Of a DNA stretch of 64,000 nt, positions 1-64,000 are shown piece by piece (the first letter of the stretch is position 1; every line of letters starts with the position of its first letter). Source of the DNA: Natronoglycomyces albus (GTDB lineage Bacteria > Actinomycetota > Actinomycetes > Mycobacteriales > Micromonosporaceae); contig NZ_CP070496.1 of NCBI RefSeq assembly GCF_016925535.1, positions 1,364,001-1,428,000 of the forward strand. The letters run 5' to 3'. A program made the translations under genes and the position numbers. The notes under the pieces are model-generated. The model searched no databases, was not told the origin of the DNA, and worked only from the letters and a program-made list of their open reading frames with translations.

Positions 1-651
1 ACCCACATCCAGCAACCGCATCCCTGGCCGCAAACCCAATTTGCGGCAAATGAGATCGAGTTTGTCCCGTTGCGCGTCTTCAAGACCGTAGTCCGACGCA
101 TTCGAGGTCCAATAGCCGCACGAATAGACCATGTGCGAATCCAACAGCAACCGATAGAAGTCGTTCGACAAGTCATAGTGAAAGGCGATGGCCGACCTGT
201 CGCGGTTCCGCGAATGCAATGCGCCTTGGACGTTGGCCTCTAGGTTCGGTGCCGGTGGCCGTCTCCCGAAGACCTTCAGCCGCCGAGCCGCTGGAATCGC
301 GGCCAACCACGCCCCCAATCCCGCCTTCAACTGGGTATCGGCCCCCATAGCCCACAGTCTTTCCAACGCCAGGGCTATATCGCCCTCGACATCGATCTCG
401 TCGAGGATGTAGGCCTGGACCAAACCCAGCTCCGTCGGCCTCCACATCAGACGCTTCAGCGCGGCCCGATCGCGCACATGCAGAATCGGCGCATCGGCCC
501 ACTCGAGGTTTCCCTTGGGGCCAGCCTCGCTCCCATCCCAGGCGTGCAAGCGAATGGGGAGATCGACCCCGGCCATCCTCGAAATCAACGTGTAAAGCTC
601 ACCGGCGACAGTGGATTTTTCCCGCTCTTTCGACGACATCGCAACGCTCAT
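1..651 (-). CDS. Cyclopropane-fatty-acid synthase-like SAM methyltransferase, 3' part missing
   Basis: The gene runs off the left edge; 217 codons are visible. The translation shows the FHYDLSNDFYRLLLD block typical of the CFA synthase/mycolic acid methyltransferase family and stops inside the SAM-binding motif I (LLDVG). The family adds a methylene or methyl group from SAM to the double bond of a phospholipid acyl chain. The ATG at 651 overlaps the stop of the preceding paralogue (ATGA), so it is the last visible gene of a four-gene minus-strand operon. The Cys/bicarbonate-site residues lie outside the window, so a true cyclopropanase cannot be told from a methylating relative. Confidence 0.85.
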   Translation of the reverse strand, partial: MSVAMSSKEREKSTVAGELYTLISRMAGVDLPIRLHAWDGSEAGPKGNLEWADAPILHVRDRAALKRLMWRPTELGLVQAYILDEIDVEGDIALALERLWAMGADTQLKAGLGAWLAAIPAARRLKVFGRRPPAPNLEANVQGALHSRNRDRSAIAFHYDLSNDFYRLLLDSHMVYSCGYWTSNASDYGLEDAQRDKLDLICRKLGLRPGMRLLDVG

Positions 652-1892
652 GATCGGTGCTCCAAAATAAACTGATTGACATCCAAATGGCCACCGCTAA
701 ACCCGGCCTGCGAATACGCCAAATAGAACTCCCACGTCCGCGCGAACAGCTCGTCGAAACCAAGCCGTTCGAGGGCGTTGCGATTGTCCAAGAAACGCTC
801 ACGCCACAGCCGCAACGTATGCGCGTAGTCCGAGCCGAAGGCAAGCCGGTCGACCACCCTCAGACCCGTACTCGCCCGCAGGCACTGCTCGATAGCGTGC
901 ACCGACGGAATCAAACCGCCCGGAAAGATGTACTTGTGGATCCAGGTGTAGGCACCGCGCGCCTCCACCATCAAATCGTGGCGCATCGTGATCGATTGCA
1001 AACCAATCCGCCCACCCGGTCGCAACAACTGATCGAGCACACCGAAATACCGCGACCAGTACTCCTCACCGACCGCCTCGATCATCTCGACGCTGATGAT
1101 GGCGTCATAGCGCTCCGCGAGGTCAAGCGAGCGATAATCTTGCAGTCGCGCATTAATACGGTCGCCCAGATCCAACTCCGCAGCCCGCTTCTTGACGCGC
1201 TCCAGCTGCTGTTGGGACAGCGTGATCGTGTCGACGTGGGCCCCACGCCGCGCGGCACGCACCGACAGCTCACCCCAACCCGAGCCGATCTCCAACACCC
1301 GTGAACCATCTGTGACCCCACACCGGTCCAACAGCCGATCGACCTTGCGTCGTTGCGCGTCGGCCACATCAGACCATTGAGTGGAACCTCCCGCGAACAA
1401 CGCGCTCGAATACGTCATCGTCTCGTCCAAGAACAACGAGAACAACTCGTTCGACAGGTCGTAATGGTGCGAAATGTTTCGTACCGCGTTATCGGCCGAA
1501 TTACTGTGCGACGAAGGCATCGCCGACCCATAGAGACTGCGAATTCCCTGCACAGCTGGCGGAATCAACTCATCCCAACCAGCTGCCAGCACACTCAATA
1601 GCCCAGGCAAGTCATCAGAGTCGAAATCACCGGCCTGATAGGCCTCCCCGAACCCGATCAGGCCCGCCCCACCAAGGCGGTGGTAGAACGCCTCGGGACG
1701 ATGCAGCCGCAACGCTGGAGCGTCGCGATAACGCCCCATCCACGAACCGTCCGGCATCACCAAACGAACGGGCAGCTTCGCGGCCATCCGCCGCGTCATC
1801 CGCTTGACGATACGAGCCCGCACCGGCACATGAGGGGCACGGGGAATGATCGCCTGCGTCAATGGCTTCCGGGAATCTTGCGGCGAACTCAT
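648..1892 (-). CDS. Cyclopropane-fatty-acid synthase-like SAM methyltransferase
   Basis: A 414-residue protein with the ISHHYDLSNELFSLFLD block, SAM motif I VLEIGSGWGELSV, the VEMIEAVGEEYW segment and the C-terminal YFPGG-like motif IFPGGLIPS, all typical of CFA synthases. I chose the ATG at 1892 because it forms an ATGA overlap with the DUF1365 stop at 1889; an earlier ATG at 1970 would extend into that gene. It is followed by a second paralogue, also with a 4-base overlap. Two tandem CFA-like enzymes behind a FAD oxidoreductase and DUF1365 suggest a lipid modification of more than one step, for example methylation plus desaturation as in furan or branched fatty acid routes. That pathway is inferred. 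Confidence 0.9.
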   Translation of the reverse strand: MSSPQDSRKPLTQAIIPRAPHVPVRARIVKRMTRRMAAKLPVRLVMPDGSWMGRYRDAPALRLHRPEAFYHRLGGAGLIGFGEAYQAGDFDSDDLPGLLSVLAAGWDELIPPAVQGIRSLYGSAMPSSHSNSADNAVRNISHHYDLSNELFSLFLDETMTYSSALFAGGSTQWSDVADAQRRKVDRLLDRCGVTDGSRVLEIGSGWGELSVRAARRGAHVDTITLSQQQLERVKKRAAELDLGDRINARLQDYRSLDLAERYDAIISVEMIEAVGEEYWSRYFGVLDQLLRPGGRIGLQSITMRHDLMVEARGAYTWIHKYIFPGGLIPSVHAIEQCLRASTGLRVVDRLAFGSDYAHTLRLWRERFLDNRNALERLGFDELFARTWEFYLAYSQAGFSGGHLDVNQFILEHRS

Positions 1893-2749
1893 GATTGTCC
1901 TTCCTGCGGCGCTCGCTTCGGGCGAGGCATCACAGGCAACCGACGCGCATACAGTCGTATGCCATGCCACCGAATGCCAGCCGAAACCGCCACTGTGGAG
2001 AAAGGGTGTCTAAAGGCCGCCGCCAGCAGCGCAAACGTCGAAGCACGCTGGCGGCGGCCGGAGAGACCGGCAGTAAAGGCGGACCCGTCGGGTCGGTTCA
2101 ACTGGACCGCTATTCGCAGCCGCCGGCCAGGCAGGGGAAGCCGCATCCGGTAGTAGCCATCGACCGGATTGAACGGCGAAACATAAAAGACTTTGTCGAC
2201 CTCGGCCCGCCCTTGGTCGTCTGTGCGGAGGAAATAACGATGGCGCTGGCCGTAGGTGTTATGGACTTCGGCGACGACGCACTGGAGGCGGTCTTTGTCA
2301 AGACACCAGAAAACGGTGAGCGGGTTGAACACATACCCGAAAACTCGGGCGTGGCACAGCATGAGGAAGCGTGATCCGGAGACATCGACGCCATGTTTGG
2401 CGACGAACGCCGAGATGCTTTCCTTGGTACTGCTTCCTGGGCCGCCCATGTGATCTTTGGCCTTGAAGCCGGCAAGTGGCCGCAGATACCACGGAGGCCG
2501 TGGCATGTCGTCGAGATCCACCAGCCAGTAGTACGTGCGGTGTCGAAACTGGTAGTGAAAGGGCTCTTGGCGCACGTGGGAGACGGTTCCGCGATACAGG
2601 TGCGCGGACTTGGCCCACCGACTCGACGCCTGGTGCCTTCGATACCGCACTTGTCCGTGCGGTTGTGTCTGGTCCTGTGCGGCGTCAGCGGGGCCGAAGC
2701 CGGGTTGGGACGTCGACTGCGCTGCCATTCCCTCTAGTGCCTTCACCAC
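1889..2749 (-). CDS. DUF1365 family protein
   Basis: A 286-residue protein with family features HLYRGTVSHVRQEPFHYQFRH near residue 50, FGYVFNPLTVFWCLD in the middle, and FNPVDGYYRMRLPLPG. DUF1365 has no settled biochemical function but is habitually encoded between a FAD amine-oxidase-like gene and CFA synthases, as here. The GTG at 2749 overlaps the end of the FAD gene by seven bases, which argues for translational coupling. An internal ATG at 2728 is an alternative start. The product is probably a cytoplasmic or membrane-associated partner in lipid modification. Confidence 0.85.
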   Translation of the reverse strand: MVKALEGMAAQSTSQPGFGPADAAQDQTQPHGQVRYRRHQASSRWAKSAHLYRGTVSHVRQEPFHYQFRHRTYYWLVDLDDMPRPPWYLRPLAGFKAKDHMGGPGSSTKESISAFVAKHGVDVSGSRFLMLCHARVFGYVFNPLTVFWCLDKDRLQCVVAEVHNTYGQRHRYFLRTDDQGRAEVDKVFYVSPFNPVDGYYRMRLPLPGRRLRIAVQLNRPDGSAFTAGLSGRRQRASTFALLAAAFRHPFSTVAVSAGIRWHGIRLYARRLPVMPRPKRAPQEGQS

Positions 2750-4014
2750 CGCACCCCCAGGCTTTGTGCCGCGTTGACTCCGGACTGGCAGCCGTCTTCG
2801 TGAAAGCCCCAGCCGTGGTAGGCGCCTGCGAAGGCCGTCGTGCCGTCGTTGAGGCCGGGAAGTTGGCGTTGGGCAGCGACGGAGGTCGGGGTGTAGATCG
2901 GGTGCTCATATGTCATGCGTCGTAGCACGTGCGAATGGTCAATGCGGTCGGCCGCTCCGAGCGTGACGACATAGTCGGTTGCCGCCGTTAGTCGTTGCAA
3001 TCGATTGAGGTGGTATGACACCTGCACTTGGCCCTCGGTGGGCCGACAGTCGGAAAGCAGGTAGTTCCAGCTTCCACGCGCCGCCGCGCGGCGTGGGAGC
3101 CATCGCGTGTCGGTGTGGAGAACGGTCTCGTTGCGGGAGTACTCGAAACTGCCCAGAACGTCCTTTTCCTCCACGGTGGGGTCTTCCAGGAGACGCAGGG
3201 CTTGATCGGGATGGGTCGCGATGACGACGGCGTCGAACTCGGAGACAGCTTGGTCCGCGGTGCGGACACTGACCCCGTCGTGGTGCCGCTGGAGTGAGGT
3301 GACCGCAGAGCCGGTGCGCACCTCGTGCAGGCCAGCGGCCACCCGCTCTACGTAGGTGCGAGAGCCACCGACGACCGTGCGCCAGGCGGGATTGCCCAGC
3401 ACGGCCAGCATGCCGTGGTTGGCCAGGAACGTGAACAGATACCGGGCCGGATAGTCACGCACCGCGTGCGGGCCGCACGACCATACGGCCGAGACCAGCG
3501 GTATCACGAAGTGGTTGACGAAGTATTGCGAATAGTGCCCCTGGGACAGGAACTGGCCCAGCGTCTGTTCCTCCGCGTCGGTCTCGGTGGCCAAGAGGCG
3601 GCGCGCCCGGCGGTAGAACAGCGGCATTTGCCACAGCATGGCGTGGAAACGTGGATCGACGAAGCTGCGTGGGTGCGCGAACACGCCACGTATTCCACGC
3701 GAGCCGCAGTACTCCAGGCCACATCCCTCACAACGAATCGACATACTCATCTGAGTCGGCTGCGTCTTAATGTCCAGTTCTGTGAACAAACGCACGAGAC
3801 GCGGATATGTGGTCCGGTTGTGGACCAAGAACCCGGAGTCGACCTCATGGGTCAGCTCTGGATCGCGGTCGACGACGGTGTGGGTATGGGCGTGACCTCC
3901 GAGACGGTGGTCTGCTTCGAATAGGGTTACGTCCCGGGACTGCTGCAGCACGTAGGCTGCCGTCAAACCCGAGACTCCAGAACCGATGACTGCGACTTGG
4001 CTGCGAGAAGTCAT
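2743..4014 (-). CDS. FAD-dependent NAD(P)-binding oxidoreductase of the amine oxidase fold
   Basis: A 423-residue flavoprotein. The N-terminus carries the dinucleotide-binding motif VAVIGSGVSGLTAAYVL followed by LFEADHRLGGHAHT, characteristic of the amine oxidase/phytoene desaturase-like group found with DUF1365 and CFA genes. The C-terminus has FAGAYHGWGFHEDG. I placed the start at the ATG at 4014 because a strong GAGGAGGTGA ribosome site precedes it; the open frame continues upstream but without family similarity. It is the first gene of the lipid operon and is divergent from miaB. A 15-bp inverted repeat lies about 55 bases upstream. The substrate is unknown; in related operons the enzyme is thought to act on modified acyl chains. 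Confidence 0.85.
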   Translation of the reverse strand: MTSRSQVAVIGSGVSGLTAAYVLQQSRDVTLFEADHRLGGHAHTHTVVDRDPELTHEVDSGFLVHNRTTYPRLVRLFTELDIKTQPTQMSMSIRCEGCGLEYCGSRGIRGVFAHPRSFVDPRFHAMLWQMPLFYRRARRLLATETDAEEQTLGQFLSQGHYSQYFVNHFVIPLVSAVWSCGPHAVRDYPARYLFTFLANHGMLAVLGNPAWRTVVGGSRTYVERVAAGLHEVRTGSAVTSLQRHHDGVSVRTADQAVSEFDAVVIATHPDQALRLLEDPTVEEKDVLGSFEYSRNETVLHTDTRWLPRRAAARGSWNYLLSDCRPTEGQVQVSYHLNRLQRLTAATDYVVTLGAADRIDHSHVLRRMTYEHPIYTPTSVAAQRQLPGLNDGTTAFAGAYHGWGFHEDGCQSGVNAAQSLGVRW

Positions 4015-4067
4015 AGTCACCTCCTCAAGTATTTCGATGTCACCCACGATTCGGAGCCGTGGTGGGC

Positions 4068-4112
4068 CCGGATGGGAACGAATCGACATTCTTTCGTTTC
4101 GTTCCCATCCGG
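4068..4112. promoter_or_regulatory. 15-bp inverted repeat upstream of the lipid operon
   Basis: The arms 4068-4082 (CCGGATGGGAACGAA) and 4098-4112 are perfect reverse complements separated by 15 bases, in the gap between the divergent FAD gene and miaB. Each arm contains GGGAAC, which resembles the -35 element of ECF sigma factors. No T-run follows either arm, so an operator is more likely than a terminator. Confidence 0.5.
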
Positions 4113-4253
4113 TAGGCAACCTCACAGTGCCTGGACTTCCACCCAAACATGCCGCAGCCCTCGCACGGTGCGTTTTCGCCTCATACGTGCCTCGCACTCC
4201 GGTCAGACGCGACCTTCGAGCAACCGGCGTTTTCCTCCCGCGAACTGGGCCCC

Positions 4254-4259
4254 TATAAT
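4254..4259 (+). promoter_or_regulatory. -10 box of a leaderless miaB transcript
   Basis: A perfect TATAAT ends six bases before the GTG start at 4266, so transcription should begin at or next to the start codon. No ribosome-binding site precedes that GTG. Confidence 0.7.
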
Positions 4260-4265
4260 TGCCCC

Positions 4266-5792
4266 GTGCCAGTTGAAACCGATGCCAGGACATACCAGGT
4301 CCGCACCTACGGGTGTCAGATGAACGTGCACGACTCCGAACGCATCTCGGGGCTGATGGAGAATGCCGGATACATTCCCGCTCCCAGTGACGCCGAGATA
4401 GCCGACGTCGTCATCTTCAATACCTGCGCCGTGCGCGAAAACGCCGACAACCGCCTCTACGGCAACCTGGGGCACCTGGCCCCAAAGAAGACCCGCAACC
4501 CCGATATGCAAATCGCGGTCGGTGGTTGCCTGGCGCAAAAGGACAAAGGCACCATCACAAAGAAGGCCCCTTGGGTTGATGTGGTGTTCGGTACCCACAA
4601 CATCGGTTCGTTGCCGACTTTGCTGGAGCGCGCCCGGCACAATGAGGCTGCCGAGGTGGAGATCTTGGAATCGCTGGAGGTCTTCCCCTCCACTTTGCCG
4701 ACCAAACGCGACTCGACCTATTCGGGCTGGGTGTCGATCTCAGTCGGATGTAATAACACCTGCACGTTCTGCATCGTGCCGGCGCTGCGTGGAACGGAGA
4801 AGGACCGCCGCCCTGGCGATATCCTCGCCGAGGTAAACGCGCTGGTGGCTGAGGGTGTGTCTGAGGTGACTCTGCTGGGCCAGAACGTCAATTCCTACGG
4901 TGTGGAGTTTGGCGACCGCTATGCCTTTGGCAAGCTACTGCGCGCTTGTGGCGATATCGAGGGTCTGGAGCGGGTCCGCTTCACCTCGCCTCACCCGAAG
5001 GACTTCACCGATGACGTCATCGACGCGATGGCTGAGACGCCGAACGTGTGCCACCAGTTGCACATGCCGTTGCAGTCGGGCTCGGACAAGGTCTTGAAGG
5101 ACATGCGCCGCTCGTATCGCTCGAAGAAGTTCCTGGGCATTTTGGACAAGGTGCGCCAGCAGATGCCCGAGGCGGCGATTACGACCGACATTATTGTCGG
5201 CTTCCCCGGTGAGACGGAGGAGGACTTTCAGGCGACTCTCGACGTGGTCGAAGCCGCCCGTTTCTCCTCGGCTTTCACGTTCCAGTACTCGATTCGCCCC
5301 GGCACCCCGGCCGGCGAGATGGAAGACCAGGTGCCCAAGGAGGTCGTTCAGGAACGCTATATGCGCCTGACCGAGCTCCAGGAGCGCATCTCCTGGGAGG
5401 AGAATCAGAAGCTCGAGGGGCGTGAGGTCGAGGTACTGGTCACGGCCGGGGATGGACGCAAAGATGAAGCCACCGGTCGCTTGTCTGGTCGGGCCCGCGA
5501 TGGCCGGCTGGTGCACTTCGCCGTCACACCGCTGAGCGACGACGACCCTTACGACAACGCGGAGGGCATTCGTCCCGGTGATGTCATCCGCACCACGATT
5601 ACCTATGGTGCCCCGCATCATTTGGTGGCCGATTCGGAGATCGCCGACCACCGTCGCACCCGGGCCGGAGATGCCTGGGAAGCCGGACAACAGCCGACGA
5701 CTGCCGGAGTAACGATGCTGGGAATGCCCTCGATTGGGATGCGTCCCAGCGAAGAGCCATCCGAGCCTTCCGGATGTTGCTCTGGCCACTAA
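4266..5792 (+). CDS. miaB: tRNA-2-methylthio-N6-dimethylallyladenosine synthase MiaB
   Basis: A 508-residue radical SAM methylthiotransferase that adds the methylthio group to i6A37 in tRNAs reading UNN codons. The UPF0004 domain starts with [16 protein letters not shown] and contains [10 protein letters not shown] and GGCLAQ, supplying the three Cys of the auxiliary cluster. The radical SAM cluster motif is [11 protein letters not shown] (CxxxCxxC). A TRAM-like domain ends the protein. The frame is open upstream to 4149, but GTG 4266 fits the family N-terminus and the adjacent TATAAT. miaA, which makes its substrate, is encoded 4 kb downstream on the same strand but not in the same operon. 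Confidence 0.95.
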
Positions 5793-5826
5793 GTTCTTAT
5801 TTCGACACATTCCCATGACATAGGTC

Positions 5827-5852
5827 GGGCCCGGCGCATCATGGCCGGGCCC
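5827..5852. terminator. Bidirectional hairpin between miaB and the lipoprotein gene
   Basis: A perfect 9-bp stem (GGGCCCGGC at 5827-5835 and its complement at 5844-5852) with an 8-base loop lies between convergent genes. Only a TT follows on the plus strand. Confidence 0.6.
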
Positions 5853-5863
5853 TTCGTCTGTGT

Positions 5864-6886
5864 CTAGGGGAGTTCTCCCGCTCGCAGGATTTCTTGGGCT
5901 CGCTCGATGATGGTCTCGGCATACTCGGTGAAGGCGAAGACCTCGGGTTCGTGTTCGGCCATTTGGGGCAGAAAGTGATCCCAGTAGGCTTCGGTCTGGA
6001 TGCGTTCCAAGTCGGCCTCCTCGTGACAGGAGATATCGGCCTGGACGACGTGGTGCTCCCGTTCCTTGAACTCCTCGACCAGATCATTTTCGCCGTGATG
6101 ATGGCCTTCGTGGCCTTCGTGGCCTTCGTGGCCTTCGTGGTCGAGGTGTGCGGCGCTAAAGATATGCATATTGATGTGCATGACCTCACCGACGACGTCT
6201 GTGGGTCGTTCCAGGTGCGGAAACCCGGCCTCCTCCATGCAGTCCGCCCAGATTTCGCGTGCCTGGAGGACATCGGTTCCTTTATCCCATGACCGGTCGA
6301 CTTGGCCGGTGGCTTGGGCTTGCATCAAGTAGTACTTTTCCGGATCGCCATCGTGGATGGCCGCGGTGGCTTCGCCGCGACATCCGCCAGCGCTCCATTC
6401 GACGGTTGATCCGTCGCGCAGCGTGATCTCGGCGGGCTCTCCGGTGCCGTAGGCGGCGTCGTGCAACGCCTGGCTTTCCTCCTCGGGTAGGTCGTCCAGT
6501 TCGTTGCCGGTGTTCTCGTGTAGGTGGGCACTGGGGTAACCAATGTGGGGATCAGGAGCGGAGAACTGCGAAAACACCCAGCTTTCGTCGCGATCTTCCC
6601 ATATGTCGGGTCGGAAGTATTCTTGGCCGTTTTCGATGAATCCGGCGTTTTCCAGACACAAGTTAGCCACGCTCTCCAGTGCCGCTCGATATTCCTGATG
6701 TAGAAGCATGTTGTGCGTGTGGGCCTCTTTGAGGCGCTCATGGTCTTGGCTGTCGAGATCGTCATTTCCGTTTGCGCACGCGGCCAGTAGAGCGACGGCG
6801 GCAAGAGCGGCCACCAGCGTGGAGAGGTAAGGGGGCTGGTTCCGGGCTTGGTTTGGAAGCCGGGAGGGGGATCGCTTGAATCTCAT
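5864..6886 (-). CDS. His-rich secreted lipoprotein of unknown function
   Basis: A 340-residue protein with a charged N-terminus (MRFKRSPSR), a hydrophobic stretch and a lipobox VALLAAC at about residues 29-35, so it should be anchored outside the membrane by a lipidated Cys. The middle contains a run of four HEG units followed by HHHGEN (nucleotides about 6100-6145), with other His nearby. Such His/Glu-rich patches commonly bind Zn, Cu or Ni; that role is inferred. Four further Cys lie in the mature part. The start at 6886 is preceded by GGTGA; ATG 6898 is an alternative. A perfect palindrome lies in its leader. I do not recognise a named family. Confidence 0.75.
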   Translation of the reverse strand: MRFKRSPSRLPNQARNQPPYLSTLVAALAAVALLAACANGNDDLDSQDHERLKEAHTHNMLLHQEYRAALESVANLCLENAGFIENGQEYFRPDIWEDRDESWVFSQFSAPDPHIGYPSAHLHENTGNELDDLPEEESQALHDAAYGTGEPAEITLRDGSTVEWSAGGCRGEATAAIHDGDPEKYYLMQAQATGQVDRSWDKGTDVLQAREIWADCMEEAGFPHLERPTDVVGEVMHINMHIFSAAHLDHEGHEGHEGHEGHHHGENDLVEEFKEREHHVVQADISCHEEADLERIQTEAYWDHFLPQMAEHEPEVFAFTEYAETIIERAQEILRAGELP

Positions 6887-6917
6887 GTCGGTCACCATTG
6901 GGGGAGTGGGTAAAGCT

Positions 6918-6949
6918 GTGGGGTCAGTGCCGCTGGGCACTGACCCCAC
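6918..6949. promoter_or_regulatory. 14-bp palindrome just downstream of the lipoprotein -10 box
   Basis: The arms 6918-6931 (GTGGGGTCAGTGCC) and 6936-6949 are perfect reverse complements with a 4-base centre. A minus-strand TATAGT (6948-6953) touches its edge, so the palindrome covers the expected transcription start and early leader. It could be an operator or a leader hairpin; it has no terminator T-run. Confidence 0.55.
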
Positions 6950-7045
6950 TATAAACATTATTTACGGTTGGTGGAATGGTTCGAGCTCAACTTCGTCCTC
7001 AACCCGGCAGCCTTCGCAGCATCCGCGCCGTGTAACCAGAGCTTA

Positions 7046-7207
7046 GAGCTCCTATCAGGTTTGTTTCCGTGGCGAGGATGGTGTGCTGTCAGTGCGTGGG
7101 GAGGCGGAGGCCCTTGTTCATACCCAGCGGGTATGGGCAAGGGCCGACAACGCGGCCAGGCGCGACATCACTCCACCGCAGTAGGAAGAGAAACCTGATA
7201 GGAGCTC
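7046..7207. mobile_element. MITE-like palindromic element with TTA flanks
   Basis: Terminal inverted repeats of 17 bp (GAGCTCCTATCAGGTTT at 7046-7062 and its complement at 7191-7207) are each flanked by TTA, which looks like a 3-bp target duplication. A second internal inverted repeat (about 7109-7145, GGCCCTT...AAGGGCC around CATACCC/GGGTATG) makes the whole 162 bp fold back. No ORF of note lies inside. It sits after the stop of the tyrosine phosphatase gene. A 3-bp TNA duplication is known for IS5-family IS1031-type elements, but the parent element is not in the window. Confidence 0.55.
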
Positions 7208-7960
7208 TTAGGGGCACAGCAGCTCCTCGCGGAGCCGGTCTATGTCGCTGAAGCCGATAACCTGGCAATATCCGTGAAAGGACCCGAATCGGTCTCGCAA
7301 CATCTGTATCGTCTGGCTCATTGCCTCAGCGGGGGTGCCCATATAGGACTTGGCCACGGTCGGGTTGCCTTGGTCCCGCCAGGCTCGCCAACGCGCGGTT
7401 CCCACGTCGGTCAGGGCGTAGTCGGCTGCGATGTCCTCATCGGACACACCGAGCAGGCCCAGTAGCACCGCCGCGATGATACCGGTGCGGTCCTTGCCCG
7501 CCATGCAGTGAAAGACGGTTGGCTCGCCGTTTGCCACGATCTCCAGTGAGCGCCGTACCGCCTCGTGACCGGTCTCCAGCATCGCCATATAGCGCTGCGA
7601 GAGGAAAGCCACCGAACGTTCGTGTGATTGCGCGGGCTCGGGAATGATTCCGTTGAAACTCTCCCACCTCAGGTGCTTGAGCTCCTCATGGTGGAACGAG
7701 ATTCCCTCGGTGGCGGGGAAGCGTGGGGCGACCTCGAGCTCCTCGGCCCGGCGAAGGTCAATGACGTGGCGAACTTTCAGCTCGTTGACCACGTGGTCGA
7801 GGTCGGCCTCGGTGGCGTTGCCGAAGTTGTCGGAGCGAAACACGACGTCTTTCTTGACCGGGCAACCGTCTACTCCGCGGTATCCGCCCAGGTCGCGAAG
7901 GTTAAAGATGCGGGTGGTCGGAATAAACTGGGCGGGTAGCTGTGATTGGGTTTGGGTCAT
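7208..7960 (-). CDS. Tyrosine/serine protein phosphatase
   Basis: A 250-residue protein of the Y_phosphatase3 group (relatives of mycobacterial PtpB). It begins with the family signature FNLRDLGGYRG and FRSDNFGNAT, and has the active-site loop HCMAGKDRTG (Cys nucleophile and Arg of the P-loop) near residue 150. The group dephosphorylates phosphotyrosine, phosphoserine and sometimes phosphoinositides. Start at 7960 is supported by an AGAGAGGCG ribosome site; an ATG 30 bases earlier is weaker. The stop codon falls at the outer edge of the MITE-like palindrome. There is no obvious operon partner. Confidence 0.85.
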   Translation of the reverse strand: MTQTQSQLPAQFIPTTRIFNLRDLGGYRGVDGCPVKKDVVFRSDNFGNATEADLDHVVNELKVRHVIDLRRAEELEVAPRFPATEGISFHHEELKHLRWESFNGIIPEPAQSHERSVAFLSQRYMAMLETGHEAVRRSLEIVANGEPTVFHCMAGKDRTGIIAAVLLGLLGVSDEDIAADYALTDVGTARWRAWRDQGNPTVAKSYMGTPAEAMSQTIQMLRDRFGSFHGYCQVIGFSDIDRLREELLCP

Positions 7961-8339
7961 CTCACGCCTCTCTAAACGAGCGATCGCCACGGTGGACCGC
8001 TCGCGCGTCGTCTTGGCTGTCTCTTAGCGCAGCCGCTGTCAGTGCGTCATGGAAGAGGCCCGTCTGAGCGTGACGCGCAAAGGGGAACGCGGCACTGTAC
8101 GTGGCGCTTCGGTCCGTGGGAGGACCGGGCGGCGCGGGAAGGCTTGCCTCGGCAAACACCAGCCGGGTCTATCCGGGGTGTTCACTGTGGTGAACGCGAG
8201 CTTCTCGCAGCCCTAGGGTGTCCAACTGAGCCACCACCTCATTGACTGGTTCCGATGTGGGGCATCGGGTCACAGTGGATGGCCCCACCATTGTGGGCCT
8301 CGTGTTGTGGCTAACCACAACATTGGTTACCAGACGCGT
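7961..8339. other. Gene-free gap with several short palindromes
   Basis: I see no convincing gene. Small palindromes are present, for example GTTCAC-TGTG-GTGAAC near 8178-8195 and GTTGTGG-CTAA-CCACAAC near 8303-8320. They may be operators for the phosphatase gene, but nothing more can be said. Confidence 0.4.
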
Positions 8340-8375
8340 AAAAAGGGTGACACTCTCTGTGCGAGAGCGCCACCC
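8340..8375 (-). terminator. Intrinsic terminator of the DUF349 gene
   Basis: An imperfect stem-loop (GGGTG at 8345 paired with CACCC at 8371, inner arms CTCTC/GAGAG) is followed on the minus strand by five T (8344-8340). It lies 20 bases after the DUF349 stop. Confidence 0.75.
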
Positions 8376-8395
8376 CTAAAACGTTTATTTCTAAA

Positions 8396-9613
8396 TTATC
8401 TTGCGCTCTCGGCTAGAGACAGCATCTGCTGTTTCCCGGCCAGTTCCTTTTCAGCCTTGGCGATCTGCTTGGAGTTTCCGGTGGACTTGGCGCGCTCCAG
8501 CTTTTCCTCGGCTTCGGCAACCTGCTGACGCATTTGCTTGAGGATCGGGTTGTCTTCGACGGGAACCCGACGCCATGCCACGTCCATCGCGGCGCGGATC
8601 GCGTCGTCAACCTTGCGCAGGCGGCGCTGTAGCTTGTTCTGGGCGCTCCGTGGCACGCGGCCGATCTCGCCCCACTGCCCTTGGATTTCCCGGAAGGCAG
8701 CCTGAGCAGCCTTTGGATCTCCCTCTACGTCAAGTGCCTCAGCTCGCTTGAGCAGCTCTTCCTTGGCTTCCTGGTTTTGCTCGTACTCGGCATCGCGAGC
8801 GGAGAAGACCTCGGAACGGGCATTGAAGAACACGTCCTGGGCGGCGCGGAACCGTTTCCAGGCCTTTTGCTCCGCGTCTGGAGCCAGACGACCCGCTTCC
8901 TTCCACTCGGCCATGAGCCCTTTGAGCGCGTCGGCGGTCGGGCCCCAGTCAGTGGAGGTGGAAAGCTCTTCGGCCTGCGCGATGAGTTCTTCCTTCTTCG
9001 CGGCGATGACTTTGCGTTCGGCGTCGAGCTGAGCGAAGTGCGCGCCCCGGCGCCGGGTGAAGGTCTCGCGGGCGGAAGCGAACTTGCGCCACAGGGCCGA
9101 GTCGGTCTTGCGGTCGACACCGTGGATGGACTTCCACTCGTCGACGATCGCGGCGAAGCGTTCCCCGGTGGCTTTCCAATGGCTGTCGCGCTTGGCGAGC
9201 TCTTCGGCTTCAGCTACAAGGGCTTCCTTCTTCGCGGTAGCCTCGGCACGTTCCTCTTCCTTGACGGCCTTGACTTCTTCAACCCGCGAAGCCGCGTGTT
9301 TGGCCAGCTCATCGAGACGTGTCTTCAGAGCGTCGATATCGCCCACGACAGGGGCCTCATCGAGGCCATCGCGGAGCTTTTTCACCGCTGCTGCCGCCTG
9401 TGGGACATCGGCGGAAGCGGAATTGAGACGCGCGGCAATCAGGTCGACTTCCACGACCAAATCTGCGTACTTACGGGCAAAGTGGGCCAAACCCTCATCA
9501 GGGCTGCCCGCTTGCCAGGAGCCAACCGCGCGTTCCCCTGAGGAGGTTTTGACGAAGACAGTGCCGTCTGCGTCAACTCGACCGAACCGGGTCCAGTCTT
9601 GGATGTCACTCAT
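8396..9613 (-). CDS. DUF349 domain-containing protein
   Basis: A 405-residue, strongly charged, mostly helical protein with repeated DUF349 units; recurrent FxxxRxxFxxRRxxxF-like segments and W-K-E/W-G-E positions are visible (WRKFASARETFTRRR, WKRFRAAQDVFFNAR). The N-terminus has WTRFGRVDADGTVFVK and GSWQAG. Members are widespread in actinobacteria and are of uncertain function; RNA or ribosome association has been suggested for some. The C-terminal 80 residues look like a coiled coil. GTG 9625 is an alternative start. It is divergent from miaA across about 200 bases. Confidence 0.85.
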   Translation of the reverse strand: MSDIQDWTRFGRVDADGTVFVKTSSGERAVGSWQAGSPDEGLAHFARKYADLVVEVDLIAARLNSASADVPQAAAAVKKLRDGLDEAPVVGDIDALKTRLDELAKHAASRVEEVKAVKEEERAEATAKKEALVAEAEELAKRDSHWKATGERFAAIVDEWKSIHGVDRKTDSALWRKFASARETFTRRRGAHFAQLDAERKVIAAKKEELIAQAEELSTSTDWGPTADALKGLMAEWKEAGRLAPDAEQKAWKRFRAAQDVFFNARSEVFSARDAEYEQNQEAKEELLKRAEALDVEGDPKAAQAAFREIQGQWGEIGRVPRSAQNKLQRRLRKVDDAIRAAMDVAWRRVPVEDNPILKQMRQQVAEAEEKLERAKSTGNSKQIAKAEKELAGKQQMLSLAESAR

Positions 9614-9810
9614 CGCCGTAATCACAATTCCTTCGAAGCAACTGAGGTCTTACCACCCGTACCTTACGGTTAATGCCGGGTCGCTGCCAGTCGGGGCTAC
9701 CACCAATGGGGGTGGTCCACAGGCCAAACCGGATAGATTGGCACAATCGGGGTCTAAACTATTCAGTCATTCTCGCCCGCAACGGGGCTGAAATCTTGGG
9801 GGTAGTTCAT

Positions 9811-10752
9811 TTGAGCCGAGGTGGCAACACTGCCAGACTACCCGGACGAACAATCGCCGTCGTAGGGCCTACCGCCGCCGGCAAGACCGCTTTGTCGATC
9901 GCTGTGGCCCATACGCTGGACGGGGAGGTGATCAATGCCGACTCGATGCAACTGTATGAAGGCATGGATATCGGCACCGCGAAGGCTGACCTCACCGAGC
10001 GCGATGGCGTTCCCCATCACCTGTTCGACATCTGGGATTGCACAGTCAGCGCGGACGTGGCCAGTTACCAAAAATTGGCCCGTGCGGCGATAGACGAGGT
10101 GAGCTCGCGAGGCAAACAGCCCCTCTTGGTGGGGGGCTCAGGTCTGTACATCCAGGCGGTATTGGACGAGTTCAATTTTCCCGGAACCGACCCTGAGATC
10201 CGAAGCCGGTGGGAAGCGCGACTACAGGAAGTCGGTGCGGACGCTCTGCACGCGGAACTGGCCGCTCGTGACGCGAAAGCGGCCGAGGCGATTTTGCCCT
10301 CCAATGGCCGCCGGATCGTGCGGGCCTTGGAAGTCATTGAGTTGACCGGATCATTTGTGGCCGCGTTGCCGGAGCCCCGCGAGGAATACCCGGCTGTGCG
10401 GATCGGCATCGACCTCGATACGGCCCAGCTGGACCACCGCATTGAGCTTCGGGTGGAGCGAATGTGGGAGGCGGGGTTGGTAGAGGAAGTGCGGCAGCTG
10501 GCTTCCCGTGGTCTCGGCGAGGGAAAGACCGCGTCGAGAGCCTTGGGCTACAAGCAGGTATTGGAGTTTCTCGCAGGCAAGTGCAGTGAAGAAGAGGCCA
10601 AACTCGCCACCGTGGTGGGGACCAGGCGGTTTGTCCGCCGTCAACGTTCCTGGTTTAAGCGTGACAAGCGAATCACCTGGTTCGACGGCAGCGACGCCGA
10701 CCTGCTGGAGAAGGTGCTGGAGCACCTTGAGACCCATGCGATCCAAATATAG
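9811..10752 (+). CDS. miaA: tRNA dimethylallyltransferase MiaA
   Basis: A 313-residue enzyme that transfers dimethylallyl from DMAPP to A37 of tRNAs, the step before MiaB. It has the P-loop VVGPTAAGKTALS, the DMAPP/tRNA motif INADSMQLYEGMDIGTAK, the LVGGSGLYI segment and GRRIVRALEV. The TTG at 9811 is chosen because a GGGGGT ribosome site precedes it by seven bases and the length then matches the family; the open frame continues upstream without family similarity. Confidence 0.92.
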   Translation: MSRGGNTARLPGRTIAVVGPTAAGKTALSIAVAHTLDGEVINADSMQLYEGMDIGTAKADLTERDGVPHHLFDIWDCTVSADVASYQKLARAAIDEVSSRGKQPLLVGGSGLYIQAVLDEFNFPGTDPEIRSRWEARLQEVGADALHAELAARDAKAAEAILPSNGRRIVRALEVIELTGSFVAALPEPREEYPAVRIGIDLDTAQLDHRIELRVERMWEAGLVEEVRQLASRGLGEGKTASRALGYKQVLEFLAGKCSEEEAKLATVVGTRRFVRRQRSWFKRDKRITWFDGSDADLLEKVLEHLETHAIQI

Positions 10753-10762
10753 ACAATAGTTT

Positions 10763-10811
10763 CGTATAGCACTGTGGCCACCGGTTACACCGGTGGCCAC
10801 AGTGCTATACG
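10763..10811. terminator. Bidirectional terminator: 22-bp perfect inverted repeat
   Basis: The arms 10763-10784 and 10790-10811 are perfect complements with a 5-base loop (TTACA), placed between convergent miaA and the aldo/keto reductase gene. No long T-run is present, so it may act by pausing or RNA stability as well. Confidence 0.7.
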
Positions 10812-10853
10812 AGGGTGAGGTCATGTCCTCATCGAGGGCACGACGCTGTGGGT

Positions 10854-11852
10854 TTATGCTCGCGGGTTTGGGCTCACGGTCTTGTTTGGGTCAAACTCGG
10901 CGACATCCGCGAGGGCTTCGTCGATGGCCTTCATCGCGGAGTCCTCGAGCGTGACGCCCGCGGCCTTCACATTGCTGTCGACCTGTTCGGGGCGGCTGGC
11001 TCCAATGATCGCCGCCGACACGTTCGAGTTTTGCAACACCCAGGCCAGGGCTAGCTGTGCCATGTTTAGACCGTGGTCGTTGGCGATGGGCTCCAGCTTT
11101 TGGACCGACTCGAGCAGTCCAGGCTTCTGGGTAAACCCGGTGACGAACTTGCCGTACTTTTCGTCGGCGCCGCGGGAACCGGCCGGGGCATCCTGACCTG
11201 GCTTGTACTTACCGGTCAAAATTCCCTGAGCCAGCGGAGACCACACGATTTGCCCGATTCCAAGCTCCTCGCAAGCCGGGATGACCTCAGCCTCGATCAC
11301 ACGCCACAGAGCCGAGTACTGCGGCTGGCTGGACACGAGCTGGATCTTCAGTTCCCGGGCCAGTTTGTGTCCGGCGCGGATCTGGTCGGCCGTCCACTCG
11401 CTGACCCCAATGTAGTGAGCCTTTCCTGAATGGACGATGTCGGCAAACGCCTCCATGGTCTCTTCCCGCGGCGTTTCGTGGTCGAAGCGGTGTGCCTGAT
11501 ATAGGTCGACATAGTCGGTCTGGAGACGACGCAAAGTGGCGTCAATGGCCTCCATGATGTGTTTGCGCGATAGGCCACGGTCGTTCTTGCCCTCGCCCAT
11601 GGGCCAGTAGACCTTCGAGAAGATCTCCAGGCTTTCCCGGGGGAGGCCCTTGAGTCCACGTCCGAGCACTTCCTCAGCGGCGCCGCGCGCGTACACGTCG
11701 GCGGTGTCGAATGTGGTGATGCCCGCGTCGAGCGCTGCTTTGATACAGGCCTGCGCGGCATCCTCCTCTACCTGAGAGCCGTGGGTGATCCAGTTGCCGT
11801 AGGCAATTTCTGAAATGACTAGGCCGGAGCGGCCGAGATGACGGAATTCCAT
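10854..11852 (-). CDS. Aldo/keto reductase, voltage-gated K+ channel beta-subunit-like
   Basis: A 332-residue TIM-barrel NADPH-dependent reductase. It starts MEFRHLGRSGLVISEIAYG, has the catalytic Asp/Tyr block FDTADVYARGAAEEVLGRGL, and carries VYWPMGEGKNDRGLSRKHI and YVDLYQAHRFD typical of the Kv-beta/YghZ group. The C-terminal IIGASRPEQVDSNVKA is the cofactor phosphate-binding segment. ATG 11852 lies seven bases after TAGCCT, so the mRNA is probably leaderless. Substrates of this group are small aldehydes; no neighbour points to a specific one. Confidence 0.9.
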   Translation of the reverse strand: MEFRHLGRSGLVISEIAYGNWITHGSQVEEDAAQACIKAALDAGITTFDTADVYARGAAEEVLGRGLKGLPRESLEIFSKVYWPMGEGKNDRGLSRKHIMEAIDATLRRLQTDYVDLYQAHRFDHETPREETMEAFADIVHSGKAHYIGVSEWTADQIRAGHKLARELKIQLVSSQPQYSALWRVIEAEVIPACEELGIGQIVWSPLAQGILTGKYKPGQDAPAGSRGADEKYGKFVTGFTQKPGLLESVQKLEPIANDHGLNMAQLALAWVLQNSNVSAAIIGASRPEQVDSNVKAAGVTLEDSAMKAIDEALADVAEFDPNKTVSPNPRA

Positions 11853-11859
11853 AGCCGAA

Positions 11860-11865
11860 AGGCTA
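11860..11865 (-). promoter_or_regulatory. -10 box of a leaderless aldo/keto reductase transcript
   Basis: On the minus strand TAGCCT ends seven bases before the ATG at 11852, and no ribosome-binding site is present. Confidence 0.5.
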
Positions 11866-12049
11866 CCGCTTGCCGAGCGGCTAGCCAAACGGATCTGAGG
11901 TAATCCTTAGTACGAAATCCACCCTTTGCGAGGTGTGGCTAGTGAGGCCCCTGGGGCGCTTGGGCATTCGTTGCCCGGTGTTGTGGAGGAGAAGTTCCGG
12001 CGTGGCGGTGCGAGAAGAACCGCTGCGAATGCCGCATTGGGCCCACCAC

Positions 12050-13129
12050 CTACAAGGGTCCGTCGTCGATCGCGACAGCCTTGAGGAATCGGATGACATC
12101 TTGCTGGTCAGCCTGCCCGGACAACAGCTGGGCCCCTTCAAGGTTCAGAGCCGACCACGTCCGTCCGTCGACCGACACGATCAACCCAGCTGGGTGAACA
12201 ATCACATGTTGGAAGCGGGGTTCGACCAGCATTTTGCCAGAACGGTGGACGACGCCCTTGACGCCGCCGGTGTCCGCGACCGCCACCCCATTGACGAATC
12301 CGGCGACAATGCGTCCATCGGGGGTCGGGGTGTCCAATGACGCGAAGTTTAGCGGCACCACGACCTGACCGGTCTTGTCGATCGCGCCCCAGTCGGCCTG
12401 ACAAACCGCGGCGATTCCGCCCCTGAAGTCTCCCACCTGGGTGAAGGCCGTTTCGATGACGGGATTGCCCCCGGCATCACGGTATCCCCAGCGGCCCGTG
12501 ATCGGGTCTGCGTAGGGTTCGGGCACCGGGTTGGCCGCACGTTGGGTCCATGATCGCGGTGGCGGTCCGAACCCCAGTTGCTCGACTCGTTCGGTCAATA
12601 GGTTTATCGCGCACTGCACGATTTGGGCGATGAAAGGGTAGGCGTTGTCGTCGATCGCCCGCTGGAAGTGAATGAGCGCCTCGGTGTGGCGGCCGTTTCC
12701 CAGACACGACAGGCCCGCATAGGCTCGGACCGCCCCCAGCAGCGTGCGGGGAATTTCCCCGGCCTCGGCCATGGCGAAGAGTTTGTCAGCCGCGTCGAAG
12801 CGGCCCTGTACCCGCAAGATGTTGGCTAGGCGGGCACGCGCGGGCGAGAGGACGCTGTCGGCCCCGGAGGCCTCCGCGTGATCAAGCGCGGTCGCGGCGT
12901 CGGCTTCGGCGGCCTCAAAATCTCCCAACATGCGCAGCGCAACCGCCCTCACACCCAACAGCCGGGCACAGTCGGCCTCCGATGGGTTACGAGAGAGGCG
13001 GTGGGCTACCTCTGTGCGGACGGACTGCAAGACATCGGCGTCGAGGATGCCGTGGCGCAATGTCGCGGCATCGAGAGGACCGATGGCACGCACCAGCCCC
13101 GCTCTGAGGTCCGCTGCGACATCAACCAT
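12050..13129 (-). CDS. TPR and WG-repeat protein of unknown function
   Basis: A 359-residue protein in two parts. The N-terminal 190 residues are alanine-rich helical repeats of TPR type (for example FEAAEADAATALDHAEASGAD and HTEALIHFQRAIDD). The C-terminal half has WG-repeat-like units (WGYRDAGGNPVIETAF, then WGAIDKTGQVVVPLNF). WG repeats are surface beta modules seen in secreted and cytoplasmic proteins. No signal peptide is visible with the start at 13129; an upstream ATG at 13168 is possible. No operon partner. Confidence 0.7.
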   Translation of the reverse strand: MVDVAADLRAGLVRAIGPLDAATLRHGILDADVLQSVRTEVAHRLSRNPSEADCARLLGVRAVALRMLGDFEAAEADAATALDHAEASGADSVLSPARARLANILRVQGRFDAADKLFAMAEAGEIPRTLLGAVRAYAGLSCLGNGRHTEALIHFQRAIDDNAYPFIAQIVQCAINLLTERVEQLGFGPPPRSWTQRAANPVPEPYADPITGRWGYRDAGGNPVIETAFTQVGDFRGGIAAVCQADWGAIDKTGQVVVPLNFASLDTPTPDGRIVAGFVNGVAVADTGGVKGVVHRSGKMLVEPRFQHVIVHPAGLIVSVDGRTWSALNLEGAQLLSGQADQQDVIRFLKAVAIDDGPL

Positions 13130-13510
13130 GGCAACTACTTTGGCATGAAAGTGGGGGCGTGGTAACACCCGGTGGCAAGGAAATTCCGAATAGTAAAGGG
13201 AGGGATCATTGTATCCATTTGGGTACCATATGGGCGTTTGCGGGTACTACGTTGAGCTTAATGGCATTTGCGGCCAGCCTTTTCGCGCCCCAGTCAATCT
13301 GCTTGACGTGCACAAACACCTCTGAGGTTGCCGGTGTGGTCCCACAGCACCGAGGGTGCGAGGGAAATTTGGCGGCACGGGCGAAGTTCATCCGCGAATG
13401 GGGCCCGTGCCGCGCACGCTCCTGGGGCAGTCGCAACGAAGACGATCGGCGCTGTGTGGACAGCTAGGCTTCAGCGTCCGATCAGGGCTTGGAGCCTGGG
13501 CGCGATCCGA
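13130..13510. other. Gene-free gap
   Basis: Between the TPR/WG gene and the DUF3043 gene I see no credible gene, RNA or clear terminator. Short ORFs on both strands here look like noise. Confidence 0.4.
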
Positions 13511-14206
13511 CTACTCGCGAAGAACCTTGCCCAGGTCTTCCTCGGTCGCCTTATAGGTCATGCGTGGGCGAGGCATGCGCATCCCGCGGAACATCAGTGA
13601 GCGGGCGATGACATACCAGAACAGACCTCGCTTGGACTGTTTGGTGCCCGGGAAGCGACCGAAAACCAAACGGCTGGTCTTCCGGCACAAGTAGATCGAG
13701 TCGAGGATGAACGCCACGACCATCAGAATCCACATCAGATTCATGATCGCGACGGCTTCGGGCGCGGCCACGGCCACCGGGTTGGTGAGGATCAGTAGAC
13801 CCAGTGCCACGAAGAAGAAGTACTGCCCGACGCAGCGGCGTGAATCGACGATGTCGCGAGCTAGCAGCCGCTCGGGGCCCTGGTCGCGCGAGAGGTGATA
13901 TTTGTCGTACAGCGGGTCGCCTCGGAAGTGTCCCTCGGCGATACGGGCGCGCTGCTCACGTTGCCGGTTCTTCAGCTTTTGGCGTTCCTGCTTGGAGGGT
14001 TTATTCGCCTTGTATTGCTGCCGCGCCTCTTTATTGGTCATGGGAGGGTTTTTCGGCGGCCGGGCTTGTGCCTTCCTGGGGCGCTTGGGCGTCGGGGTGC
14101 CCTTCTTTCCGGTGGCATCCGATCCCGCGCTACTGGAGCGAGCCGGCCCAGTCTTCTCAGCCGCGCGTGCGGCCTTCGATTCGGAGTCGGAGGTCTTCTT
14201 TGCCAC
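13511..14206 (-). CDS. DUF3043 family membrane protein
   Basis: A 231-residue actinobacterial protein. The N-terminal 110 residues are very basic and disordered (KGTPTPKRPRKAQARPPKNP, then TNKEARQQYKANKPSK). The conserved LYDKYHLSRDQGPERLLARD and DIVDSRRCVGQYFF follow, then two membrane segments and a basic tail. I chose GTG 14206 (AAAGGGCG ribosome site) over an earlier ATG. Function unknown; the family is nearly restricted to actinobacteria. Confidence 0.85.
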   Translation of the reverse strand: MAKKTSDSESKAARAAEKTGPARSSSAGSDATGKKGTPTPKRPRKAQARPPKNPPMTNKEARQQYKANKPSKQERQKLKNRQREQRARIAEGHFRGDPLYDKYHLSRDQGPERLLARDIVDSRRCVGQYFFFVALGLLILTNPVAVAAPEAVAIMNLMWILMVVAFILDSIYLCRKTSRLVFGRFPGTKQSKRGLFWYVIARSLMFRGMRMPRPRMTYKATEEDLGKVLRE

Positions 14207-14385
14207 GAAAATCGCCCTTTCCAAAGATTTCGACAAGGCTCACCTCAACTGTAGGCATCTGGCGTCGCACTTGGCGACCGCGCCACGTTGCTCCATGGGC
14301 TGGGGCACGGCGGCGCGTTTTCGGTGAGCCTTGATCTGGCAAGGTCCAGGATACGCCCTTAGGGCTGGGGCCAAACCCAGCGGTA

Positions 14386-14411
14386 AGGCGTCCGGCTATA
14401 GCCGGACGCCT
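14386..14411 (-). terminator. Terminator of murA
   Basis: A perfect 11-bp hairpin (AGGCGTCCGGC, loop TATA) lies eight bases after the murA stop. Confidence 0.65.
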
Positions 14412-14418
14412 ATGGCCC

Positions 14419-15792
14419 TCACAGGGCCGCGCCGGGCCGTTCCACGTTCGCTCCCAAAGCCGCTAGCTTGGCTTCGAAGTTCTCATAGCCGCGAGTGATA
14501 TAGCGATCGACGCCGTACACCCGTGAGGTGCCCTCGGCGGCCAGCGCCGCGATGAGGTGGCTGAAGCCGGCCCGCAGGTCGGGGATCTGCAGGTCGGCGG
14601 CGTGAAGTTTCGATGGGCCGGCGATGACGGCCGAGTGCAGGAAGTTGCGACGTCCCCATCGGCACGGGGTCCCGCCGAGGCATTCGGAGTACAACTCGAT
14701 ATTGGCCCCCATGGCGCGCAATTCCTGGGTGTAGCCGAAACGGCGCTCATAGACCGTCTCGTGCATGATCGACAAACCCTGGGCCTGGGTTAGCGCGACC
14801 ACGAGCGGCTGCTGCCAGTCGGTCATGAGGCCCGGGTGGACATCGGTTTCGAGAGCCACCGGCTTGAGGGGACCTCCCGGGTGCCAAAAGCGGATGCCTC
14901 CATCGACCGGGCTGTCGTTGACCTCGTATTCACCGCCGATGGAGCGGAAGACGTTGAGGAAGGTCATCATGTCGGCTTGGCGCGCGCCGCGTACGAATAC
15001 CTCGCCTTGGGTGGCTAGAGCGGCCGAGGCCCATGAGCCGGCTTCGATGCGGTCGGGGATGGGGCGGTGGGAATAGCCGTGGAGGCGTTCCACACCGGTG
15101 ATCTCGATGACGCGATTGGTGTGGACCTTGATGATCGCGCCCATTTTTTGCAAGACACAGATGAGGTCGATGATTTCCGGCTCGATCGCGGCGTTACGTA
15201 GCTCGGTGGTGCCTTCGGCCCGAACGGCGGCGAGGAGGACCTGTTCGGTGGCTCCCACCGATGGGTAGTCGAGTCGGTACTGGATTCCCTTGAGTCCCTC
15301 CGGCGCGGTGATTTCCAGGCCGCCGGGGGTTTTGTCCACGACCGCGCCGAATTCGCGTAGCGCGTTGAGGTGGAAGTCGATGGGGCGGCCGCCAATATTG
15401 CAGCCACCGAGGTCGGGAATGAAGGCGCGGCCGAGGCGGTGAAGTAGTGGGCCGCACAGCAAGATGGGGATGCGGCTGGAACCGGCATGGATGTTGATCT
15501 CGTCTACTCCCGCCGCTTCGACCTTGCTGGTGTCGAAGTGGAGGCTTTGGTCGTGACCGGATGTCACCTCGACGCCGTGAACGCGCAACAGGCCAGAGAC
15601 GATGCCGACATCGGAGATCTGGGGGACGTCGTAGAGCGTGGAGGGGGTCTCGCCGAGAACAGCGGCGACCATGGCTTTGGATACGAGGTTTTTCGCGCCT
15701 CTGACGCGGATCTCACCCTTGAGGGGCGTGCCACCGTGCACGATCAACATGTCTTGAGTCTTGTTTGTGCCCGGGGCTCCGACGCTGCTCAA
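14419..15792 (-). CDS. murA: UDP-N-acetylglucosamine 1-carboxyvinyltransferase
   Basis: A 457-residue enolpyruvyl transferase for the first committed step of peptidoglycan synthesis. It has the catalytic Lys motif VRGAKNLVSKAM and the active-site Cys loop GGCNIGGRPIDFHL (Cys present, so fosfomycin-sensitive type by family rule). Further marks are YPSVGATEQVLLAA and DLRAGFSHLIAALAAEG. The TTG at 15792 has an AAGGAG site eight bases upstream; ATG 15750 is an alternative. Confidence 0.92.
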   Translation of the reverse strand: MSSVGAPGTNKTQDMLIVHGGTPLKGEIRVRGAKNLVSKAMVAAVLGETPSTLYDVPQISDVGIVSGLLRVHGVEVTSGHDQSLHFDTSKVEAAGVDEINIHAGSSRIPILLCGPLLHRLGRAFIPDLGGCNIGGRPIDFHLNALREFGAVVDKTPGGLEITAPEGLKGIQYRLDYPSVGATEQVLLAAVRAEGTTELRNAAIEPEIIDLICVLQKMGAIIKVHTNRVIEITGVERLHGYSHRPIPDRIEAGSWASAALATQGEVFVRGARQADMMTFLNVFRSIGGEYEVNDSPVDGGIRFWHPGGPLKPVALETDVHPGLMTDWQQPLVVALTQAQGLSIMHETVYERRFGYTQELRAMGANIELYSECLGGTPCRWGRRNFLHSAVIAGPSKLHAADLQIPDLRAGFSHLIAALAAEGTSRVYGVDRYITRGYENFEAKLAALGANVERPGAAL

Positions 15793-16476
15793 CAGGAGGA
15801 CTCCTTACTGGGGGCGGCTAGATATCGCCGATGGTTGGAGGATTATCGAGATGTGTGAAGGGCTCAGTGCCGTAAGCCCGAATATTGGTTCGCTTCGACG
15901 TCGTGATCAGGCCTAGGTCGCGAACCGTGTTGACTTCCCGTTGTCGCAAGAAGAGTGGTTCGGATGACGTTTGCCCCATATCAGCTCGTCTACGTTTGGT
16001 AGAGGTCGCCTTCCGCGGACGTCTGGAGGAGATGACCCTAAAGACGTCGTCACCTGCGGCTACGCAGGATTTTGGCTGAGTGCCCGTGTCATAGGTGTGA
16101 TGCCGGTTCCGCAGTTGGCCCTGGATTTTCGGCGTCTGAACACGTGTGCCCGGAAGCTATCTCGACGCTTAACCATAACGGGCTCACGGTCAGTAATTCG
16201 GTCAGATCCACCCATTGGGGCCGGTGATCGTGGTCTCGCGGCCGTTTTGCGTACTATACCGACTGTACGCAGGGGATTTACGGGCACCTGGCCGCCTTGG
16301 TCCCCGGTGGGAAAGCGCTGCCATCCTTCCACCACGAGGTCAGGTGCGTACCCTCCGATTAGCTAGGCGCGGCTACGTCAGGAGTTTGACCTCAGAAGGT
16401 GTCCAATCCCACGTCTAGGCGGGCGGATGATCCACTGTCGTGGACGCTCAATGTGGCCCGGCCACTAAGGCGCGCC
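15793..16476. other. Long intergenic region upstream of murA, no gene recognised
   Basis: About 680 bases without a convincing coding frame or RNA. One palindrome, TGCGTAC (16248-16254) with GTACGCA (16265-16271), brackets a minus-strand TATAGT and could be an operator-promoter for a transcript toward murA. Confidence 0.4.
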
Positions 16477-16511
16477 AAAAAACCGCCCGGCCTGATGAAG
16501 GGCCGGGCGGT
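16477..16511 (-). terminator. Intrinsic terminator of nadA
   Basis: An 11-bp perfect GC stem (ACCGCCCGGCC at 16482-16492 with 16501-16511) is followed on the minus strand by six T (16482-16477). It begins 16 bases after the nadA stop. Confidence 0.85.
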
Positions 16512-16526
16512 GACGTCTTTCGTGGT

Positions 16527-17693
16527 CTAGGGAAGCGCCAACATGCGGTCGAGGGCGGCCTTTGACCACTTGGTGGTCTCCGGATCGACCGAGATCTGGT
16601 TGGGCACACGTCCGGCGAGGAGTTCCTCCAACGACCACACCAAATGCGGCAAGTCGATCCGGTTCATGGTCGAGCAGTAGCAGATTGTCTTATCGAGGAA
16701 CGAGATCCGCTTGTCAGGGTGCGCGTTCGCCAAGCGGCGCACAAGGTTCAGCTCGGTGCCAACTGCCCACGAGGAACCCGGCTCGGCGGCTTGGAGAGTC
16801 TTGATGATGTACTCGGTCGAACCGACATAGTCTGCGGCGGCGACGACCTCATGGGTGCACTCCGGGTGTACCAAGATGTTGACAGCCGGGTCGGTCTGCC
16901 GCATCTTTTCAACGCACTCCAGCGTGAAGCGGCCGTGCACCGAACAGTGCCCGCGCCATAGGATCATCTTCGCCTCGGCCAGTTCTTGCTGGGTCAGTCC
17001 ACCATTGGGCCGGTGTGGGTTGTAGACCACACAGTCGGACAGCTCAAAGCCCATTTCCCGCACGGCCGTGTTGCGTCCTAGGTGCTGGTCGGGAAGGAAC
17101 AGTACCTTTTCGCCACGCTCGTAGGCCCAGGTGAGGGCCCGCTTGGCGTTGGAGGAGGTGCACACGATGCCGTCGCGCTCCCCGACGAAAGACTTGATGG
17201 CCGCCGAAGAATTCATGTAGGTCATTGGCACCACGTCAGCGGCGATCCCGGCCTCGGTCAGGTCATCCCAGCACTGGCGGACCTGTGAGTCCGAGGCCAT
17301 ATCGGCCATCGAACATCCGGCGGCCAGGTCGGGCAAGATCACCTTCTGTGCCTCTGTGGTGAGAATGTCGGCCGATTCGGCCATGAAATGCACGCCGCAG
17401 AAAACGATGAACTCGGCCTCCGGGCGCGCGGCGGCCTGTTGCGCGAGCTTGAAGGAGTCGCCGGTGACGTCGGCGAACTGGATGACCTCGTCACGTTGAT
17501 AGTGGTGTCCGAGGATGAACAGCTTGTCGCCGAGGGCGTCTTTGGCCTTGCGGGCGCGTTCGACCAAGCCAGGGTCTGACGGCGCGGGCAGCTCGCCCGG
17601 GCAGTCGACTCCCTTCTCGGAATCGGCGTCGGTACCGCGGCCAAGCAGCATAAGGGCAGTTGCGGTAGGGGCCGGCTCAACAAATCCAGACAT
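16527..17693 (-). CDS. nadA: Quinolinate synthase NadA
   Basis: A 388-residue [4Fe-4S] enzyme that condenses iminoaspartate with dihydroxyacetone phosphate to quinolinate. The three cluster Cys are in FCGVHFMAESADIL, HPECTHEV and TICYCSTMNRI. LGHHYQRDEVIQFADVTGDS and PDQHLGRNTA are family marks. An AAGGA ribosome site precedes the ATG at 17693. nadB and nadC are not adjacent; glnutamine-dependent nadE is encoded 9 kb away in this window. Confidence 0.95.
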   Translation of the reverse strand: MSGFVEPAPTATALMLLGRGTDADSEKGVDCPGELPAPSDPGLVERARKAKDALGDKLFILGHHYQRDEVIQFADVTGDSFKLAQQAAARPEAEFIVFCGVHFMAESADILTTEAQKVILPDLAAGCSMADMASDSQVRQCWDDLTEAGIAADVVPMTYMNSSAAIKSFVGERDGIVCTSSNAKRALTWAYERGEKVLFLPDQHLGRNTAVREMGFELSDCVVYNPHRPNGGLTQQELAEAKMILWRGHCSVHGRFTLECVEKMRQTDPAVNILVHPECTHEVVAAADYVGSTEYIIKTLQAAEPGSSWAVGTELNLVRRLANAHPDKRISFLDKTICYCSTMNRIDLPHLVWSLEELLAGRVPNQISVDPETTKWSKAALDRMLALP

Positions 17694-17776
17694 CGGGAGT
17701 CCTTAGTGACATTCGCCAGGTGAACTTTCCCCTCCATTCTTGCACGTGGACCTCACCGGTCTAGATGCGTAAACGT

Positions 17777-17782
17777 TATTGT
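17777..17782 (+). promoter_or_regulatory. -10 box of a leaderless glycerate kinase transcript
   Basis: TATTGT ends six bases before the ATG at 17789; no ribosome-binding site is seen. Confidence 0.5.
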
Positions 17783-17788
17783 CATTCC

Positions 17789-18943
17789 ATGCGCATCCTC
17801 ATCGCCCCGGACAAATTCGCTGGTACGCTCACCGCCGAGCAAGCCGCAGAGGCGATCGGGCAGGGTTGGCGCCGCAGCCGCCCCGGTGACGAGATCCACA
17901 CGATGCCGTTGGCTGATGGCGGCCCTGGGTTCCTGGCGGCTTTGCACGCTTCCCTCACGAATTCGCATCTGCGCACATTGACGGTTCTTGATCCCCTCGG
18001 CCGCCAGGTGGAGGCCGCGTATCTTCGCCACGGGGAGGCCGCCTACATCGAGGCCGCCGCCGGTGTGGGTCTACATTTGCTGACCGAAGCCGAACGAGAT
18101 CCGCGCCGCGCCACCAGCTTCGGGCTCGGCCAACTCATCGCCGCCGCGATCGACCACGGAGCCCGGCAACTCATCATCGGCCTGGGCGGCACCGCGGTGT
18201 GCGATGGGGGCGCTGGCATGCTCACCGCCTTGGGGCTGACGTTGCGCGATGCGGCCGATCATGTGGTTCCCTACGGCGCTGCCCATCTGATCAACGCGGC
18301 AAGCCTTGACGGGTTTGCGCTACTGCGCGGGGTTGAGATCGTAGCTGCCACGGACGTCGACTCACCTCTACTTGGACCTAGCGGCGCGACCTACATGTTC
18401 GCACCACAAAAGGGCGCGGATGCGGCCGATCTGCCGTTGTTCGAAGCGGGGCTGGCCCGACTGGCGAGCTTGCTACAGGAACTGCCGACCGCGCCTTCGG
18501 GCCTCCTCGGTTGCCCAGGCGGCGGCGCCGCGGGTGGCATAGGCGCGGCCTTGCTTGCGTTGGGAGCCCGGCGCGAGTCTGGGGCCCAGATCGTCTCTGG
18601 CACCCTCGGGCTGCGCTCTGCCATCGAGCAGGCCGATCTTGTTATCACCGGTGAGGGTTCGTTCGATTCGCAGAGCCTGCGAGGAAAAGTCCCGGCCGAA
18701 GTGGCCGCCGAGGCCCGTCGTAGCGGACGCCGTTGTGTGGTCTTGGCGGGCCGCATCGGTACGGAAGCCGAGGACCCCACCGGCGCCCAGGGGACAAGGT
18801 GTCCGGAGAGCAGGTGGCGGGAGGCCGGAGTGAGCGCTGTGTGGTCACTCACCGAACATTTGGGAAGTTCCGAGGCGGCCTGGCATAATGCACAGACAGG
18901 GCTGGTCGAATTGGCCCAACATGTTGCCTCCGACATTGCCTAA
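17789..18943 (+). CDS. Glycerate kinase (GlxK/GarK family)
   Basis: A 384-residue kinase that phosphorylates glycerate, linking glyoxylate or glycerol metabolism to glycolysis. It begins MRILIAPDKFAGTLTA, continues with MPLADGGPGF and has GLGGTAVCDGGAGML and CPGGGAAGGIGAAL, all family signatures. Near the C-terminus is ITGEGSFDSQSLRGK. It is divergent from nadA. The chosen ATG fits both the family N-terminus and the leaderless -10 box. Confidence 0.92.
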   Translation: MRILIAPDKFAGTLTAEQAAEAIGQGWRRSRPGDEIHTMPLADGGPGFLAALHASLTNSHLRTLTVLDPLGRQVEAAYLRHGEAAYIEAAAGVGLHLLTEAERDPRRATSFGLGQLIAAAIDHGARQLIIGLGGTAVCDGGAGMLTALGLTLRDAADHVVPYGAAHLINAASLDGFALLRGVEIVAATDVDSPLLGPSGATYMFAPQKGADAADLPLFEAGLARLASLLQELPTAPSGLLGCPGGGAAGGIGAALLALGARRESGAQIVSGTLGLRSAIEQADLVITGEGSFDSQSLRGKVPAEVAAEARRSGRRCVVLAGRIGTEAEDPTGAQGTRCPESRWREAGVSAVWSLTEHLGSSEAAWHNAQTGLVELAQHVASDIA

Positions 18944-19121
18944 GGCCATTCTGCGCCGCCCCTGCCAGGCGGATAAACCCTTATTGACCTGCGTGGAAGC
19001 CAATTCGATAAGCCTGGGAAACGTGGCGTGGAAGCCACTGAGCCAGGGAATAAGTCAACGGTCCCCAACGTTAGGTACCGTTGAAGAGCCCGACATCCGC
19101 AAAATCAAGGGAGCGAGAGAC

Positions 19122-19496
19122 GTGAGCGCGACTCAGCAGGCGGAAGGTGCGAATACTGAAAGCACCACCGCGATCGGTGTGACACTGACCGACGAAGCCG
19201 CAGTCAAGGTGAAGGCCCTGATCGAACAAGAGGGCCGTGACGATCTGCGTCTCCGCGTGGCTGTGCAGCCTGGCGGCTGCTCCGGACTGCGCTACCAGCT
19301 GTTCTTCGACGAGCGTGACCTCGACGGAGACAAGATTCAATCCTACGACGGTTTCGAAGTCGTGGTCGACCGCATGAGCGTCCCCTACCTGGGCGGCGCC
19401 ACGATCGACTTCGCCGACCGCATCGATGCCCAGGGATTCACGATTGACAACCCGAACGCCTCGGGTTCGTGCGCCTGTGGGGATTCCTTCCACTAG
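19122..19496 (+). CDS. erpA: Iron-sulfur cluster insertion protein (ErpA/HesB family)
   Basis: A 124-residue A-type carrier that delivers Fe-S clusters to apoproteins. The three ligand Cys are in QPGGCSGLRYQLFF and in the C-terminal GSCACGDSF (family CxC). The GTG at 19122 is chosen because AAGGGAGCGAGAG precedes it and the length matches the family; the frame is open far upstream into the glycerate kinase region. Possible clients nearby are NadA and MiaB. Confidence 0.9.
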   Translation: MSATQQAEGANTESTTAIGVTLTDEAAVKVKALIEQEGRDDLRLRVAVQPGGCSGLRYQLFFDERDLDGDKIQSYDGFEVVVDRMSVPYLGGATIDFADRIDAQGFTIDNPNASGSCACGDSFH

Positions 19497-19510
19497 ACTT
19501 CGTATTCAAC

Positions 19511-19540
19511 GCCCGGCCTGGATCTGTCTTGGCCGGGCTT
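19511..19540 (+). terminator. Terminator of erpA
   Basis: GCCCGGCC at 19511-19518 pairs with GGCCGGGC at 19531-19538, followed by a short TTT-like tail. It lies 15 bases after the stop. Confidence 0.65.
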
Positions 19541-19881
19541 TGCCGTGTTCGGGCCTAAACCCGAGGCTCGCTCAGGTGCGTGCTTTCCGCGAAACGGCGC
19601 ATGCGCCTACCAGCCAAGAACGAGCCTGGAAGCACATTCGCCGCCGGTGCAGCCCCCTCGGCGCTGCTCACCTCGGTGAGCTGCGCTGGCGGTGGTCAGC
19701 AGCGGTACTCGAATGGTCTCTCCTGCAACGGACGCCCAACCATTGACCATGGTGCCCGTGCACAGGGGTCCACGTCAGGGGCAGACGGTGAGCTCTCCGG
19801 TGAGAATCGGGGTCCGCACCATCGCCACTGCCGCCACTTTGTGTCCACGGGTCCGCCCACGATCTCTACGGAAGGCCGACA
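19541..19881. other. Gene-free gap
   Basis: No credible gene or RNA seen between the erpA terminator and the PfkB kinase gene; it should contain the kinase promoter. Confidence 0.4.
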
Positions 19882-20883
19882 ATGACGATTGCCGTCACCG
19901 GCTCCATCGCCACTGACCACCTGATGTACTTTCCCGGCCAGTTTCGGTCCCAACTGGCCACCTCCCGGGCCACCTCCTCCAGTACCGACCATTTTTCGCT
20001 CTCCTACGTCGTCGATGACCTCGTCGTGCGGCGTGGGGGAGTGGGCGCGAACATCGCCTACGGCTTGGCTCAATTGGGTTTGGAACCCATTTTGGCTGGC
20101 GCGGTCGGCAAGGACTTCGACGATTCCTTCCGCCCCTACTTGGAAAGCTCTGGGGTCGACTGCCGTCACGTGTACATCTCCCCGACAGCTCACACTGCCC
20201 GCTATGTGTGCACCACGGACGTGGACATGAACCAGATTTCCTCGTTCTACACCGGGGCCACGGCTGAGGCGATTGACATCGACCTGCTTGACATCTCCAA
20301 GCGAGTCGGCGGGCTCGACCTGGTCGTCATCGCCTCCAATGACGCCAGCGCGATGTTGAAGTACGCCGATCAGTGTCGCCATAAGGGCATTGACTACGTG
20401 GTCGACATCGGTTCTCAGGTCTCACAACTAGACGACGAGCAAGTCTCGCGTTTGATCACAGGAGCGACATACCTGTTCGTCAACGAACACGAAAGGGCGC
20501 TGTTGCAGTCCAAGACTGGCTTGGACTTGGAAGGCCTGATGCAGCGAGTGCGGGTGTTGGTGACGACTCGTGGCAAGGACGGGGTGGAAATGCAGGGGCG
20601 CGGCATTGACCGCGTTACCGTACCGATTGCCCGCGAGATTCGGGTTTATGACCCCACTGGGGTGGGGAATGGATTCACCGCGGGGTTTATCGCAGGACTG
20701 TCGTGGGGGGTGTCCTTGCGGCGAGCGGCCGAATTTGGCAGCCTCCTGGCGACTTTGGTGCTGGAGTCTGTTGGCACTCAGGAGTACGCGGTGGAGCCGG
20801 TGTCGTTCGTGCGGCGATTGGATGAGTCCTATGGCCCGGCCTGCGCGGCCGAGGCTAGTGCCCGGCTCACGCCGGAGGGTTAG
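19882..20883 (+). CDS. PfkB-family carbohydrate/adenosine kinase with altered catalytic motif
   Basis: A 333-residue ribokinase-fold protein resembling actinobacterial adenosine kinase. N-terminal MTIAVTGSIATDHLM and the sugar-site block RRGGVGANIAYGLAQLG are normal. The C-terminal anion-hole/base motif, usually DPTGAGD or DPTGVGD, reads DPTGVGNGFTAGF, so the Asp that serves as general base is Asn (codon AAT near 20665). The enzyme may be inactive, altered, or act as a sensor. A GGAAGG ribosome site precedes the ATG. It converges on the tusA-like gene with two bases between stops. Confidence 0.85.
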   Translation: MTIAVTGSIATDHLMYFPGQFRSQLATSRATSSSTDHFSLSYVVDDLVVRRGGVGANIAYGLAQLGLEPILAGAVGKDFDDSFRPYLESSGVDCRHVYISPTAHTARYVCTTDVDMNQISSFYTGATAEAIDIDLLDISKRVGGLDLVVIASNDASAMLKYADQCRHKGIDYVVDIGSQVSQLDDEQVSRLITGATYLFVNEHERALLQSKTGLDLEGLMQRVRVLVTTRGKDGVEMQGRGIDRVTVPIAREIRVYDPTGVGNGFTAGFIAGLSWGVSLRRAAEFGSLLATLVLESVGTQEYAVEPVSFVRRLDESYGPACAAEASARLTPEG

Positions 20884-20885
20884 CC

Positions 20886-21104
20886 TCACCGTTGGGTCAC
20901 GGTATAGACCACGTGATCCTCGGCGTCGACCGCCGACACCAGTTCCGCAGACCGCATTCGGCACCAAGCCGGGATGTCGACCCTTGCCGCGGGGTCGTCG
21001 GCGAGCAGTCGCACGGTTGTCTGTGGCGGAGCGTCCTTGAGCCGCTTTGCTAGGCCAATGACCGGTAGCGGGCAGCGTTTTCCGCGATAGTCGAGCGTTT
21101 CCAC
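20886..21104 (-). CDS. TusA/SirA-like sulfur carrier protein
   Basis: A 72-residue protein with the YRGKRCPLPVIGLAKRL motif; the Cys of the CPxP signature carries the persulfide in TusA proteins. A second Cys is in WCRM. The GTG at 21104 lies seven bases after CATAAT, so the mRNA is probably leaderless. A cysteine desulfurase is encoded upstream on the same strand, which is a likely sulfur donor; this pairing recurs in actinobacteria. Confidence 0.85.
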   Translation of the reverse strand: METLDYRGKRCPLPVIGLAKRLKDAPPQTTVRLLADDPAARVDIPAWCRMRSAELVSAVDAEDHVVYTVTQR

Positions 21105-21111
21105 AAAGGTA

Positions 21112-21117
21112 ATTATG
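21112..21117 (-). promoter_or_regulatory. -10 box of a leaderless TusA-like transcript
   Basis: Minus-strand CATAAT (one base from TATAAT) ends seven bases before the GTG at 21104. Confidence 0.5.
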
Positions 21118-21463
21118 GCCTACGGCAACGCCACGGGGTGGCGTCTAGGGCATCTGCCTTGCCCTGGCGGTGGCCTGACAGTGGCATAACTTGGAGAACA
21201 CTCACCTCATGTGTTGCACCTTGGTGACTCGTCAGCCCCATGGTCCCCACTGGTCACTAAACCGCAGAGGGCGTATCAGCGGACAAAACGCACACGGTAG
21301 GCTCATTCCAGGCAAGTGGCCAACAACTCTTGCTCGGGCCTCTTGGCTGACCGGTGACGACGCGATGGGCGATTCGATACCGCGTAGGCCCTCGGATGAG
21401 GCACAGACTTCTTTCTCAGAGCTGGAGACAGCTCACGGGGAGTGGACGGACTTGGTGGGGCTT
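21118..21463. other. Gap between the TusA-like and cysteine desulfurase genes
   Basis: No gene recognised. A CGCCAC-GGG-GTGGCG hairpin near 21130-21145 and a longer imperfect repeat GAGTGGACG/CGTCCACTC that overlaps the desulfurase 3' end may be termination signals. Confidence 0.35.
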
Positions 21464-22597
21464 TCAGAGTTCGTCCACTCCCGCCTCAATTCTCAGCCTC
21501 CGCACCGATTCGGCGGTCACAGCGAGGAACCGGTCGACCTCTTCTTGAGTCACCCCCGGATGTAGCGAGACGCGGATGTTTCCGTGCGAGAGCGCCCCCA
21601 TTGCCTCCAGCACATGTGAGGGTCGCAGCTGGGAGGACGTGCATGCCGATCCCGACGACACGGCGAAACTTTCCCGGTTGAGCTCGTGCAGCAGCGCTTC
21701 CCCATCCACGTACAGACTGGAAAAAGTCACGATATGTGCCGCGCGCTCCTCGGGGTGCCCCACGACCTGCGTATCCGGGATGAGAGTGGTGACCTGTTCG
21801 CGAATGTGGGACGTCAGGCTTCGCATGCGCTCCACGTCGGGCCCCTGAGTGGCCCGCACCGCCCGCAACGAGGCCGCCGCAGCGACCGCCGCCGGAATAT
21901 CGACTGAGCCCAGGTCGCGATCCGATGGTGAATCGTCGCCCGGCCACGGATTGCGCCACCGGGTCCCGCGCCGCACCACGAGCACCCCGCAGCCGGGCAG
22001 TGACCCCCATTTGCGTGGGCTTGCCGCCGCCAACGCCCAGGGCGCGGCTGGCAACGCCTCAACTGGCGCCGAGGCGGCCGCGTCGACCAACACCGGTACT
22101 CCAGCCGCGGCTGCGACCACCTCGTCGATGGGTTGCCGCGTGCCAACTTCATGGTTGACCGATTGCACCGCCACCAAAGCCGCCTTCGGCACAGATGAGC
22201 TCAGCTCATCCACATCGACCCGCCCGTATCGGTCGACCCCGATCTGGGCAACGGAACCGCCCGATTGGGAATGCCACGCCGCCGCATGCAGTACCGATGA
22301 GTGTTCGACCGCACTGTGGGCGAACAGGTCACGTTGCGGGCGCGCCCGCAACACGCCCAGTGATCCGCTGTGTACCGCATGTGTGCCCGAATGTGTGAAA
22401 ACGACCTCATCTGAGAGAACGCCCAGGGATTCGGCCAAGGACTCGCGGGCCGCGTCCAAAAGCATCCGCGCCTTCCGGCCATCGGAGTACAGTCGGCGTG
22501 GATCAGCCCAGCCGTCGGTCAAAGCCGCAGCATAAGCCTGACTAGCGGTCGGGTGGATGGGAGCGGCCGTGGCGGCGTCGAAATAGGTTGGGTGCAC
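21464..22597 (-). CDS. Cysteine desulfurase, class V PLP aminotransferase fold
   Basis: A 377-residue PLP enzyme. It begins HPTYFDAATAAPIHP, has the PLP Lys in SPRKWGSLPG and the catalytic Cys loop SSGSACTSSQLRPSHVL followed by IRVSLHPG, as in IscS/NifS. It takes sulfur from cysteine and probably passes it to the neighbouring TusA-like protein. The GTG at 22597 is chosen since TACATT lies six bases upstream; a GTG nine codons earlier is the alternative. The usual HK dipeptide at the PLP site is RK, a mild deviation. Confidence 0.88.
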   Translation of the reverse strand: MHPTYFDAATAAPIHPTASQAYAAALTDGWADPRRLYSDGRKARMLLDAARESLAESLGVLSDEVVFTHSGTHAVHSGSLGVLRARPQRDLFAHSAVEHSSVLHAAAWHSQSGGSVAQIGVDRYGRVDVDELSSSVPKAALVAVQSVNHEVGTRQPIDEVVAAAAGVPVLVDAAASAPVEALPAAPWALAAASPRKWGSLPGCGVLVVRRGTRWRNPWPGDDSPSDRDLGSVDIPAAVAAAASLRAVRATQGPDVERMRSLTSHIREQVTTLIPDTQVVGHPEERAAHIVTFSSLYVDGEALLHELNRESFAVSSGSACTSSQLRPSHVLEAMGALSHGNIRVSLHPGVTQEEVDRFLAVTAESVRRLRIEAGVDEL

Positions 22598-22603
22598 GTC
22601 TTT

Positions 22604-22609
22604 AATGTA
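22604..22609 (-). promoter_or_regulatory. -10 box of a leaderless cysteine desulfurase transcript
   Basis: Minus-strand TACATT ends six bases before GTG 22597. Confidence 0.45.
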
Positions 22610-22787
22610 GAAGACACCGGGCACGAATACTGCCCCCCTGCCTCACGGGGCCAACTTCGACCAGTAGGCTCTGAATCGTCGCGTCAGCGCGACACTCCTT
22701 GCCCTATGCCACCGCCAGTGGCACCGAGGCAGCCCGATCAAGATGAGGGCTCGTTCAGGAGCACCTCCACGGTACGCCCGAGATCGT

Positions 22788-22803
22788 GTCTACATTGGTA
22801 GAC
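22788..22803. promoter_or_regulatory. Small palindrome over a -10 box upstream of ctaC
   Basis: GTCTAC-ATTG-GTAGAC is a perfect palindrome that overlaps a plus-strand TACATT about 90 bases before the ctaC start. It may be the ctaC promoter with an operator. Confidence 0.35.
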
Positions 22804-22893
22804 TTCCTCGCTGGCGGCTTGCGGAGGCAACTCTGGGCGCAGCCTCGTACCCGGATACTAATTAAGAACTAGTGCCAAGAAAGGCTTGAGCAG

Positions 22894-23793
22894 GTGGTCG
22901 GAAAACCGTCCCGAGCGGCGCGAAGTCGCGCCCGCCGCAGCATCGGTCTCCTAGGCATCGGCGCACTGCTGCCCTTGGTGCTCAGCGGATGCAGTCTCGA
23001 AGAAGCGTTCCACCTTGGGTGGCCGCGCACTCAGCCCACGGACCAGTCCGAAATGATGATGGACCTGTGGATCGGGGCCGTCATCGCTGCGCTGGCCGTC
23101 GGTGCGATCGTGTGGGGACTTACCTTCTGGTGCGTCGTCCGATACAAGAAGAAGGACGATTCGCTTCCGGTTCAGACTAAGTACAATCTTCCTGCGGAAA
23201 TCTCCTTCACCGGTATTCCGTTTGTCATGATCGCGGTGCTGTTCTTCTACACCGTGGTGGTGCAAGACGAGGTCAATCGGATGGAAGAGAACCCGGACAC
23301 CACGATCACTGTGACTGCCTTCAAGTGGAACTGGGAGTTCGGCTACGACCGCGAAGACGCCGCCGGAGAGCAGATCACCACGACTGGTAACAGCAATTAC
23401 ATCCCCATCGTCGTGGTCCCCAATGACTCGCGCGTGGAGTTCTTCCAGACCTCACCGGATGTCATCCACTCTTTCTGGGTGCCGGACCTGCTGTTTAAGC
23501 GGGACGTGATCCCCGGTGAGGGCCAGGAAAACGCGTGGCAGGCCGACTTCCACACTGAGGGCACCTTCGTGGGCCGCTGTGCGGAACTGTGCGGTGCCTA
23601 CCACTCGATGATGAACTTCGAGATGCGTGTGGTCTCGCCCGATGAGTTCGAGGCGTACCTAGACAATCGTGCTGAGGGTATGAGCAGCCCCGAGGCGCTC
23701 GAAGCGATCGGCCACGAGCCGTACGCTGTCACCACTGTTCCATTTGACACCCGGCCTGACTCCGGTCAGCCCAGCGGCGACGAGGGGAACTAG
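22894..23793 (+). CDS. ctaC: Cytochrome c oxidase subunit II (lipoprotein)
   Basis: A 299-residue subunit of the aa3 oxidase. A signal sequence ends in the lipobox VLSGC near residue 33. Two membrane helices follow (about residues 60-85 and 105-125), then the CuA cupredoxin domain with VIHSFWVPDLLFKRD and the binuclear copper motif CAELCGAYHSMMNFEM. GTG 22894 has a GAAAGG site. It is followed after two bases by ctaF. Subunit I (ctaD) and III are not in the window. Confidence 0.95.
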   Translation: MVGKPSRAARSRARRSIGLLGIGALLPLVLSGCSLEEAFHLGWPRTQPTDQSEMMMDLWIGAVIAALAVGAIVWGLTFWCVVRYKKKDDSLPVQTKYNLPAEISFTGIPFVMIAVLFFYTVVVQDEVNRMEENPDTTITVTAFKWNWEFGYDREDAAGEQITTTGNSNYIPIVVVPNDSRVEFFQTSPDVIHSFWVPDLLFKRDVIPGEGQENAWQADFHTEGTFVGRCAELCGAYHSMMNFEMRVVSPDEFEAYLDNRAEGMSSPEALEAIGHEPYAVTTVPFDTRPDSGQPSGDEGN

Positions 23794-23795
23794 CC

Positions 23796-24239
23796 ATGCG
23801 CACAGAACACCGCATGTTCTTCTGGGTCATGATCACCATGTTCCTGTTCGCCGGTATTTACGGCTACTGGACATTGACCGACGACACAGCCGCGTTTGGC
23901 GGCTCTGGTATCGAGTGGGTCGGCTTTGTGGCCCTTCTCCTTTCGGGTCTGCTGTGCGCGATGGTGTGGGCTTATTTCTGGATGGTGTCGCGTCGTATCG
24001 ACGACCGTCCGGAGGACCGCGCTGATGGTGAAATCTCCGATGTCTCCGGCGAGGTGGGTTTTTTCAGCCCTGGTTCCTACTGGCCCTTTGGCATCGCCTT
24101 CTTCGCGATGATCACCGGTTTCGGCGTCGTCTACTGGGTTCCGTGGGTCATGGTCGCCGGCACGGTCGGCATCCTTGGCACCAGTGGCGGCCTCTTGTTC
24201 GAGTACTACACGGGCACGAGAAAGTTTGGGCCCCAGTAG
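23796..24239 (+). CDS. ctaF: Cytochrome c oxidase subunit IV, actinobacterial type
   Basis: A 147-residue protein with four predicted membrane helices and the typical start MRTEHRMFFWVMITMFLF, plus EVGFFSPGSYWPF in the central loop. This accessory subunit is specific to actinobacterial aa3 oxidases in the bc1-aa3 supercomplex. It sits two bases after ctaC, so the two are co-transcribed. Confidence 0.93.
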   Translation: MRTEHRMFFWVMITMFLFAGIYGYWTLTDDTAAFGGSGIEWVGFVALLLSGLLCAMVWAYFWMVSRRIDDRPEDRADGEISDVSGEVGFFSPGSYWPFGIAFFAMITGFGVVYWVPWVMVAGTVGILGTSGGLLFEYYTGTRKFGPQ

Positions 24240-24326
24240 AGGTCCGAACCTTGGGTACAGCGGGCCTCAATTGATGCCCGAGCCTTGGGCGGTTCCCTTG
24301 ACTGGGATTGGCCCTCACATAGCTAT

Positions 24327-24367
24327 CAAAGGTGGGACGAGAAGCAACGCTTCTCGTCCCACCTTTG
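24327..24367. terminator. Bidirectional terminator: 19-bp perfect hairpin
   Basis: CAAAGGTGGGACGAGAAGC (24327-24345) pairs perfectly with 24349-24367 around a 3-base loop, with AAA/TTT at the stem base. It lies between convergent ctaF and the NUDIX gene. Confidence 0.8.
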
Positions 24368-24410
24368 TTGTTGCGGGAGGCCTTGAGGCTTAACTCTGGG
24401 CGAAGCGGCC

Positions 24411-24941
24411 TCAGCGGGGTGGCTCGTCGGCGCGAGGGCCGAGGCCGTAGTAGCGCAGCAGGTTCGCCGTGGAGCGTGTCATCAGAGGCAACTTGTCGAC
24501 TGGGTGCCAAGCCACGTCCCACACCTCAGAGCCGTCTACGGCCAGTTGAGTGGTTTCCGGGTCGCGTTCGAGCGTGAAGACGTTGTCGACCCACCGGCCG
24601 TGAGTGTGGACCACGGCGTTTGGGGTGGCGGGCTTTAGCTCCTGGAGCGTGGCTTCGATGCCGGATTCTTCGTGTAGTTCCCGACGCGCGGCGTCTATGG
24701 GTTCTTCGCGCCGTTCCATGAGCCCCGCCGGTAGCGTCCAGGCCTTCCCGGGTGGTTGTAGCAGCATGAGCAGGTTGCGATGTTCCTGATCGAACACGAG
24801 CACCACCGAACCCAGCGTGTAAGTGGGGGTCAAGAGCCGTACGAGGCGGCGTTTGACCGGTCGCGGCAGCGAATAGTAGACCCACATAGCGCTCTTGCGC
24901 ACAAAATTCGGACGTCTAGTGCGTACTGGGGGAGAAGTCAC
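24411..24941 (-). CDS. NUDIX hydrolase
   Basis: A 176-residue protein with a full Nudix box GLMERREEPIDAARRELHEE followed by SGI, which binds Mg and hydrolyses a nucleoside diphosphate-linked substrate. N-terminal PRPVKRRLVRLLTPTYTLGS precedes the fold. The GTG at 24941 is six bases after TACAGT (leaderless type). An open frame extends 29 codons upstream without similarity. The substrate is unknown. Confidence 0.85.
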   Translation of the reverse strand: MTSPPVRTRRPNFVRKSAMWVYYSLPRPVKRRLVRLLTPTYTLGSVVLVFDQEHRNLLMLLQPPGKAWTLPAGLMERREEPIDAARRELHEESGIEATLQELKPATPNAVVHTHGRWVDNVFTLERDPETTQLAVDGSEVWDVAWHPVDKLPLMTRSTANLLRYYGLGPRADEPPR

Positions 24942-24947
24942 CGGGCC

Positions 24948-24953
24948 ACTGTA
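24948..24953 (-). promoter_or_regulatory. -10 box of a leaderless NUDIX transcript
   Basis: Minus-strand TACAGT ends six bases before GTG 24941. Confidence 0.5.
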
Positions 24954-25070
24954 CTTGAAGTGGGGCGCGCGCACCGATAGCCCAGAGCCGGGCCGAGAAA
25001 CGGCTTCTCTGCCCCAAAGGAGGGACAACCGCCATCAAACACCAGGTGAGCCCTTTGGCTGCCGCAAAAG

Positions 25071-25478
25071 GTGAGGTGAGTTGGCCGATACGCCGGATTC
25101 TGTCGTGGGTGGCCATCCATCTGGGCGAGCCGTCGCCGACTCGCTCGTGCGGTCTACCCGCGAACTCGGGCGGGCCGCCCTCGAACGTTCGCGTTGAGAT
25201 CTCCCTCGAAGTTCACATCGCGGAAGAGTCTCGTCTTGACCTTGCTCCGGGTGGGGTTTACCGAGCCGACGCCGTCACCGACGCCGCTGGTGGTCTCTTA
25301 CACCACCGTTTCACCCTTACTGATTCCTCGCTTATAAGAAGCCAGGTCAGCGGTCTATTTTCTGTGGCACTATCCCGCAAGTCACCTTGGGTTGCCGTTA
25401 GCAACCACCCTGCCCTATGGAGTCCGGACGTTCCTCGACCGAGATCACGGCCGCGACCACCTAGCCAACTCACCTCAC
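25071..25478 (-). ncRNA. rnpB: RNase P RNA, bacterial type A
   Basis: The minus strand carries the conserved blocks of RNase P RNA in order: GAGGAACGTCCGGACTCC and GGCAGGGTG (about 25437-25405), ACAGAAAATAGACCGC (about 25368-25353), GTAAACCCCACCCGGAGCAA (about 25265-25245), and the 3' ACAGAATCCGGCGTA (about 25101-25087). The ends pair as helix P1: GTGAGGTGAGTTGGC at the 5' end (25478-25464) with its complement at 25085-25071. It is the catalytic subunit that trims tRNA 5' leaders. ORFs in this interval are spurious. Confidence 0.95.
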
Positions 25479-25484
25479 TTGCCT

Positions 25485-25490
25485 ATCGTA
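25485..25490 (-). promoter_or_regulatory. -10 box of rnpB
   Basis: Minus-strand TACGAT ends six bases before the 5' end of helix P1 (25478), which fits a start at that G. The promoter overlaps the region upstream of the divergent permease gene. Confidence 0.55.
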
Positions 25491-25503
25491 AGCTGACGAC
25501 CCG

Positions 25504-26268
25504 ATGGATGTCATAGTGGTCCTGGTTCTCCTCGCCGCCGGAGTGGGAGCTGGAATGGTCAATGCCCTTGCAGGCGGGGGTTCTCTCATCAGCTACCCAG
25601 CGTTGTTGGCTGTGGGTGTCCCACCCATTTCCGCGAACGTCACTAACTCGGTGTCCGTGGCTCCGGGTTACGTCGGAAGCGTCATTGGCAGCCGCTCCCA
25701 GCTCAAAGGGCAGCGACAGCGCATCATCAAACTCATCCCGACCGCCTGCTTGGGCGCGTTGGCGGGGACGGCGTTGCTTTTGACAACGCCACCGTCGCTA
25801 TTCGAGGCGATCGTGCCGTTCCTGATCATTACCGCCGCCATCCTCATGGCCCTGGGCCCGACTCTCAACCGGCTCCTAGCCTCCCAAGCGGACGCCCAGG
25901 GGGAACATCCGGTCCTCATCCACGTTCTCATCGCTCTCGCGTGCGTCTATGGCGGCTACTTCTTGTCGGCGATCGGCTTGGTCGTTATGGCCTTTCTGGC
26001 CATTTGTGTAAACGACAGCCTGCCACGCATGACAGCCCTCAAGAACATCATCACCATGTGCATTGGCCTCATCGCCGCCACCGTCTATAGCCTGTTGGCG
26101 TCCGTGGAGTGGACAGCTGTCATGGCGTTGGTCCCCGCCACCTTGTTGGGTGGCTGGCTAGGTGCGAAATTGGGGCCTCGGTTGCCGCAAAAGCCGCTGC
26201 GATGGGTGATCATCGCCTACGGGCTCACCGTCGGCATTATTCTCTTGGTGAGGTACTGGTGGATGTAG
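25504..26268 (+). CDS. TauE/SafE family sulfite exporter-like permease
   Basis: A 254-residue protein of about eight membrane helices. The first repeat has GAGMVNALAGGGSLISYPALL and the N-x-T-N-S-V-S motif (ISANVTNSVSVAPGYVGS) of the family; the second repeat has GGYFLSAIGLVVMAF. Members move sulfite, sulfoacetate or other anions, and many are unassigned. It is divergent from rnpB with about 25 bases between. No sulfur gene is adjacent, so the substrate is not given. Confidence 0.85.
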   Translation: MDVIVVLVLLAAGVGAGMVNALAGGGSLISYPALLAVGVPPISANVTNSVSVAPGYVGSVIGSRSQLKGQRQRIIKLIPTACLGALAGTALLLTTPPSLFEAIVPFLIITAAILMALGPTLNRLLASQADAQGEHPVLIHVLIALACVYGGYFLSAIGLVVMAFLAICVNDSLPRMTALKNIITMCIGLIAATVYSLLASVEWTAVMALVPATLLGGWLGAKLGPRLPQKPLRWVIIAYGLTVGIILLVRYWWM

Positions 26269-26356
26269 CCGCCTGCCTGGCTATGTGTTCGAAAGCGGCG
26301 CGAGACACAGAGCGCGCACCGTGGCCACTGGCGCGTTTCTAAGGAAGGATGGGGTC

Positions 26357-28120
26357 ATGCCGATTCTGCGTATCGCACTAGCTCAAACCAATCCCGTTGT
26401 GGGAGACATCGACGGCAACGCCGAACAGATCCTCAACGCCGCCGAGCGTGCCCAAGCAGCGGGAGTCCATCTCCTTGCCGCCGGCGAAATGTCTTTGACG
26501 GGGTATCCGGTCGAGGACCTTGTCTTGAGACAGGCGTTCATCGATGCGGGGAAGCGGCGTGTGACTCGTCTGGCCGAGGAACTTGGCGAACGCGGCTGCG
26601 GCGATGTCGCCGTGGTCATGGGCTATGTGGATTCCGACGGCCCGACCGATCCCGGCCCCCGCTCCACTCATGGCCCCCGCAACACCCTTGCCTTGCTGCA
26701 ACACGGCGAAGTGAAGTTCACTTACTTCAAACATCATTTGCCCAACTACGGCGTCTTCGACGAGGCTCGCTACTTCGTGCGGGGTGACGAGCTCACCGTC
26801 GCCCGAATTGGGGGCGTCGACGTGGCGTTCGTTATTTGTGAGGACATGTGGCAAGACGGTGGCCCGTTCCCGGCCGCCGCTCAATCCGGCGCGGGTCTCA
26901 TTGTCAGCATCAACGCCTCCCCATACGACCGCAGCAAGGAACGCACCCGTCAACAGCTGCTCGCCCGCCGTGCTCAGGAGACTCGAGCCCATATCGCCTA
27001 TGTCAACATCGTCGGGGGCCAAGACGACCTGGTGTTCGACGGATCCTCGACTGTTGTTGACCCGCAGGGCAAACAGGTGGCGCGGGGCCGCCGTTTTGTG
27101 GAGGACTTTCTGGTCACCGAGCTGGACCTACCCGGGCCCGATGGTCTTGACATAGCCAATACCGCGGACAATGCGATGACCGTGCGCTATGTGACGCTCT
27201 CATCGGATCAGCTCCCCAGGCCGGGCACTGTGGCTGCCAACGACGTCGTGCCCGAACTGTCGGACACCGGCGAAATCTGGGAAGCACTGCGGTTGGGCCT
27301 TGCCGACTACGCGACGAAGAACCGGTTCGCCTCGGTGGTGTTGGGACTTTCCGGCGGCATAGACTCCGCTCTGGTGGCGGCGCTAGCCTGTGACGCGGTG
27401 GGCGCCGAGAACGTGTGGGCCTACGCCATGCCCACGCAGTATTCTTCGCAGCACTCGCTTGATGACGCGGCGGATTTGGCCAAACGATGCGGACTGCACT
27501 TCCATGAGGTCCAGGTGCAACCGGTTGTGGATGCGTTCCTGTCGGAGATGTCCTTGTCGGGTTTGGCGTTGGAGAACCTGCAGGCGCGCGTGCGGGGCAC
27601 GATTCTCATGAGCCTGTCCAATCAGCATGGGCATCTGGTGCTTGCCACCGGTAACAAGAGCGAGTACGCGGTGGGGTATTCGACGCTGTATGGCGATTCC
27701 GCCGGTGGGTTCGCTCCCATCAAGGACGTGCCGAAGACGACGGTCTATGAGCTGGCACGCTGGCGCAACGCCCAGGCTCGGGCGCGCGGAGAGGTCGAGC
27801 CGATCCCGGAGAATTCGATTCAGAAGCCGCCGTCCGCGGAGCTGCGGCCCGACCAGCTTGATTCGGATTCGCTGCCCGACTATGAGGTTTTGGACGCGAT
27901 CCTAGAGGCGTATATCGACCGTGATCAGGGGCGCGATGAGTTGGTCGCTGCTGGTTATCCGGTTGATCTGGTGCGGACTGTCACCGGTTTGGTCGATGGA
28001 GCCGAGTACAAGCGTCGCCAGTCGGCCCCCGGTACGAAGATCTCCGCCAAGTCTTTCGGGCGCGATCGTCGGCTGCCGATCACCAACCGCTTCCGCGGTG
28101 GTTTGGATGGGAACGTATAG
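26357..28120 (+). CDS. nadE: Glutamine-dependent NAD+ synthetase
   Basis: A 587-residue two-domain enzyme. The N-terminal nitrilase-like glutaminase (residues 1-270) shows the Glu-Lys-Cys set in AAGEMSLTGYP, FKHHLPNYGVFDE and AFVICEDMW. The C-terminal ATP-pyrophosphatase domain has the P-loop GLSGGIDSALVAALA and TGNKSEYAVGYSTLYGDSAGG. It amidates deamido-NAD using glutamine. ATG 26357 has AAGGATGGGG upstream; an earlier ATG adds 24 residues without similarity. Confidence 0.95.
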   Translation: MPILRIALAQTNPVVGDIDGNAEQILNAAERAQAAGVHLLAAGEMSLTGYPVEDLVLRQAFIDAGKRRVTRLAEELGERGCGDVAVVMGYVDSDGPTDPGPRSTHGPRNTLALLQHGEVKFTYFKHHLPNYGVFDEARYFVRGDELTVARIGGVDVAFVICEDMWQDGGPFPAAAQSGAGLIVSINASPYDRSKERTRQQLLARRAQETRAHIAYVNIVGGQDDLVFDGSSTVVDPQGKQVARGRRFVEDFLVTELDLPGPDGLDIANTADNAMTVRYVTLSSDQLPRPGTVAANDVVPELSDTGEIWEALRLGLADYATKNRFASVVLGLSGGIDSALVAALACDAVGAENVWAYAMPTQYSSQHSLDDAADLAKRCGLHFHEVQVQPVVDAFLSEMSLSGLALENLQARVRGTILMSLSNQHGHLVLATGNKSEYAVGYSTLYGDSAGGFAPIKDVPKTTVYELARWRNAQARARGEVEPIPENSIQKPPSAELRPDQLDSDSLPDYEVLDAILEAYIDRDQGRDELVAAGYPVDLVRTVTGLVDGAEYKRRQSAPGTKISAKSFGRDRRLPITNRFRGGLDGNV

Positions 28121-28406
28121 CCAGCTCTCGTATCATCTGCCTCAGAAGTGACAAATATCCCACTCGCGCCTGAGGCACCTTCACCTTTGGTGGGGGTGGG
28201 ATTTAGGCTCTTTGCTAAAGAGACCCATTCGCCGCGAGGAGAAAGTCTCAAAAACCACCCGGGGACCGACTGGCCGGGCTGATAGTAAGTGCGTACGCGG
28301 ACTCAATAGGGTAGGCCCTTCTGAAGATGGTCAACCCGCCAAGCCCGATGCGGATGCCTTCAAGCCAGCCCGCAAGGCCGGCCACGAGGAGCAAAGGAGC
28401 TTCACC

Positions 28407-29264
28407 ATGCTCACATCGACCAATTCCGGCGACGATGTACCGACCCTGTACGGGCCGGGGAAGAAGATTTCACGCATACGTACCCGCCACCTTCTCGAAG
28501 CCAAGGAACGTGGCGAGAAATGGCCCATGCTCACCTCCTACGACCAGTACACAGCTCGACTTTTCGACGAAGCGGGCATCCCGGTGCTGTTGGTGGGGGA
28601 CTCGGCCGCGAACAACGTCTACGGCTATGAGACCAGCCTTCCCGTCACTACCGAAGAACTACTTCCGCTGGTCAAGGCTGTGGTGCGATCAACGCAACGA
28701 GCGTTGGTCGTCGCAGACTTGCCATTTGGCTCCTATGAGGCGGGACCCGAACAAGCCCTAGCCACCGCTGTGGGATTCATGAAAGCTGGCGCGACGGCCG
28801 TCAAGCTCGAAGGCGGCCAACGTATGGTCGAACAAATTCGAGCGCTCACCAATGCGGGCATTCCCGTCATGGGTCACGTCGGCTTCACGCCGCAAAGTGA
28901 GCATGTGGTCGGCGGATACCGCGTGCAAGGGCGCGACACGCAGGCCCAGGCGGTTGTGGCCGACGCCCACGCGGTCTATGAGGCGGGCGCCTTCTCGGTG
29001 GTCTTGGAAATGGTGACCGCTCCGGTCGCCGAACAGGTCACAAAGGAACTGCCCATCCCGACTATCGGGATCGGAGCCGGGCCTGGCACCGACGCCCAGG
29101 TCTTGGTATGGCAGGACATGGCCGGACTCAACCAGGGGCGTAAACCACGATTCGTCAAGCGTTACGCCAACGTCGCCGAGGTGATCCAGCAGGCGGCGCA
29201 GGACTTTGCCGACGAGGTCAAGGGCGGCACGTTCCCCGCCCAAGAGCACACCTTCGATTCCTAG
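28407..29264 (+). CDS. panB: 3-methyl-2-oxobutanoate hydroxymethyltransferase
   Basis: A 285-residue TIM-barrel enzyme of pantothenate synthesis. It has [37 protein letters not shown] and GHVGFTPQ, which carry the Mg and ketopantoate site residues, and [23 protein letters not shown] 28407 has an AAAGGAG ribosome site; the frame is open for another 65 codons upstream without similarity. The 285-bp upstream gap holds no other gene I can see. panC and panD are not adjacent. Confidence 0.93.
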
Positions 29265-29359
29265 AACCCAGTCTCTCCAGGTGTCGGCATTTGGGTTCGA
29301 CGTCTTCGATGTGACACCATGGTGCTGACCCTGGAGAGGGAATCTGCGGAAGGAACCTC

Positions 29360-29557
29360 ATGAACTGGCTCCGTGACAACAAGCGCATCTTCGCGATCAT
29401 CGTCTTGACGGTGATGGTCATGCCGTTTACCACCAGTGTCTTTGGCCTGATCGGAGCCTTCGCGACGATCGTGGGAGGCTGTGTGCTCGCCGCGATTCCC
29501 GTTGGCGAAGAACGCGCCTCACAGCGGGAGAAAAGCCGCACCTTCACTGACTACTAG
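29360..29557 (+). CDS. Small membrane protein of unknown function
   Basis: A 65-residue protein with a basic N-terminus (MNWLRDNKRIF), one long or two short hydrophobic segments (residues 10-48) and a charged C-terminus. A good GGAAGGAA ribosome site seven bases before the ATG supports it. A short inverted repeat (CTCTCCAGG at 29273 with 29330-29338) lies just upstream. Family not recognised. Confidence 0.6.
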   Translation: MNWLRDNKRIFAIIVLTVMVMPFTTSVFGLIGAFATIVGGCVLAAIPVGEERASQREKSRTFTDY

Positions 29558-29787
29558 GCCTTTAGACCCATACTTGGCCTCGCCTTTTCTTCAGCGCCAC
29601 AGTCGCACCCTCACTGCCTAGACCTGTGCCACACGCACGGTGACCGCGACACACACATGAATTCGCCTCACCGATTCCCACATCCTTGCCTGGGGAGACT
29701 TCGCTCCGGTATTCCCCGTTGCCCGCGTATACGGCGTTTTGCCCCTCCGCAACACCGTTGACATAAACCGGTGGCACACTGAAGGGC

Positions 29788-31137
29788 GTGGAACGTCAAC
29801 AAGAATTCGTCCTCCGGACGCTCGAAGAGCGCGACATCAGGTTCGTGCGCCTGTGGTTCACCGATGTCCTGGGCACCCTGAAATCCGTGTCAGTCGCGCC
29901 CGCCGAATTGGAGGCCGCCTTCGAAGAGGGCATCGGCTTCGACGGATCAGCCATCGAAGGGTTCGCTCGTATCTACGAGGCCGACATGATCGCCCTGCCC
30001 GACCCCTCCACCTTCCAAGTCTTTCCCTTCGAGGGCGGTTTGGCAGGCGAATCGGCACGCATGTTCTGCGACATCGTCACCCCCGACAGCGCACCCAGCT
30101 GGGCGGACCCGCGCCACGTACTACGCAGAGCCCTAGCCAAGGCCGCGGACAAGGGCTTCACGTTCTACGTTCATCCCGAGATCGAATTCTTCCTCTTGAC
30201 CGACACTCCCGCGGACGGCACCGAACCCACCCCAGTCGACGATGGCGGCTACTTCGACCATACGACGCACGCGGTAGCCCGAGACTTCCGCCGCCTAGCG
30301 ATCCAAGCGCTAGAACAGATCGGCATCTCCGTGGAATTTAGCCACCACGAAGTCGCACCCGGACAGCAAGAGATCGACCTACGTTATGCCGACGCCCTCA
30401 CCACCTCAGACAACATCATGACGTTCCGGCACGTGGTCAAGGAAGTGGCGCTGACCAATGGCGTCCACGCCTCGTTCATGCCCAAACCCTTCACCGCCCA
30501 GCCCGGCTCCGGCATGCACAGCCACCTATCACTGTTCGAAGGCGAAAACAACGCCTTCCACGACGCCAGCGACGAACAGCGACTCTCCACCACCGCGAAG
30601 TCCTTCATCGCTGGGCTGCTGCGCCACGCACCCGAATACACGGCCGTGACCTGCCAGTGGGTCAACTCCTACAAACGCCTCTACGCCCACCCGATGCCAG
30701 GCAAAATCTCCGAAGCCCCCACCCATGTCTCCTGGGGCCGCGCCAACCGCTCGGCCCTGGTACGCGTCCCCGCATACGGCAAACCCAACTCCGCGCGGGT
30801 GGAGATCCGATCTCTGGACTCGGCCACCAACCCCTACCTCGCCTACGCGGTCTTGCTAGGAGCGGGCCTCAAAGGCATCGAAGAGGGATACGACCTGCCA
30901 CCAGGCTCCGAAGACAACATCACCTCGCTGTCCAACGTCGAACGCCTCGCCGCCGGATATCAGCGCCTGCCCGCCAACCTAGCCGAGGCCCTAGACGCCA
31001 TGGAATCCTCCGAACTCATCCCCGAAGTCTTGGGCGAACACGTTTTCGACTACTTCCTGAAAAACAAACGGGCCGAATGGGAGGACTACCGGACCCAAGT
31101 CACCGCCTACGAACGAACGCGTTACCTCACGCTCTGA
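29788..31137 (+). CDS. glnA: Glutamine synthetase, type I (GlnA2-like)
   Basis: A 449-residue GS. It has GFDGSAIEGFARIYEADM, the metal-site HPEIEFFL, GSGMHSHLSLF, NSYKRLYA, and PNSARVEIRSLDSATNPYLA. The N-terminus (RQQEFVLRTLEERDIRFVRL) and the adjacency to glnE match GlnA2 of mycobacteria and streptomycetes. The adenylylation-site loop NLYDLPP of GlnA1 enzymes appears here as EGYDLPPGSED, retaining the Tyr. GTG 29788 has GAAGGG very close and a CACACT seven bases upstream, so leaderless initiation is possible. Confidence 0.92.
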   Translation: MERQQEFVLRTLEERDIRFVRLWFTDVLGTLKSVSVAPAELEAAFEEGIGFDGSAIEGFARIYEADMIALPDPSTFQVFPFEGGLAGESARMFCDIVTPDSAPSWADPRHVLRRALAKAADKGFTFYVHPEIEFFLLTDTPADGTEPTPVDDGGYFDHTTHAVARDFRRLAIQALEQIGISVEFSHHEVAPGQQEIDLRYADALTTSDNIMTFRHVVKEVALTNGVHASFMPKPFTAQPGSGMHSHLSLFEGENNAFHDASDEQRLSTTAKSFIAGLLRHAPEYTAVTCQWVNSYKRLYAHPMPGKISEAPTHVSWGRANRSALVRVPAYGKPNSARVEIRSLDSATNPYLAYAVLLGAGLKGIEEGYDLPPGSEDNITSLSNVERLAAGYQRLPANLAEALDAMESSELIPEVLGEHVFDYFLKNKRAEWEDYRTQVTAYERTRYLTL

Positions 31138-31157
31138 AGACCCACCGAACCAAACGT

Positions 31158-31163
31158 TAGGCT
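31158..31163 (+). promoter_or_regulatory. -10 box of a leaderless amidotransferase-like transcript
   Basis: TAGGCT ends six bases before GTG 31170, so this gene may have its own promoter just after glnA. Confidence 0.5.
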
Positions 31164-31169
31164 GAAGAC

Positions 31170-31868
31170 GTGACAAATGTGTTGGTAATCGAGAACAACC
31201 CCAGCCAAGGCCCCGGACGCCTGGTGAGTTGGCTGGAAGCCTCCGGCGCGAAACTCACCCTCGTGCGAGCGCACGCGGGCGAGGAGGTGCCCCCCTCAGC
31301 GGGCGACTACGACGCCCTCATCGCCCTCGGCGGTGGGCGGGGAGCGGAGTGGACCGACTCACTGGCCGCCCTCCTACGCACCGCCGTGGCCGAGAAGACC
31401 CCGACCCTGGCCATCTGTTCCTCGGCCCGCCTGCTCGCCACCACCTTCGGCGGCAGCCTCAGCCCAGTGGAAAACCCCGCTATGGGCCCACGCATCCTCG
31501 CCAAACGCGACGCGGCCGGGAACGACCCCATCTTCGGGCCCGCCCCCATGGCCCTCGACGTCATCTGGTTTCGCCGCGAAGACATCGACACCCTGCCCGA
31601 CAACGCGGTCCTACTCGCCGCCACCCCACATGGAGGCAAAGAAGTCTTTCGCCTGGGAGAAAGCGCCTGGGCCGTGCAAGCCCATGTCGAATTCACCGAC
31701 GAAGTCCTCGCCACCCTCGAGGGCTTCGACGCAGCAGCCCTCCAACGATCCGCCGACGTCCAAGAATTCATCGTCAGCACCTGGAAACCCATCGTCGACC
31801 GCTTCGTCCGCTACGCGGCCGGCGGTCGAGCGGGAATGCCGCTACCACTGCTGACCGACCCCTCCTGA
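31170..31868 (+). CDS. Class I glutamine amidotransferase-like protein
   Basis: A 232-residue GATase1-fold protein. It begins MTNVLVIENNPSQGPGRLV, has YDALIALGGGRGAEWTDSL, a nucleophile-elbow candidate Cys in LAICSSARLLATTFGG (the usual GxCxGxQ is not preserved), and a His-x-Glu pair in VQAHVEFTDEV. So the triad may be present in a degenerate form. It lies between glnA and glnE, starting 32 bases after glnA and ending 13 bases before glnE. A link to nitrogen control is suggested only by position. Confidence 0.75.
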   Translation: MTNVLVIENNPSQGPGRLVSWLEASGAKLTLVRAHAGEEVPPSAGDYDALIALGGGRGAEWTDSLAALLRTAVAEKTPTLAICSSARLLATTFGGSLSPVENPAMGPRILAKRDAAGNDPIFGPAPMALDVIWFRREDIDTLPDNAVLLAATPHGGKEVFRLGESAWAVQAHVEFTDEVLATLEGFDAAALQRSADVQEFIVSTWKPIVDRFVRYAAGGRAGMPLPLLTDPS

Positions 31869-31881
31869 GACGAGGCGGCCC

Positions 31882-34452
31882 ATGAACGACATACTGGCCT
31901 CAGCCTCCAAGGCCCTCGCCGAAGTCACCCCCGCGACCCTGGAAGACCTGGGCCAAGCAACCGAGGCCAACCTGACGAAAACGTGGCGCGGAAATCTCGC
32001 CCGCATCGCCATCGAAGACCTCAGTGGACGCGCCGACCTCACCCAGACCACCGCTGCCATCTCCCAGCTGGCAGACGCGGTCATACAGCGTGGCCTGGCG
32101 CTGGCCGAAGCCGAACACCCACTGCCGGAAGGCACCCGGTTGGCCATCATCGCGATGGGCAAAAGCGGCGGCTACGAACTCAATTACGTCTCCGACGTCG
32201 ATGTGGTCTTCGTCGCCCAAGGGGACCTCAGCGCGGCCTCCAACCTCGCCGCCAGAACAATGCAAATCTGTTCGGCCGCCACCTGGCCCATCGACGCAGG
32301 TCTGCGCCCCGAAGGACGCAACGGCGCACTCGTACGCACCATCGGCTCCTACCTCGAATACCTCAAGCACTGGGCTCGCACGTGGGAATTCCAAGCCCTA
32401 CTCAAAGCTCGCGCCTGCGCCGGAGACATGCGCTTGGGCCAGGAGTGGATGGACGCGATCGCCCCCATGGTGTGGGAAGCCTCGCTGCGCCCCGGCATCG
32501 TCGAAGACGTCCGCGCCATGCGCCGCAAGGTCGAACAGTCGATCCCCGCCCACCGGGCCGCCGCCGAAATCAAACTTGGACCAGGCGGACTGCGTGACAT
32601 CGAATTTGCCGTGCAGCTACTACAACTGGTACACGGGCGAGGAGATGAGAGCCTCCGCGTCCGCTCCACCCTCGAAGCCCTCGACGCCCTCGTCGAAGGC
32701 GGATACTTGGGGCGCGAAGACGGAGCCGATCTGGCCCGCACCTACACCTTCCTACGCACCGTTGAACACCGCCTTCAGCTCCAACAACTACGCCGCACCC
32801 ACCGGATACCCGACGATGGAGAGAAACTCCACTGGCTGGCGCGCAGCCTAGGACACCGCAGCGTCGAACAGTTCCGCAGCGAATGGGCCAAACACGCCGC
32901 CACCGCCCGCCGACTACACGAAAAACTCATGTACCGGCCCCTACTGGAGGCCGTCACCCGAGTACCGACCAACGAACTTCAGCTGTCCACCGAAGCCGCC
33001 CACAGCCGCCTGTCCATTTTGGGTTATGCCGACCCAGCCAGAGCCATGGGCCACATCAAATCCCTCACCGCCGGACTGACGCGCACCGCCACCATCCAAA
33101 GCACCTTGCTCCCGGTGATGCTGCGCTCCTTCGCCGCCAGCCCCGAACCCGACCGTGGGCTCCTGGCCTACCGCCAAGTATCCGAAAAGCTCGGCCGCAC
33201 ACCCTGGTTTCTCAAACTCCTGCGCGACGGCGGGCCCGCCGCAGTCCGCCTAGCCCGCCTCCTCGGCAGCTCTCGCTACCTCACAAACCTTCTGCTGCGT
33301 CACCCCGAATCACTGCGCATCCTCTCGGAAGACTCCGAACTGGCTCCCCGCAACGCCACAGACCTCGCCGCAGGCCTCTTCGCCGCAGTCGACCGCCATA
33401 GCGATCCTCATGCCGCCGTCGCCGTCATCCGCGCCCTGCGCCGCCGCGAACTCATCCGCGTCGCCGCCGCGAATCTCCTGCTGCTCATCGACATCGACGA
33501 GGTCGGTACGGCACTGACCGATATCACCGACGTCACCCTCCAAGCCACCCTGCGCGCCGCAGCCCGAGCCGTCGGATCGACCGTCCCCATCGCCATCATC
33601 GGCATGGGCCGCCTCGGCGGAGGCGAAATGGGGTACGGCTCCGATGCCGACGTCCTCTACGTCCACGCCGGTACCACCGACGAAGAACGAACCCACGCCC
33701 GCGAAATCATCGAACTAACCCAAAAACTGCTCGCGGCCCCCGCCGGCGACGACCCACCGGTCGACCTCGACGCCGGGCTACGGCCCGAAGGCAAAGGCGG
33801 TGCTCTCGTACCCAGCCTCGAGACATACCGACGCTACTACGAGAAACGCGCCCGCCTGTGGGAACGCCAAGCGCTCTTGCGCGCCCGACCCGTCGCCGGA
33901 GACGAGGGACTATGCGAGCAATTCATAGCGCTGGCCAACGAACATCGCTACCCTCAAGGCGGACTCAGCGACGCTGAACTTATCGAGTTTCGACGTATGA
34001 AGGCCCGGGTCGAAACCGAGCGTCTTCCGCAGGGGGCTGATCCGTCCTGGCACACCAAACTTGGGCGTGGGGGACTGGTCGACGTGGAGTGGTCGGCCCA
34101 ATTGCTGCAGCTGCGACACGCCGCCCAGATCCCGCAGTTGCGTACGTGGGGCACTGTCCCGGCGCTTCAGGCCGCCCGGAGTGCCCGACTGGCCGAGACC
34201 GGTGCCCTAGATGACCTCATCGCCTCCTGGCAGCTGGTGTCGCGGGTGCGCAACGCGATCACGCTCTCGCGGGGAACTTCGCGAGATGAACTGCCGCGCA
34301 ACGCCGCCGAACTGCAAGTATTGGCACAGATTCTGGGCTATGAACCCGACAGCGAGGAGTTCACCGACCGCTACTTGCGTCTGACGCGCAAGGGGCATAT
34401 TGCCGCGACCAAGCTCGTCTACGATGTCGACAACCTCAATGGTCTGAACTGA
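31882..34452 (+). CDS. glnE: Glutamine synthetase adenylyltransferase/deadenylylase, N-terminally short
   Basis: An 856-residue bifunctional enzyme that adenylylates and deadenylylates glutamine synthetase. Both nucleotidyltransferase domains are intact: AIIAMGKSGGYELNYVSDVD near residue 90 and IGMGRLGGGEMGYGSDADVL near residue 575. The linker helices and both GlnD-like PII-UT domains (GPGGLRDIEFAVQLLQL and GRGGLVDVEWSAQLLQL) are present. Actinobacterial GlnE is usually near 1000 residues; roughly 120-130 N-terminal residues are absent, where the amidotransferase-like gene now sits. Confidence 0.92.
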   Translation: MNDILASASKALAEVTPATLEDLGQATEANLTKTWRGNLARIAIEDLSGRADLTQTTAAISQLADAVIQRGLALAEAEHPLPEGTRLAIIAMGKSGGYELNYVSDVDVVFVAQGDLSAASNLAARTMQICSAATWPIDAGLRPEGRNGALVRTIGSYLEYLKHWARTWEFQALLKARACAGDMRLGQEWMDAIAPMVWEASLRPGIVEDVRAMRRKVEQSIPAHRAAAEIKLGPGGLRDIEFAVQLLQLVHGRGDESLRVRSTLEALDALVEGGYLGREDGADLARTYTFLRTVEHRLQLQQLRRTHRIPDDGEKLHWLARSLGHRSVEQFRSEWAKHAATARRLHEKLMYRPLLEAVTRVPTNELQLSTEAAHSRLSILGYADPARAMGHIKSLTAGLTRTATIQSTLLPVMLRSFAASPEPDRGLLAYRQVSEKLGRTPWFLKLLRDGGPAAVRLARLLGSSRYLTNLLLRHPESLRILSEDSELAPRNATDLAAGLFAAVDRHSDPHAAVAVIRALRRRELIRVAAANLLLLIDIDEVGTALTDITDVTLQATLRAAARAVGSTVPIAIIGMGRLGGGEMGYGSDADVLYVHAGTTDEERTHAREIIELTQKLLAAPAGDDPPVDLDAGLRPEGKGGALVPSLETYRRYYEKRARLWERQALLRARPVAGDEGLCEQFIALANEHRYPQGGLSDAELIEFRRMKARVETERLPQGADPSWHTKLGRGGLVDVEWSAQLLQLRHAAQIPQLRTWGTVPALQAARSARLAETGALDDLIASWQLVSRVRNAITLSRGTSRDELPRNAAELQVLAQILGYEPDSEEFTDRYLRLTRKGHIAATKLVYDVDNLNGLN

Positions 34453-34455
34453 GAA

Positions 34456-34800
34456 TTACCGATCGCACGTATCGGTCAGGGCCGAACGATACTTCGAGCC
34501 CCAGGTCGCCAGCGGCTCCAGTGCCTCGTTTAGTTCTTGTCCGGACGCGGTGAGCGCGTACTCGACTCGGGGCGGCACTTCGGCGAAGACCGTGCGCTCC
34601 ACGATCCCGTCGGCTTCCAGCTGGCGCAAGTGCTCACCGAGGACCTTCTCGCTGACCGAATCGAGCATCCGCCGCATTTGCGAAAACCGTTTGCCGCCAT
34701 CGGACAGCGCCCAGATGATAAGCACCTTCCATTTGCCGCCGATCACGTCCACGGCCGCGTCGATCCCGCACACGTAAGGTGCGTCTCTTTTTGACGCCAC
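34456..34800 (-). CDS. HxlR-type transcriptional regulator
   Basis: A 114-residue winged-helix protein: Cys near the N-terminus (PYVCGIDAAVDVIGGKWK), then LIIWALSDGGKRFSQMRR and the wing RVEYALTASGQEL. HxlR proteins are often redox or electrophile sensors using that N-terminal Cys. GTG 34800 has an AGGAGGG site. It is divergent from an NAD(P)-dependent oxidoreductase, its probable target. It ends four bases after the convergent glnE stop. Confidence 0.9.
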   Translation of the reverse strand: MASKRDAPYVCGIDAAVDVIGGKWKVLIIWALSDGGKRFSQMRRMLDSVSEKVLGEHLRQLEADGIVERTVFAEVPPRVEYALTASGQELNEALEPLATWGSKYRSALTDTCDR

Positions 34801-34829
34801 GGCGCCCTCCTGACCTGATCACTAACCCG

Positions 34830-34867
34830 CAGGTAAGTATCTCACCTGCATGTACGTTCTTGTACAG
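34830..34867. promoter_or_regulatory. Two palindromes between hxlR-type gene and oxidoreductase
   Basis: GCAGGT (34830-34835) with ACCTGC (34845-34850), and TGTAC (34852-34856) with GTACA (34863-34867). HxlR-family operators are often GTAC-type dyads, so these are candidate binding sites. Confidence 0.5.
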
Positions 34868-35037
34868 CCTACTGTGCCGGGCCATGATGGGGCTGCGGTC
34901 GGCCTTCGGCCGCAGCGCGCCCGGCGTACTCGGACGCGCACCTGCGGCAGGTTTGTGGGCTCGTTTGCCAACCGGCGAACCGGCCCTGCGAAAGCCTGCT
35001 CAGGGGATCCTTCCTGCAACCCTTTTGGGAGAAGACA

Positions 35038-35913
35038 ATGTCGAAAATTGGAACGCGGATCAGTGTGATTGGAGTCGGCTCGATGGGTGGGGCTGTGGCC
35101 GCCCGCCTGATCGAGACTGGTCATGAAGTGACCGTGTGGAACCGCACTGCTTCCAAGGCCGAAGCGCTGCGTGAACGCGGAGCCGTCGTGGCCGAGGATC
35201 TGGCGGCTGCCATCGACGCCTCTGAACTCATTGTCATCCTGCTGTTGAACTATGACATCGCCGAGCAAAATCTCTGGCCACTTGCCGCACACCTGCGCGG
35301 TAAGACTGTTGTCAACCTCACCACCGGTACCGACGTGCAGGCGAATGCCTGGGCTGAATGGGCTGAGTCCCACGATATCGCCTATGTGGACGGAGCGATA
35401 ATGGCGACCCCTGACCTCATTGGCCACGATGAGGCCCTATTGCTCTACTCCGGACTTGCTAGCGCCTATGACCGGCATCTATCCATTCTGGAACAGCTCG
35501 GCACCAGTCAGTACTTCGGCCCCAAGCCTGGCACCGCGTCACTGTACGACACAGCGATGTTGACCGGCATGTACACGATGTTCACCGGCTTCCTCCACGG
35601 TGCGGCCGTGGTGGCCAAGGATGGTCTGACCGCAGTAGATCTGGCCGCGGGCATGAGCCAGTTCCTCGGCGCGATGGCGCATGCCTTGCCGCACGTGGCG
35701 CAGGTGGTCGACAGCGGGAACTTCGAGACCGGTACGGAGCAGACGCTGGATTTTACGGCCAACGCACTGGACATCATCGCGGCCAACGCCTCCTCGCAAG
35801 ACATCGACACATCGTTGCTGGATTTGTTGCGCGGCATGGTGGAGCGCCAGCGGGAAGCGGGCTTTGGCCAGCATGACTTCGCCCGTTTGGCGCTGAGCTT
35901 TACGAAAGAGTAG
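35038..35913 (+). CDS. NAD(P)-dependent oxidoreductase of the beta-hydroxyacid dehydrogenase/imine reductase group
   Basis: A 291-residue protein with the Rossmann motif ISVIGVGSMGGAVAARLIETG and VWNRTASKAEAL, which favours NADPH. VVNLTTGTDVQANAW replaces the usual catalytic block, and YDTAMLTGMYTMFTGFLHG lacks the catalytic Lys of classical hydroxyisobutyrate dehydrogenases, as seen in imine reductase-like members. It faces a divergent HxlR regulator. ATG 35038 has GGGAGAAG upstream. Substrate unknown. Confidence 0.85.
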   Translation: MSKIGTRISVIGVGSMGGAVAARLIETGHEVTVWNRTASKAEALRERGAVVAEDLAAAIDASELIVILLLNYDIAEQNLWPLAAHLRGKTVVNLTTGTDVQANAWAEWAESHDIAYVDGAIMATPDLIGHDEALLLYSGLASAYDRHLSILEQLGTSQYFGPKPGTASLYDTAMLTGMYTMFTGFLHGAAVVAKDGLTAVDLAAGMSQFLGAMAHALPHVAQVVDSGNFETGTEQTLDFTANALDIIAANASSQDIDTSLLDLLRGMVERQREAGFGQHDFARLALSFTKE

Positions 35914-36092
35914 AGCTGCGCGATGAGGGGGGCGACCGGCCGTGGCTAGTGGCCCTCCATACATACCCGGATGGGCAGTAATGGGTGACAACGAGACCTC
36001 AGCAACTTTCGGCTCGTAGTACAGCTGGTGAAACACAGGTATCGGGATGAGGCGGAAATCTGAGATTGATTGGCGTTATCCGAGGTTAAGCC

Positions 36093-36122
36093 TTGACATT
36101 GATGACCTTCTCTATTTATAAA
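36093..36122 (+). promoter_or_regulatory. Promoter of the first chitinase gene
   Basis: TTGACA (36093-36098) and TATAAA (36117-36122) with an 18-bp spacer. The stretch after it (ATCTATCTATTAG...GGGAGGTTG) resembles the sequence upstream of the second chitinase. Confidence 0.6.
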
Positions 36123-36166
36123 GAAATCTATCTATTAGGGCTCTTTACTGATGATGGGAGGTTGTC

Positions 36167-37630
36167 ATGCGGAGACTCACAAAGCGACGTGTGGCGCTCG
36201 TTGCCGCATTCGCTATGGCAGTCGGTTCCGTGCCGGCCGCGTTTGCCTATGCCAATTCCGGGACGGCTGAAGCGGCGTGCGAGTACGACGCCTGGTCCGC
36301 TAGCGAAATCTACGTCGGCGGCGATCGCGTTAGCCACGACAACGAACAATACGAAGCAAAGTGGTGGACTCGGGGAGAAGTGCCTGGAACCACTGGAGAA
36401 TGGGGCGTCTGGAACGGCCTTGGGCCCTGTGAGGGCGACGATGACCCCACCGATGACCCCACCGATGACCCCACGGACGACCCGACCGATGACCCCACCG
36501 ACCCTCCGCCTCCCCCCGGCGACAACTACAACATCGGCTACTTCACCAACTGGGGCGTCTACGACCGCAATTACCACGTGAAAGACATCGTGGAGACTGG
36601 CTCCGCCGAGCACCTCACCCACATCATGTACGCCTTTGGGAACGTCCAAGGTGGAGAATGTCGCATCGGCGACTCATATGCCGACTACGACCGCTTCTAC
36701 TCCGCTTCCGAATCAGTCGACGGCGTAGCGGACACCTGGGACCCCGGGGCACTGCGGGGAAACTTCAACCAGCTGAAGAAGCTCAAGGAAATGTACCCAC
36801 ACATCCAGGTCGTGTGGTCGTTTGGCGGTTGGACATGGTCCGGCGGCTTCGATGAGGCGGCCCAAAATCCCGAACACTTCGCCAGTTCGTGTTACGACCT
36901 GGTGAACGATCCGCGTTGGGATGGTGTGTTCGACGGTATCGACATCGACTGGGAATACCCGGGCGACTGTGGACTGAGCTGTTCGGACGCCCCTTACGAG
37001 GCATTCCCGAACCTGATGTCGGCATTGCGTGATGAGTTCGGTTCCGACCTGGTGACCGCCGCGATCCCGGCTGACCCTCGCGATGGTGAGAAGTTGGACG
37101 CGGCCGATTACGGCACGGCAAGTCAGTACGTCGACTTCTACATGGCCATGACGTATGACTACTTTGGCGCGTGGGCCGCGCAGGGACCGACGGCGCCGCA
37201 CTCGCCGTTCTCTTGCTACGACGGCATCCCGATCGCTGAGTTCTGCACCGAAGCGACGATTTCCAAGCTACGCAGCCTCGGAGTCTCTGACGAGAAGATT
37301 CTCTTGGGGCTGGGCTTTTACGGTCGTGGCTGGCAAGGCGTGTCGCAGTCAGAACCTGGTGGCACTGCCACAGGGCCCGCTCCCGGCGAGTATGAGCAGG
37401 GGATCAACGACTACAAGGTGTTGATCGAGAATTGTCCGCCCACAGGCACCATCGCCGGAACCAGTTATGCCTACTGTGGAGGCCAGTGGTGGAGCTATGA
37501 CACGCCTGTTGAAATGGAGGCCAAGGCAGCTTGGGCCGCATCTCAAGGTCTAGGTGGCGTGTTCTTCTGGGAGCTTTCCGGGGACCGAAATGGCGAATTG
37601 ATCACGGCGCTCAATAACGGTCTCAATTAG
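36167..37630 (+). CDS. Secreted GH18 chitinase with chitin-binding domain
   Basis: A 487-residue secreted enzyme: signal peptide (about residues 1-37, ending AAFAYANSGTAEA), an N-terminal type 5/12 chitin-binding domain (CEYDAWSASEIYVGGDRVSH, with WWTRGE and WGVWNGLGPC), a DDPTDDPT-repeat linker ending in PPPPP, then a GH18 barrel. The catalytic DxxDxDxE reads DGIDIDWEYP; FGGWTWSGGF and MTYDYFGAW are also family marks. It hydrolyses chitin outside the cell. ATG 36167 has GGGAGG upstream. A close paralogue follows. Confidence 0.95.
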   Translation: MRRLTKRRVALVAAFAMAVGSVPAAFAYANSGTAEAACEYDAWSASEIYVGGDRVSHDNEQYEAKWWTRGEVPGTTGEWGVWNGLGPCEGDDDPTDDPTDDPTDDPTDDPTDPPPPPGDNYNIGYFTNWGVYDRNYHVKDIVETGSAEHLTHIMYAFGNVQGGECRIGDSYADYDRFYSASESVDGVADTWDPGALRGNFNQLKKLKEMYPHIQVVWSFGGWTWSGGFDEAAQNPEHFASSCYDLVNDPRWDGVFDGIDIDWEYPGDCGLSCSDAPYEAFPNLMSALRDEFGSDLVTAAIPADPRDGEKLDAADYGTASQYVDFYMAMTYDYFGAWAAQGPTAPHSPFSCYDGIPIAEFCTEATISKLRSLGVSDEKILLGLGFYGRGWQGVSQSEPGGTATGPAPGEYEQGINDYKVLIENCPPTGTIAGTSYAYCGGQWWSYDTPVEMEAKAAWAASQGLGGVFFWELSGDRNGELITALNNGLN

Positions 37631-37661
37631 TTAAGTACAACGTAATCTGGCGCTGCTCAAG

Positions 37662-37693
37662 AGTGGGGCGGAGGATACATCCTCCGCCCCACT
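37662..37693 (+). terminator. Terminator between the two chitinase genes
   Basis: AGTGGGGCGGAGGAT pairs with its complement ending at 37693 around a two-to-six-base loop. It lies 30 bases after the first chitinase stop, so the two genes are separate units. Confidence 0.7.
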
Positions 37694-37804
37694 TATGCGA
37701 TGACCTGCGAGCCAATGACTTCTGTGGCAGGTGAGGTAGCGATGCCGCCCCGCAGTGCTTTTTGCAGTGCGGATGCTCGAAGTCTGGATTTCCGATTAGG
37801 GCCA

Positions 37805-37833
37805 TTGACTACCGGAACGTACTTATCTATAAA
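37805..37833 (+). promoter_or_regulatory. Promoter of the second chitinase gene
   Basis: TTGACT (37805-37810) and TATAAA (37828-37833) with a 17-bp spacer, then GCTTATCTGTTA and GGATTGGAGGTTGG. The layout matches the first chitinase promoter. Confidence 0.6.
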
Positions 37834-37873
37834 CAAGCTTATCTGTTAAATATCTTTAGGATTGGAGGTTGGC

Positions 37874-39253
37874 GTGTCAACTTTTAAGAAACGTGGTCTG
37901 GTTGCCCTCGCCGTCAGCGTTTTGCTGCTGGCGACCGCCCCGGCCGCATACGCCAACAACAGCGACAGTGACAGTGACACCGAGCCCACCACGACCACAT
38001 GTGAATACCAGCAATGGCAGACTCACACCGTCTACGTTGCCGGAGACCGCGTGAGTCACCTGGGCCAGCAATACGAAGCCAAGTGGTGGACAATGCTCCA
38101 ACAGCCCGGCACGACAGGGGAGTGGGGAGTCTGGAAACACCTCGGCGCGTGCGAGGAAACTCCCGGTGAGGACGCCATTGTCGCCGGTTACTACACCAAC
38201 TGGGGTGAATACAACGTCAAAGACATCGTCGAGACCGGCTCGGCGGAGAAGTTGACACACATCATCTACGCGTTCGGCAACGTCGAAGACGGAGAATGCA
38301 CCATTGGTGACCCCTGGGCCGACTTTCAGCGCCCCTATGAGGCCCACGAATCGGTCGACGGCATTGCCGATGATCCCGACCAAGACCTCAAAGGCAACTT
38401 CAATCAGATCTTGAAGCTCAAAGAGCAGTACCCTCACATTCAGGTTCTGTGGTCGTTTGGCGGTTGGACGTGGTCGGATGGCTTCGACGAAGCGGCAGAG
38501 GACCCCGAACACTTCGCCAGTTCGTGCTTCGACCTGGTCAACGATCCGCAGTGGGATGGCGTGTTCGACGGCATCGACATCGACTGGGAATACCCGGGAG
38601 ACTGCGGCCTGACCTGCTCGGAGGCCCCGTATGAGGCGTACCCAGCTCTCATGTCGGCCCTGCGCGACGAATTTGGCTCCGACTGGTTGACTGCCGCCAT
38701 CAGCGCCGACGCTCGTGACGGTGGCAAGCTCGACAACGCCGATTACGCCGGTGCGGCGGAGTTCATCGACTTCTACATGGTCATGACCTATGACTTCTTT
38801 GGATCCTGGCAACCCGAAGGACCGGTGGCTCCTCACTCGCCGCTGCACTGCTACGAAGGGATTCCCATCGCCGGGTTCTGCGGTGAAAATGCGATCGACA
38901 AGCTCATTGACATGGGCATCGGCGAGGAGAAACTCCTGCTAGGTCTGCCCTTCTACGGTCGAGGGTGGGAAGGCGTGGAAAGCTCAGAGCCAGGCAGCCC
39001 CGCCACCGGAGCCGCCACTGGTGCGGACCGCTATAAGGACCTGATCGAGCGGTGCCCAGCGACCGAAACCGTCGGTGGAACCGCCTACGGCTTCTGCGAT
39101 GGCGAATGGTGGAGCTACGACACGCCCGCAACGGCTGAATATAAGGCCCAGTGGGCGGCGGAGCACAACCTTGGCGGCGTGTTCTTCTGGGAGCTCTCAG
39201 GAGACCGTGATGGCGAGTTGATTACCGGACTGCACGCCGGTCTCAACGGCTAG
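37874..39253 (+). CDS. Secreted GH18 chitinase with chitin-binding domain (paralogue)
   Basis: A 459-residue paralogue of the upstream chitinase with the same order: signal peptide (ending TAPAAYAN), acidic Ser-Asp spacer, type 5/12 chitin-binding domain (CEYQQWQTHTVYVAGDRVSH), a very short linker in place of the DDPT repeats, and a GH18 barrel with the catalytic DGIDIDWEYP and MTYDFFGSW. I chose GTG 37874 because GGAGGTTGG precedes it. The pair probably arose by tandem duplication. Confidence 0.94.
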   Translation: MSTFKKRGLVALAVSVLLLATAPAAYANNSDSDSDTEPTTTTCEYQQWQTHTVYVAGDRVSHLGQQYEAKWWTMLQQPGTTGEWGVWKHLGACEETPGEDAIVAGYYTNWGEYNVKDIVETGSAEKLTHIIYAFGNVEDGECTIGDPWADFQRPYEAHESVDGIADDPDQDLKGNFNQILKLKEQYPHIQVLWSFGGWTWSDGFDEAAEDPEHFASSCFDLVNDPQWDGVFDGIDIDWEYPGDCGLTCSEAPYEAYPALMSALRDEFGSDWLTAAISADARDGGKLDNADYAGAAEFIDFYMVMTYDFFGSWQPEGPVAPHSPLHCYEGIPIAGFCGENAIDKLIDMGIGEEKLLLGLPFYGRGWEGVESSEPGSPATGAATGADRYKDLIERCPATETVGGTAYGFCDGEWWSYDTPATAEYKAQWAAEHNLGGVFFWELSGDRDGELITGLHAGLNG

Positions 39254-39267
39254 CGCCCTGGTAGCCG

Positions 39268-39308
39268 CATTGCGGCGGGACGGACCGTGCTCCCGGCCCG
39301 CCGCAATG
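39268..39308 (+). terminator. Terminator of the second chitinase gene
   Basis: A 12-bp perfect stem (CATTGCGGCGGG at 39268-39279 with 39297-39308) begins 15 bases after the stop. Confidence 0.6.
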
Positions 39309-39420
39309 TGTCGGCCTCAAAGCGGCCCGACGAGTTGGCCCGACCATAGTGGCCCAAACCTCGTCGCGAAGCTGTGTGGCCATAAGCTATCCTTGCTAAC
39401 GGTTCACAGAACTCTAGTAA

Positions 39421-39497
39421 CGGGACGTGGCGCAGCTTGGTAGCGCACTCGCTTTGGGAGCGAGGGGTCGCAGGTTCAAATCCTGTCGTCCCGACCA
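39421..39497 (+). tRNA. tRNA-Pro (anticodon TGG)
   Basis: A full cloverleaf: acceptor CGGGACG paired with CGTCCCG, D-arm GCGCAGCTTGGTAGCGC, anticodon stem CTCGC/GCGAG around the loop TTTGGGA (anticodon TGG), T-arm CAGGTTCAAATCCTG, discriminator A and encoded CCA. It marks the border between the housekeeping region and the island-like region downstream. Confidence 0.97.
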
Positions 39498-39528
39498 AAA
39501 ATCCCAGGTCAGAGGGGCATTTCTGGAT

Positions 39529-40194
39529 TCATCTTGTATCCAGCGGCCTCTCTTGTCCGTCATTTGTCCGTGGGACTTGTCGTCCCGTTTTAACATTAGC
39601 CGATACTAACCAGACGAGTTTGTGGGCTCGATCGTCTCTGGGTGGTCTCTCCGCATCCGCTAATTGATAACGGTTGTCAGTGCTTTCGGCACTCGCACTG
39701 CGCACCCGGTCGAAGTCATCTAGGCGTGGCAGGTCGGTCTGGTTGAGGGTGGGCATGTTCCGCAGAGTCCCGAAACTGGTGATGGCTTCGAGTAGGGAGT
39801 CTTTGAGTCGGGGAGGTAGCAGTGCCAAGTCCCGCAGGTTTTCGATGGGGATGATGTCGAGGTCATAGCGGCCGCGGGTTGAGTCGGTGAATTCTGGCCC
39901 GGTGCGTTTGCCAGCCTTGGGGCTGGAGAGGTGGACTGAGTAGAACAATTGTGTGTCTTGGCTTGTGAGGCATAGGACGGGCCGGGGTCGGACTGTGAAG
40001 GTTGTTCCTTCGCCGAGTTCTTCGCCGAGTTCTTCGCCTAGTTCGCGCAGCAGTGCGGCTTCCAGACTTGGATCGGAGTGCTCGACGTGGCCTCCGGGTA
40101 GCACCCAGTATGGTGTTTGGTCGGGCACGGTGCGTTTGATGGTCAGGATGGCGTTGTCGCCGATGTGGATGATTGCGCGGACACGGATGGCCAT
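39529..40194 (-). CDS. NUDIX hydrolase with expanded repeat in its Nudix box
   Basis: A 221-residue protein starting [29 protein letters not shown] precedes the ATG at 40194. The Nudix box [19 protein letters not shown] is followed by [11 protein letters not shown], encoded by three tandem copies of a 12-bp unit at 40009-40044, so the REUxEExGU motif is extended by repeated LGEE. The last 60 residues, after TSFGTLRNM, do not look like Nudix fold and run up to the tRNA-Pro gene, perhaps a junction-derived tail. Substrate unknown. Confidence 0.75.
40009..40044. repeat. Three tandem 12-bp units inside the NUDIX gene
   Basis: TTCGCCGAGTTC at 40009-40020 and 40021-40032, then TTCGCCTAGTTC at 40033-40044. 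The unit length keeps frame, so copy number could vary without frameshift. Confidence 0.8.
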
Positions 40195-40358
40195 GTTGCC
40201 TTTCTTTGCGTCTTGGGATCTCGGCCGGTTCGCGTGGTCGAGTAGTCCAAAGTGCCTATCGAACATTCCTAACTCACCCCAGGGCCTATGGCTTTGGGGG
40301 TGGATTCAGCGCTGTATCAGCTTTGAACCCACCCCAGTACGTTTGCCGGGCTTTTTCT

Positions 40359-41063
40359 TTAGTGGTTGTCGATGCTCTTGCCGCCTATGTCAGCGCGCTG
40401 CCCGGCTGTTTGCCCGTGCCCGATTCCGGTGCCGGTGAGGTATCGGCGTCCTGCGGTTCGAGTGCGTGGGTATTCCGCGTTCAGTGCGTCCAGGGAGCGT
40501 TGGGCTCGATCCGCCAGTACTAGTTCTACCGACTCATCGGTGCTGGGTGTGTCGTTCGCGGCGCAACGGTGTGCTTGTGCCAGTCGTTTGGTTACCGTAA
40601 TGGCAAATCCCGCGAAGAAGGTGCGTCGGTAGGCTGAGGTGTTCTCGCCGGGGAGCGGTCCCGGTGCGGCCCGAAGCGCTCGGTCGGCCTGGATCAGTAG
40701 CGAGCCGAAGAGCATGAGGGCTTGGTCGATGTCGGTTTTGTGCCCGAAGGCGTGCAGGATCGTTGCACGTCGAGGTGAAACTCCTGGCTTATGGAGTCGG
40801 ACCACTGCGCACCGGAACGCCTCGAAGACCCCAGCGGCGAGTCCGACCTTGTCGACGACGTAGGGGGCGTTGATGTCGACCTTGGTGCTGGTGAGGTTGT
40901 CACTTGTTCCCTGGCGGGCCTCGAGCAAGGCTTGGTCGATACCGTAGCGGGCTGCCAATTCCATTGCTTTGGCTGTGTATGTCTCGGCCTCGGCAGGACT
41001 GGTAGCAGCGTCAGCTGCTTTCGTGAGCAGCGCACGGACTTTCTCGAGTTTCGGGTCAGTCAT
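40359..41063 (-). CDS. DUF2786 domain-containing protein
   Basis: A 234-residue protein whose first 50 residues (KLEKVRALLTKAADAATSPA and YTAKAMELAARYGID) match DUF2786, a helical module found in mobile-element and phage proteins. Middle segments (TFFAGFAITVTKRL) are helical. GAAAGGATCG precedes the ATG. A terminator-like hairpin lies directly in its leader. Function unknown. Confidence 0.8.
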   Translation of the reverse strand: MTDPKLEKVRALLTKAADAATSPAEAETYTAKAMELAARYGIDQALLEARQGTSDNLTSTKVDINAPYVVDKVGLAAGVFEAFRCAVVRLHKPGVSPRRATILHAFGHKTDIDQALMLFGSLLIQADRALRAAPGPLPGENTSAYRRTFFAGFAITVTKRLAQAHRCAANDTPSTDESVELVLADRAQRSLDALNAEYPRTRTAGRRYLTGTGIGHGQTAGQRADIGGKSIDNH

Positions 41064-41085
41064 TGACTGCGATCCTTTCAGATAA

Positions 41086-41121
41086 AAAGCGGCTGGCCGA
41101 CCCCATCGTGGGGCGGCCAGC
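41086..41121 (-). terminator. Terminator-like hairpin in the leader of the DUF2786 gene
   Basis: On the minus strand GCTGGCCG-CCCC-ACGAT-GGGG-T-CGGCCAGC (41121-41092) is followed by CGC and five T (to about 41085). It ends about 20 bases before the DUF2786 ATG, with the ribosome site just after it. It either ends an upstream transcript or acts as an attenuator. Confidence 0.65.
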
Positions 41122-41302
41122 TGACGTTGGGTTGTTTAGGGGAGGGTCCGAAGTCATGTGGACGTAAGGTATTGGTCGAGGTTTATGTCGTAGGTGATTT
41201 TCTCCGCTGCTTTACCGGTACTCCGTTTCTCTGACCCGGGCATCATTCGGTGGCGATGCCGCGTTGGGCACGCTTCCTTGACCCGGCGAGCCCGGTGGCG
41301 AC

Positions 41303-41358
41303 GCAAGGCGGCCCCAGAAGCAATTCACTTGGGAATTGCTTTGCAAGGGCCGCCTTGC
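41303..41358. repeat. Long imperfect inverted repeat
   Basis: GCAAGGCGGCCC...AAGCAATTC (41303-41326) pairs with GAATTGCTTTGCAAGGGCCGCC and TTGC (41333-41358). No gene is apparent around it. It could be a REP-like palindrome or a structured RNA. Confidence 0.5.
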
Positions 41359-41551
41359 AGCGAAGCGGTCGGCACCGGCCGCCGGGTAGCGTGCTTGCCA
41401 ACGCGGCGCGCGGAGGGTTGGCCAGAGAGGGCAGATCCGGGCGACGGGTCGAAGAGCTGACCATGCCCGAGCAATCGAAGTCAACGTAGACCAGATGGAC
41501 ACGCCCTACTCGCGTTCTGCACTCTCACAGGGCCATAAGGAACCAGCCGAA

Positions 41552-41735
41552 TTTTAACGGCGTTAAAAACCACCGTCTAAGTTCTGAACCGTTTCAGGGT
41601 TCAGAACAGGGCAGGGTGAACGATGCTGCCCGTGGCCTCGGGTTGCTCATCACCCTAAGAGGGTTCAGAACGAAATGTAGATGACGCCCGGGGCGGCGGA
41701 GTCTGCTTTCCCGTAACCCTGAGAGGGTTCTTAAC
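41552..41735. repeat. Regularly spaced 12-bp repeats with palindromes
   Basis: AGGGTTCAGAAC occurs at 41596-41607 and 41660-41671, and the variant AGGGTTCTTAAC at 41724-41735, exactly 64 bp apart. The first forms a hairpin with GTTCTGAACC (41581-41590). Just before is the palindrome TTTTAACG-G-CGTTAAAA (41552-41568). No cas genes are near and the intervening sequences are not equal, so this is not called CRISPR; operator or iteron-like sites are possible. Confidence 0.6.
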
Positions 41736-41740
41736 TTGTT

Positions 41741-41790
41741 GGTGCGGTGCGGTGCGGTGCGGTGCGGTGCGGTGCGGTGCGGTGCGGTGC
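41741..41790. repeat. Pentanucleotide tandem repeat (GGTGC) x10
   Basis: Ten perfect copies of GGTGC. The unit is not a multiple of three, so slippage would shift any reading frame across it. It lies 20 bases beyond the stop of the minus-strand gene ending at 41811. Confidence 0.9.
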
Positions 41791-41810
41791 GGTTGGTTTG
41801 GTTAACGTTT

Positions 41811-42122
41811 CTACTTGTTCGTTTCATCATCGCGGGTTTGGTTAGAAGCGTTGACACGTTGCCAAAATTCCACGACTTGGGCTTCTAGCTCGTCGCGCCA
41901 GGCAGCGTTTGGCCACAGATGCGCAGTTACTGGAAGCGCTCGCAGTTCTGGGTTGGTGTCGACCTTGGACACGATCGCTACCAGTGTGCCTACAGCTGCT
42001 CCAGCTTCGGCCGGTTTGGGAAGTGCAAGCCGAACCTCGACTACATGGAGACCTTGACGCGTAACAAGCTCTAGTAGACGCTGTTTGACCCGCACAGTGT
42101 GAACGACCAACGGTTTAAACAT
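41811..42122 (-). CDS. Small unknown protein, last gene of a four-gene overlapping cluster
   Basis: A 103-residue protein (MFKPLVVHTVRVKQRLLELV ... NAAWRDELEAQVVEFWQRV) with no family I recognise; predicted mixed alpha/beta, no signal or membrane segment. Its ATG overlaps the preceding gene by eight bases. Its 3' end is followed by the GGTGC repeats. Confidence 0.55.
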   Translation of the reverse strand: MFKPLVVHTVRVKQRLLELVTRQGLHVVEVRLALPKPAEAGAAVGTLVAIVSKVDTNPELRALPVTAHLWPNAAWRDELEAQVVEFWQRVNASNQTRDDETNK

Positions 42123-42372
42123 GCGCCACCTGGCTGTTCGTTGATAGGCGCTTAGGGCATCGCTGTGCGGCTTGGAATAGGTGATCTAGCCATATTGGAT
42201 TATCGGACCAATTCGCTCCAAGGCGCGATGCGAGCAGTATTGATTGACGGTCTGCGACTTTGATGAGTGCCGCTATTGATCGCGAGCCGTCGTGAACTCT
42301 GACCGTCACCAGTGGCCGGTGCGGGTCACGCTCCAACAATAGAGGGAACCCTCCTATGCGTACCCTAAGCAT
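42115..42372 (-). CDS. Small unknown protein in the overlapping cluster
   Basis: An 85-residue protein (MLRVRIGGFPLLLERDPHRP ... LIKVADRQSILLASRL) with a basic, mostly beta-like N-terminal half. It overlaps both neighbours by eight bases, which indicates translational coupling. No family recognised. Confidence 0.55.
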   Translation of the reverse strand: MLRVRIGGFPLLLERDPHRPLVTVRVHDGSRSIAALIKVADRQSILLASRLGANWSDNPIWLDHLFQAAQRCPKRLSTNSQVAHV

Positions 42373-42754
42373 TGATAGCCACCTTCAAATTGTTTCGACG
42401 CACCATGTCCAATAGCTGTGGTGCGTATGGCCATCCCGGGTCTAGGATGGGTTTGCCCGCGTCCCTCACTTCTCCGAGTACGATGCGTGGGGCGACATCG
42501 AGGTGAAGTGCGACGCCGCAGAACACCCAACCTGTGTGAGGGCGGAGTACCTCCAGGCTGGCTGTCTCGGCGGTGCGTTGTGAGACCCGGAAACGTAGCT
42601 GTCCGATCGTGATGTCTCCGGTATTTTCATTCGTGCCATGGTCGGGCTCAATCAAGGGCAGAACTTGTGTCAGTGGTTCCGCCGATGCGACTATCCGGGG
42701 AATGTCTATGTGGCCCTTCCTACGGGCTCGGCGTTGGCGTAGGCGTTTCAACAT
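42365..42754 (-). CDS. Small unknown protein in the overlapping cluster
   Basis: A 129-residue protein with a very basic N-terminus (MLKRLRQRRARRKGHIDIPR) and a beta-rich body (ITIGQLRFRVSQRTAETASL, GWVFCGVALHLDVAPRI). No family recognised. It overlaps the first gene of the cluster by seven bases (ATGTTGA). Confidence 0.55.
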   Translation of the reverse strand: MLKRLRQRRARRKGHIDIPRIVASAEPLTQVLPLIEPDHGTNENTGDITIGQLRFRVSQRTAETASLEVLRPHTGWVFCGVALHLDVAPRIVLGEVRDAGKPILDPGWPYAPQLLDMVRRNNLKVAINA

Positions 42755-42957
42755 TGGCCCACCGCCTGCGTTTTTGCTGTTTTTATGGATGCTTTTACCG
42801 CTTGGTTACGCCTGTCGCGTAGGCGACGTCCTGAGCCGCACCATGCCAAGCGCAGCCACGTGTTTGATGAATCCGCGCGTCTACAACGGCGGCAGTGGTC
42901 CAGATGCCTCAGCAGTCGTGTCCGAGCCTCATCTGGTGCGATTGCTTCCCATGTCAT
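42748..42957 (-). CDS. Small Cys-containing protein, first gene of the overlapping cluster
   Basis: A 69-residue basic protein with HLDHCRRCRRADSS (a CxxC pair with neighbouring His) and a further WLRLAWCGSGRRLRDRR. A small zinc-binding protein is possible but not shown. GAGGTG precedes the ATG at 42957. It probably starts the four-gene transcript. Confidence 0.55.
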   Translation of the reverse strand: MTWEAIAPDEARTRLLRHLDHCRRCRRADSSNTWLRLAWCGSGRRLRDRRNQAVKASIKTAKTQAVGQC

Positions 42958-43020
42958 CGTTCACCTCGATGTTGGTTGACTGTGGCAACCATGTTTCCGC
43001 TCTGCTGTCGATGGCACCAG

Positions 43021-43048
43021 GACATCGTCGTGACATCTACCGGACATC
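43021..43048 (+). promoter_or_regulatory. GACATC direct repeats, site A
   Basis: Three perfect GACATC at 43021, 43032 and 43043 (period 11 bp), the first preceded by CCAG. The block ends 22 bases before the ATG at 43071. Related blocks occur at 45263 and 47603. Confidence 0.65.
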
Positions 43049-43070
43049 TGGTACGCATAGAGGTGACAAC

Positions 43071-43535
43071 ATGCCCTTGAGCTGCGCAAATGACCGCATG
43101 CGGGGTATGTTCGGTGTCTCAGTAGGTTCCGCCGCGAAGGCGGGCCTGGGGGAGTTTCGAGATTTCCAGGCCCCTTACCTGAATGCGAAAATGATCTTGA
43201 AAACTAGTGATATTCGTACTAGTGTTTCAATCATGTGCATTGAAGGTGAGCTGTTGAACTTCCGTCGCATTCGTGGGAAGCGAGTTGACTTGGAAGGCTT
43301 TACAGGGTCGGAGCTACACGCGCGATGGGCTGATGAGGATTCGCGTTCGTGGACGCATCGGCAGATCACGCTGCATCGCGCGGCCCTTTGGGTCGTCACT
43401 CTCACCTCTTACGAAGGGGGCCGTTCGCGTGTCTATGATGAGCACGCTCGCGCGATGGCTGTAGTCGAGAAGCTTAAGAAGACCCCGAACGGGAGAAACG
43501 AACTGGTCGAATTTCGCAAAAGTGAGACCACGTAG
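43071..43535 (+). CDS. Unknown protein downstream of repeat site A
   Basis: A 154-residue protein. I chose ATG 43071 because GAGGTGACAAC precedes it; the frame is open upstream but there it is antisense to the four-gene cluster. The body (MILKTSDIRTSVSIMCIEGE, FTGSELHARWADEDSRSWTH, LWVVTLTSYEGGRSRVYDEH) is unlike a family I know. It stands convergent to the XRE/TPR regulator gene. Confidence 0.55.
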   Translation: MPLSCANDRMRGMFGVSVGSAAKAGLGEFRDFQAPYLNAKMILKTSDIRTSVSIMCIEGELLNFRRIRGKRVDLEGFTGSELHARWADEDSRSWTHRQITLHRAALWVVTLTSYEGGRSRVYDEHARAMAVVEKLKKTPNGRNELVEFRKSETT

Positions 43536-43641
43536 CCAACGTGGGTGATGTGAACACGACACTGCCAGCCAGCTGGTCAAACTAGCGACTGTTCGGGACT
43601 TTTACCAAGGAGAGCTTGCTGGACATTTACGTCTCAGAGCG

Positions 43642-44733
43642 TTACGCCAGGTGTGGCTCGAGTATGGAATTGACCAGATTCAGTCTTTGAGAAACACGTT
43701 CGGAGTCAACATCGAGTTGGGCGGCATTTGCGAGCGCTTCCTCAGCACTGTCTCGGTTGCCAGCTCGTGCGTACCCTTCTGCCAGCCACGTTTGGTACAG
43801 CGCGACTTCTCGGATGTGCTCTGGGGGATATTCAGCAACAGCTTTAGCGATCAAGGGGGCCGCTTTCGCTGGGTTTCCCAGTGCGATCAGGCAGCGTCCC
43901 GCCATGATGTCGATTTCAGATTGATTGAGCCAGTAGGTCCAATCAGGAGTTTCTGATTTCGTTTGCTGATGTCGCTCGTATGCGAGCTGGACCTTATCGA
44001 GTGTGCGCAAAGTGAGCGAACTGTTTTGTTGTTTAGCTGCTGCCCAGGCAACTCGTTCAAGTATAAGAGCCTCAACCAAGGGCCCCGTTTTTCCGTCTGT
44101 GCCCTGAGCTGCAGTTTGGGCTAGAAGAAGCGCTTCTGGGTCTAGAGAGATATTTGTCTTTTGGTAGGCCAAGCATGAGAACAACTGTGCGGTTAGTCCA
44201 ATGTCGCCAGCTGCACGGGCTGCATCGGCCCCCTTGAGGTATGCGTGCTCTGCCAGGGCATATTGCCCAAGGTCAGACGCGATCCATCCTGCCAATTGGT
44301 ATAGCTCAGCCGAGGGGCCAGCGGCACGACAGGCTTCGATTTCATTGAGCACTATCGGAAGCATCTGGCTACCTGCAACGGTGTCGTCAAGTCTGCGCAA
44401 GGTAATGATGCGCTGTGTAACACTGGTGGCTCCTGCTAGTTGGGGAACGTCGTCCATCAGCCAACCATGAGCGGCGCGAACCGGATCGGTCGTCGACCAC
44501 GCTGCGTTCGGGTAACTCGTGGCGTCATTGCTGTTTGAAACGACAGAGGCTAGTTGGTCAAGGCTAAGCCCTAGTTCCGAGGCCAGGTCACGTCGAGTAG
44601 TTGGATACGGCGAACTTGTTCCCGCTTCCCACCGGGCCACTGTCCTTGGGGAAACGTGAAGCGCTTCAGCTAGGGACTCTTGTGTGTGTCCTGCACGGGA
44701 TCTAGCCTCGCTTAGTTCAATTCGACGAACCAT
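43642..44733 (-). CDS. XRE-family regulator with TPR-like C-terminus
   Basis: A 363-residue protein. Residues 1-60 form a Cro/C1 helix-turn-helix (LSEARSRAGHTQESLAEALH, VSPRTVARWEAGTSSP). The rest is alpha-helical repeat (YQLAGWIASDLGQYALAEHA, YLKGADAARAAGDIGLTAQL), a layout seen in signal-responsive regulators beside streptomycete peptide or development genes. ATG 44733 has AGGATCGTGAG upstream and a TTGAAC-N16-TATAGG promoter. Likely targets are the GACATC sites, by inference. Confidence 0.85.
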   Translation of the reverse strand: MVRRIELSEARSRAGHTQESLAEALHVSPRTVARWEAGTSSPYPTTRRDLASELGLSLDQLASVVSNSNDATSYPNAAWSTTDPVRAAHGWLMDDVPQLAGATSVTQRIITLRRLDDTVAGSQMLPIVLNEIEACRAAGPSAELYQLAGWIASDLGQYALAEHAYLKGADAARAAGDIGLTAQLFSCLAYQKTNISLDPEALLLAQTAAQGTDGKTGPLVEALILERVAWAAAKQQNSSLTLRTLDKVQLAYERHQQTKSETPDWTYWLNQSEIDIMAGRCLIALGNPAKAAPLIAKAVAEYPPEHIREVALYQTWLAEGYARAGNRDSAEEALANAAQLDVDSERVSQRLNLVNSILEPHLA

Positions 44734-44926
44734 CTCACGATCCTATATCTAAGTGTTGACGCAGTTCAAGCGCCATTTAGGGTAGCTTTTCGCCACGTTT
44801 TTGGGGCGGCACAGCCGCTGTCAGAACCCGGAGACATTTCGGTCCTCCCATTACTCGCACAACGGGCCAGCCTTGGGCGGAGACTCGGCCCCGCGTTTGG
44901 GTGCGAACCAGGGGCCACATCGGGAG

Positions 44927-45091
44927 CTATTCATCCATGGTTACCAAGGTGACGAAGAGCGCCCATGAAATGAGCGCGATGCTGATCGTGGTGATGTGGA
45001 TGTCGCGCCGACAGAGCCAGTTCCAGGCACAGAGGGCCGTGATAGAAGCGATGCAACCGGCAATAAGGAGTGCTAGATAAAATGATTCCAT
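44927..45091 (-). CDS. Putative 54-residue two-helix membrane protein
   Basis: A short frame from ATG 45091 to TAG: MESFYLALLIAGCIASITAL is one hydrophobic helix, CRRDIH a basic turn, and ITTISIALISWALFVTLVT a second helix. The amphipathic pattern and codon use favour a real gene, but no ribosome-binding site is visible. It lies between the two XRE-type regulators. Function unknown. Confidence 0.4.
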   Translation of the reverse strand: MESFYLALLIAGCIASITALCAWNWLCRRDIHITTISIALISWALFVTLVTMDE

Positions 45092-45262
45092 TAGGGGTTG
45101 TTGGTGCTTTCGTGGTCTAGGGCTGGCAGAAGCATCGAGGACGACTCAGACTTGGGAACTGTCCGCCCGGCGGCTAGGTACCGTTTCTAAGCGAGGTCTC
45201 ACTTCGCAATTGTTCGTTTGAACCTGGCCACTATTTTTCCGCCGACCAAAACGCTGCGCCAG

Positions 45263-45290
45263 GACATCTACTAGACATCTTCGCCGAATA
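45263..45290 (+). promoter_or_regulatory. GACATC direct repeats, site B
   Basis: GACATC at 45263 and 45274 (period 11), preceded by CCAG, then a degenerate third unit near 45286 (GAATATC). It is 240-270 bases before the plus-strand XRE gene; nothing else is recognised in 45292-45533. Confidence 0.55.
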
Positions 45291-45533
45291 TCTAGACGTT
45301 CTACGAAATCGGCACCTTGTGCAGTGCGACAGTCAATAGGAAAGTGAAGCTACGTAGAACGTGTGACTAGCCGTTAGATGTGCTGTTGATGTTCGGTCGT
45401 TGCGCTGGCCCGTCGAGGGCACGGCCGAGAAAATTGCGTTGCAGCCCGGATAGGTGCTCACCGTTTCCATTCGACAGGATGTGCGATAGCGTGATCGAAA
45501 CACGACAACCAGTAGCTTCTCCTGGAGAGTGCC

Positions 45534-46736
45534 ATGGCAAGAGATCAGCTCCGGGTGCGTCGAGACCAGCTGTCGTTGACCCAAGAAGACTTGGCGGCCA
45601 TGATTGGGGTCGACCCGATGACGGTTCGACGTTGGGAGACCACCGAGTCCATGCCCAGGCCGTGGGCTCGGCGCGCTCTCGCCGAGATGTTGAAAGTCGA
45701 CATCGACGAGTTGATGCGGATGCTCCAGATCGAGCCAGCGGTTACCGGTCAGGACGGCACTGGGCTCGAGTCTTGTTTGTGTGGCGGAGGTGAGAGCATG
45801 AGACGTCGGTCGTTGCTCTCAGCCGTGCCAGCGCTTGCTACTGCACTGTTGCCCAGCTCGGTTAGTGCTCTTGAAGTTGAGCTATCTACTTTGTGGACCT
45901 CGTATCAGGCGTCGCGTTATCAGTCGGTTGTGGAGCGTCTGCCTGGCCTGCTGGCACAATTGCAGTCTCATAGTTCTCACGCTGGCGACCGCCGACAGTG
46001 CGAACGCCTATTGGGGTTTGCCTACCAGCTTTCCTCGACAGTTCTCACCAAGCTGGGGCACCAGGAACCGGCATTGAACGCACTTGACGAGGGGATTCGT
46101 GCCGCTGAGCGGTCTGAGAATCCACTGGTTCTCGCGTCGATCAAGCGTAGCCAGGCGCACACTCTGTTGACCTTTGGCTACGCTTCTAACGCGCTAGGTC
46201 TCGCTGAGAGCGCGATTGTCTCCTCGGCTGCGCTTTCTAGGGACGATTCACCTGATGCACTTTCGGTTGAGGGAACAGTGTGCCTGGTTGCGGCTGTTGC
46301 TGCGGCTAAGGAAGGCGACGCTAAACTCACCGGTCGATTCCTCGATCGGGCTGAGGGCATCGCGCAGAGGCTGGGCCGCGACGCTAATTGTCTGTGGACC
46401 GCGTTTGGGCCTACAAATGTGGCCATCCACCGAGTTGTGACCTCTGTAGAACTTGGGCAGCCGCGGAAGGCGATCGCGTCGGCCCCTATCGCCTCGTTGC
46501 AGTCGCTGCCTAGTGAACGCCGTGCCCGGCATGCTATTGAGCTGGCCCGGGCCCATTCGCTTGTGGGGCAGGTAGATGAGGGTGTTGCGGTACTGACCGA
46601 GGCTGAGGCGGACGCCTCGGAGCAGATCCGCAACCACCGCGTCAGTCGACAACTGGTCGAGTCGTGGCTGTCCAGTCATGGGCACAACCACAAGGTAGTG
46701 TCGCTTGCACAACGAATGCACCTTGAGTCCGCTTAG
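45534..46736 (+). CDS. XRE-family regulator with TPR-like C-terminus
   Basis: A 400-residue protein. Residues 1-60 are a Cro/C1 helix-turn-helix (QLSLTQEDLAAMIGVDPMTV, RRWETTESMPRPW). A linker with CLCGGGESMRRRSLLSAVPA precedes a helical-repeat domain that resembles TPR sensors. GGAGAG precedes the ATG. It is 24 bases upstream of a NUDIX gene, so the two form an operon. It may control the lanthipeptide locus through the GACATC sites; this is inference. Confidence 0.85.
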   Translation: MARDQLRVRRDQLSLTQEDLAAMIGVDPMTVRRWETTESMPRPWARRALAEMLKVDIDELMRMLQIEPAVTGQDGTGLESCLCGGGESMRRRSLLSAVPALATALLPSSVSALEVELSTLWTSYQASRYQSVVERLPGLLAQLQSHSSHAGDRRQCERLLGFAYQLSSTVLTKLGHQEPALNALDEGIRAAERSENPLVLASIKRSQAHTLLTFGYASNALGLAESAIVSSAALSRDDSPDALSVEGTVCLVAAVAAAKEGDAKLTGRFLDRAEGIAQRLGRDANCLWTAFGPTNVAIHRVVTSVELGQPRKAIASAPIASLQSLPSERRARHAIELARAHSLVGQVDEGVAVLTEAEADASEQIRNHRVSRQLVESWLSSHGHNHKVVSLAQRMHLESA

Positions 46737-46760
46737 CCACGCATATGGGGAGTACTAAAA

Positions 46761-47255
46761 GTGCCGGTTCAGGCAACGCATGATGAGTCCGGTCGCTTTA
46801 CTGTGGCCAGGGCTGCCGCTGGTGCTCTGATTCGAAATCGGGCCGGTGAGGTGCTCATGGTTGAACCGACCTACAAGGCTTACTGGGATCTACCGGGCGG
46901 GTATATCGAGATCGGTGAGAGCCCCAGTGTGGCGTGTCGACGTGAGGTACGCGAAGAACTGGGCATCGATGTGGCGCTCGGCGAGCTTCTGGTGGTTGAC
47001 TGGGCTCCGGCTGCAAACGAAGGCGATAAGATCCTCTTTATCTTCGATGGCGGCACTTTGACTGCGGAACAAGAGGACGCCATCACGTTGCCCGCCGCAG
47101 AGCTGAAGTCCTACGCCTATCAACCCGTCGAACGCCTTGCGGCCATCACACCAGCGCGGCTGTCCCGACGAATCGGGCACGCGATACAGGCAGGGACCAC
47201 TATGTATCTAGAAAACGGTGAACCGTTGCCGCATACGCGCTCAGACGCCGCATAG
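46761..47255 (+). CDS. NUDIX hydrolase next to the XRE regulator
   Basis: A 164-residue protein with a complete Nudix box GGYIEIGESPSVACRREVRE followed by ELGI, preceded by LMVEPTYKAYWDLP. GGGGAG lies upstream of GTG 46761. Co-transcription with the XRE/TPR gene and its own terminator suggest a regulatory or nucleotide-clearing role, not shown. Confidence 0.85.
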   Translation: MPVQATHDESGRFTVARAAAGALIRNRAGEVLMVEPTYKAYWDLPGGYIEIGESPSVACRREVREELGIDVALGELLVVDWAPAANEGDKILFIFDGGTLTAEQEDAITLPAAELKSYAYQPVERLAAITPARLSRRIGHAIQAGTTMYLENGEPLPHTRSDAA

Positions 47256-47361
47256 TCGCTGGCCCTTGATCGCTAGAGCTCGTAGTGCGCGGCCGAGTAT
47301 TCGTTGGTTTCGCGTCCTGGCTTGAAGGGGCCTCTAACAGCAAAAACACACCCTAGATGTC

Positions 47362-47392
47362 AAGGTCAGGCGTCAACGACGCCTGACCTTTT
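47362..47392 (+). terminator. Intrinsic terminator of the XRE-NUDIX operon
   Basis: AAGGTCAGGCGTC (47362-47374) pairs perfectly with 47378-47390 around AAC, followed by TTTT. Confidence 0.85.
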
Positions 47393-47602
47393 CCCGTGTG
47401 CGGACACGGTGGCTGCGTATCCGGGTTTGTCTAGTTAATCTCTTGGGCTTTCAGCGAAGTTGCCTCGTTGGCTTGGATACTACGGCCGAATGTGGTCGGT
47501 GAGGTTTTCTGCCCGGCCGAGTGTTGGAGGATTGCTCACTATTGAAGACGGTGATGATCGGCGTAGGTGTGAGCTCGGTGAGTCATTGATGTGTCGTCTG
47601 TA

Positions 47603-47634
47603 GATGTCCGGCAAATGTCTGGTGGATGTCCTGG
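47603..47634 (-). promoter_or_regulatory. GACATC direct repeats, site C (reverse orientation)
   Basis: Plus-strand GATGTC at 47603, AATGTC at 47614 and GATGTC at 47625 (period 11), the last followed by CTGG. On the minus strand this reads CCAGGACATC and two further units, as in sites A and B. It lies 140-175 bases upstream of the lanthipeptide methyltransferase start, in a 380-bp gap with no gene. Confidence 0.6.
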
Positions 47635-47777
47635 TTTTCGCCTGAGGCGGGGAGCAACATATGTGCACGGGCCCGGTGGCCCCGAATGTATGCCGTGCCA
47701 AGCCCATGTGTGTAGGGGTGTCGATTGGCGCGGCAGAGGAAACGATCGCTGGCGCTCACGCGCTTCGGGAGGCTGAC

Positions 47778-49004
47778 ATGACCGAGACCGAATCGACCGC
47801 TGTGGAACTAAGGGAGGCCTTGGCTGAAGCGGTTGTGAAAAATCGCTCCGCCATAGGCACCTCGGTGTCTGATCGGATCTTGGAGGCAGTGCGCACTGTT
47901 CCTCGGCATTTGTTTGTTCCGGGGGCGAGTTTGGAAGAGGCCTACGATAACTCGGCCTCGCCGATTATGAAACGCGATGAGAATGGCACTCCGTTGAGTT
48001 CGGTCTCAGCTCCGTGGTTGCAAGCGGCGATGCTCGAACAGGCTCAGATTGAGCCGGGCATGAGGGTGCTGGAGATTGGCTCTGGTGGGTATAACGCGGC
48101 GCTCATTTCGGAACTCGTAGGCAAGAAGGGGCGCGTCGTCACGCTCGATATCGACCCTGAGGCGTGTGAACGCGCCACCCAGGGACTGGACGCGGCCGGT
48201 TATGACGAGGTGGTGGTCGTATGCGCTGACGGTGAGTACGGGGCGGCCGAGTACGGGCCGTTTGACCGCATCATCGTCACCGTCAGCGCACCGGATATAC
48301 CTCCGGCATGGACTGAGCAGCTGGCCGCAAATGGCAGGTTGGTTGTTCCGTTGCGTCTGCGAGGGCTGGCCCGCAGTTTCGTGTTTGTGCCCGATGGAAA
48401 CACGTTGAGATGCACCGAGTTCGAGCTGTGTGGCTTTGTTCCTATCCAGGGAGCGGCTGAGGCTCGTCAGCGACTGGTCTCCCTCGACGCAGAGCATGTG
48501 GCGCTACGGGTTGATGATCATCAACCGGTCGAAGCGGTCTGCCTGCGACGCGCGTTGGAGAGTGACCGGGTCGATCAGTGGTCGGGTGTCACTGTCGGCG
48601 GCATGGTCGCCTGGGATGACCTGGACATGTATCTGGCCACAAGGCTCCACAGCTACGGGTACCTCACCGCCTCCGATGAGGGAATCGCCTCGGGCCGCGT
48701 CAATTTGGCGTTGCGGTGGGGCATGTCGGCTACCTGGGACCGTGACTCCCTGGCATATCTGGCGATGCGCCCCATCGATGAGGAGCGCACCCAGTTCGAG
48801 TTCGGCGCTCACGGACACGGTCCACGCGGCGCCGTTTTGGCCCAGCGGCTGGTCCATCACGTGCGCAGCTGGGACCGCGGATTCCGGCACCATCGGCCTC
48901 ACTTCGAGGTCCACCCCAAAGACACGCTGGATGGCGATTTGCCGCCAGGTTTGGTGGTGGAAAAGCCTCACAGCCGCGTCACTGTCTCCTGGCCGCAGTC
49001 CTAG
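47778..49004 (+). CDS. FxLD-system methyltransferase (PIMT homologue)
   Basis: A 408-residue protein. The N-terminal half resembles protein-L-isoaspartate O-methyltransferase: VPRHLFVP, SSVSAPWLQAAMLEQAQIEP and the SAM motif VLEIGSGGYNAALIS near residue 97. The C-terminal 180 residues are the extension seen in FxLD-type lanthipeptide clusters. Such enzymes methylate Asp in the modified peptide, which can lead to succinimide or isoaspartate; the site here would be one of the Asp beside the Cys-rich core. GGGAGGCTGAC precedes ATG 47778; ATG 47661 with GGGGAG is an alternative start. Confidence 0.88.
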   Translation: MTETESTAVELREALAEAVVKNRSAIGTSVSDRILEAVRTVPRHLFVPGASLEEAYDNSASPIMKRDENGTPLSSVSAPWLQAAMLEQAQIEPGMRVLEIGSGGYNAALISELVGKKGRVVTLDIDPEACERATQGLDAAGYDEVVVVCADGEYGAAEYGPFDRIIVTVSAPDIPPAWTEQLAANGRLVVPLRLRGLARSFVFVPDGNTLRCTEFELCGFVPIQGAAEARQRLVSLDAEHVALRVDDHQPVEAVCLRRALESDRVDQWSGVTVGGMVAWDDLDMYLATRLHSYGYLTASDEGIASGRVNLALRWGMSATWDRDSLAYLAMRPIDEERTQFEFGAHGHGPRGAVLAQRLVHHVRSWDRGFRHHRPHFEVHPKDTLDGDLPPGLVVEKPHSRVTVSWPQS

Positions 49005-49056
49005 GCTGCGCCGCTGCAATGAACTAACCCATTAACTGGCCTCTGTAAGGAGTGAC

Positions 49057-49209
49057 ATGAATTCCGATACGACTACCGCAATTGATAACGACGAGTTCGA
49101 GCTTGACATCACGCTCATCGAGTCCGGCCCTGACCTGGGCGCGATCTTGTACGACACCAGCGACAACTGTGGGCACACCTGCCAGTCGGCCTGCGTCTCC
49201 TGCATGTAA
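49057..49209 (+). CDS. FxLD-family lanthipeptide precursor
   Basis: A 50-residue peptide too short for routine calling. The acidic leader contains the FxLD motif as DEFELDITLIESG (residues 13-25). The C-terminal part DTSDNCGHTCQSACVSCM has four Cys and two Thr plus three Ser, so up to four lanthionine or methyllanthionine rings can form. AAGGAG precedes the ATG by six bases. It lies 52 bases after the methyltransferase and 69 bases before the LanB gene. Confidence 0.92.
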   Translation: MNSDTTTAIDNDEFELDITLIESGPDLGAILYDTSDNCGHTCQSACVSCM

Positions 49210-49278
49210 TTCCCACGTGCTGGCACCGGGCTCCCGGCGGTGCCAGCACGTTCACCCCACCCCCTGAGAGAGGCCAGA

Positions 49279-52200
49279 ATGTTCCACGCTGTTGAGACGG
49301 CCCTGATCCGCATTTCAGCCTTTGCTCCCATGAGTCGTTCCCAACCACCCGTGGCGTTGCGGCGAACTGACGCCAATGCGGCGGCCTCTCAGCGAGACTG
49401 GATTGCCTCAATTTGGGCGTGTCAGGACTTCTCCGCAGCCATCGAGATTGCCTCTCCTGCCCTGACCACTCGCATCAACGCGATCCTGACGGGGACAGTC
49501 AGTGATTCACGTCAGGTTCGTCGCGCAGCGCTTGCGCTGTTGCGGTATGCCCTGCGCGCTAGCACGCGGGCGACCCCGTTCGGGCTCTTCGCCGGTGTGG
49601 CACCACTGGGGTTCACCGATGAGGCTGTCGCTCGGATGGGGGCTGCTCACCAGGTGATGGCTCGTGTTGAGGCGGTGCAGCTCGAGCAGTTGATATGGGA
49701 GTGTGAGCGGGAACTTTTCCCCAGGTTTCGGGTGGTGGCGAACAATCTGGCTAGGGTTCAGGCGGGCCGGTTGTCACTGCTGTCGATTGCTCGGACATCA
49801 GACTGTGAACCGCGTGAGGTCACATTGCGCCACACCGCAGCGGTGGAGGCGGTACGGCAGTTGGCACAAACACCGGTGAGCTGCGAAGAGCTCATAGCCG
49901 CTCTCGCACGGAGGTTTCCCTGGGCCGCTGGAGCAAAGATCACGGCGTTGGTGAGGACATTGATGGATCAAGGTGTCCTCCTCTCACAGTTGCGCGCACC
50001 GATGAGCCAGCCGGACCCACTACGACACCTGCTCGACGCGCTTCCCGACCAGGCCAAGGGAGAGCCAGCGGCATTTGCCACAGCACGCCAAATGCGCAGT
50101 CACCTCGATGCGGTCTCTGAGGCAAGACAGGTCAGCACCTGTCGAACTGCGTTGCGCTCAGCGGCCGAGCATGTCAGGACCCGCCAGAGCAATCCGCTGG
50201 CGGTGGATATGCGCCTCGACGCACGAGTGGGCATCCCGGCATCGGTAGTAAACGAAGCTGAGAAGGCCGCTGTGGCACTGTTGCGGCTGAGCCGTTTCCC
50301 GAACGGATCGCCTTCGTGGGCTGACTACCGCGACGTGTTCTTGGAACGGTATGGCATAGGCGCGATAGTGCCGCTGGGCGAACTGTTGGACCCGGTGGCG
50401 GGTGTGGGGTTTCCCGCTGGTTTTCGCGACTCGCTGTATGCGCGGAGCTCCCCGAGCTTGACTGACCGCGACCGGTCCCTTATCGCTTTGGCGCACCGGA
50501 CTGTCTGCGAGGGGCAGTTGGACGTTGACCTCAATACCGATGATCTGGCCGGGCTAGCTGCGGAGGACGTTGTACCGGCGCCCCATGTGGGCTTGGCCTT
50601 CCACGTGCGCGCTCGCAGCCGCGAGGACATGAACGCCGGCCGCTACGTGTTGGGCGTCGATGGCGCTGCCCGCAGCGTCGGCACAACCGAGGGGCGCTTT
50701 TTGCACCTTTTGGACCCCGCCGAGCGAGAGCGCATCGCGACAACATGGAACGAGCTGCCCACGATGATCGAGGGGGCACAGCGAGTGCAACTGTCCGGCC
50801 CGCCGCTGTATGCGTCGACGTGCAACGTCGCCCGCGTCCCGCGTATGCTGCCCGACCACATCAGCCTAAGTGAGTGGCCTACCGGCGAGGAACCTGCGCG
50901 TTTGGAAGACTTGGCCGTCAGCGCCGAGATCGACCGGATGTTTCTGGTAAACCGTCTCAACGGTCGCGTGGTGGAACCGCTGCTACCCAACGCAGTCGAA
51001 CCCACAACACGAATGCACCCCACCCAGCGTTTCCTCGCCGAGCTGCCCCGCGCCCACACCTCGACATACGCCACGTTTGACTGGGGAGCCGCCGCCGCAC
51101 TACCGGTCCTACCACGCCTGCGCCTAGGTCGCAGCATCCTTAGTCCTGCCCGCTGGCGCATCGAGCCTGCCCAACTTCCTGGCCACCGAAGTTCCTGGAG
51201 CGAATGGATACAGCACTGGGACGAGATACGTAAACGTCTCCAGCTTCCCGACCAGGTCTACCTAGGAAACAGTGACATCCGGGTGCGCATCGACCTCAAC
51301 GATGAGGCCCACCTAGTCCTGCTGCGCACCGAAATCGACCGCAAGGGAACGGCCGTACTGCGGGAGGCTCCAACGGAGGCCGACCTCGGGTGGATCAACG
51401 GACGCGCTCACGAAATCACCATCCCACTAGCCACAGACACCTCCCCGAAGCCCCCGCCGCGAGGCACCACCGAGGCTCCGAGGCTCTCACGGTCTACCGA
51501 AGAACATATCCCCGGCGCAAGCTCGTGGCTGTACGCCAAGATCTACACCCACCCCTCCCGCTTCAACGAACTACTCACCACTGACACCGACAAGCTGTTT
51601 TCCTCCTGGCCAACTTCGCCGAGCTGGTGGTTCCTGCGCTACCTTGACCCTCGCCCACACTTGCGTCTACGTATCCGGCTAGACGAATCGACCTCCTACG
51701 GACAGGCTGTTGAGCGCCTGGGGACGTGGGCGGCAGCGATGAGAACACGTGGCCTAATCCGTGACCTGACGTTGGACACCTACCGTCCCGAGACCGGCAG
51801 GTACGGATACGGCGAAGTCATGTCGGCAGCCGAGGACGTGTTCGCCACCGACACTACTGTCGCCCTCACCCAGATCCGTCACGCTCAAGTAACCGGAACC
51901 TCCCATGAAGCACTATGTGCCGCCAGCCTCATCGAAATGGCCGAGGTCTTCACCGCCTCAGGAGAGGACGGCACCACCTGGCTGCTTGACCACGTCAACC
52001 GCTCCGGTGCGCCACTGAATCGTGTCCACGCTGCCGAACTGGACAACCTCAGAAACGACGGCGTTCCCGGCGATGGCCCGTTGGACGAGTCCGAATCCGG
52101 CCAAGCGGTAATGGCGGCGTGGCAGCGGCGAAGAGGAGCCCTCACCGCCTACCGCCGCGCATTGCTAGAGACCCACCAAGCTCCCAGCAATGCGGTCTTG

Positions 52201-52329
52201 TCCTCATTGCTGCACTTGCACCACATCCGCGCCATCGGCATCGACACCGACAGCGAACGCGCATGCCTACGGCTCGCCCGCAACGCCGCGCTATCCAGCC
52301 GGGCCCGTCACCACAGGAGCCACGCATGA
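49279..52329 (+). CDS. Class I lanthipeptide dehydratase LanB
   Basis: A 1016-residue full-length LanB. The N-terminal glutamylation domain has the conserved RASTRATPFGLFAGVA near residue 95 and LSRFPNGSPSWADYRDVFLE. The C-terminal elimination (SpaB_C) domain starts near residue 747 with SSWLYAKIYTHPSRFNELL and has WWFLRYLDPRPHLRLRIRLD. It dehydrates Ser/Thr of the precursor using glutamyl-tRNA. ATG 49279 has GAGAGAGG; the stop overlaps lanC by ATGA. Confidence 0.95.
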   Translation: MFHAVETALIRISAFAPMSRSQPPVALRRTDANAAASQRDWIASIWACQDFSAAIEIASPALTTRINAILTGTVSDSRQVRRAALALLRYALRASTRATPFGLFAGVAPLGFTDEAVARMGAAHQVMARVEAVQLEQLIWECERELFPRFRVVANNLARVQAGRLSLLSIARTSDCEPREVTLRHTAAVEAVRQLAQTPVSCEELIAALARRFPWAAGAKITALVRTLMDQGVLLSQLRAPMSQPDPLRHLLDALPDQAKGEPAAFATARQMRSHLDAVSEARQVSTCRTALRSAAEHVRTRQSNPLAVDMRLDARVGIPASVVNEAEKAAVALLRLSRFPNGSPSWADYRDVFLERYGIGAIVPLGELLDPVAGVGFPAGFRDSLYARSSPSLTDRDRSLIALAHRTVCEGQLDVDLNTDDLAGLAAEDVVPAPHVGLAFHVRARSREDMNAGRYVLGVDGAARSVGTTEGRFLHLLDPAERERIATTWNELPTMIEGAQRVQLSGPPLYASTCNVARVPRMLPDHISLSEWPTGEEPARLEDLAVSAEIDRMFLVNRLNGRVVEPLLPNAVEPTTRMHPTQRFLAELPRAHTSTYATFDWGAAAALPVLPRLRLGRSILSPARWRIEPAQLPGHRSSWSEWIQHWDEIRKRLQLPDQVYLGNSDIRVRIDLNDEAHLVLLRTEIDRKGTAVLREAPTEADLGWINGRAHEITIPLATDTSPKPPPRGTTEAPRLSRSTEEHIPGASSWLYAKIYTHPSRFNELLTTDTDKLFSSWPTSPSWWFLRYLDPRPHLRLRIRLDESTSYGQAVERLGTWAAAMRTRGLIRDLTLDTYRPETGRYGYGEVMSAAEDVFATDTTVALTQIRHAQVTGTSHEALCAASLIEMAEVFTASGEDGTTWLLDHVNRSGAPLNRVHAAELDNLRNDGVPGDGPLDESESGQAVMAAWQRRRGALTAYRRALLETHQAPSNAVLSSLLHLHHIRAIGIDTDSERACLRLARNAALSSRARHHRSHA

Positions 52330-53567
52330 ACACCATGACTGTCACTCCCGAAGCCACCATGACCGCAACCGAGCGCGCCCAGCACATCGCCGAGGCGTTG
52401 GCCGACCCCGAAACGGTCAACCTTCGCCACGAGGCAACCCATGAATCGTTGGGTGCGGGAAAATTGGGTGTCGCATTGCTACACCTGGAACGCGCCCGCC
52501 GTGAACAAGGTGACTCAGCAAGAGCCCACGCATGGTTGCGCACCAGCATCCACCCGGCGATCAACTCCTCAGCAGCGTCCAACCTTTTCAACGGCACACC
52601 AGCGCTGGCGTTCTCTCTGCACACCACCGGGGCACACGCACTCTATAAGAGTCAATGGACAAAGCTGCACCAGCGAGCCAAAGAGATCACTGCCGAGCGC
52701 TTGAACCTAGCCCAGCAACGCATGAAAGCGAACCGTCCCGGATCGTTTGTGGAGTTCGGGCAGCTCTCTGGCCTCACCGGGCTGGGAACTTATCTACTAC
52801 ACACCGAGCCCACGGCCAAGCTCACCGGTGAAGTGCTGTCCTATCTTGTCGACCTAACCAGGCCCTTGAAACTGGACGGGGTGACAGTTCCAGGATGGTG
52901 GGCCAACCACGACCCCTATCTGGGACAGTCCGATGCCTTTCCCACAGGCCACGCCAACCTCGGATGTGCCCACGGTATCGGTGGCGTCCTGGCCCTGCTC
53001 GCCATCGCCATGCGAACTGGGATCACCGTTCCGGGCCACCGCGACGCTGTTGAACTGATCTGTGCGGTTTATGACGCCTGGCAACACGAAAACGGATGGT
53101 GGCCCCAATGGATCACCCTCACCGACGTCAAAGACGGCCATATCTCTCAACCGGGTCCCGGCCGTTCAAGCTGGTGTTACGGCGCCCCCGGCATCGCCCG
53201 GTCTCTACAGATGGCCGCCATCGCGCTACGCGATCCGATCCGCCAACGCCGCGCTGAAGACGCGTTGCTGCGCTGCTTGGCCGATGAGGACCAACGCAAC
53301 ACGTTGACCGATTCTGGCCTCTGCCACGGTTTGGCTGGGCTATACCGCATCGCGCAACGCGCCGCTGAAGACGCACAAGATACCCAGCTGGTCGAAGCTC
53401 TCCCGGGCATCCTCCACCGCCTCCTGACCGCAGACTCCGTCGAGTCTGGATTCCTCGACGGAGATGCCGGAGTCGCGCTAGTCCTCCACGAGGCAGGGAC
53501 TCCGATCGATGAGGGGTCAACGTGGGATTCGGCTCTGCTCTTGGCTGCGCCACGGGGGCCGCAATGA
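52326..53567 (+). CDS. Lanthionine synthetase cyclase LanC
   Basis: A 413-residue cyclase-like protein with the double-barrel GxxG pattern (LGAGKLGVALLHL, LSGLTGLGTYLL, GCAHGIGGVLALLA) and the zinc ligands in SSWCYGAPGIA (Cys near residue 284) and GLCHGLAGLYRI (Cys-His near 332). It catalyses addition of Cys thiols to dehydro residues. It starts within the LanB stop (ATGA) and its stop overlaps the next start, so translation is coupled. Confidence 0.95.
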   Translation: MNTMTVTPEATMTATERAQHIAEALADPETVNLRHEATHESLGAGKLGVALLHLERARREQGDSARAHAWLRTSIHPAINSSAASNLFNGTPALAFSLHTTGAHALYKSQWTKLHQRAKEITAERLNLAQQRMKANRPGSFVEFGQLSGLTGLGTYLLHTEPTAKLTGEVLSYLVDLTRPLKLDGVTVPGWWANHDPYLGQSDAFPTGHANLGCAHGIGGVLALLAIAMRTGITVPGHRDAVELICAVYDAWQHENGWWPQWITLTDVKDGHISQPGPGRSSWCYGAPGIARSLQMAAIALRDPIRQRRAEDALLRCLADEDQRNTLTDSGLCHGLAGLYRIAQRAAEDAQDTQLVEALPGILHRLLTADSVESGFLDGDAGVALVLHEAGTPIDEGSTWDSALLLAAPRGPQ

Positions 53568-54445
53568 TGGACACGAGTCATTCTGCGGGCCCATGGCTGC
53601 AAACCGTCGTGTGTTGGAACGACCCGCGCCACGCCGAACGTGTATGGGCCAACCTTCTCGGACCTCGCATGAACCACGAGGTAGAGAAGGGCACGCTCAC
53701 AGGGTGGTTCCTCATTCGGAAGTCACCGTCTTGGCTAATCCGGTACGCGCCCGCTGAACCAATACCGCCAGAAGTGGCCCGTAGCGCTGTTGGCGACATC
53801 TTCGCCCGAGCCGCGATCGCCGATCATGTCAGTGACGTGACCGAGTGCATCTATGAACCTGAAACGGTCGCCTTTGGAGGCGATGCGGCTATGGAGACGG
53901 TTCACCGCCTATTCGCTGAGGACACCCATCACTTCACCCGGTACCTCGCACTCCTGACTGCACCTGGGGCTGTCGACCGACGACGTGAGCTGTCCTTGCT
54001 GCTAAACACGGCCCTTATGCGAGCGGCTCAACAAGAATGGTTCGAGTGCGGCGACATCTGGGCCCTCGTGGCGGCTATGCGCGGCAGCAACAATCATCTA
54101 CCCGATGTCGCCGATGCAACCGCACTGACAGTGCGTCAGTTCATCACCGCCGACCCCAACACAGCGTTGAGTCGACTCAACGAGTCCGAAGCAGACCTCG
54201 TGGACAGTTGGCTTGCCTCCTACCGGTTGGCCGGAGCCCGTCTGCGAGAGCTAGGCAGCAAGGGCGCACTCCTGCGCGGTCTACGAGCGGTACTGGCCCA
54301 CATCGTCCTTTTCTCGTGGAACCGGATCGGCCTGCGCCTGACCGACCAGCGGCGCCTAGCCGCTGCGGCACGAGACGCCGTCTTCAGCCTCCATGCCGCG
54401 AGCCTTACGCTGCCACACGTGCCCCAGCAGCGGAGCAGCCAATGA
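53564..54445 (+). CDS. SpaB-C-like lanthipeptide/thiopeptide biosynthesis protein
   Basis: A 293-residue protein resembling the free-standing SpaB_C (thiopeptide-type bacteriocin biosynthesis) domain: GPWLQTVVCWNDPRHAERVW and WFLIRKSPSWLIRY at the N-terminus, then AVGDIFARAAIADHVSDVTE and VYEPE-like ECIYEPETVAFGG. Because LanB here already has an elimination domain, this second copy may be a partner or act on another residue. The start ATG 53564 overlaps the lanC stop. Confidence 0.85.
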   Translation: MMDTSHSAGPWLQTVVCWNDPRHAERVWANLLGPRMNHEVEKGTLTGWFLIRKSPSWLIRYAPAEPIPPEVARSAVGDIFARAAIADHVSDVTECIYEPETVAFGGDAAMETVHRLFAEDTHHFTRYLALLTAPGAVDRRRELSLLLNTALMRAAQQEWFECGDIWALVAAMRGSNNHLPDVADATALTVRQFITADPNTALSRLNESEADLVDSWLASYRLAGARLRELGSKGALLRGLRAVLAHIVLFSWNRIGLRLTDQRRLAAAARDAVFSLHAASLTLPHVPQQRSSQ

Positions 54446-55581
54446 AGTCCCTGGCACTGTGGTTTCCCCTCACCCCGAGGGCACGCCCGATCTGTGCACC
54501 ATTGGCCACCCGCATTGAAGATGTAGCTACCCGTGCCCGAAACGTGAGGACCACCACCGACGCCTCAGCTGCGCTTAACCTCGCCGCGCTCATCGCCAGC
54601 GACATCGGAGTCTCAGACCTCGCTCGAAGAATGTGCTGGCAACAGTTTGATGCCTTTGCCAGCACAGCGCCGCTGAACGAAGAAACCACCCACCTGGCTA
54701 TGGAGCCAGTCATCAATCTGGCTCGCCTAGCCATCCGCGACGGCAACGGAGACGAGGCGTACCGCATCCTCCACCAGGCCCTAAAAGCCGTATCCGAATC
54801 CACCGCCTGCATCATCGACTCGGTGGCTATCGACTTCGCTACGTTCTTCACCAACACACAAAGCCGTATGGCGGCCCGGCAGCGGCTATGGATCGCGCTA
54901 CTGTCCGATGGCACTCGAGCCCTCACTCGCGCCGGAAGATGGACAGAAGCCCTACACGCCGTCGAACAACACAACGGGGTGGGCCGCCGCCTGCTGGACG
55001 GACGTCAAACGGCCATCATCGGCCACTACACCGCGGGCAATACCGCCGCAGCCCGAGCCATGATTGCCAGCGCCCAGGCCCTCACACCCTGGGAAAGAGC
55101 CCTCGCCAGCTTCCTCGATGCCTGCTGCGCGGATGCTGAGGGCACAGCGAACCCCGCAGCTATCGATTCCCTCACCGACCAATACCAAAGCATTGAACTT
55201 CCCGACAATCAGTCGCTATTCAACATCCGGCTCGGACTGAGCATCCTCGAACTGGCCACCGACCACGGCGATACCAAAGCCCTCACTGACCGATTGCGCC
55301 AGCAAGGCCTCGACACCGACGATGCTTACGCTGCACGCGACCTCACTGCCAGCGCACATTTCCGGGCCTCAGTACCCCAAGCCGTCCTCACTCAGCTGGA
55401 GGAACTTGTTGCCCGAGCCGGCCTCAACTCCACGCCTAGAGAACAGGCCCTACGCTCGCTGAAGGTCGCCTTTGACGCTGCACTCGTCCAGTTGCTACGA
55501 AACCAGTCGCTTCCATCGAAAACCGATTGCCACGCAGTGGAATCGGATGGAAGACGAAAACCAGCTCGGGAAAACAACTGA
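54442..55581 (+). CDS. Helical-repeat protein, last gene of the lanthipeptide operon
   Basis: A 379-residue Ala-rich helical protein with TPR-like pairs (LNLAALIASDIGVSDLARRM, ARLAIRDGNGDEAYRILHQA, EQHNGVGRRLLDGRQTAIIG). No catalytic motif, signal or membrane segment is seen. The ATG overlaps the previous stop (ATGA). Similar proteins close FxLD loci; a scaffold or regulatory role is possible but unproven. Confidence 0.8.
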   Translation: MKSLALWFPLTPRARPICAPLATRIEDVATRARNVRTTTDASAALNLAALIASDIGVSDLARRMCWQQFDAFASTAPLNEETTHLAMEPVINLARLAIRDGNGDEAYRILHQALKAVSESTACIIDSVAIDFATFFTNTQSRMAARQRLWIALLSDGTRALTRAGRWTEALHAVEQHNGVGRRLLDGRQTAIIGHYTAGNTAAARAMIASAQALTPWERALASFLDACCADAEGTANPAAIDSLTDQYQSIELPDNQSLFNIRLGLSILELATDHGDTKALTDRLRQQGLDTDDAYAARDLTASAHFRASVPQAVLTQLEELVARAGLNSTPREQALRSLKVAFDAALVQLLRNQSLPSKTDCHAVESDGRRKPARENN

Positions 55582-55824
55582 AACTAGCCCTCCGGATGCC
55601 TGGTGTAGCCTCCATCTTTTCTACCAGCGATTTCGTCTTGCTTCACAATGGAACCGTACCCCGAACCGTGCCCAACAACGCTCAGTTAGACCAAAACAAC
55701 TCATAGATCGATGGTTGCCACACCCCTAACATCAATTGCGTTATTGCTCGTAAGTTTCATTGACGATTGCTGAAGCCCCCCAAGAAAAGCAATGAAATTA
55801 TTTCAGGTACGCTACGGTCACACA
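55582..55824. other. Gene-free gap after the lanthipeptide operon
   Basis: No gene seen. Base composition turns less GC-rich from here, in line with a junction between acquired segments. Confidence 0.4.
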
Positions 55825-55858
55825 AAGTGGCCTTGGCGCTGCTACGCCAAGGCCACTT
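55825..55858 (+). terminator. 14-bp perfect hairpin between the lanthipeptide operon and the secreted-protein gene
   Basis: AAGTGGCCTTGGCG (55825-55838) pairs with 55845-55858 around a 6-base loop. No T-run follows. It is 244 bases after the operon and 29 before the next ATG, so a leader hairpin is also possible. Confidence 0.5.
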
Positions 55859-55889
55859 GAAACAACCAAACAGTGCATCTGGAGAATGA

Positions 55890-56555
55890 ATGATTGGTCG
55901 TAAGAAATTCTACCCTGCTGTAGCTGGCGCCGTATTGCTGGTCGCAGCCGCTCTGTTCTCACCCGTCGCGGCAAGCGCGGAAACATCAGTACAGTCAGAA
56001 GTTGAGAAGCCCGAAACGAGTTTCCTCGGTGGCTTCGAGGAACACGAGGAGGGCGAACTCAAGGTCGAGTGGCCGGACGGTTCATCATCTACCATCACGG
56101 CCTCTGAGCCAGAACCGGTTTCAGAATCCGACATTAATGAGTACGGTGAACTCAAGTCCCAAGAGGGAGTCAAGCTAGCCGATGCTACGGCCTCGAATAT
56201 TCAAAGCCGTAGTTGGACCCAGCAGCACACCGATACATTCGGCTTCTTCGCAGTTCGCCACGTTGGAACGTTCTTCTTCGATGGCAATGGACAGGTTTGG
56301 TCAACTACTACTCAGAACGGCAGGACCGGATCTCACTCATGCTCAACGAGGTGGACGATCCCGGGTGTCGGTCTCGAACACGACAGCTGCAACACTGTCC
56401 CGCGCAGTGATCTATCGACTCCGGCCATTTCAGAGTACTTTTACTTTACAGTTTCAACTGCCGGGTTTAGTTTTGGCGGAAACTACATTCATGTCAATCT
56501 GTATACATCGGGAACTATTCTCTATTACGAAACCGTAGGAAATCAATGGGGGTAG
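55890..56555 (+). CDS. Secreted protein of unknown function
   Basis: A 221-residue protein with a clear signal peptide (MIGRKKFYPAVAGAVLLVAA, cleavage after about ASA at residue 31), an acidic Pro/Glu-rich propeptide-like stretch to residue 105, and a beta-rich C-terminal domain with two Cys (GSHSCSTRWTIPGVGLEHDS, then CNTVPRS) and many aromatic residues. It could be a secreted effector or immunity factor; nothing identifies it. TGGAGA precedes the ATG. Confidence 0.65.
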   Translation: MIGRKKFYPAVAGAVLLVAAALFSPVAASAETSVQSEVEKPETSFLGGFEEHEEGELKVEWPDGSSSTITASEPEPVSESDINEYGELKSQEGVKLADATASNIQSRSWTQQHTDTFGFFAVRHVGTFFFDGNGQVWSTTTQNGRTGSHSCSTRWTIPGVGLEHDSCNTVPRSDLSTPAISEYFYFTVSTAGFSFGGNYIHVNLYTSGTILYYETVGNQWG

Positions 56556-56629
56556 GTGCTAAACATGCCACTCCAATTGAAGGTGCTTAGATAAGAAAAT
56601 ACTAGCTGCATCCTCATGAGCTAGATCAA

Positions 56630-56731
56630 CTGGGGCTTATTCTAAAGGAATTTCCGGGATTTCTGTTATTTCGCTTTCTCGCGCATAATTCATCTGCAGT
56701 CTTCAAAACTGCACTTTAGAATAAGCCCCAG
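56630..56731. repeat. 18-bp inverted repeat framing 66 bp
   Basis: CTGGGGCTTATTCTAAAG (56630-56647) has its exact complement at 56714-56731. Outside it, CCAATTGAAGGTGCTTAG (about 56573-56590) recurs as CCAGTTGAAGGTGCGCAG (about 56776-56793). The arrangement is MITE-like or a remnant of an insertion, in a gap with no gene. Confidence 0.55.
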
Positions 56732-56870
56732 AGTGATCTGCCTTCTCGCGACTTTTAAATATACTTTAGAGTGATTCCAGTTGAAGGTGCGCAGAATTTT
56801 TCGAATCTGATCAAATCGAAGATCTGAAAATGTAATGTTTGAAGGTAAGAAGTATACGGTGGGAGCGTCT

Positions 56871-57137
56871 ATGGGGAATACCGAACAAAAACCATCTCAC
56901 ACTGAAATAGCAAATGATGGAAGACTGTCTACTCTGATTTTTGGTGTGGCAATAGTCCTCGGGGTCGGTTTCGTTGCCCCTTTTTGGGGGGGCGTCGTCT
57001 GCATTTTCCTAGTTATGCATGTATTCAATCAAACGCATAAGACTAAATGGATTTTCCTGGCTGGCGGGATCATGCTGAACGCGTTGCATTTGGTAGGGAT
57101 GACCATTACCAATTCTGGATCAATGTGGTTCGTATAG
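56871..57137 (+). CDS. Small membrane protein of unknown function
   Basis: An 88-residue protein starting MGNTEQKPSHTEIANDGRLS with two membrane helices (about residues 20-52 and 58-85). GGGAG precedes ATG 56871; ATG 56835 would add 12 residues. The gene is AT-richer than the backbone. No family recognised. Confidence 0.55.
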   Translation: MGNTEQKPSHTEIANDGRLSTLIFGVAIVLGVGFVAPFWGGVVCIFLVMHVFNQTHKTKWIFLAGGIMLNALHLVGMTITNSGSMWFV

Positions 57138-57390
57138 AGGGTATTCAGGTTCTCGCTTCCTCTCCATTGAGCGGCGATTCGCGATAGTTCCAATGGAAGC
57201 CCTGTATGCGAATATCAAGGTCAAAGGCAAACTAAGAACCGAAGCCCGCAGAAGATCTTGTGGCCATTTTTCGTAATCCGTGCAACTCAAGAAAAACTCC
57301 TACTGCAGTGACCGACTTGTCATTGCTGCTGTCGGTCACTGGGAATCGTGTCCTACAGGCGGGATACTCCTTGGGTTCGAGGAGGTCAGG

Positions 57391-57483
57391 ATGAACACGC
57401 TTATCCATAGCCGCGCCAATTGCTGCATAGGCCTGTCGGTTATTCTGCGCCCGTATTGCGTCTGGGGCCTAAATCGCGGATAA
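57391..57483 (+). CDS. Possible 30-residue peptide gene
   Basis: MNTLIHSRANCCIGLSVILR and ten more residues follow a very good GAGGAGGTCAGG site. The size makes it uncertain; a 11-bp hairpin (CAGTGACCGAC at 57306 with 57331-57341) lies upstream. It could be a small peptide or a leader. Confidence 0.3.
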   Translation: MNTLIHSRANCCIGLSVILRPYCVWGLNRG

Positions 57484-57524
57484 CTGCTCTGATCCAAAAT
57501 TGGTTCTTCCGAAAGGTTGATTCA

Positions 57525-57830
57525 ATGGGAGGAACTGTCCTCAATTCCAATATCGTTGAGGGCGCAGGAAACGTTCTAGCAGTGATGCTCATAACCCTAA
57601 ATCAACAATTCTATCGCGTGGAGCTTCCTCCATTTAGAGTGGCCGATTACGTTGACCCCGTGAAAGACCTGGGGGCAAGGACCATAGGTCGTCCGATGTG
57701 GTATGCCTGAAGCATGCCCCACAGTTATTCAAGTTGGACATCAACTCTCAAGAGCTCACCTGGGAGCAGATGAGGGAGCTAAAAAACTTCAATGCTCGCA
57801 CCATGAAAAAGCGTCCAGATCTTGCAATGT
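57525..57830 (+). pseudogene. Possible decayed gene with a frameshift
   Basis: One frame (57525-57710) encodes 61 residues starting MGGTVLNSNIVEGAGNVLAV. A second frame overlapping its end reads LKHAPQLFKLDINSQELTWE and QMRELKNFNARTMKKRPDL to a TAG near 57830, which looks protein-like but lacks a start. One frameshift would join them. No family recognised. Confidence 0.3.
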
Positions 57831-57853
57831 AGGGACACACATTTCTTGTTGGT

Positions 57854-57881
57854 GTTGGCCGGTGCGAGTGCACCGGCCAAC
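57854..57881 (-). terminator. Terminator of the ParB-family gene
   Basis: GTTGGCCGGTGC (57854-57865) pairs perfectly with 57870-57881 around GAGT, seven bases after the parB stop. Confidence 0.7.
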
Positions 57882-57887
57882 GGTTGT

Positions 57888-59267
57888 TTACGCAGTTGCT
57901 AGTTCAGGGGCCCTCTCTGACTGGTCGTCGGCTTCGTAGGTGTCGTCTGACGTGGTGTCGGTGGTGAGTTCGTCGTGTAGTTGGGTTTCGATGTGGCTGA
58001 GTTCGTAGCCGTTGGTGGTGCAGTGGGTGAGGTAGGCCAGGGCCGTTTCGGTGTCTCCCCAGCCGTCCTGGGCCACGTTATAGAGGTTGGCTTCTTGTTC
58101 GGCTAGCCAGCGGGCTGCGGTAGCTCGAGTGAGACGGTCCATGCCGACTGATTCGGGTAGCTCCTCTAGCGGGCTGCCCGCGATGCGGGTTGCGAAGTCG
58201 GCTAGCCCGCCATAAGTGGTTGGCAGGGGAAGTGAGGCGGTGACCAGTGTGCGTAGTGCGGTGCGGAAGAGGGTTTTTGCTCCTTTGGCGGTGCCGTAGC
58301 GTCCGGTGAGGAAGTCTTGGCGGACGGCCGTGGCGCGTTCCCAGGCTTCGCGGTGGGCTTCGGCCTGGGCTTGTGGGTTTTCCTGGTCGATGTGGTTGGC
58401 GTCGGTTTCGTTGATCGTCTGGGTTCGGGTTCGTGGCTGTAGGCCCGCGGCGCGGGGGTCAACGCAGTAGTAGCGTGCTTGTGGTTGGCTGCCGATGGTT
58501 TCGATGTAGGCGGCGACTCCTGGTAGGTGTTTGGCTGTTTCGATGGTGGCTTCGTTGCCGTCCGAGTCGAGGAGCATGTGCAGGTAGGCCGCTTTACCGT
58601 CGGTGTTGGTGGGTTTGGGTGTGACGCGGATGTCGTCGAGGATGAGTTGTGCGCGTAGGCGTTCGGTGGCGTCTTTGGTCTCTTGGCGTGCGCGTTCGTC
58701 GGCGATGGCGTGTTGGAAGCCCCAGTGCCCCTGCCCTTTCTTCATGACGCGGGCCAGTGCCTTCGGGTCGTGAGTGAAGCTGGCTAGTTCGGCTGCGGTG
58801 GCGAGGTCCAGTTGGCCTTCGTCGGTTGCTTTCTGAATCTCGGCGGGTAGACGGTGAAGGGTCAGTGCGTCCGAAACCCGGCGAGTTTTACGTCCTGTTG
58901 CTTTGGCAATGCGTTCGGGCTCCCAGTTCAGCAGCCTTAGCTGCTCGTATGTTGCGGCTTCCTCGCTTGCGGTGAGTTCGTCACGGTGTAGGTTTTCGGC
59001 GAGCATGGTGACGTACTGGTCGGCGTCTGTGGTGGGAAGGACGATGCAGGGCACGGTTTCCAGCTCGACTTGCACAGCAGCTGCTTGGCGGCGGTGCCCG
59101 GCGATGATGGTGTGTTGTTGGTCCTCGTCGGCGGGAAGCACAACTAGGGGTTCAATGATGCCGCTGTAGGTCACTGACTCGGCGAGCTGGTCGATGTTGC
59201 GCAGTTCGCGGTGTGCGTTGTGTGGGTGGGCTTGGAGTTGGCCGGGTGGGATCTGGGTGATTTCCAT
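57888..59267 (-). CDS. ParB/RepB/Spo0J-family protein
   Basis: A 459-residue protein. The N-terminal ParB/Srx CTPase-like fold has LAESVTYSGIIEPLVVLP, TIIAGHRRQAAAVQVE (the GxRR box) and AENLHRDELTASEEAATYEQ. A helix-turn-helix follows (RIAKATGRKTRRVSDALTLH). The C-terminal half is long and unlike chromosomal ParB. No parA is adjacent, which is common in integrative elements and prophages. ATG 59267 has GGAG; an ATG four codons earlier is possible. It lies downstream of a nested palindrome. Confidence 0.88.
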   Translation of the reverse strand: MEITQIPPGQLQAHPHNAHRELRNIDQLAESVTYSGIIEPLVVLPADEDQQHTIIAGHRRQAAAVQVELETVPCIVLPTTDADQYVTMLAENLHRDELTASEEAATYEQLRLLNWEPERIAKATGRKTRRVSDALTLHRLPAEIQKATDEGQLDLATAAELASFTHDPKALARVMKKGQGHWGFQHAIADERARQETKDATERLRAQLILDDIRVTPKPTNTDGKAAYLHMLLDSDGNEATIETAKHLPGVAAYIETIGSQPQARYYCVDPRAAGLQPRTRTQTINETDANHIDQENPQAQAEAHREAWERATAVRQDFLTGRYGTAKGAKTLFRTALRTLVTASLPLPTTYGGLADFATRIAGSPLEELPESVGMDRLTRATAARWLAEQEANLYNVAQDGWGDTETALAYLTHCTTNGYELSHIETQLHDELTTDTTSDDTYEADDQSERAPELATA

Positions 59268-59307
59268 GTTGATCTCCAATCATGGTTCGGTGCCTTGCCC
59301 AGTGCGG

Positions 59308-59374
59308 GCGGCGCTGTCTGAAGGCCCGACCGCAGCCGCGTAGCGGCTACACTGGTCGGCTCAGACAGCGCCGC
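59308..59374. repeat. Nested palindrome upstream of the ParB-family gene
   Basis: Outer arms GCGGCGCTGTCTGA (59308-59321) and 59361-59374 are perfect complements. Inside, GCCCGACC pairs with GGTCGGC and AGCCGC with GCGGCT. The whole 67 bp can form one long hairpin about 40 bases before the ParB start. It could be a protein-binding site, a structured leader or a terminator of the upstream gene. Confidence 0.65.
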
Positions 59375-59424
59375 GCAGGGAGAGACACCGGTCAGTTCAC
59401 CTGGAATGTTGGTGCCGAGACTTC

Positions 59425-59874
59425 TTAGGCGGCTTGGCTGCTGGAACGACTCACCGGCCGCAATGCCTTAGCCCGTGCTCCTGTTCTGAGGGTCGTTTCG
59501 GTGGTGAGCGGGTTGTCTGCGGGGGTGCATTCGCCGCAGCAGCAATCAAGTGAGTGGACTTCTGCCGAGGAGAATGCTTGTCTGGTCGGCCAGGGTGTGA
59601 TGACGGTGTCCTGGTGGCGCTGGGATCGTCTCGTCGGCCAGTATTTGAGGTATTCGAGGATGACTCCGTCCTCTCCCACGCACATGAACACCCGTGCCGG
59701 ATAGAAATATGGCCATGTAACAGTTCGCGTGTGGTTGGGATCGCGAGGCGCGTGTAGCCGGGGTTTGACGCGGACGATGAGCTGTTGTGGATGCGGATGA
59801 TGGCCGCAGTGCTGGGCGAGGGCGTGGACGACGAGACAGCGGAATGTAGGGGTGATGACGAAGTCCATCGGCAC
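59425..59874 (-). CDS. Unknown protein upstream of the ParB-family gene
   Basis: A 149-residue protein starting at GTG 59874 (MPMDFVITPTFRCLVVHALA), with YPARVFMCVGEDGVILEYLK, WPTRRSQRHQDTVITPW, and a Cys cluster DCCCGECTPAD near residue 115. Coding-like sequence continues upstream to a TGA near 59990 without a start codon, so the N-terminus may be lost or the start misplaced. No family recognised. Confidence 0.5.
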   Translation of the reverse strand: MPMDFVITPTFRCLVVHALAQHCGHHPHPQQLIVRVKPRLHAPRDPNHTRTVTWPYFYPARVFMCVGEDGVILEYLKYWPTRRSQRHQDTVITPWPTRQAFSSAEVHSLDCCCGECTPADNPLTTETTLRTGARAKALRPVSRSSSQAA

Positions 59875-59981
59875 TTGCCGCTCACCGGCTGCGAAGTTGT
59901 ACTTCGTTCGGGCCTGGCTGGCGCGAAGCCTGTCCAGGGATGCGGTATCACACCTCCCATGGAGCTGCGGTGAGTCAGGCC

Positions 59982-60386
59982 ATGCTGGAGTTCACGCCCG
60001 ACAGCCTTGGGCTCGGCGGTGTGGACAAGGGCGAAGATTACCGTGTTCATCTAGGCGTACTGCGGGTCCGCTACACCCTCCCGGGCCTGAGCAAGGTCAT
60101 GGCCCGGCTCGGCCTATCCTTCGAGCGGCCCCGGCCGACGCGCCTGGGAAGCCGACCCAGCGGCGAAGTACGGGAGGGCCAAGGTCGCCTTCTCGGTCCT
60201 GTACCGGGTAGCGGTTCGGCATCAATGCCATAAGCGTGATGATCCCGAGTGGGTGCAGGCACTTGGCCATCTTCGAAAACCGGTTCAACGCAAAGACCTG
60301 CATCGCGTTCCTCTCCCAGAAACTCCCGACCAGGATCATCGGAGACGTCCATGCCCACTACACGAAATACACCCCGAACACCATTT
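59982..60386 (+). pseudogene. Decayed IS630-family transposase
   Basis: Pieces of an IS630-type transposase appear in order but in three frames: RVRYTLPGLSKVMARLGLSF, then RAWEADPAAKYGRAKVAF, then PVPGSG, then RFGINAISVMIPSG and HLAIFENRFNAKTCIAFL. These match the winged-helix region and the middle of the DDE domain; the first catalytic Asp region is deleted. The end is a TAG at 60384. The element cannot make an active protein. Confidence 0.6.
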
Positions 60387-60891
60387 AGTGACACATCAAT
60401 AAAGCCCCAAACAATAAGCAAGAACTTGATCCCATTCCCATTATAATGGGCATTGATTGTCTTTACCGCTTCCATTCAATTGAATATTTGCATCCACCCA
60501 TTTTTGTCCATGCATTATTTTCCCTGTATGGGGCCCTATTGTTCGCTATCCTTAGCTGCAACAAGATAGGAAATACAACGAACGGCAGCTAGCTCGACAA
60601 GTCAACCCTCCGGGGGTCAAATCCGAAGTCTGCATAAAGTCCACAGTCTTGTTAACATCATCAGGAATGCAACCCCTACATCCCTTGCAGGAGAGATTAA
60701 GGCTGAACCTTTAGTCATATGCCAGTGGCGCATAACGCTGGCTCAGGCTTCGATGAGTCACATGTACATGCGATAAGGGCTGACGGAAGTGACGTCCTTC
60801 AGGATTCTTGCATCCAAGATCCTGTTGGCCACTTTAATCCACATGTGATCAAGACCAATTCCATGAACAAGTAGCACAGATACTTCCATTC
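60387..60891. other. Gene-free, less GC-rich gap
   Basis: About 500 bases with no credible gene. A perfect palindrome CCCATTATAATGGG sits at 60437-60450. It may contain remains of the IS630 element. Confidence 0.4.
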
Positions 60892-61677
60892 GTGAGTCGT
60901 AGTGGCTGGAATGCCCGCGCACCCATTAATTCCACGTCAGTTCCCCTATCGGATCGGACAGGAATTACTGTCCATCACTCCGCTACACCACCAAGTGCAA
61001 CGCCGAGGTCGATCCAAGATCATCACATGGATACTGATCACCTCGCTCCCGGACGAGCGTGGGATATTGGGTATAACTATCTGATAGATCAACATGGAAA
61101 AATCTACGAAGGCCGTGGCCTAAATACCGTAGGAGCGCATGCACCAGGTGGCAATACCCAGACAATAGGGATCTGCGTGATTGGAGATTACCATTCGTCG
61201 TTGCCCACACATGAAGCTCGGGTTTCTCTTCTAGCGTTGATATTTCACATAAGCGGAGCAGCTGGAGAATATTTTATATTCTATGGTCACACGAACTGGA
61301 TTAGCACAGCATGCCCCGGAAACGCCCTCTACAATTTCCTGAGACTTCTTTTTGATGGGATGGGTCTTCCCGGTCGAATTCCCCCAGGCCATGACCACGG
61401 AAATGGAGGTGACCCCTTTGCAAACTGGATGGAGCAACTCATCATGTCACTACCGACACTTCAGCAAGGAAGCACTGGGGCAGGTGTCCGCCGTGTGCAA
61501 GGACTGTGCGTCGCCCATGGTGGAACGGCCCGTCATGAAATCGAATCTACCGGTGGCATCGACGGGCATTTTGGCCCGGGAACTGATCGTGCAGTTCGTG
61601 CCGTTCAGTCGGATGGCGCACCGACAGTCGATGGAATCGTAGGAAGAATCACCTGGACTAAGCTCATCACCGGATAG
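60892..61677 (+). CDS. N-acetylmuramoyl-L-alanine amidase with peptidoglycan-binding domain (endolysin-like)
   Basis: A 261-residue protein. An Amidase_2/PGRP domain covers residues 1-150: GITVHHSATPPS (zinc His), NYLIDQHGKIYEGRGLNTVG, GICVIGDYHSS, and YGHTNWISTACPG (second zinc His and Cys). A PG_binding_1 domain with GSTGAGVRRVQGL and GHFGPGTDRAVRAVQ forms the C-terminus. No signal peptide is present, as in phage endolysins. GTG 60892 starts directly at the domain edge, with no clear ribosome site, so the N-terminus may be clipped. Confidence 0.85.
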   Translation: MSRSGWNARAPINSTSVPLSDRTGITVHHSATPPSATPRSIQDHHMDTDHLAPGRAWDIGYNYLIDQHGKIYEGRGLNTVGAHAPGGNTQTIGICVIGDYHSSLPTHEARVSLLALIFHISGAAGEYFIFYGHTNWISTACPGNALYNFLRLLFDGMGLPGRIPPGHDHGNGGDPFANWMEQLIMSLPTLQQGSTGAGVRRVQGLCVAHGGTARHEIESTGGIDGHFGPGTDRAVRAVQSDGAPTVDGIVGRITWTKLITG

Positions 61678-61756
61678 TCTCTCACAGAAACCTACATCAA
61701 ATACCAAATTCTCAGGGGGTTGGATTCATAATTCCAGCTCCAGTCCCCTGAGGATT

Positions 61757-62227
61757 TCAAGCAGATGCTATATCTGGATTAACACACCCATTACTCGGGA
61801 ATGAATAGTTAATAATGCCCTTCAAATCGTCGACACCGGAATCCCATTCAATATCACCGAGAACCGAGTATCGCTTGAAGTGACTGTCCTGGACATCGCA
61901 CAGAATTATTGTCACTGGATAGGGATCTTCATGGCACTCGGGAAAGCACCACCTTCCCCAGACGTAACCTGTTGCTGTGGCAGTGTCAGGACCCCACGCA
62001 GACCATTCAAGCCCCTTGGCATATATGGTCTCCTGTAGACGCAATTTTTCGGGCTCCTGCACGCTCGGAATTTCACCTTCATAATGTTCAAGTCTGGGTA
62101 TTCCAGGTGCAAACAGTTCATCAGCATTGGCCGGGGAGCTGGAATCATCTGCGCCTTTTCCTGTGCAAGAGGTGACCAGTGATCCCATGACAACGACGAC
62201 TGCGAGCTTGAGGAGATTGTTGGCCAT
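61757..62227 (-). CDS. Putative lipoprotein of unknown function
   Basis: A 156-residue protein with a signal (MANNLLKLAVVVVMGSLVTS) ending in the lipobox LVTSC at about residue 21, then a Ser-rich spacer and a small domain with four Cys (WCFPECHEDPYPVTIILCD, NGCVN). It should be exported and lipidated. The ATG lies five bases after TACTGT. It is convergent to the amidase gene. An immunity or adhesion role is possible but not shown. Confidence 0.65.
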   Translation of the reverse strand: MANNLLKLAVVVVMGSLVTSCTGKGADDSSSPANADELFAPGIPRLEHYEGEIPSVQEPEKLRLQETIYAKGLEWSAWGPDTATATGYVWGRWCFPECHEDPYPVTIILCDVQDSHFKRYSVLGDIEWDSGVDDLKGIINYSFPSNGCVNPDIASA

Positions 62228-62232
62228 ACATC

Positions 62233-62238
62233 ACAGTA
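62233..62238 (-). promoter_or_regulatory. -10 box of a leaderless lipoprotein transcript
   Basis: Minus-strand TACTGT ends five bases before ATG 62227. Confidence 0.4.
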
Positions 62239-62292
62239 TCCCAATGAGATTTTCCGGGCAAGTTAGTGGTTACTTTGTGTGAGGTGTCGGAG

Positions 62293-63158
62293 CTATTCGA
62301 TGTGGTAGAAGGCTGGATGGGTGCGGGTGATGGTGCCTATCTTCAGGGGTAAAGCTGACTCTTTGTAGGCAGCGGTAGCGCATTTTCAAGTCGCGTTGGC
62401 GTTTTGGCTAAGGCTCGGTAGGAGCCGATATATTGGATCGATTCTTTTTGGGTTGTGTGAGTTTGCGCCGGTGGGTTTCTTGTGGGGAAAAACCATCTGG
62501 GATCAGGAACGATACTTTTCATAACCTAAATCTGCCAGGATAAGCAGGTTTTCCTCCTGGAGTATGCCGGTATTGCTCAAAGCGAGGTCACCTTCGATGC
62601 CGGTGTTCCCGGCGACGGTGACATCGTGTTCACGGCCCGGGCGGGTTTGGGAGATCCATAGCGGTAGCCATCAGGAGCTGACAGCACTTGCACGTTTATG
62701 TCGTGACGGTGGTGTTTACCTGAGTAAAACAGGTCAACTCCGCGTGTAGTGCCCTCGATTTTGACAGCGTTGGTGGGGATCAAGGTGCCGTCCAATTCCA
62801 CGTGTCCCTCACCGGACCTTCGCGCGCCTTCAATAGCCTCGGCCAGATCAGGAGCACAGCCCGCCAAGACGCTGAGGCCTTCCCACAAGCTCTCATACGC
62901 CGTGCTCAGGGGTAGCCCATGGTCAATAGCCAGTTGTCGCACACGGGTACTATCACTGAGAAACCGCAGGACAAAGACCGCCTGACGCCAGGGAGTCAAG
63001 CAGCGAGTCCCCTTCCGAGTACCAATAGTGCGACGATAGGAGGACAACCGGCGCGACAACCACCCACATGCAGCCGGGTCACCAGGCAGATAAGAGCGGT
63101 ACGCGGCACTCAAGATACGAAACCTCTTGGTAGAGAACTGAAGTGTGGATAACTCCAT
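62293..63158 (-). pseudogene. Decayed IS5-family transposase
   Basis: From ATG 63158 the frame reads a helix-turn-helix region (WRQAVFVLRFLSDSTRVRQL) and the start of a DDE_Tnp_4 domain (EGHVELDGTLIPTNAVK, DLFYSGKHHRHDINVQVLSA). One base appears to be missing near 62665, after which a different frame continues WISQTRPGREHDVTVAGNTG and LLILADLGYEKYRS, then shifts again toward IGTITRTHPAFYHIE at 62293. So the catalytic Asp residues are split over frames and the protein is dead. Terminal inverted repeats were not resolved. Confidence 0.7.
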
Positions 63159-63286
63159 TATCTACCAGCAGGTTTCCTTATACCTCAACACATTCCGCTC
63201 ACCGTACGTACACCTCACCTTGCCCGAAATACCTCAATCCTACCGACGGCAAACTCATGCATGTCTATTCCTTTCACAGATAGGGG

Positions 63287-63319
63287 AGTGCCCGGCCAAC
63301 ACGGTGTTGGCCGGGCACT
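63287..63319 (-). terminator. Terminator of the gene ending at 63335
   Basis: AGTGCCCGGCCAACAC (63287-63302) pairs perfectly with 63304-63319; the innermost pairs must open to form a loop. It starts 15 bases after the stop. Confidence 0.65.
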
Positions 63320-63334
63320 TGCCTCGTGGTCTAG

Positions 63335-63694
63335 CTAATGGATGGTTGGGTCCCAATGGGTCACGCCCAGGTCGAAGCGCGGTAGGACAGTGTCGGGGTG
63401 TCGTTGCTGGAACTCGGTCAGTGAGCTGGATTCACTGACGCCGGGTATGGCTTCGATGTCTTTCCATCGGCCAATCGTTTCTGCCAGGGCTCGCGCCCAT
63501 ATCAGCGCTCCGTTTGCTTGGTAGTCGTCGCACTCTTTCAGTTGATCGGCAACCCGGTCGTACATGAGCTCGGTGGCGATTTCGTATAGCTCGGCGCGTG
63601 AATTGATGTGATAGAAAAAAGACCATGCGTCCCATCCTTGGCACGTTAGTTCGCGGTGGAAATACCAGTAGGCGATGCCGCCGTGTGAGTCCAC
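63335..63694 (-). CDS. Unknown protein, N-terminus unclear
   Basis: From GTG 63694 a 119-residue protein is encoded (MDSHGGIAYWYFHRELTCQG, WDAWSFFYHINSRAELYEI, IGRWKDIEAIPGVSESSSL). Protein-like sequence in the same frame continues upstream to a TGA at 63875-63877 (AFADWVFWTWSRSKPWSAES, LHFDLEHHYSITV) without a start codon, so the true 5' part may be lost by mutation. No family recognised. Confidence 0.5.
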   Translation of the reverse strand: MDSHGGIAYWYFHRELTCQGWDAWSFFYHINSRAELYEIATELMYDRVADQLKECDDYQANGALIWARALAETIGRWKDIEAIPGVSESSSLTEFQQRHPDTVLPRFDLGVTHWDPTIH

Positions 63695-64000
63695 AGTGAT
63701 CGAGTAGTGGTGCTCCAGATCGAAGTGGAGTTCGCTGGTGGCCTTTGCGGGCAGAAGCCCGGGGCGGGTTCCCTGTCGGAATTCTTCCCATGACTCCGCC
63801 GACCATGGCTTCGATCGTGACCAGGTCCAGAAGACCCAGTCAGCGAAGGCCGGAATCTGGAAATCAGGAGACTCTCAATGTAGGCAAAGCCCCCATAGCG
63901 AATTGGATAAAGTCAGGAAAAGGGTTGGGAACGACTCAGTCGTGCAGGGTGAGACCTGTTGTGAACCCTCCGCCGTTGACTGCCCGATTCATGCTGCGCC

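Follow-up and report, generated by a model that had tools for sequence, protein, structure and literature searches.

The window, i.e. the whole 64,000-nucleotide stretch of Natronoglycomyces albus DNA that was analysed, carries six genes on the plus strand at positions 47778-55581, and an ORF check of the window showed that all six frames are open (Table 1). The original prediction of an FxLD-type class I lanthipeptide locus with the order methyltransferase, precursor, LanB, LanC, SpaB_C-like protein and helical protein was borne out: all the genes are present in that order, and in the search with the curated FxLD models that it had proposed, the precursor and the methyltransferase both scored above cut-off and far beyond chance (TIGR04363, E 1.8e-15; TIGR04364, E 9.6e-144). 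The locus is intact, and its genes are 45-70% identical to Glycomyces genes. The ATGA overlaps that had been noted occur at three of the five junctions (LanB/LanC, LanC/SpaB_C and SpaB_C/TPR), and the gene coordinates leave gaps of 52 bases between methyltransferase and precursor and of 69 bases between precursor and LanB.

Table 1. Features of the lanthipeptide locus, with positions in the window and the principal match or score.
Feature	Position	Strand	Match or score
LanSA-type (FxLD) aspartyl O-methyltransferase, 408 aa	47778..49004	+	TIGR04364 479.3 bits, cut-off 320
FxLD lanthipeptide precursor, 50 aa	49057..49209	+	TIGR04363 56.6 bits, cut-off 30
RNA hairpin in the precursor-LanB gap, stem of 14 bp	49215..49251	+	-31 kcal/mol, z -2.6
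LanB full-length dehydratase, 1016 aa	49279..52329	+	PF04738 583 bits, PF14028 157 bits
LanC cyclase, 413 aa	52326..53567	+	LANC_like 127 bits, E 8.6e-37
Standalone SpaB_C-like protein, LanB elimination fold, 293 aa	53564..54445	+	TIGR03891 133.5 bits
Helical TPR-like protein, 379 aa	54442..55581	+	TPR matches below cut-off; model pLDDT 88

The hairpin that follows the precursor gene was equalled by one of 200 dinucleotide shuffles and has no T run downstream. In 14 of 17 loci no more than 5 of 300 mononucleotide shuffles matched the uninterrupted stem, with the gap of L010 represented by its first 60 bases. It may act as an attenuator or stabiliser, and would probably lift precursor output above enzyme output. 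No sigma-70-like promoters were found in 46700-56000, against an average of 1.7 in shuffles; terminator-like sites in the same region showed no excess over shuffles, and Rfam gave no match over 44000-58000. A Pfam scan of 27 window proteins, a subset of the window frames, showed no peptide transporter or leader protease, and leader removal and export are presumably carried out by proteins encoded elsewhere. Membership was also considered for the upstream NUDIX and XRE genes (45534-47255) and rejected, because the flanks of the relatives contain no orthologue of them when clustered at E 1e-8. Other XRE or XRE/TPR regulators do sit upstream in some relatives.

Precursor and modification enzymes

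The precursor, MNSDTTTAIDNDEFELDITLIESGPDLGAILYDTSDNCGHTCQSACVSCM, has the FELD leader motif and the four cysteines that had been claimed for it; describing it as easily missed was an overstatement, since the curated model TIGR04363 detects it. Its core runs T34-S35-D36-N37-C38, followed by C42, C46 and C49, and the core aspartate lies in a TxD[G/N]C motif as TSDNC, making Asp36 the likely target of modification. From residue 34 onward there are four Cys and five Ser/Thr, which would put the upper limit for the product at four rings. Comparison of the precursor with PDB sequences gave no relevant match. The motif [ST]xD[GN]C occurs in 35 of the 36 distinct precursors listed, a count that is partly circular because many precursors were retrieved with a model containing the motif; the sole non-match is the third precursor of the genome of L005 (AASDGGC). 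The list leaves aside L007 (below cut-off, internal stop), L063 (below cut-off, truncated), L008 and L009 (same genome and precursors as L005), L048 (a copy of L014) and the second precursor of L010 (DSSGGC), with which the count becomes 35/37. The second Glycomyces luteolus precursor has Gly in place of the target Asp. Asn rather than Gly after Asp should slow succinimide closure, which counts against the proposed Asp chemistry, although Asn occupies that position in 10 of the 36 precursors.

In the methyltransferase the PCMT domain covers residues 17-225 of 408, leaving the C-terminal extension beyond the PIMT domain that marks LanSA enzymes (approximately 180 residues), and the SAM loop EIGSGGYN is the same as in most relatives in which this gene comes first. 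A PIMT domain joined to an additional C-terminal one is likewise seen in the PAMTs of graspetides, lasso peptides and pamtides, but the WXXXGXP motif given for them in the available part of PMC13001092 was not found here. A second TIGR04364 protein above cut-off is encoded in the same genome (L044:7206-8432), and neither LanB nor LanC nor a short frame resembling a precursor turned up in the 18 kb fetched around it. A second lanthipeptide cluster at that site was consequently rejected, and TIGR04364 by itself is not proof of an FxLD system, because this protein passes with no such partners found alongside.

The glutamylation and elimination domains of LanB both scored above cut-off (Lant_dehydr_N, E 1.1e-174). 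LanB retains the equivalents of NisB Y80/R83/R87 by alignment and of R784/R786/E823/R826/H961 by sequence-profile alignment. The WCYG and CHG motifs of LanC align with NisC and 8byk; we take the Cys of WCYG and the Cys-His of CHG to be zinc ligands. For the last gene a helical-repeat protein had been named; the basis for this is weak TPR matches below the cut-off together with an AlphaFold model that is nearly all-helical (mean pLDDT 88). A structure search gave no convincing neighbour among the 50 matches listed, which were TPR or designed helical repeats with TM to query at most 0.39 and none at E <= 0.001.

Occurrence in related genomes

The order methyltransferase-precursor-LanB-LanC-SpaB_C recurs in 11 of the 22 loci retrieved with the methyltransferase (L010-L017, L020, L021 and L023), of which L010-L012 and L023 carry the TPR gene as well. 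In the order sample (n = 150), each of the 14 genomes whose precursor exceeds the cut-off belongs to the 22 methyltransferase-positive ones, and the remaining 8 of the 22 genomes with a methyltransferase above cut-off had no precursor match. Absence in these profile searches is not proof, because the number of first-look candidates scored per genome was capped: 16 for SpaB_C, 13 in another search and up to 46 for the precursor. At the level of clusters, 26 were SpaB_C-positive and 8 SpaB_C-negative, counts that omit L024 (LanB fragment) and in which L110 and L120 share a genome; 17 of the 26 also contain the TPR-like gene.

The standalone SpaB_C-like protein

By fold comparison the SpaB_C-like protein has the elimination-domain fold, with Z 18.9-20.0 to MadB, NisB and MibB, and its Lant_dehydr_C match has E 2.2e-16. 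The thiopeptide pyridine synthases PbtD, TbtD and TsrL share the fold (Z 16-17) at 14-17% identity over aligned residues, a comparison of fold alone. A phmmer search of the single sequence against solved structures found no relative (best E 0.24), and a profile did retrieve relatives. A PEARL-type protein was rejected, Lant_dehydr_C being the only domain found by Pfam. The protein has Ala at the position of NisB R826, which we take to have a catalytic role in glutamate elimination, and Leu at that of H961. The latter residue is essential in NisB, as stated in the part of PMC4341554 available. Both positions are replaced in 27/27 distinct copies by sequence-profile alignment, which departs from the eliminase pattern, and seven positions specific to the SpaB_C proteins are invariant in all 27. 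This set is without L098 (a copy of L014) and the short L016 fragment; the weaker SpaB_C-like proteins of L074 and L077 (81-82 bits, YEPEAHLFGG) stand outside it and also lack the Arg.

We consider it an even bet that SpaB_C represents a functionally new version of the LanB-elimination fold in which, the classical catalytic Arg and His being lost, the protein's own invariant residues serve either glutamate elimination with an alternative site or work on the aspartyl ester or succinimide together with the often-fused methyltransferase. The chance that it acts as an unorthodox additional glutamate eliminase, sharing or taking over the elimination step of LanB, falls somewhat short of even. Besides the fold, this is favoured by L025 and L128, in which LanB ends at the linker preceding the elimination domain and a methyltransferase-fused SpaB_C is retained, so that SpaB_C is the only elimination domain found in these two clusters, and by L020, L102, L104 and L127, all SpaB_C-positive, in which the LanB domain has lost R784/R786/E823. 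However, the replaced R826 and H961 equivalents include those of L025 and L128, and the difference in LanB loss or decay between SpaB_C-positive (6/26) and SpaB_C-negative clusters (0/8) does not reach significance (Fisher one-sided 0.17). The four decayed cases also fall in one 9-row set of the LanC tree and thus represent few independent events, and the frame change in the L128 LanB means that this cluster may be decayed.

The loss of the eliminase residues together with the seven unchanged positions is in line with a repurposed fold that serves the Asp methyltransferase by holding the ringed peptide or handling the ester or succinimide. SpaB_C and methyltransferase share one open frame in 7 of the 26 SpaB_C-positive clusters (L025, L093, L094, L107, L128-L130), and all 10 genomes of the order sample with a strong SpaB_C match are precursor-positive. 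We nevertheless regard such a role as unlikely, as 8 clusters have LanB, LanC and methyltransferase without SpaB_C, OlvSA is active in vitro without a SpaB_C-like partner in the available text of PMC13001092, and in G399 a SpaB_C-TPR pair (L090) lies away from the precursors with no methyltransferase adjoining. Catalysis of another modification, a possibility raised in the accessible portion of PMC7268733 and suggested by the fold of PbtD, TbtD and TsrL, is more doubtful still. If every Cys forms a ring, the four Cys and five Ser/Thr of the precursor leave few free dehydroalanines, and a [4+2] cycloaddition requires two.

Proposed biosynthesis and relation to known systems

Taken whole, we assign a probability of about 0.9 to the locus at 47778-55581 being a LanSA/FxLD class I lanthipeptide cluster with the proposed Asp36 modification route. 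The basis is the genes, model matches, conserved residues, synteny and fold. The promoter and transporter/protease results above, the latter covering the 27 proteins scanned, would suit a silent or decayed remnant; the six open frames with operon overlaps, the preserved catalytic residues and the identity to Glycomyces genes make this very improbable. In the proposed route, LanB would bind the FELD leader, glutamylate core Ser/Thr via Glu-tRNA and eliminate the glutamate, and LanC would close as many as four (methyl)lanthionine rings by Cys thiol addition; the first would most likely join T34 to C38 and enclose S35-D36-N37. The methyltransferase would then act on the cyclised peptide and methylate the side chain of Asp36, and attack by the backbone NH of Asn37 would yield a succinimide that opens mainly to isoaspartate. 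SpaB_C and the TPR-like protein may assist.

The Asp-directed chemistry is supported by analogy with the published chemistry of OlvSA, the nearest characterised LanSA enzyme. Going by the descriptions in reviews, OlvA/OlvSA of Streptomyces olivaceus (LanSA class, 'lanthimiditide') is the closest characterised system. According to the available excerpts, OlvSA targets a conserved Asp of the core (PMC13001092, PMC7268733, PMC10787088) through methylation, succinimide and isoAsp. Of the methyl ester, succinimide and isoaspartate originally put forward as alternatives, the in vitro end state of OlvA is mainly isoAsp with some Asp (PMC13001092, PMC11285071). As far as these descriptions go, the present cluster is distinguished by Asn after the Asp and by its standalone SpaB_C and TPR-like proteins. 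In Walker et al., 2020 (PMC7268733, in the portion available), families I 1 to I 4 are class I precursors from actinobacteria that share a conserved Asp and are accompanied by a PF01135 methyltransferase, as here; the paper also describes a full LanB together with an extra elimination-domain protein, often methyltransferase-fused, as in this cluster type. The cluster is a further example of an already known, partly characterised actinobacterial type and not a new kind.

FxLD-type clusters rank among the largest class I groups, and as of 2020 the mature product of the sole characterised case was unknown, both according to the accessible text of PMC7268733; tying such peptides to function is called the bigger challenge in that of PMC13001092 (2026). 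With this locus a Glycomyces relative joins the producers of a widespread peptide type. The L025 and L128 LanB proteins without the domain, the SpaB_C-less clusters and the second Glycomyces luteolus precursor are natural variants for the SpaB_C and Asp questions, and the comparison makes directly testable a question posed in the available text of PMC7268733, namely the role of the extra elimination-domain protein.

Identity and conservation of the cluster

The six genes placed here by the original prediction were recovered at their positions, all with open reading frames, in a genome of 4.01 Mb (3 contigs), and ATGA overlaps are found at the LanB/LanC, LanC/SpaB_C and SpaB_C/TPR junctions. 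Based on NCBIfam and Pfam models we assigned the methyltransferase (MT; TIGR04364, 479 bits, cut-off 320), the precursor (TIGR04363, 56.6 bits, cut-off 30), LanB (PF04738 and PF14028), LanC (PF05147) and the standalone SpaB_C protein (TIGR03891, 133.5 bits; PF14028, 61 bits), while the sixth protein gave TPR matches alone, weak and below cut-off. LanC retains the WCYG and CHG motifs, and LanB retains the equivalents of NisB Y80, R83, R87 and T89 (alignment read by eye) as well as R784, R786, E823, R826 and H961. For NisB itself, H961A and Y80F are reported to abolish dehydration (PMC4341554). The locus belongs to an already known cluster type and is one further example of it.

Coordinates of the cluster genes and other features (window positions, or positions in fetched loci, L)
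Feature	Position	Remark
PIMT-like MT	47778-49004	
Precursor	49057-49209	
Hairpin, 14-bp stem	49215-49251	between precursor stop and LanB start; -31 kcal/mol, z -2.6
LanB	49279-52329	
LanC	52326-53567	
Standalone SpaB_C	53564-54445	
TPR-like protein	54442-55581	
221-aa protein, signal-like N-terminus	55890-56555	directly past cluster
Two GH18 plus CBM5/12 genes, chitinase-like	36167-37630; 37862-39253	adjoining
Two XRE-type regulators	45534-46736; 43642-44733	upstream of cluster
Second Glycomyces luteolus precursor	L010:11534-11686	
Second TIGR04364 protein, same genome	L044:7206-8432	model match C1:3660250-3661425
SpaB_C and TPR-like genes	L090:8044-9935	adjoining
LanB without elimination domain	L025:5834-7975	SpaB_C-MT fusion downstream
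LanB without elimination domain	L128 near 11700-12200	SpaB_C-MT fusion downstream

The closest named MT relatives are three Glycomyces records (69-70% identity). The order MT-precursor-LanB-LanC-SpaB_C was found in 11 of 22 loci reached through the MT (L010-L017, L020, L021, L023), with broken LanB frames in L016. L025 has LanB, LanC, SpaB_C fused to the MT and then TPR, and tblastn detected no precursor there; in L024 the MT and precursor are accompanied by a fragment of LanB, and L018, L019, L022 and L026 showed only the MT or part of it. Matches in L027-L031 were restricted to the PIMT domain (four of five records Pelomonas or Burkholderiales, one Burkholderiaceae).

Among 150 genomes of the same order the MT exceeded its cut-off in 22 and the precursor in 14, all 14 being MT-positive. 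SpaB_C was found at E <= 1e-15 in 12 genomes; the ten strong cases (>200 bits) were all precursor-positive, and in one genome (G399) SpaB_C lies distant from the precursors. The TPR-like protein occurred in 10 genomes, eight of them with SpaB_C; in the other two (G428, G468) the 16 kb fetched yielded no further cluster gene. We fetched 41 additional stretches and classed genes with profiles derived from as many as nine loci; LanB and LanC occurred together in 34 distinct loci. SpaB_C was present in 26 of these, of which 17 had a TPR-like gene and seven had SpaB_C and MT in one frame. In L090 neither MT, LanB nor precursor was found in the 18 kb fetched around the adjoining SpaB_C and TPR-like genes.

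Around the cluster, the 221-aa protein matched neither a Pfam nor an NCBIfam model at E 0.01 and had no counterpart in the relatives' flanks. One of the XRE-type regulators resembles the NsdA family, just below cut-off.

Precursor and methyltransferase

The motif [ST]xD[GN]C was present in 35 of 36 distinct precursors listed (Gly after the Asp in 25, Asn in 10). There is some circularity in this count, since the TIGR04363 model itself served to find many of the precursors; the MT led to those of L010-L024. The window precursor carries T34-S35-D36-N37-C38. TxDGC is described as the usual lanthipeptide motif for such methyltransferases (PMC10787088), and Thr, Asn or Asp as following the target Asp in some cases (PMC13001092). 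The second precursor of Glycomyces luteolus (DSSGGC) has Gly in place of the target Asp, with leader and four Cys retained, making it a natural control.

OlvSA of Streptomyces olivaceus, from the closest characterised system, is reported to act after LanB and LanC, methylating the Asp side chain, and its ester to pass to a succinimide whose hydrolysis gives 70-80% isoAsp and 20-30% Asp (PMC13001092). By analogy, the window MT would follow the same route from Asp ester through succinimide to isoAsp or Asp. Its SAM loop, EIGSGGYN, is one residue shorter than in Thermotoga PIMT. The GSGG form is common to most cluster-first MTs, whereas GxGTG predominates in MTs that lie downstream or are fused, and therefore two MT subtypes lie within the TIGR04364 model. 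L094, L096 and L129 contain two or more MTs, one of the upstream type (GSGG) and one downstream or fused.

The second TIGR04364 protein of this genome (417 bits, over cut-off) follows a DUF6119 protein and precedes a protein of 426 aa whose EspC-like similarity falls just short of the cut-off. Neither LanB, LanC nor a precursor was found near this second TIGR04364 protein.

The hairpin between precursor and LanB has no T run. In 14 of 17 loci a similar stem without interruptions was found that no more than 5 of 300 mononucleotide shuffles could equal; L002, L006 and L016 fail this measure, although folding the whole gap gives stable structures there too, with stems that are interrupted. We infer that the hairpin has a part in setting the ratio of precursor to enzymes.

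The standalone SpaB_C protein

As modelled with AlphaFold (pLDDT 86), SpaB_C is a LanB elimination fold, matching MadB, NisB and MibB in VIA-align (Z 20.0, 19.4 and 18.9), then PbtD, TbtD and TsrL (17.1, 16.6 and 16.3), with later rows at 9.6 or lower. Y97, E100, F104, H114, E161, N253 and R254 are invariant in 27 distinct copies, and positions 247 and 251, commonly His among the relatives, are Ile and Ser in the window copy.

It has been suggested that such standalone proteins may have a non-elimination role (PMC7268733), and the residue replacements fit this suggestion. In profile alignments 25 of 27 copies carry Ala at the NisB R826 position, L128 having Thr and L129 Val, and all 27 carry Ile or Leu at the H961 position, the latter being a sequence-profile match within a helix that could shift by a few residues. 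Of the 32 distinct clusters in which LanB has its own elimination domain, 31 retain both R826 and H961 there (exception L020). A literature search of limited depth found no paper giving a standalone SpaB_C protein a function. However, LanB stops just before its own elimination domain in L025 and L128, and SpaB_C is therefore the sole such domain found there; R784, R786 and E823 of LanB are lost in L020, L102, L104 and L127, all SpaB_C-positive. Loss or decay of the LanB domain affected 6 of 26 SpaB_C-positive loci and 0 of 8 SpaB_C-negative ones, which was not significant (Fisher one-sided 0.17). By a LanC tree of 33 rows, the two deletions represent one or two events. The four decayed cases group in this tree with the five rows that include the window, and the resulting set of 9 rows is supported (95/96).
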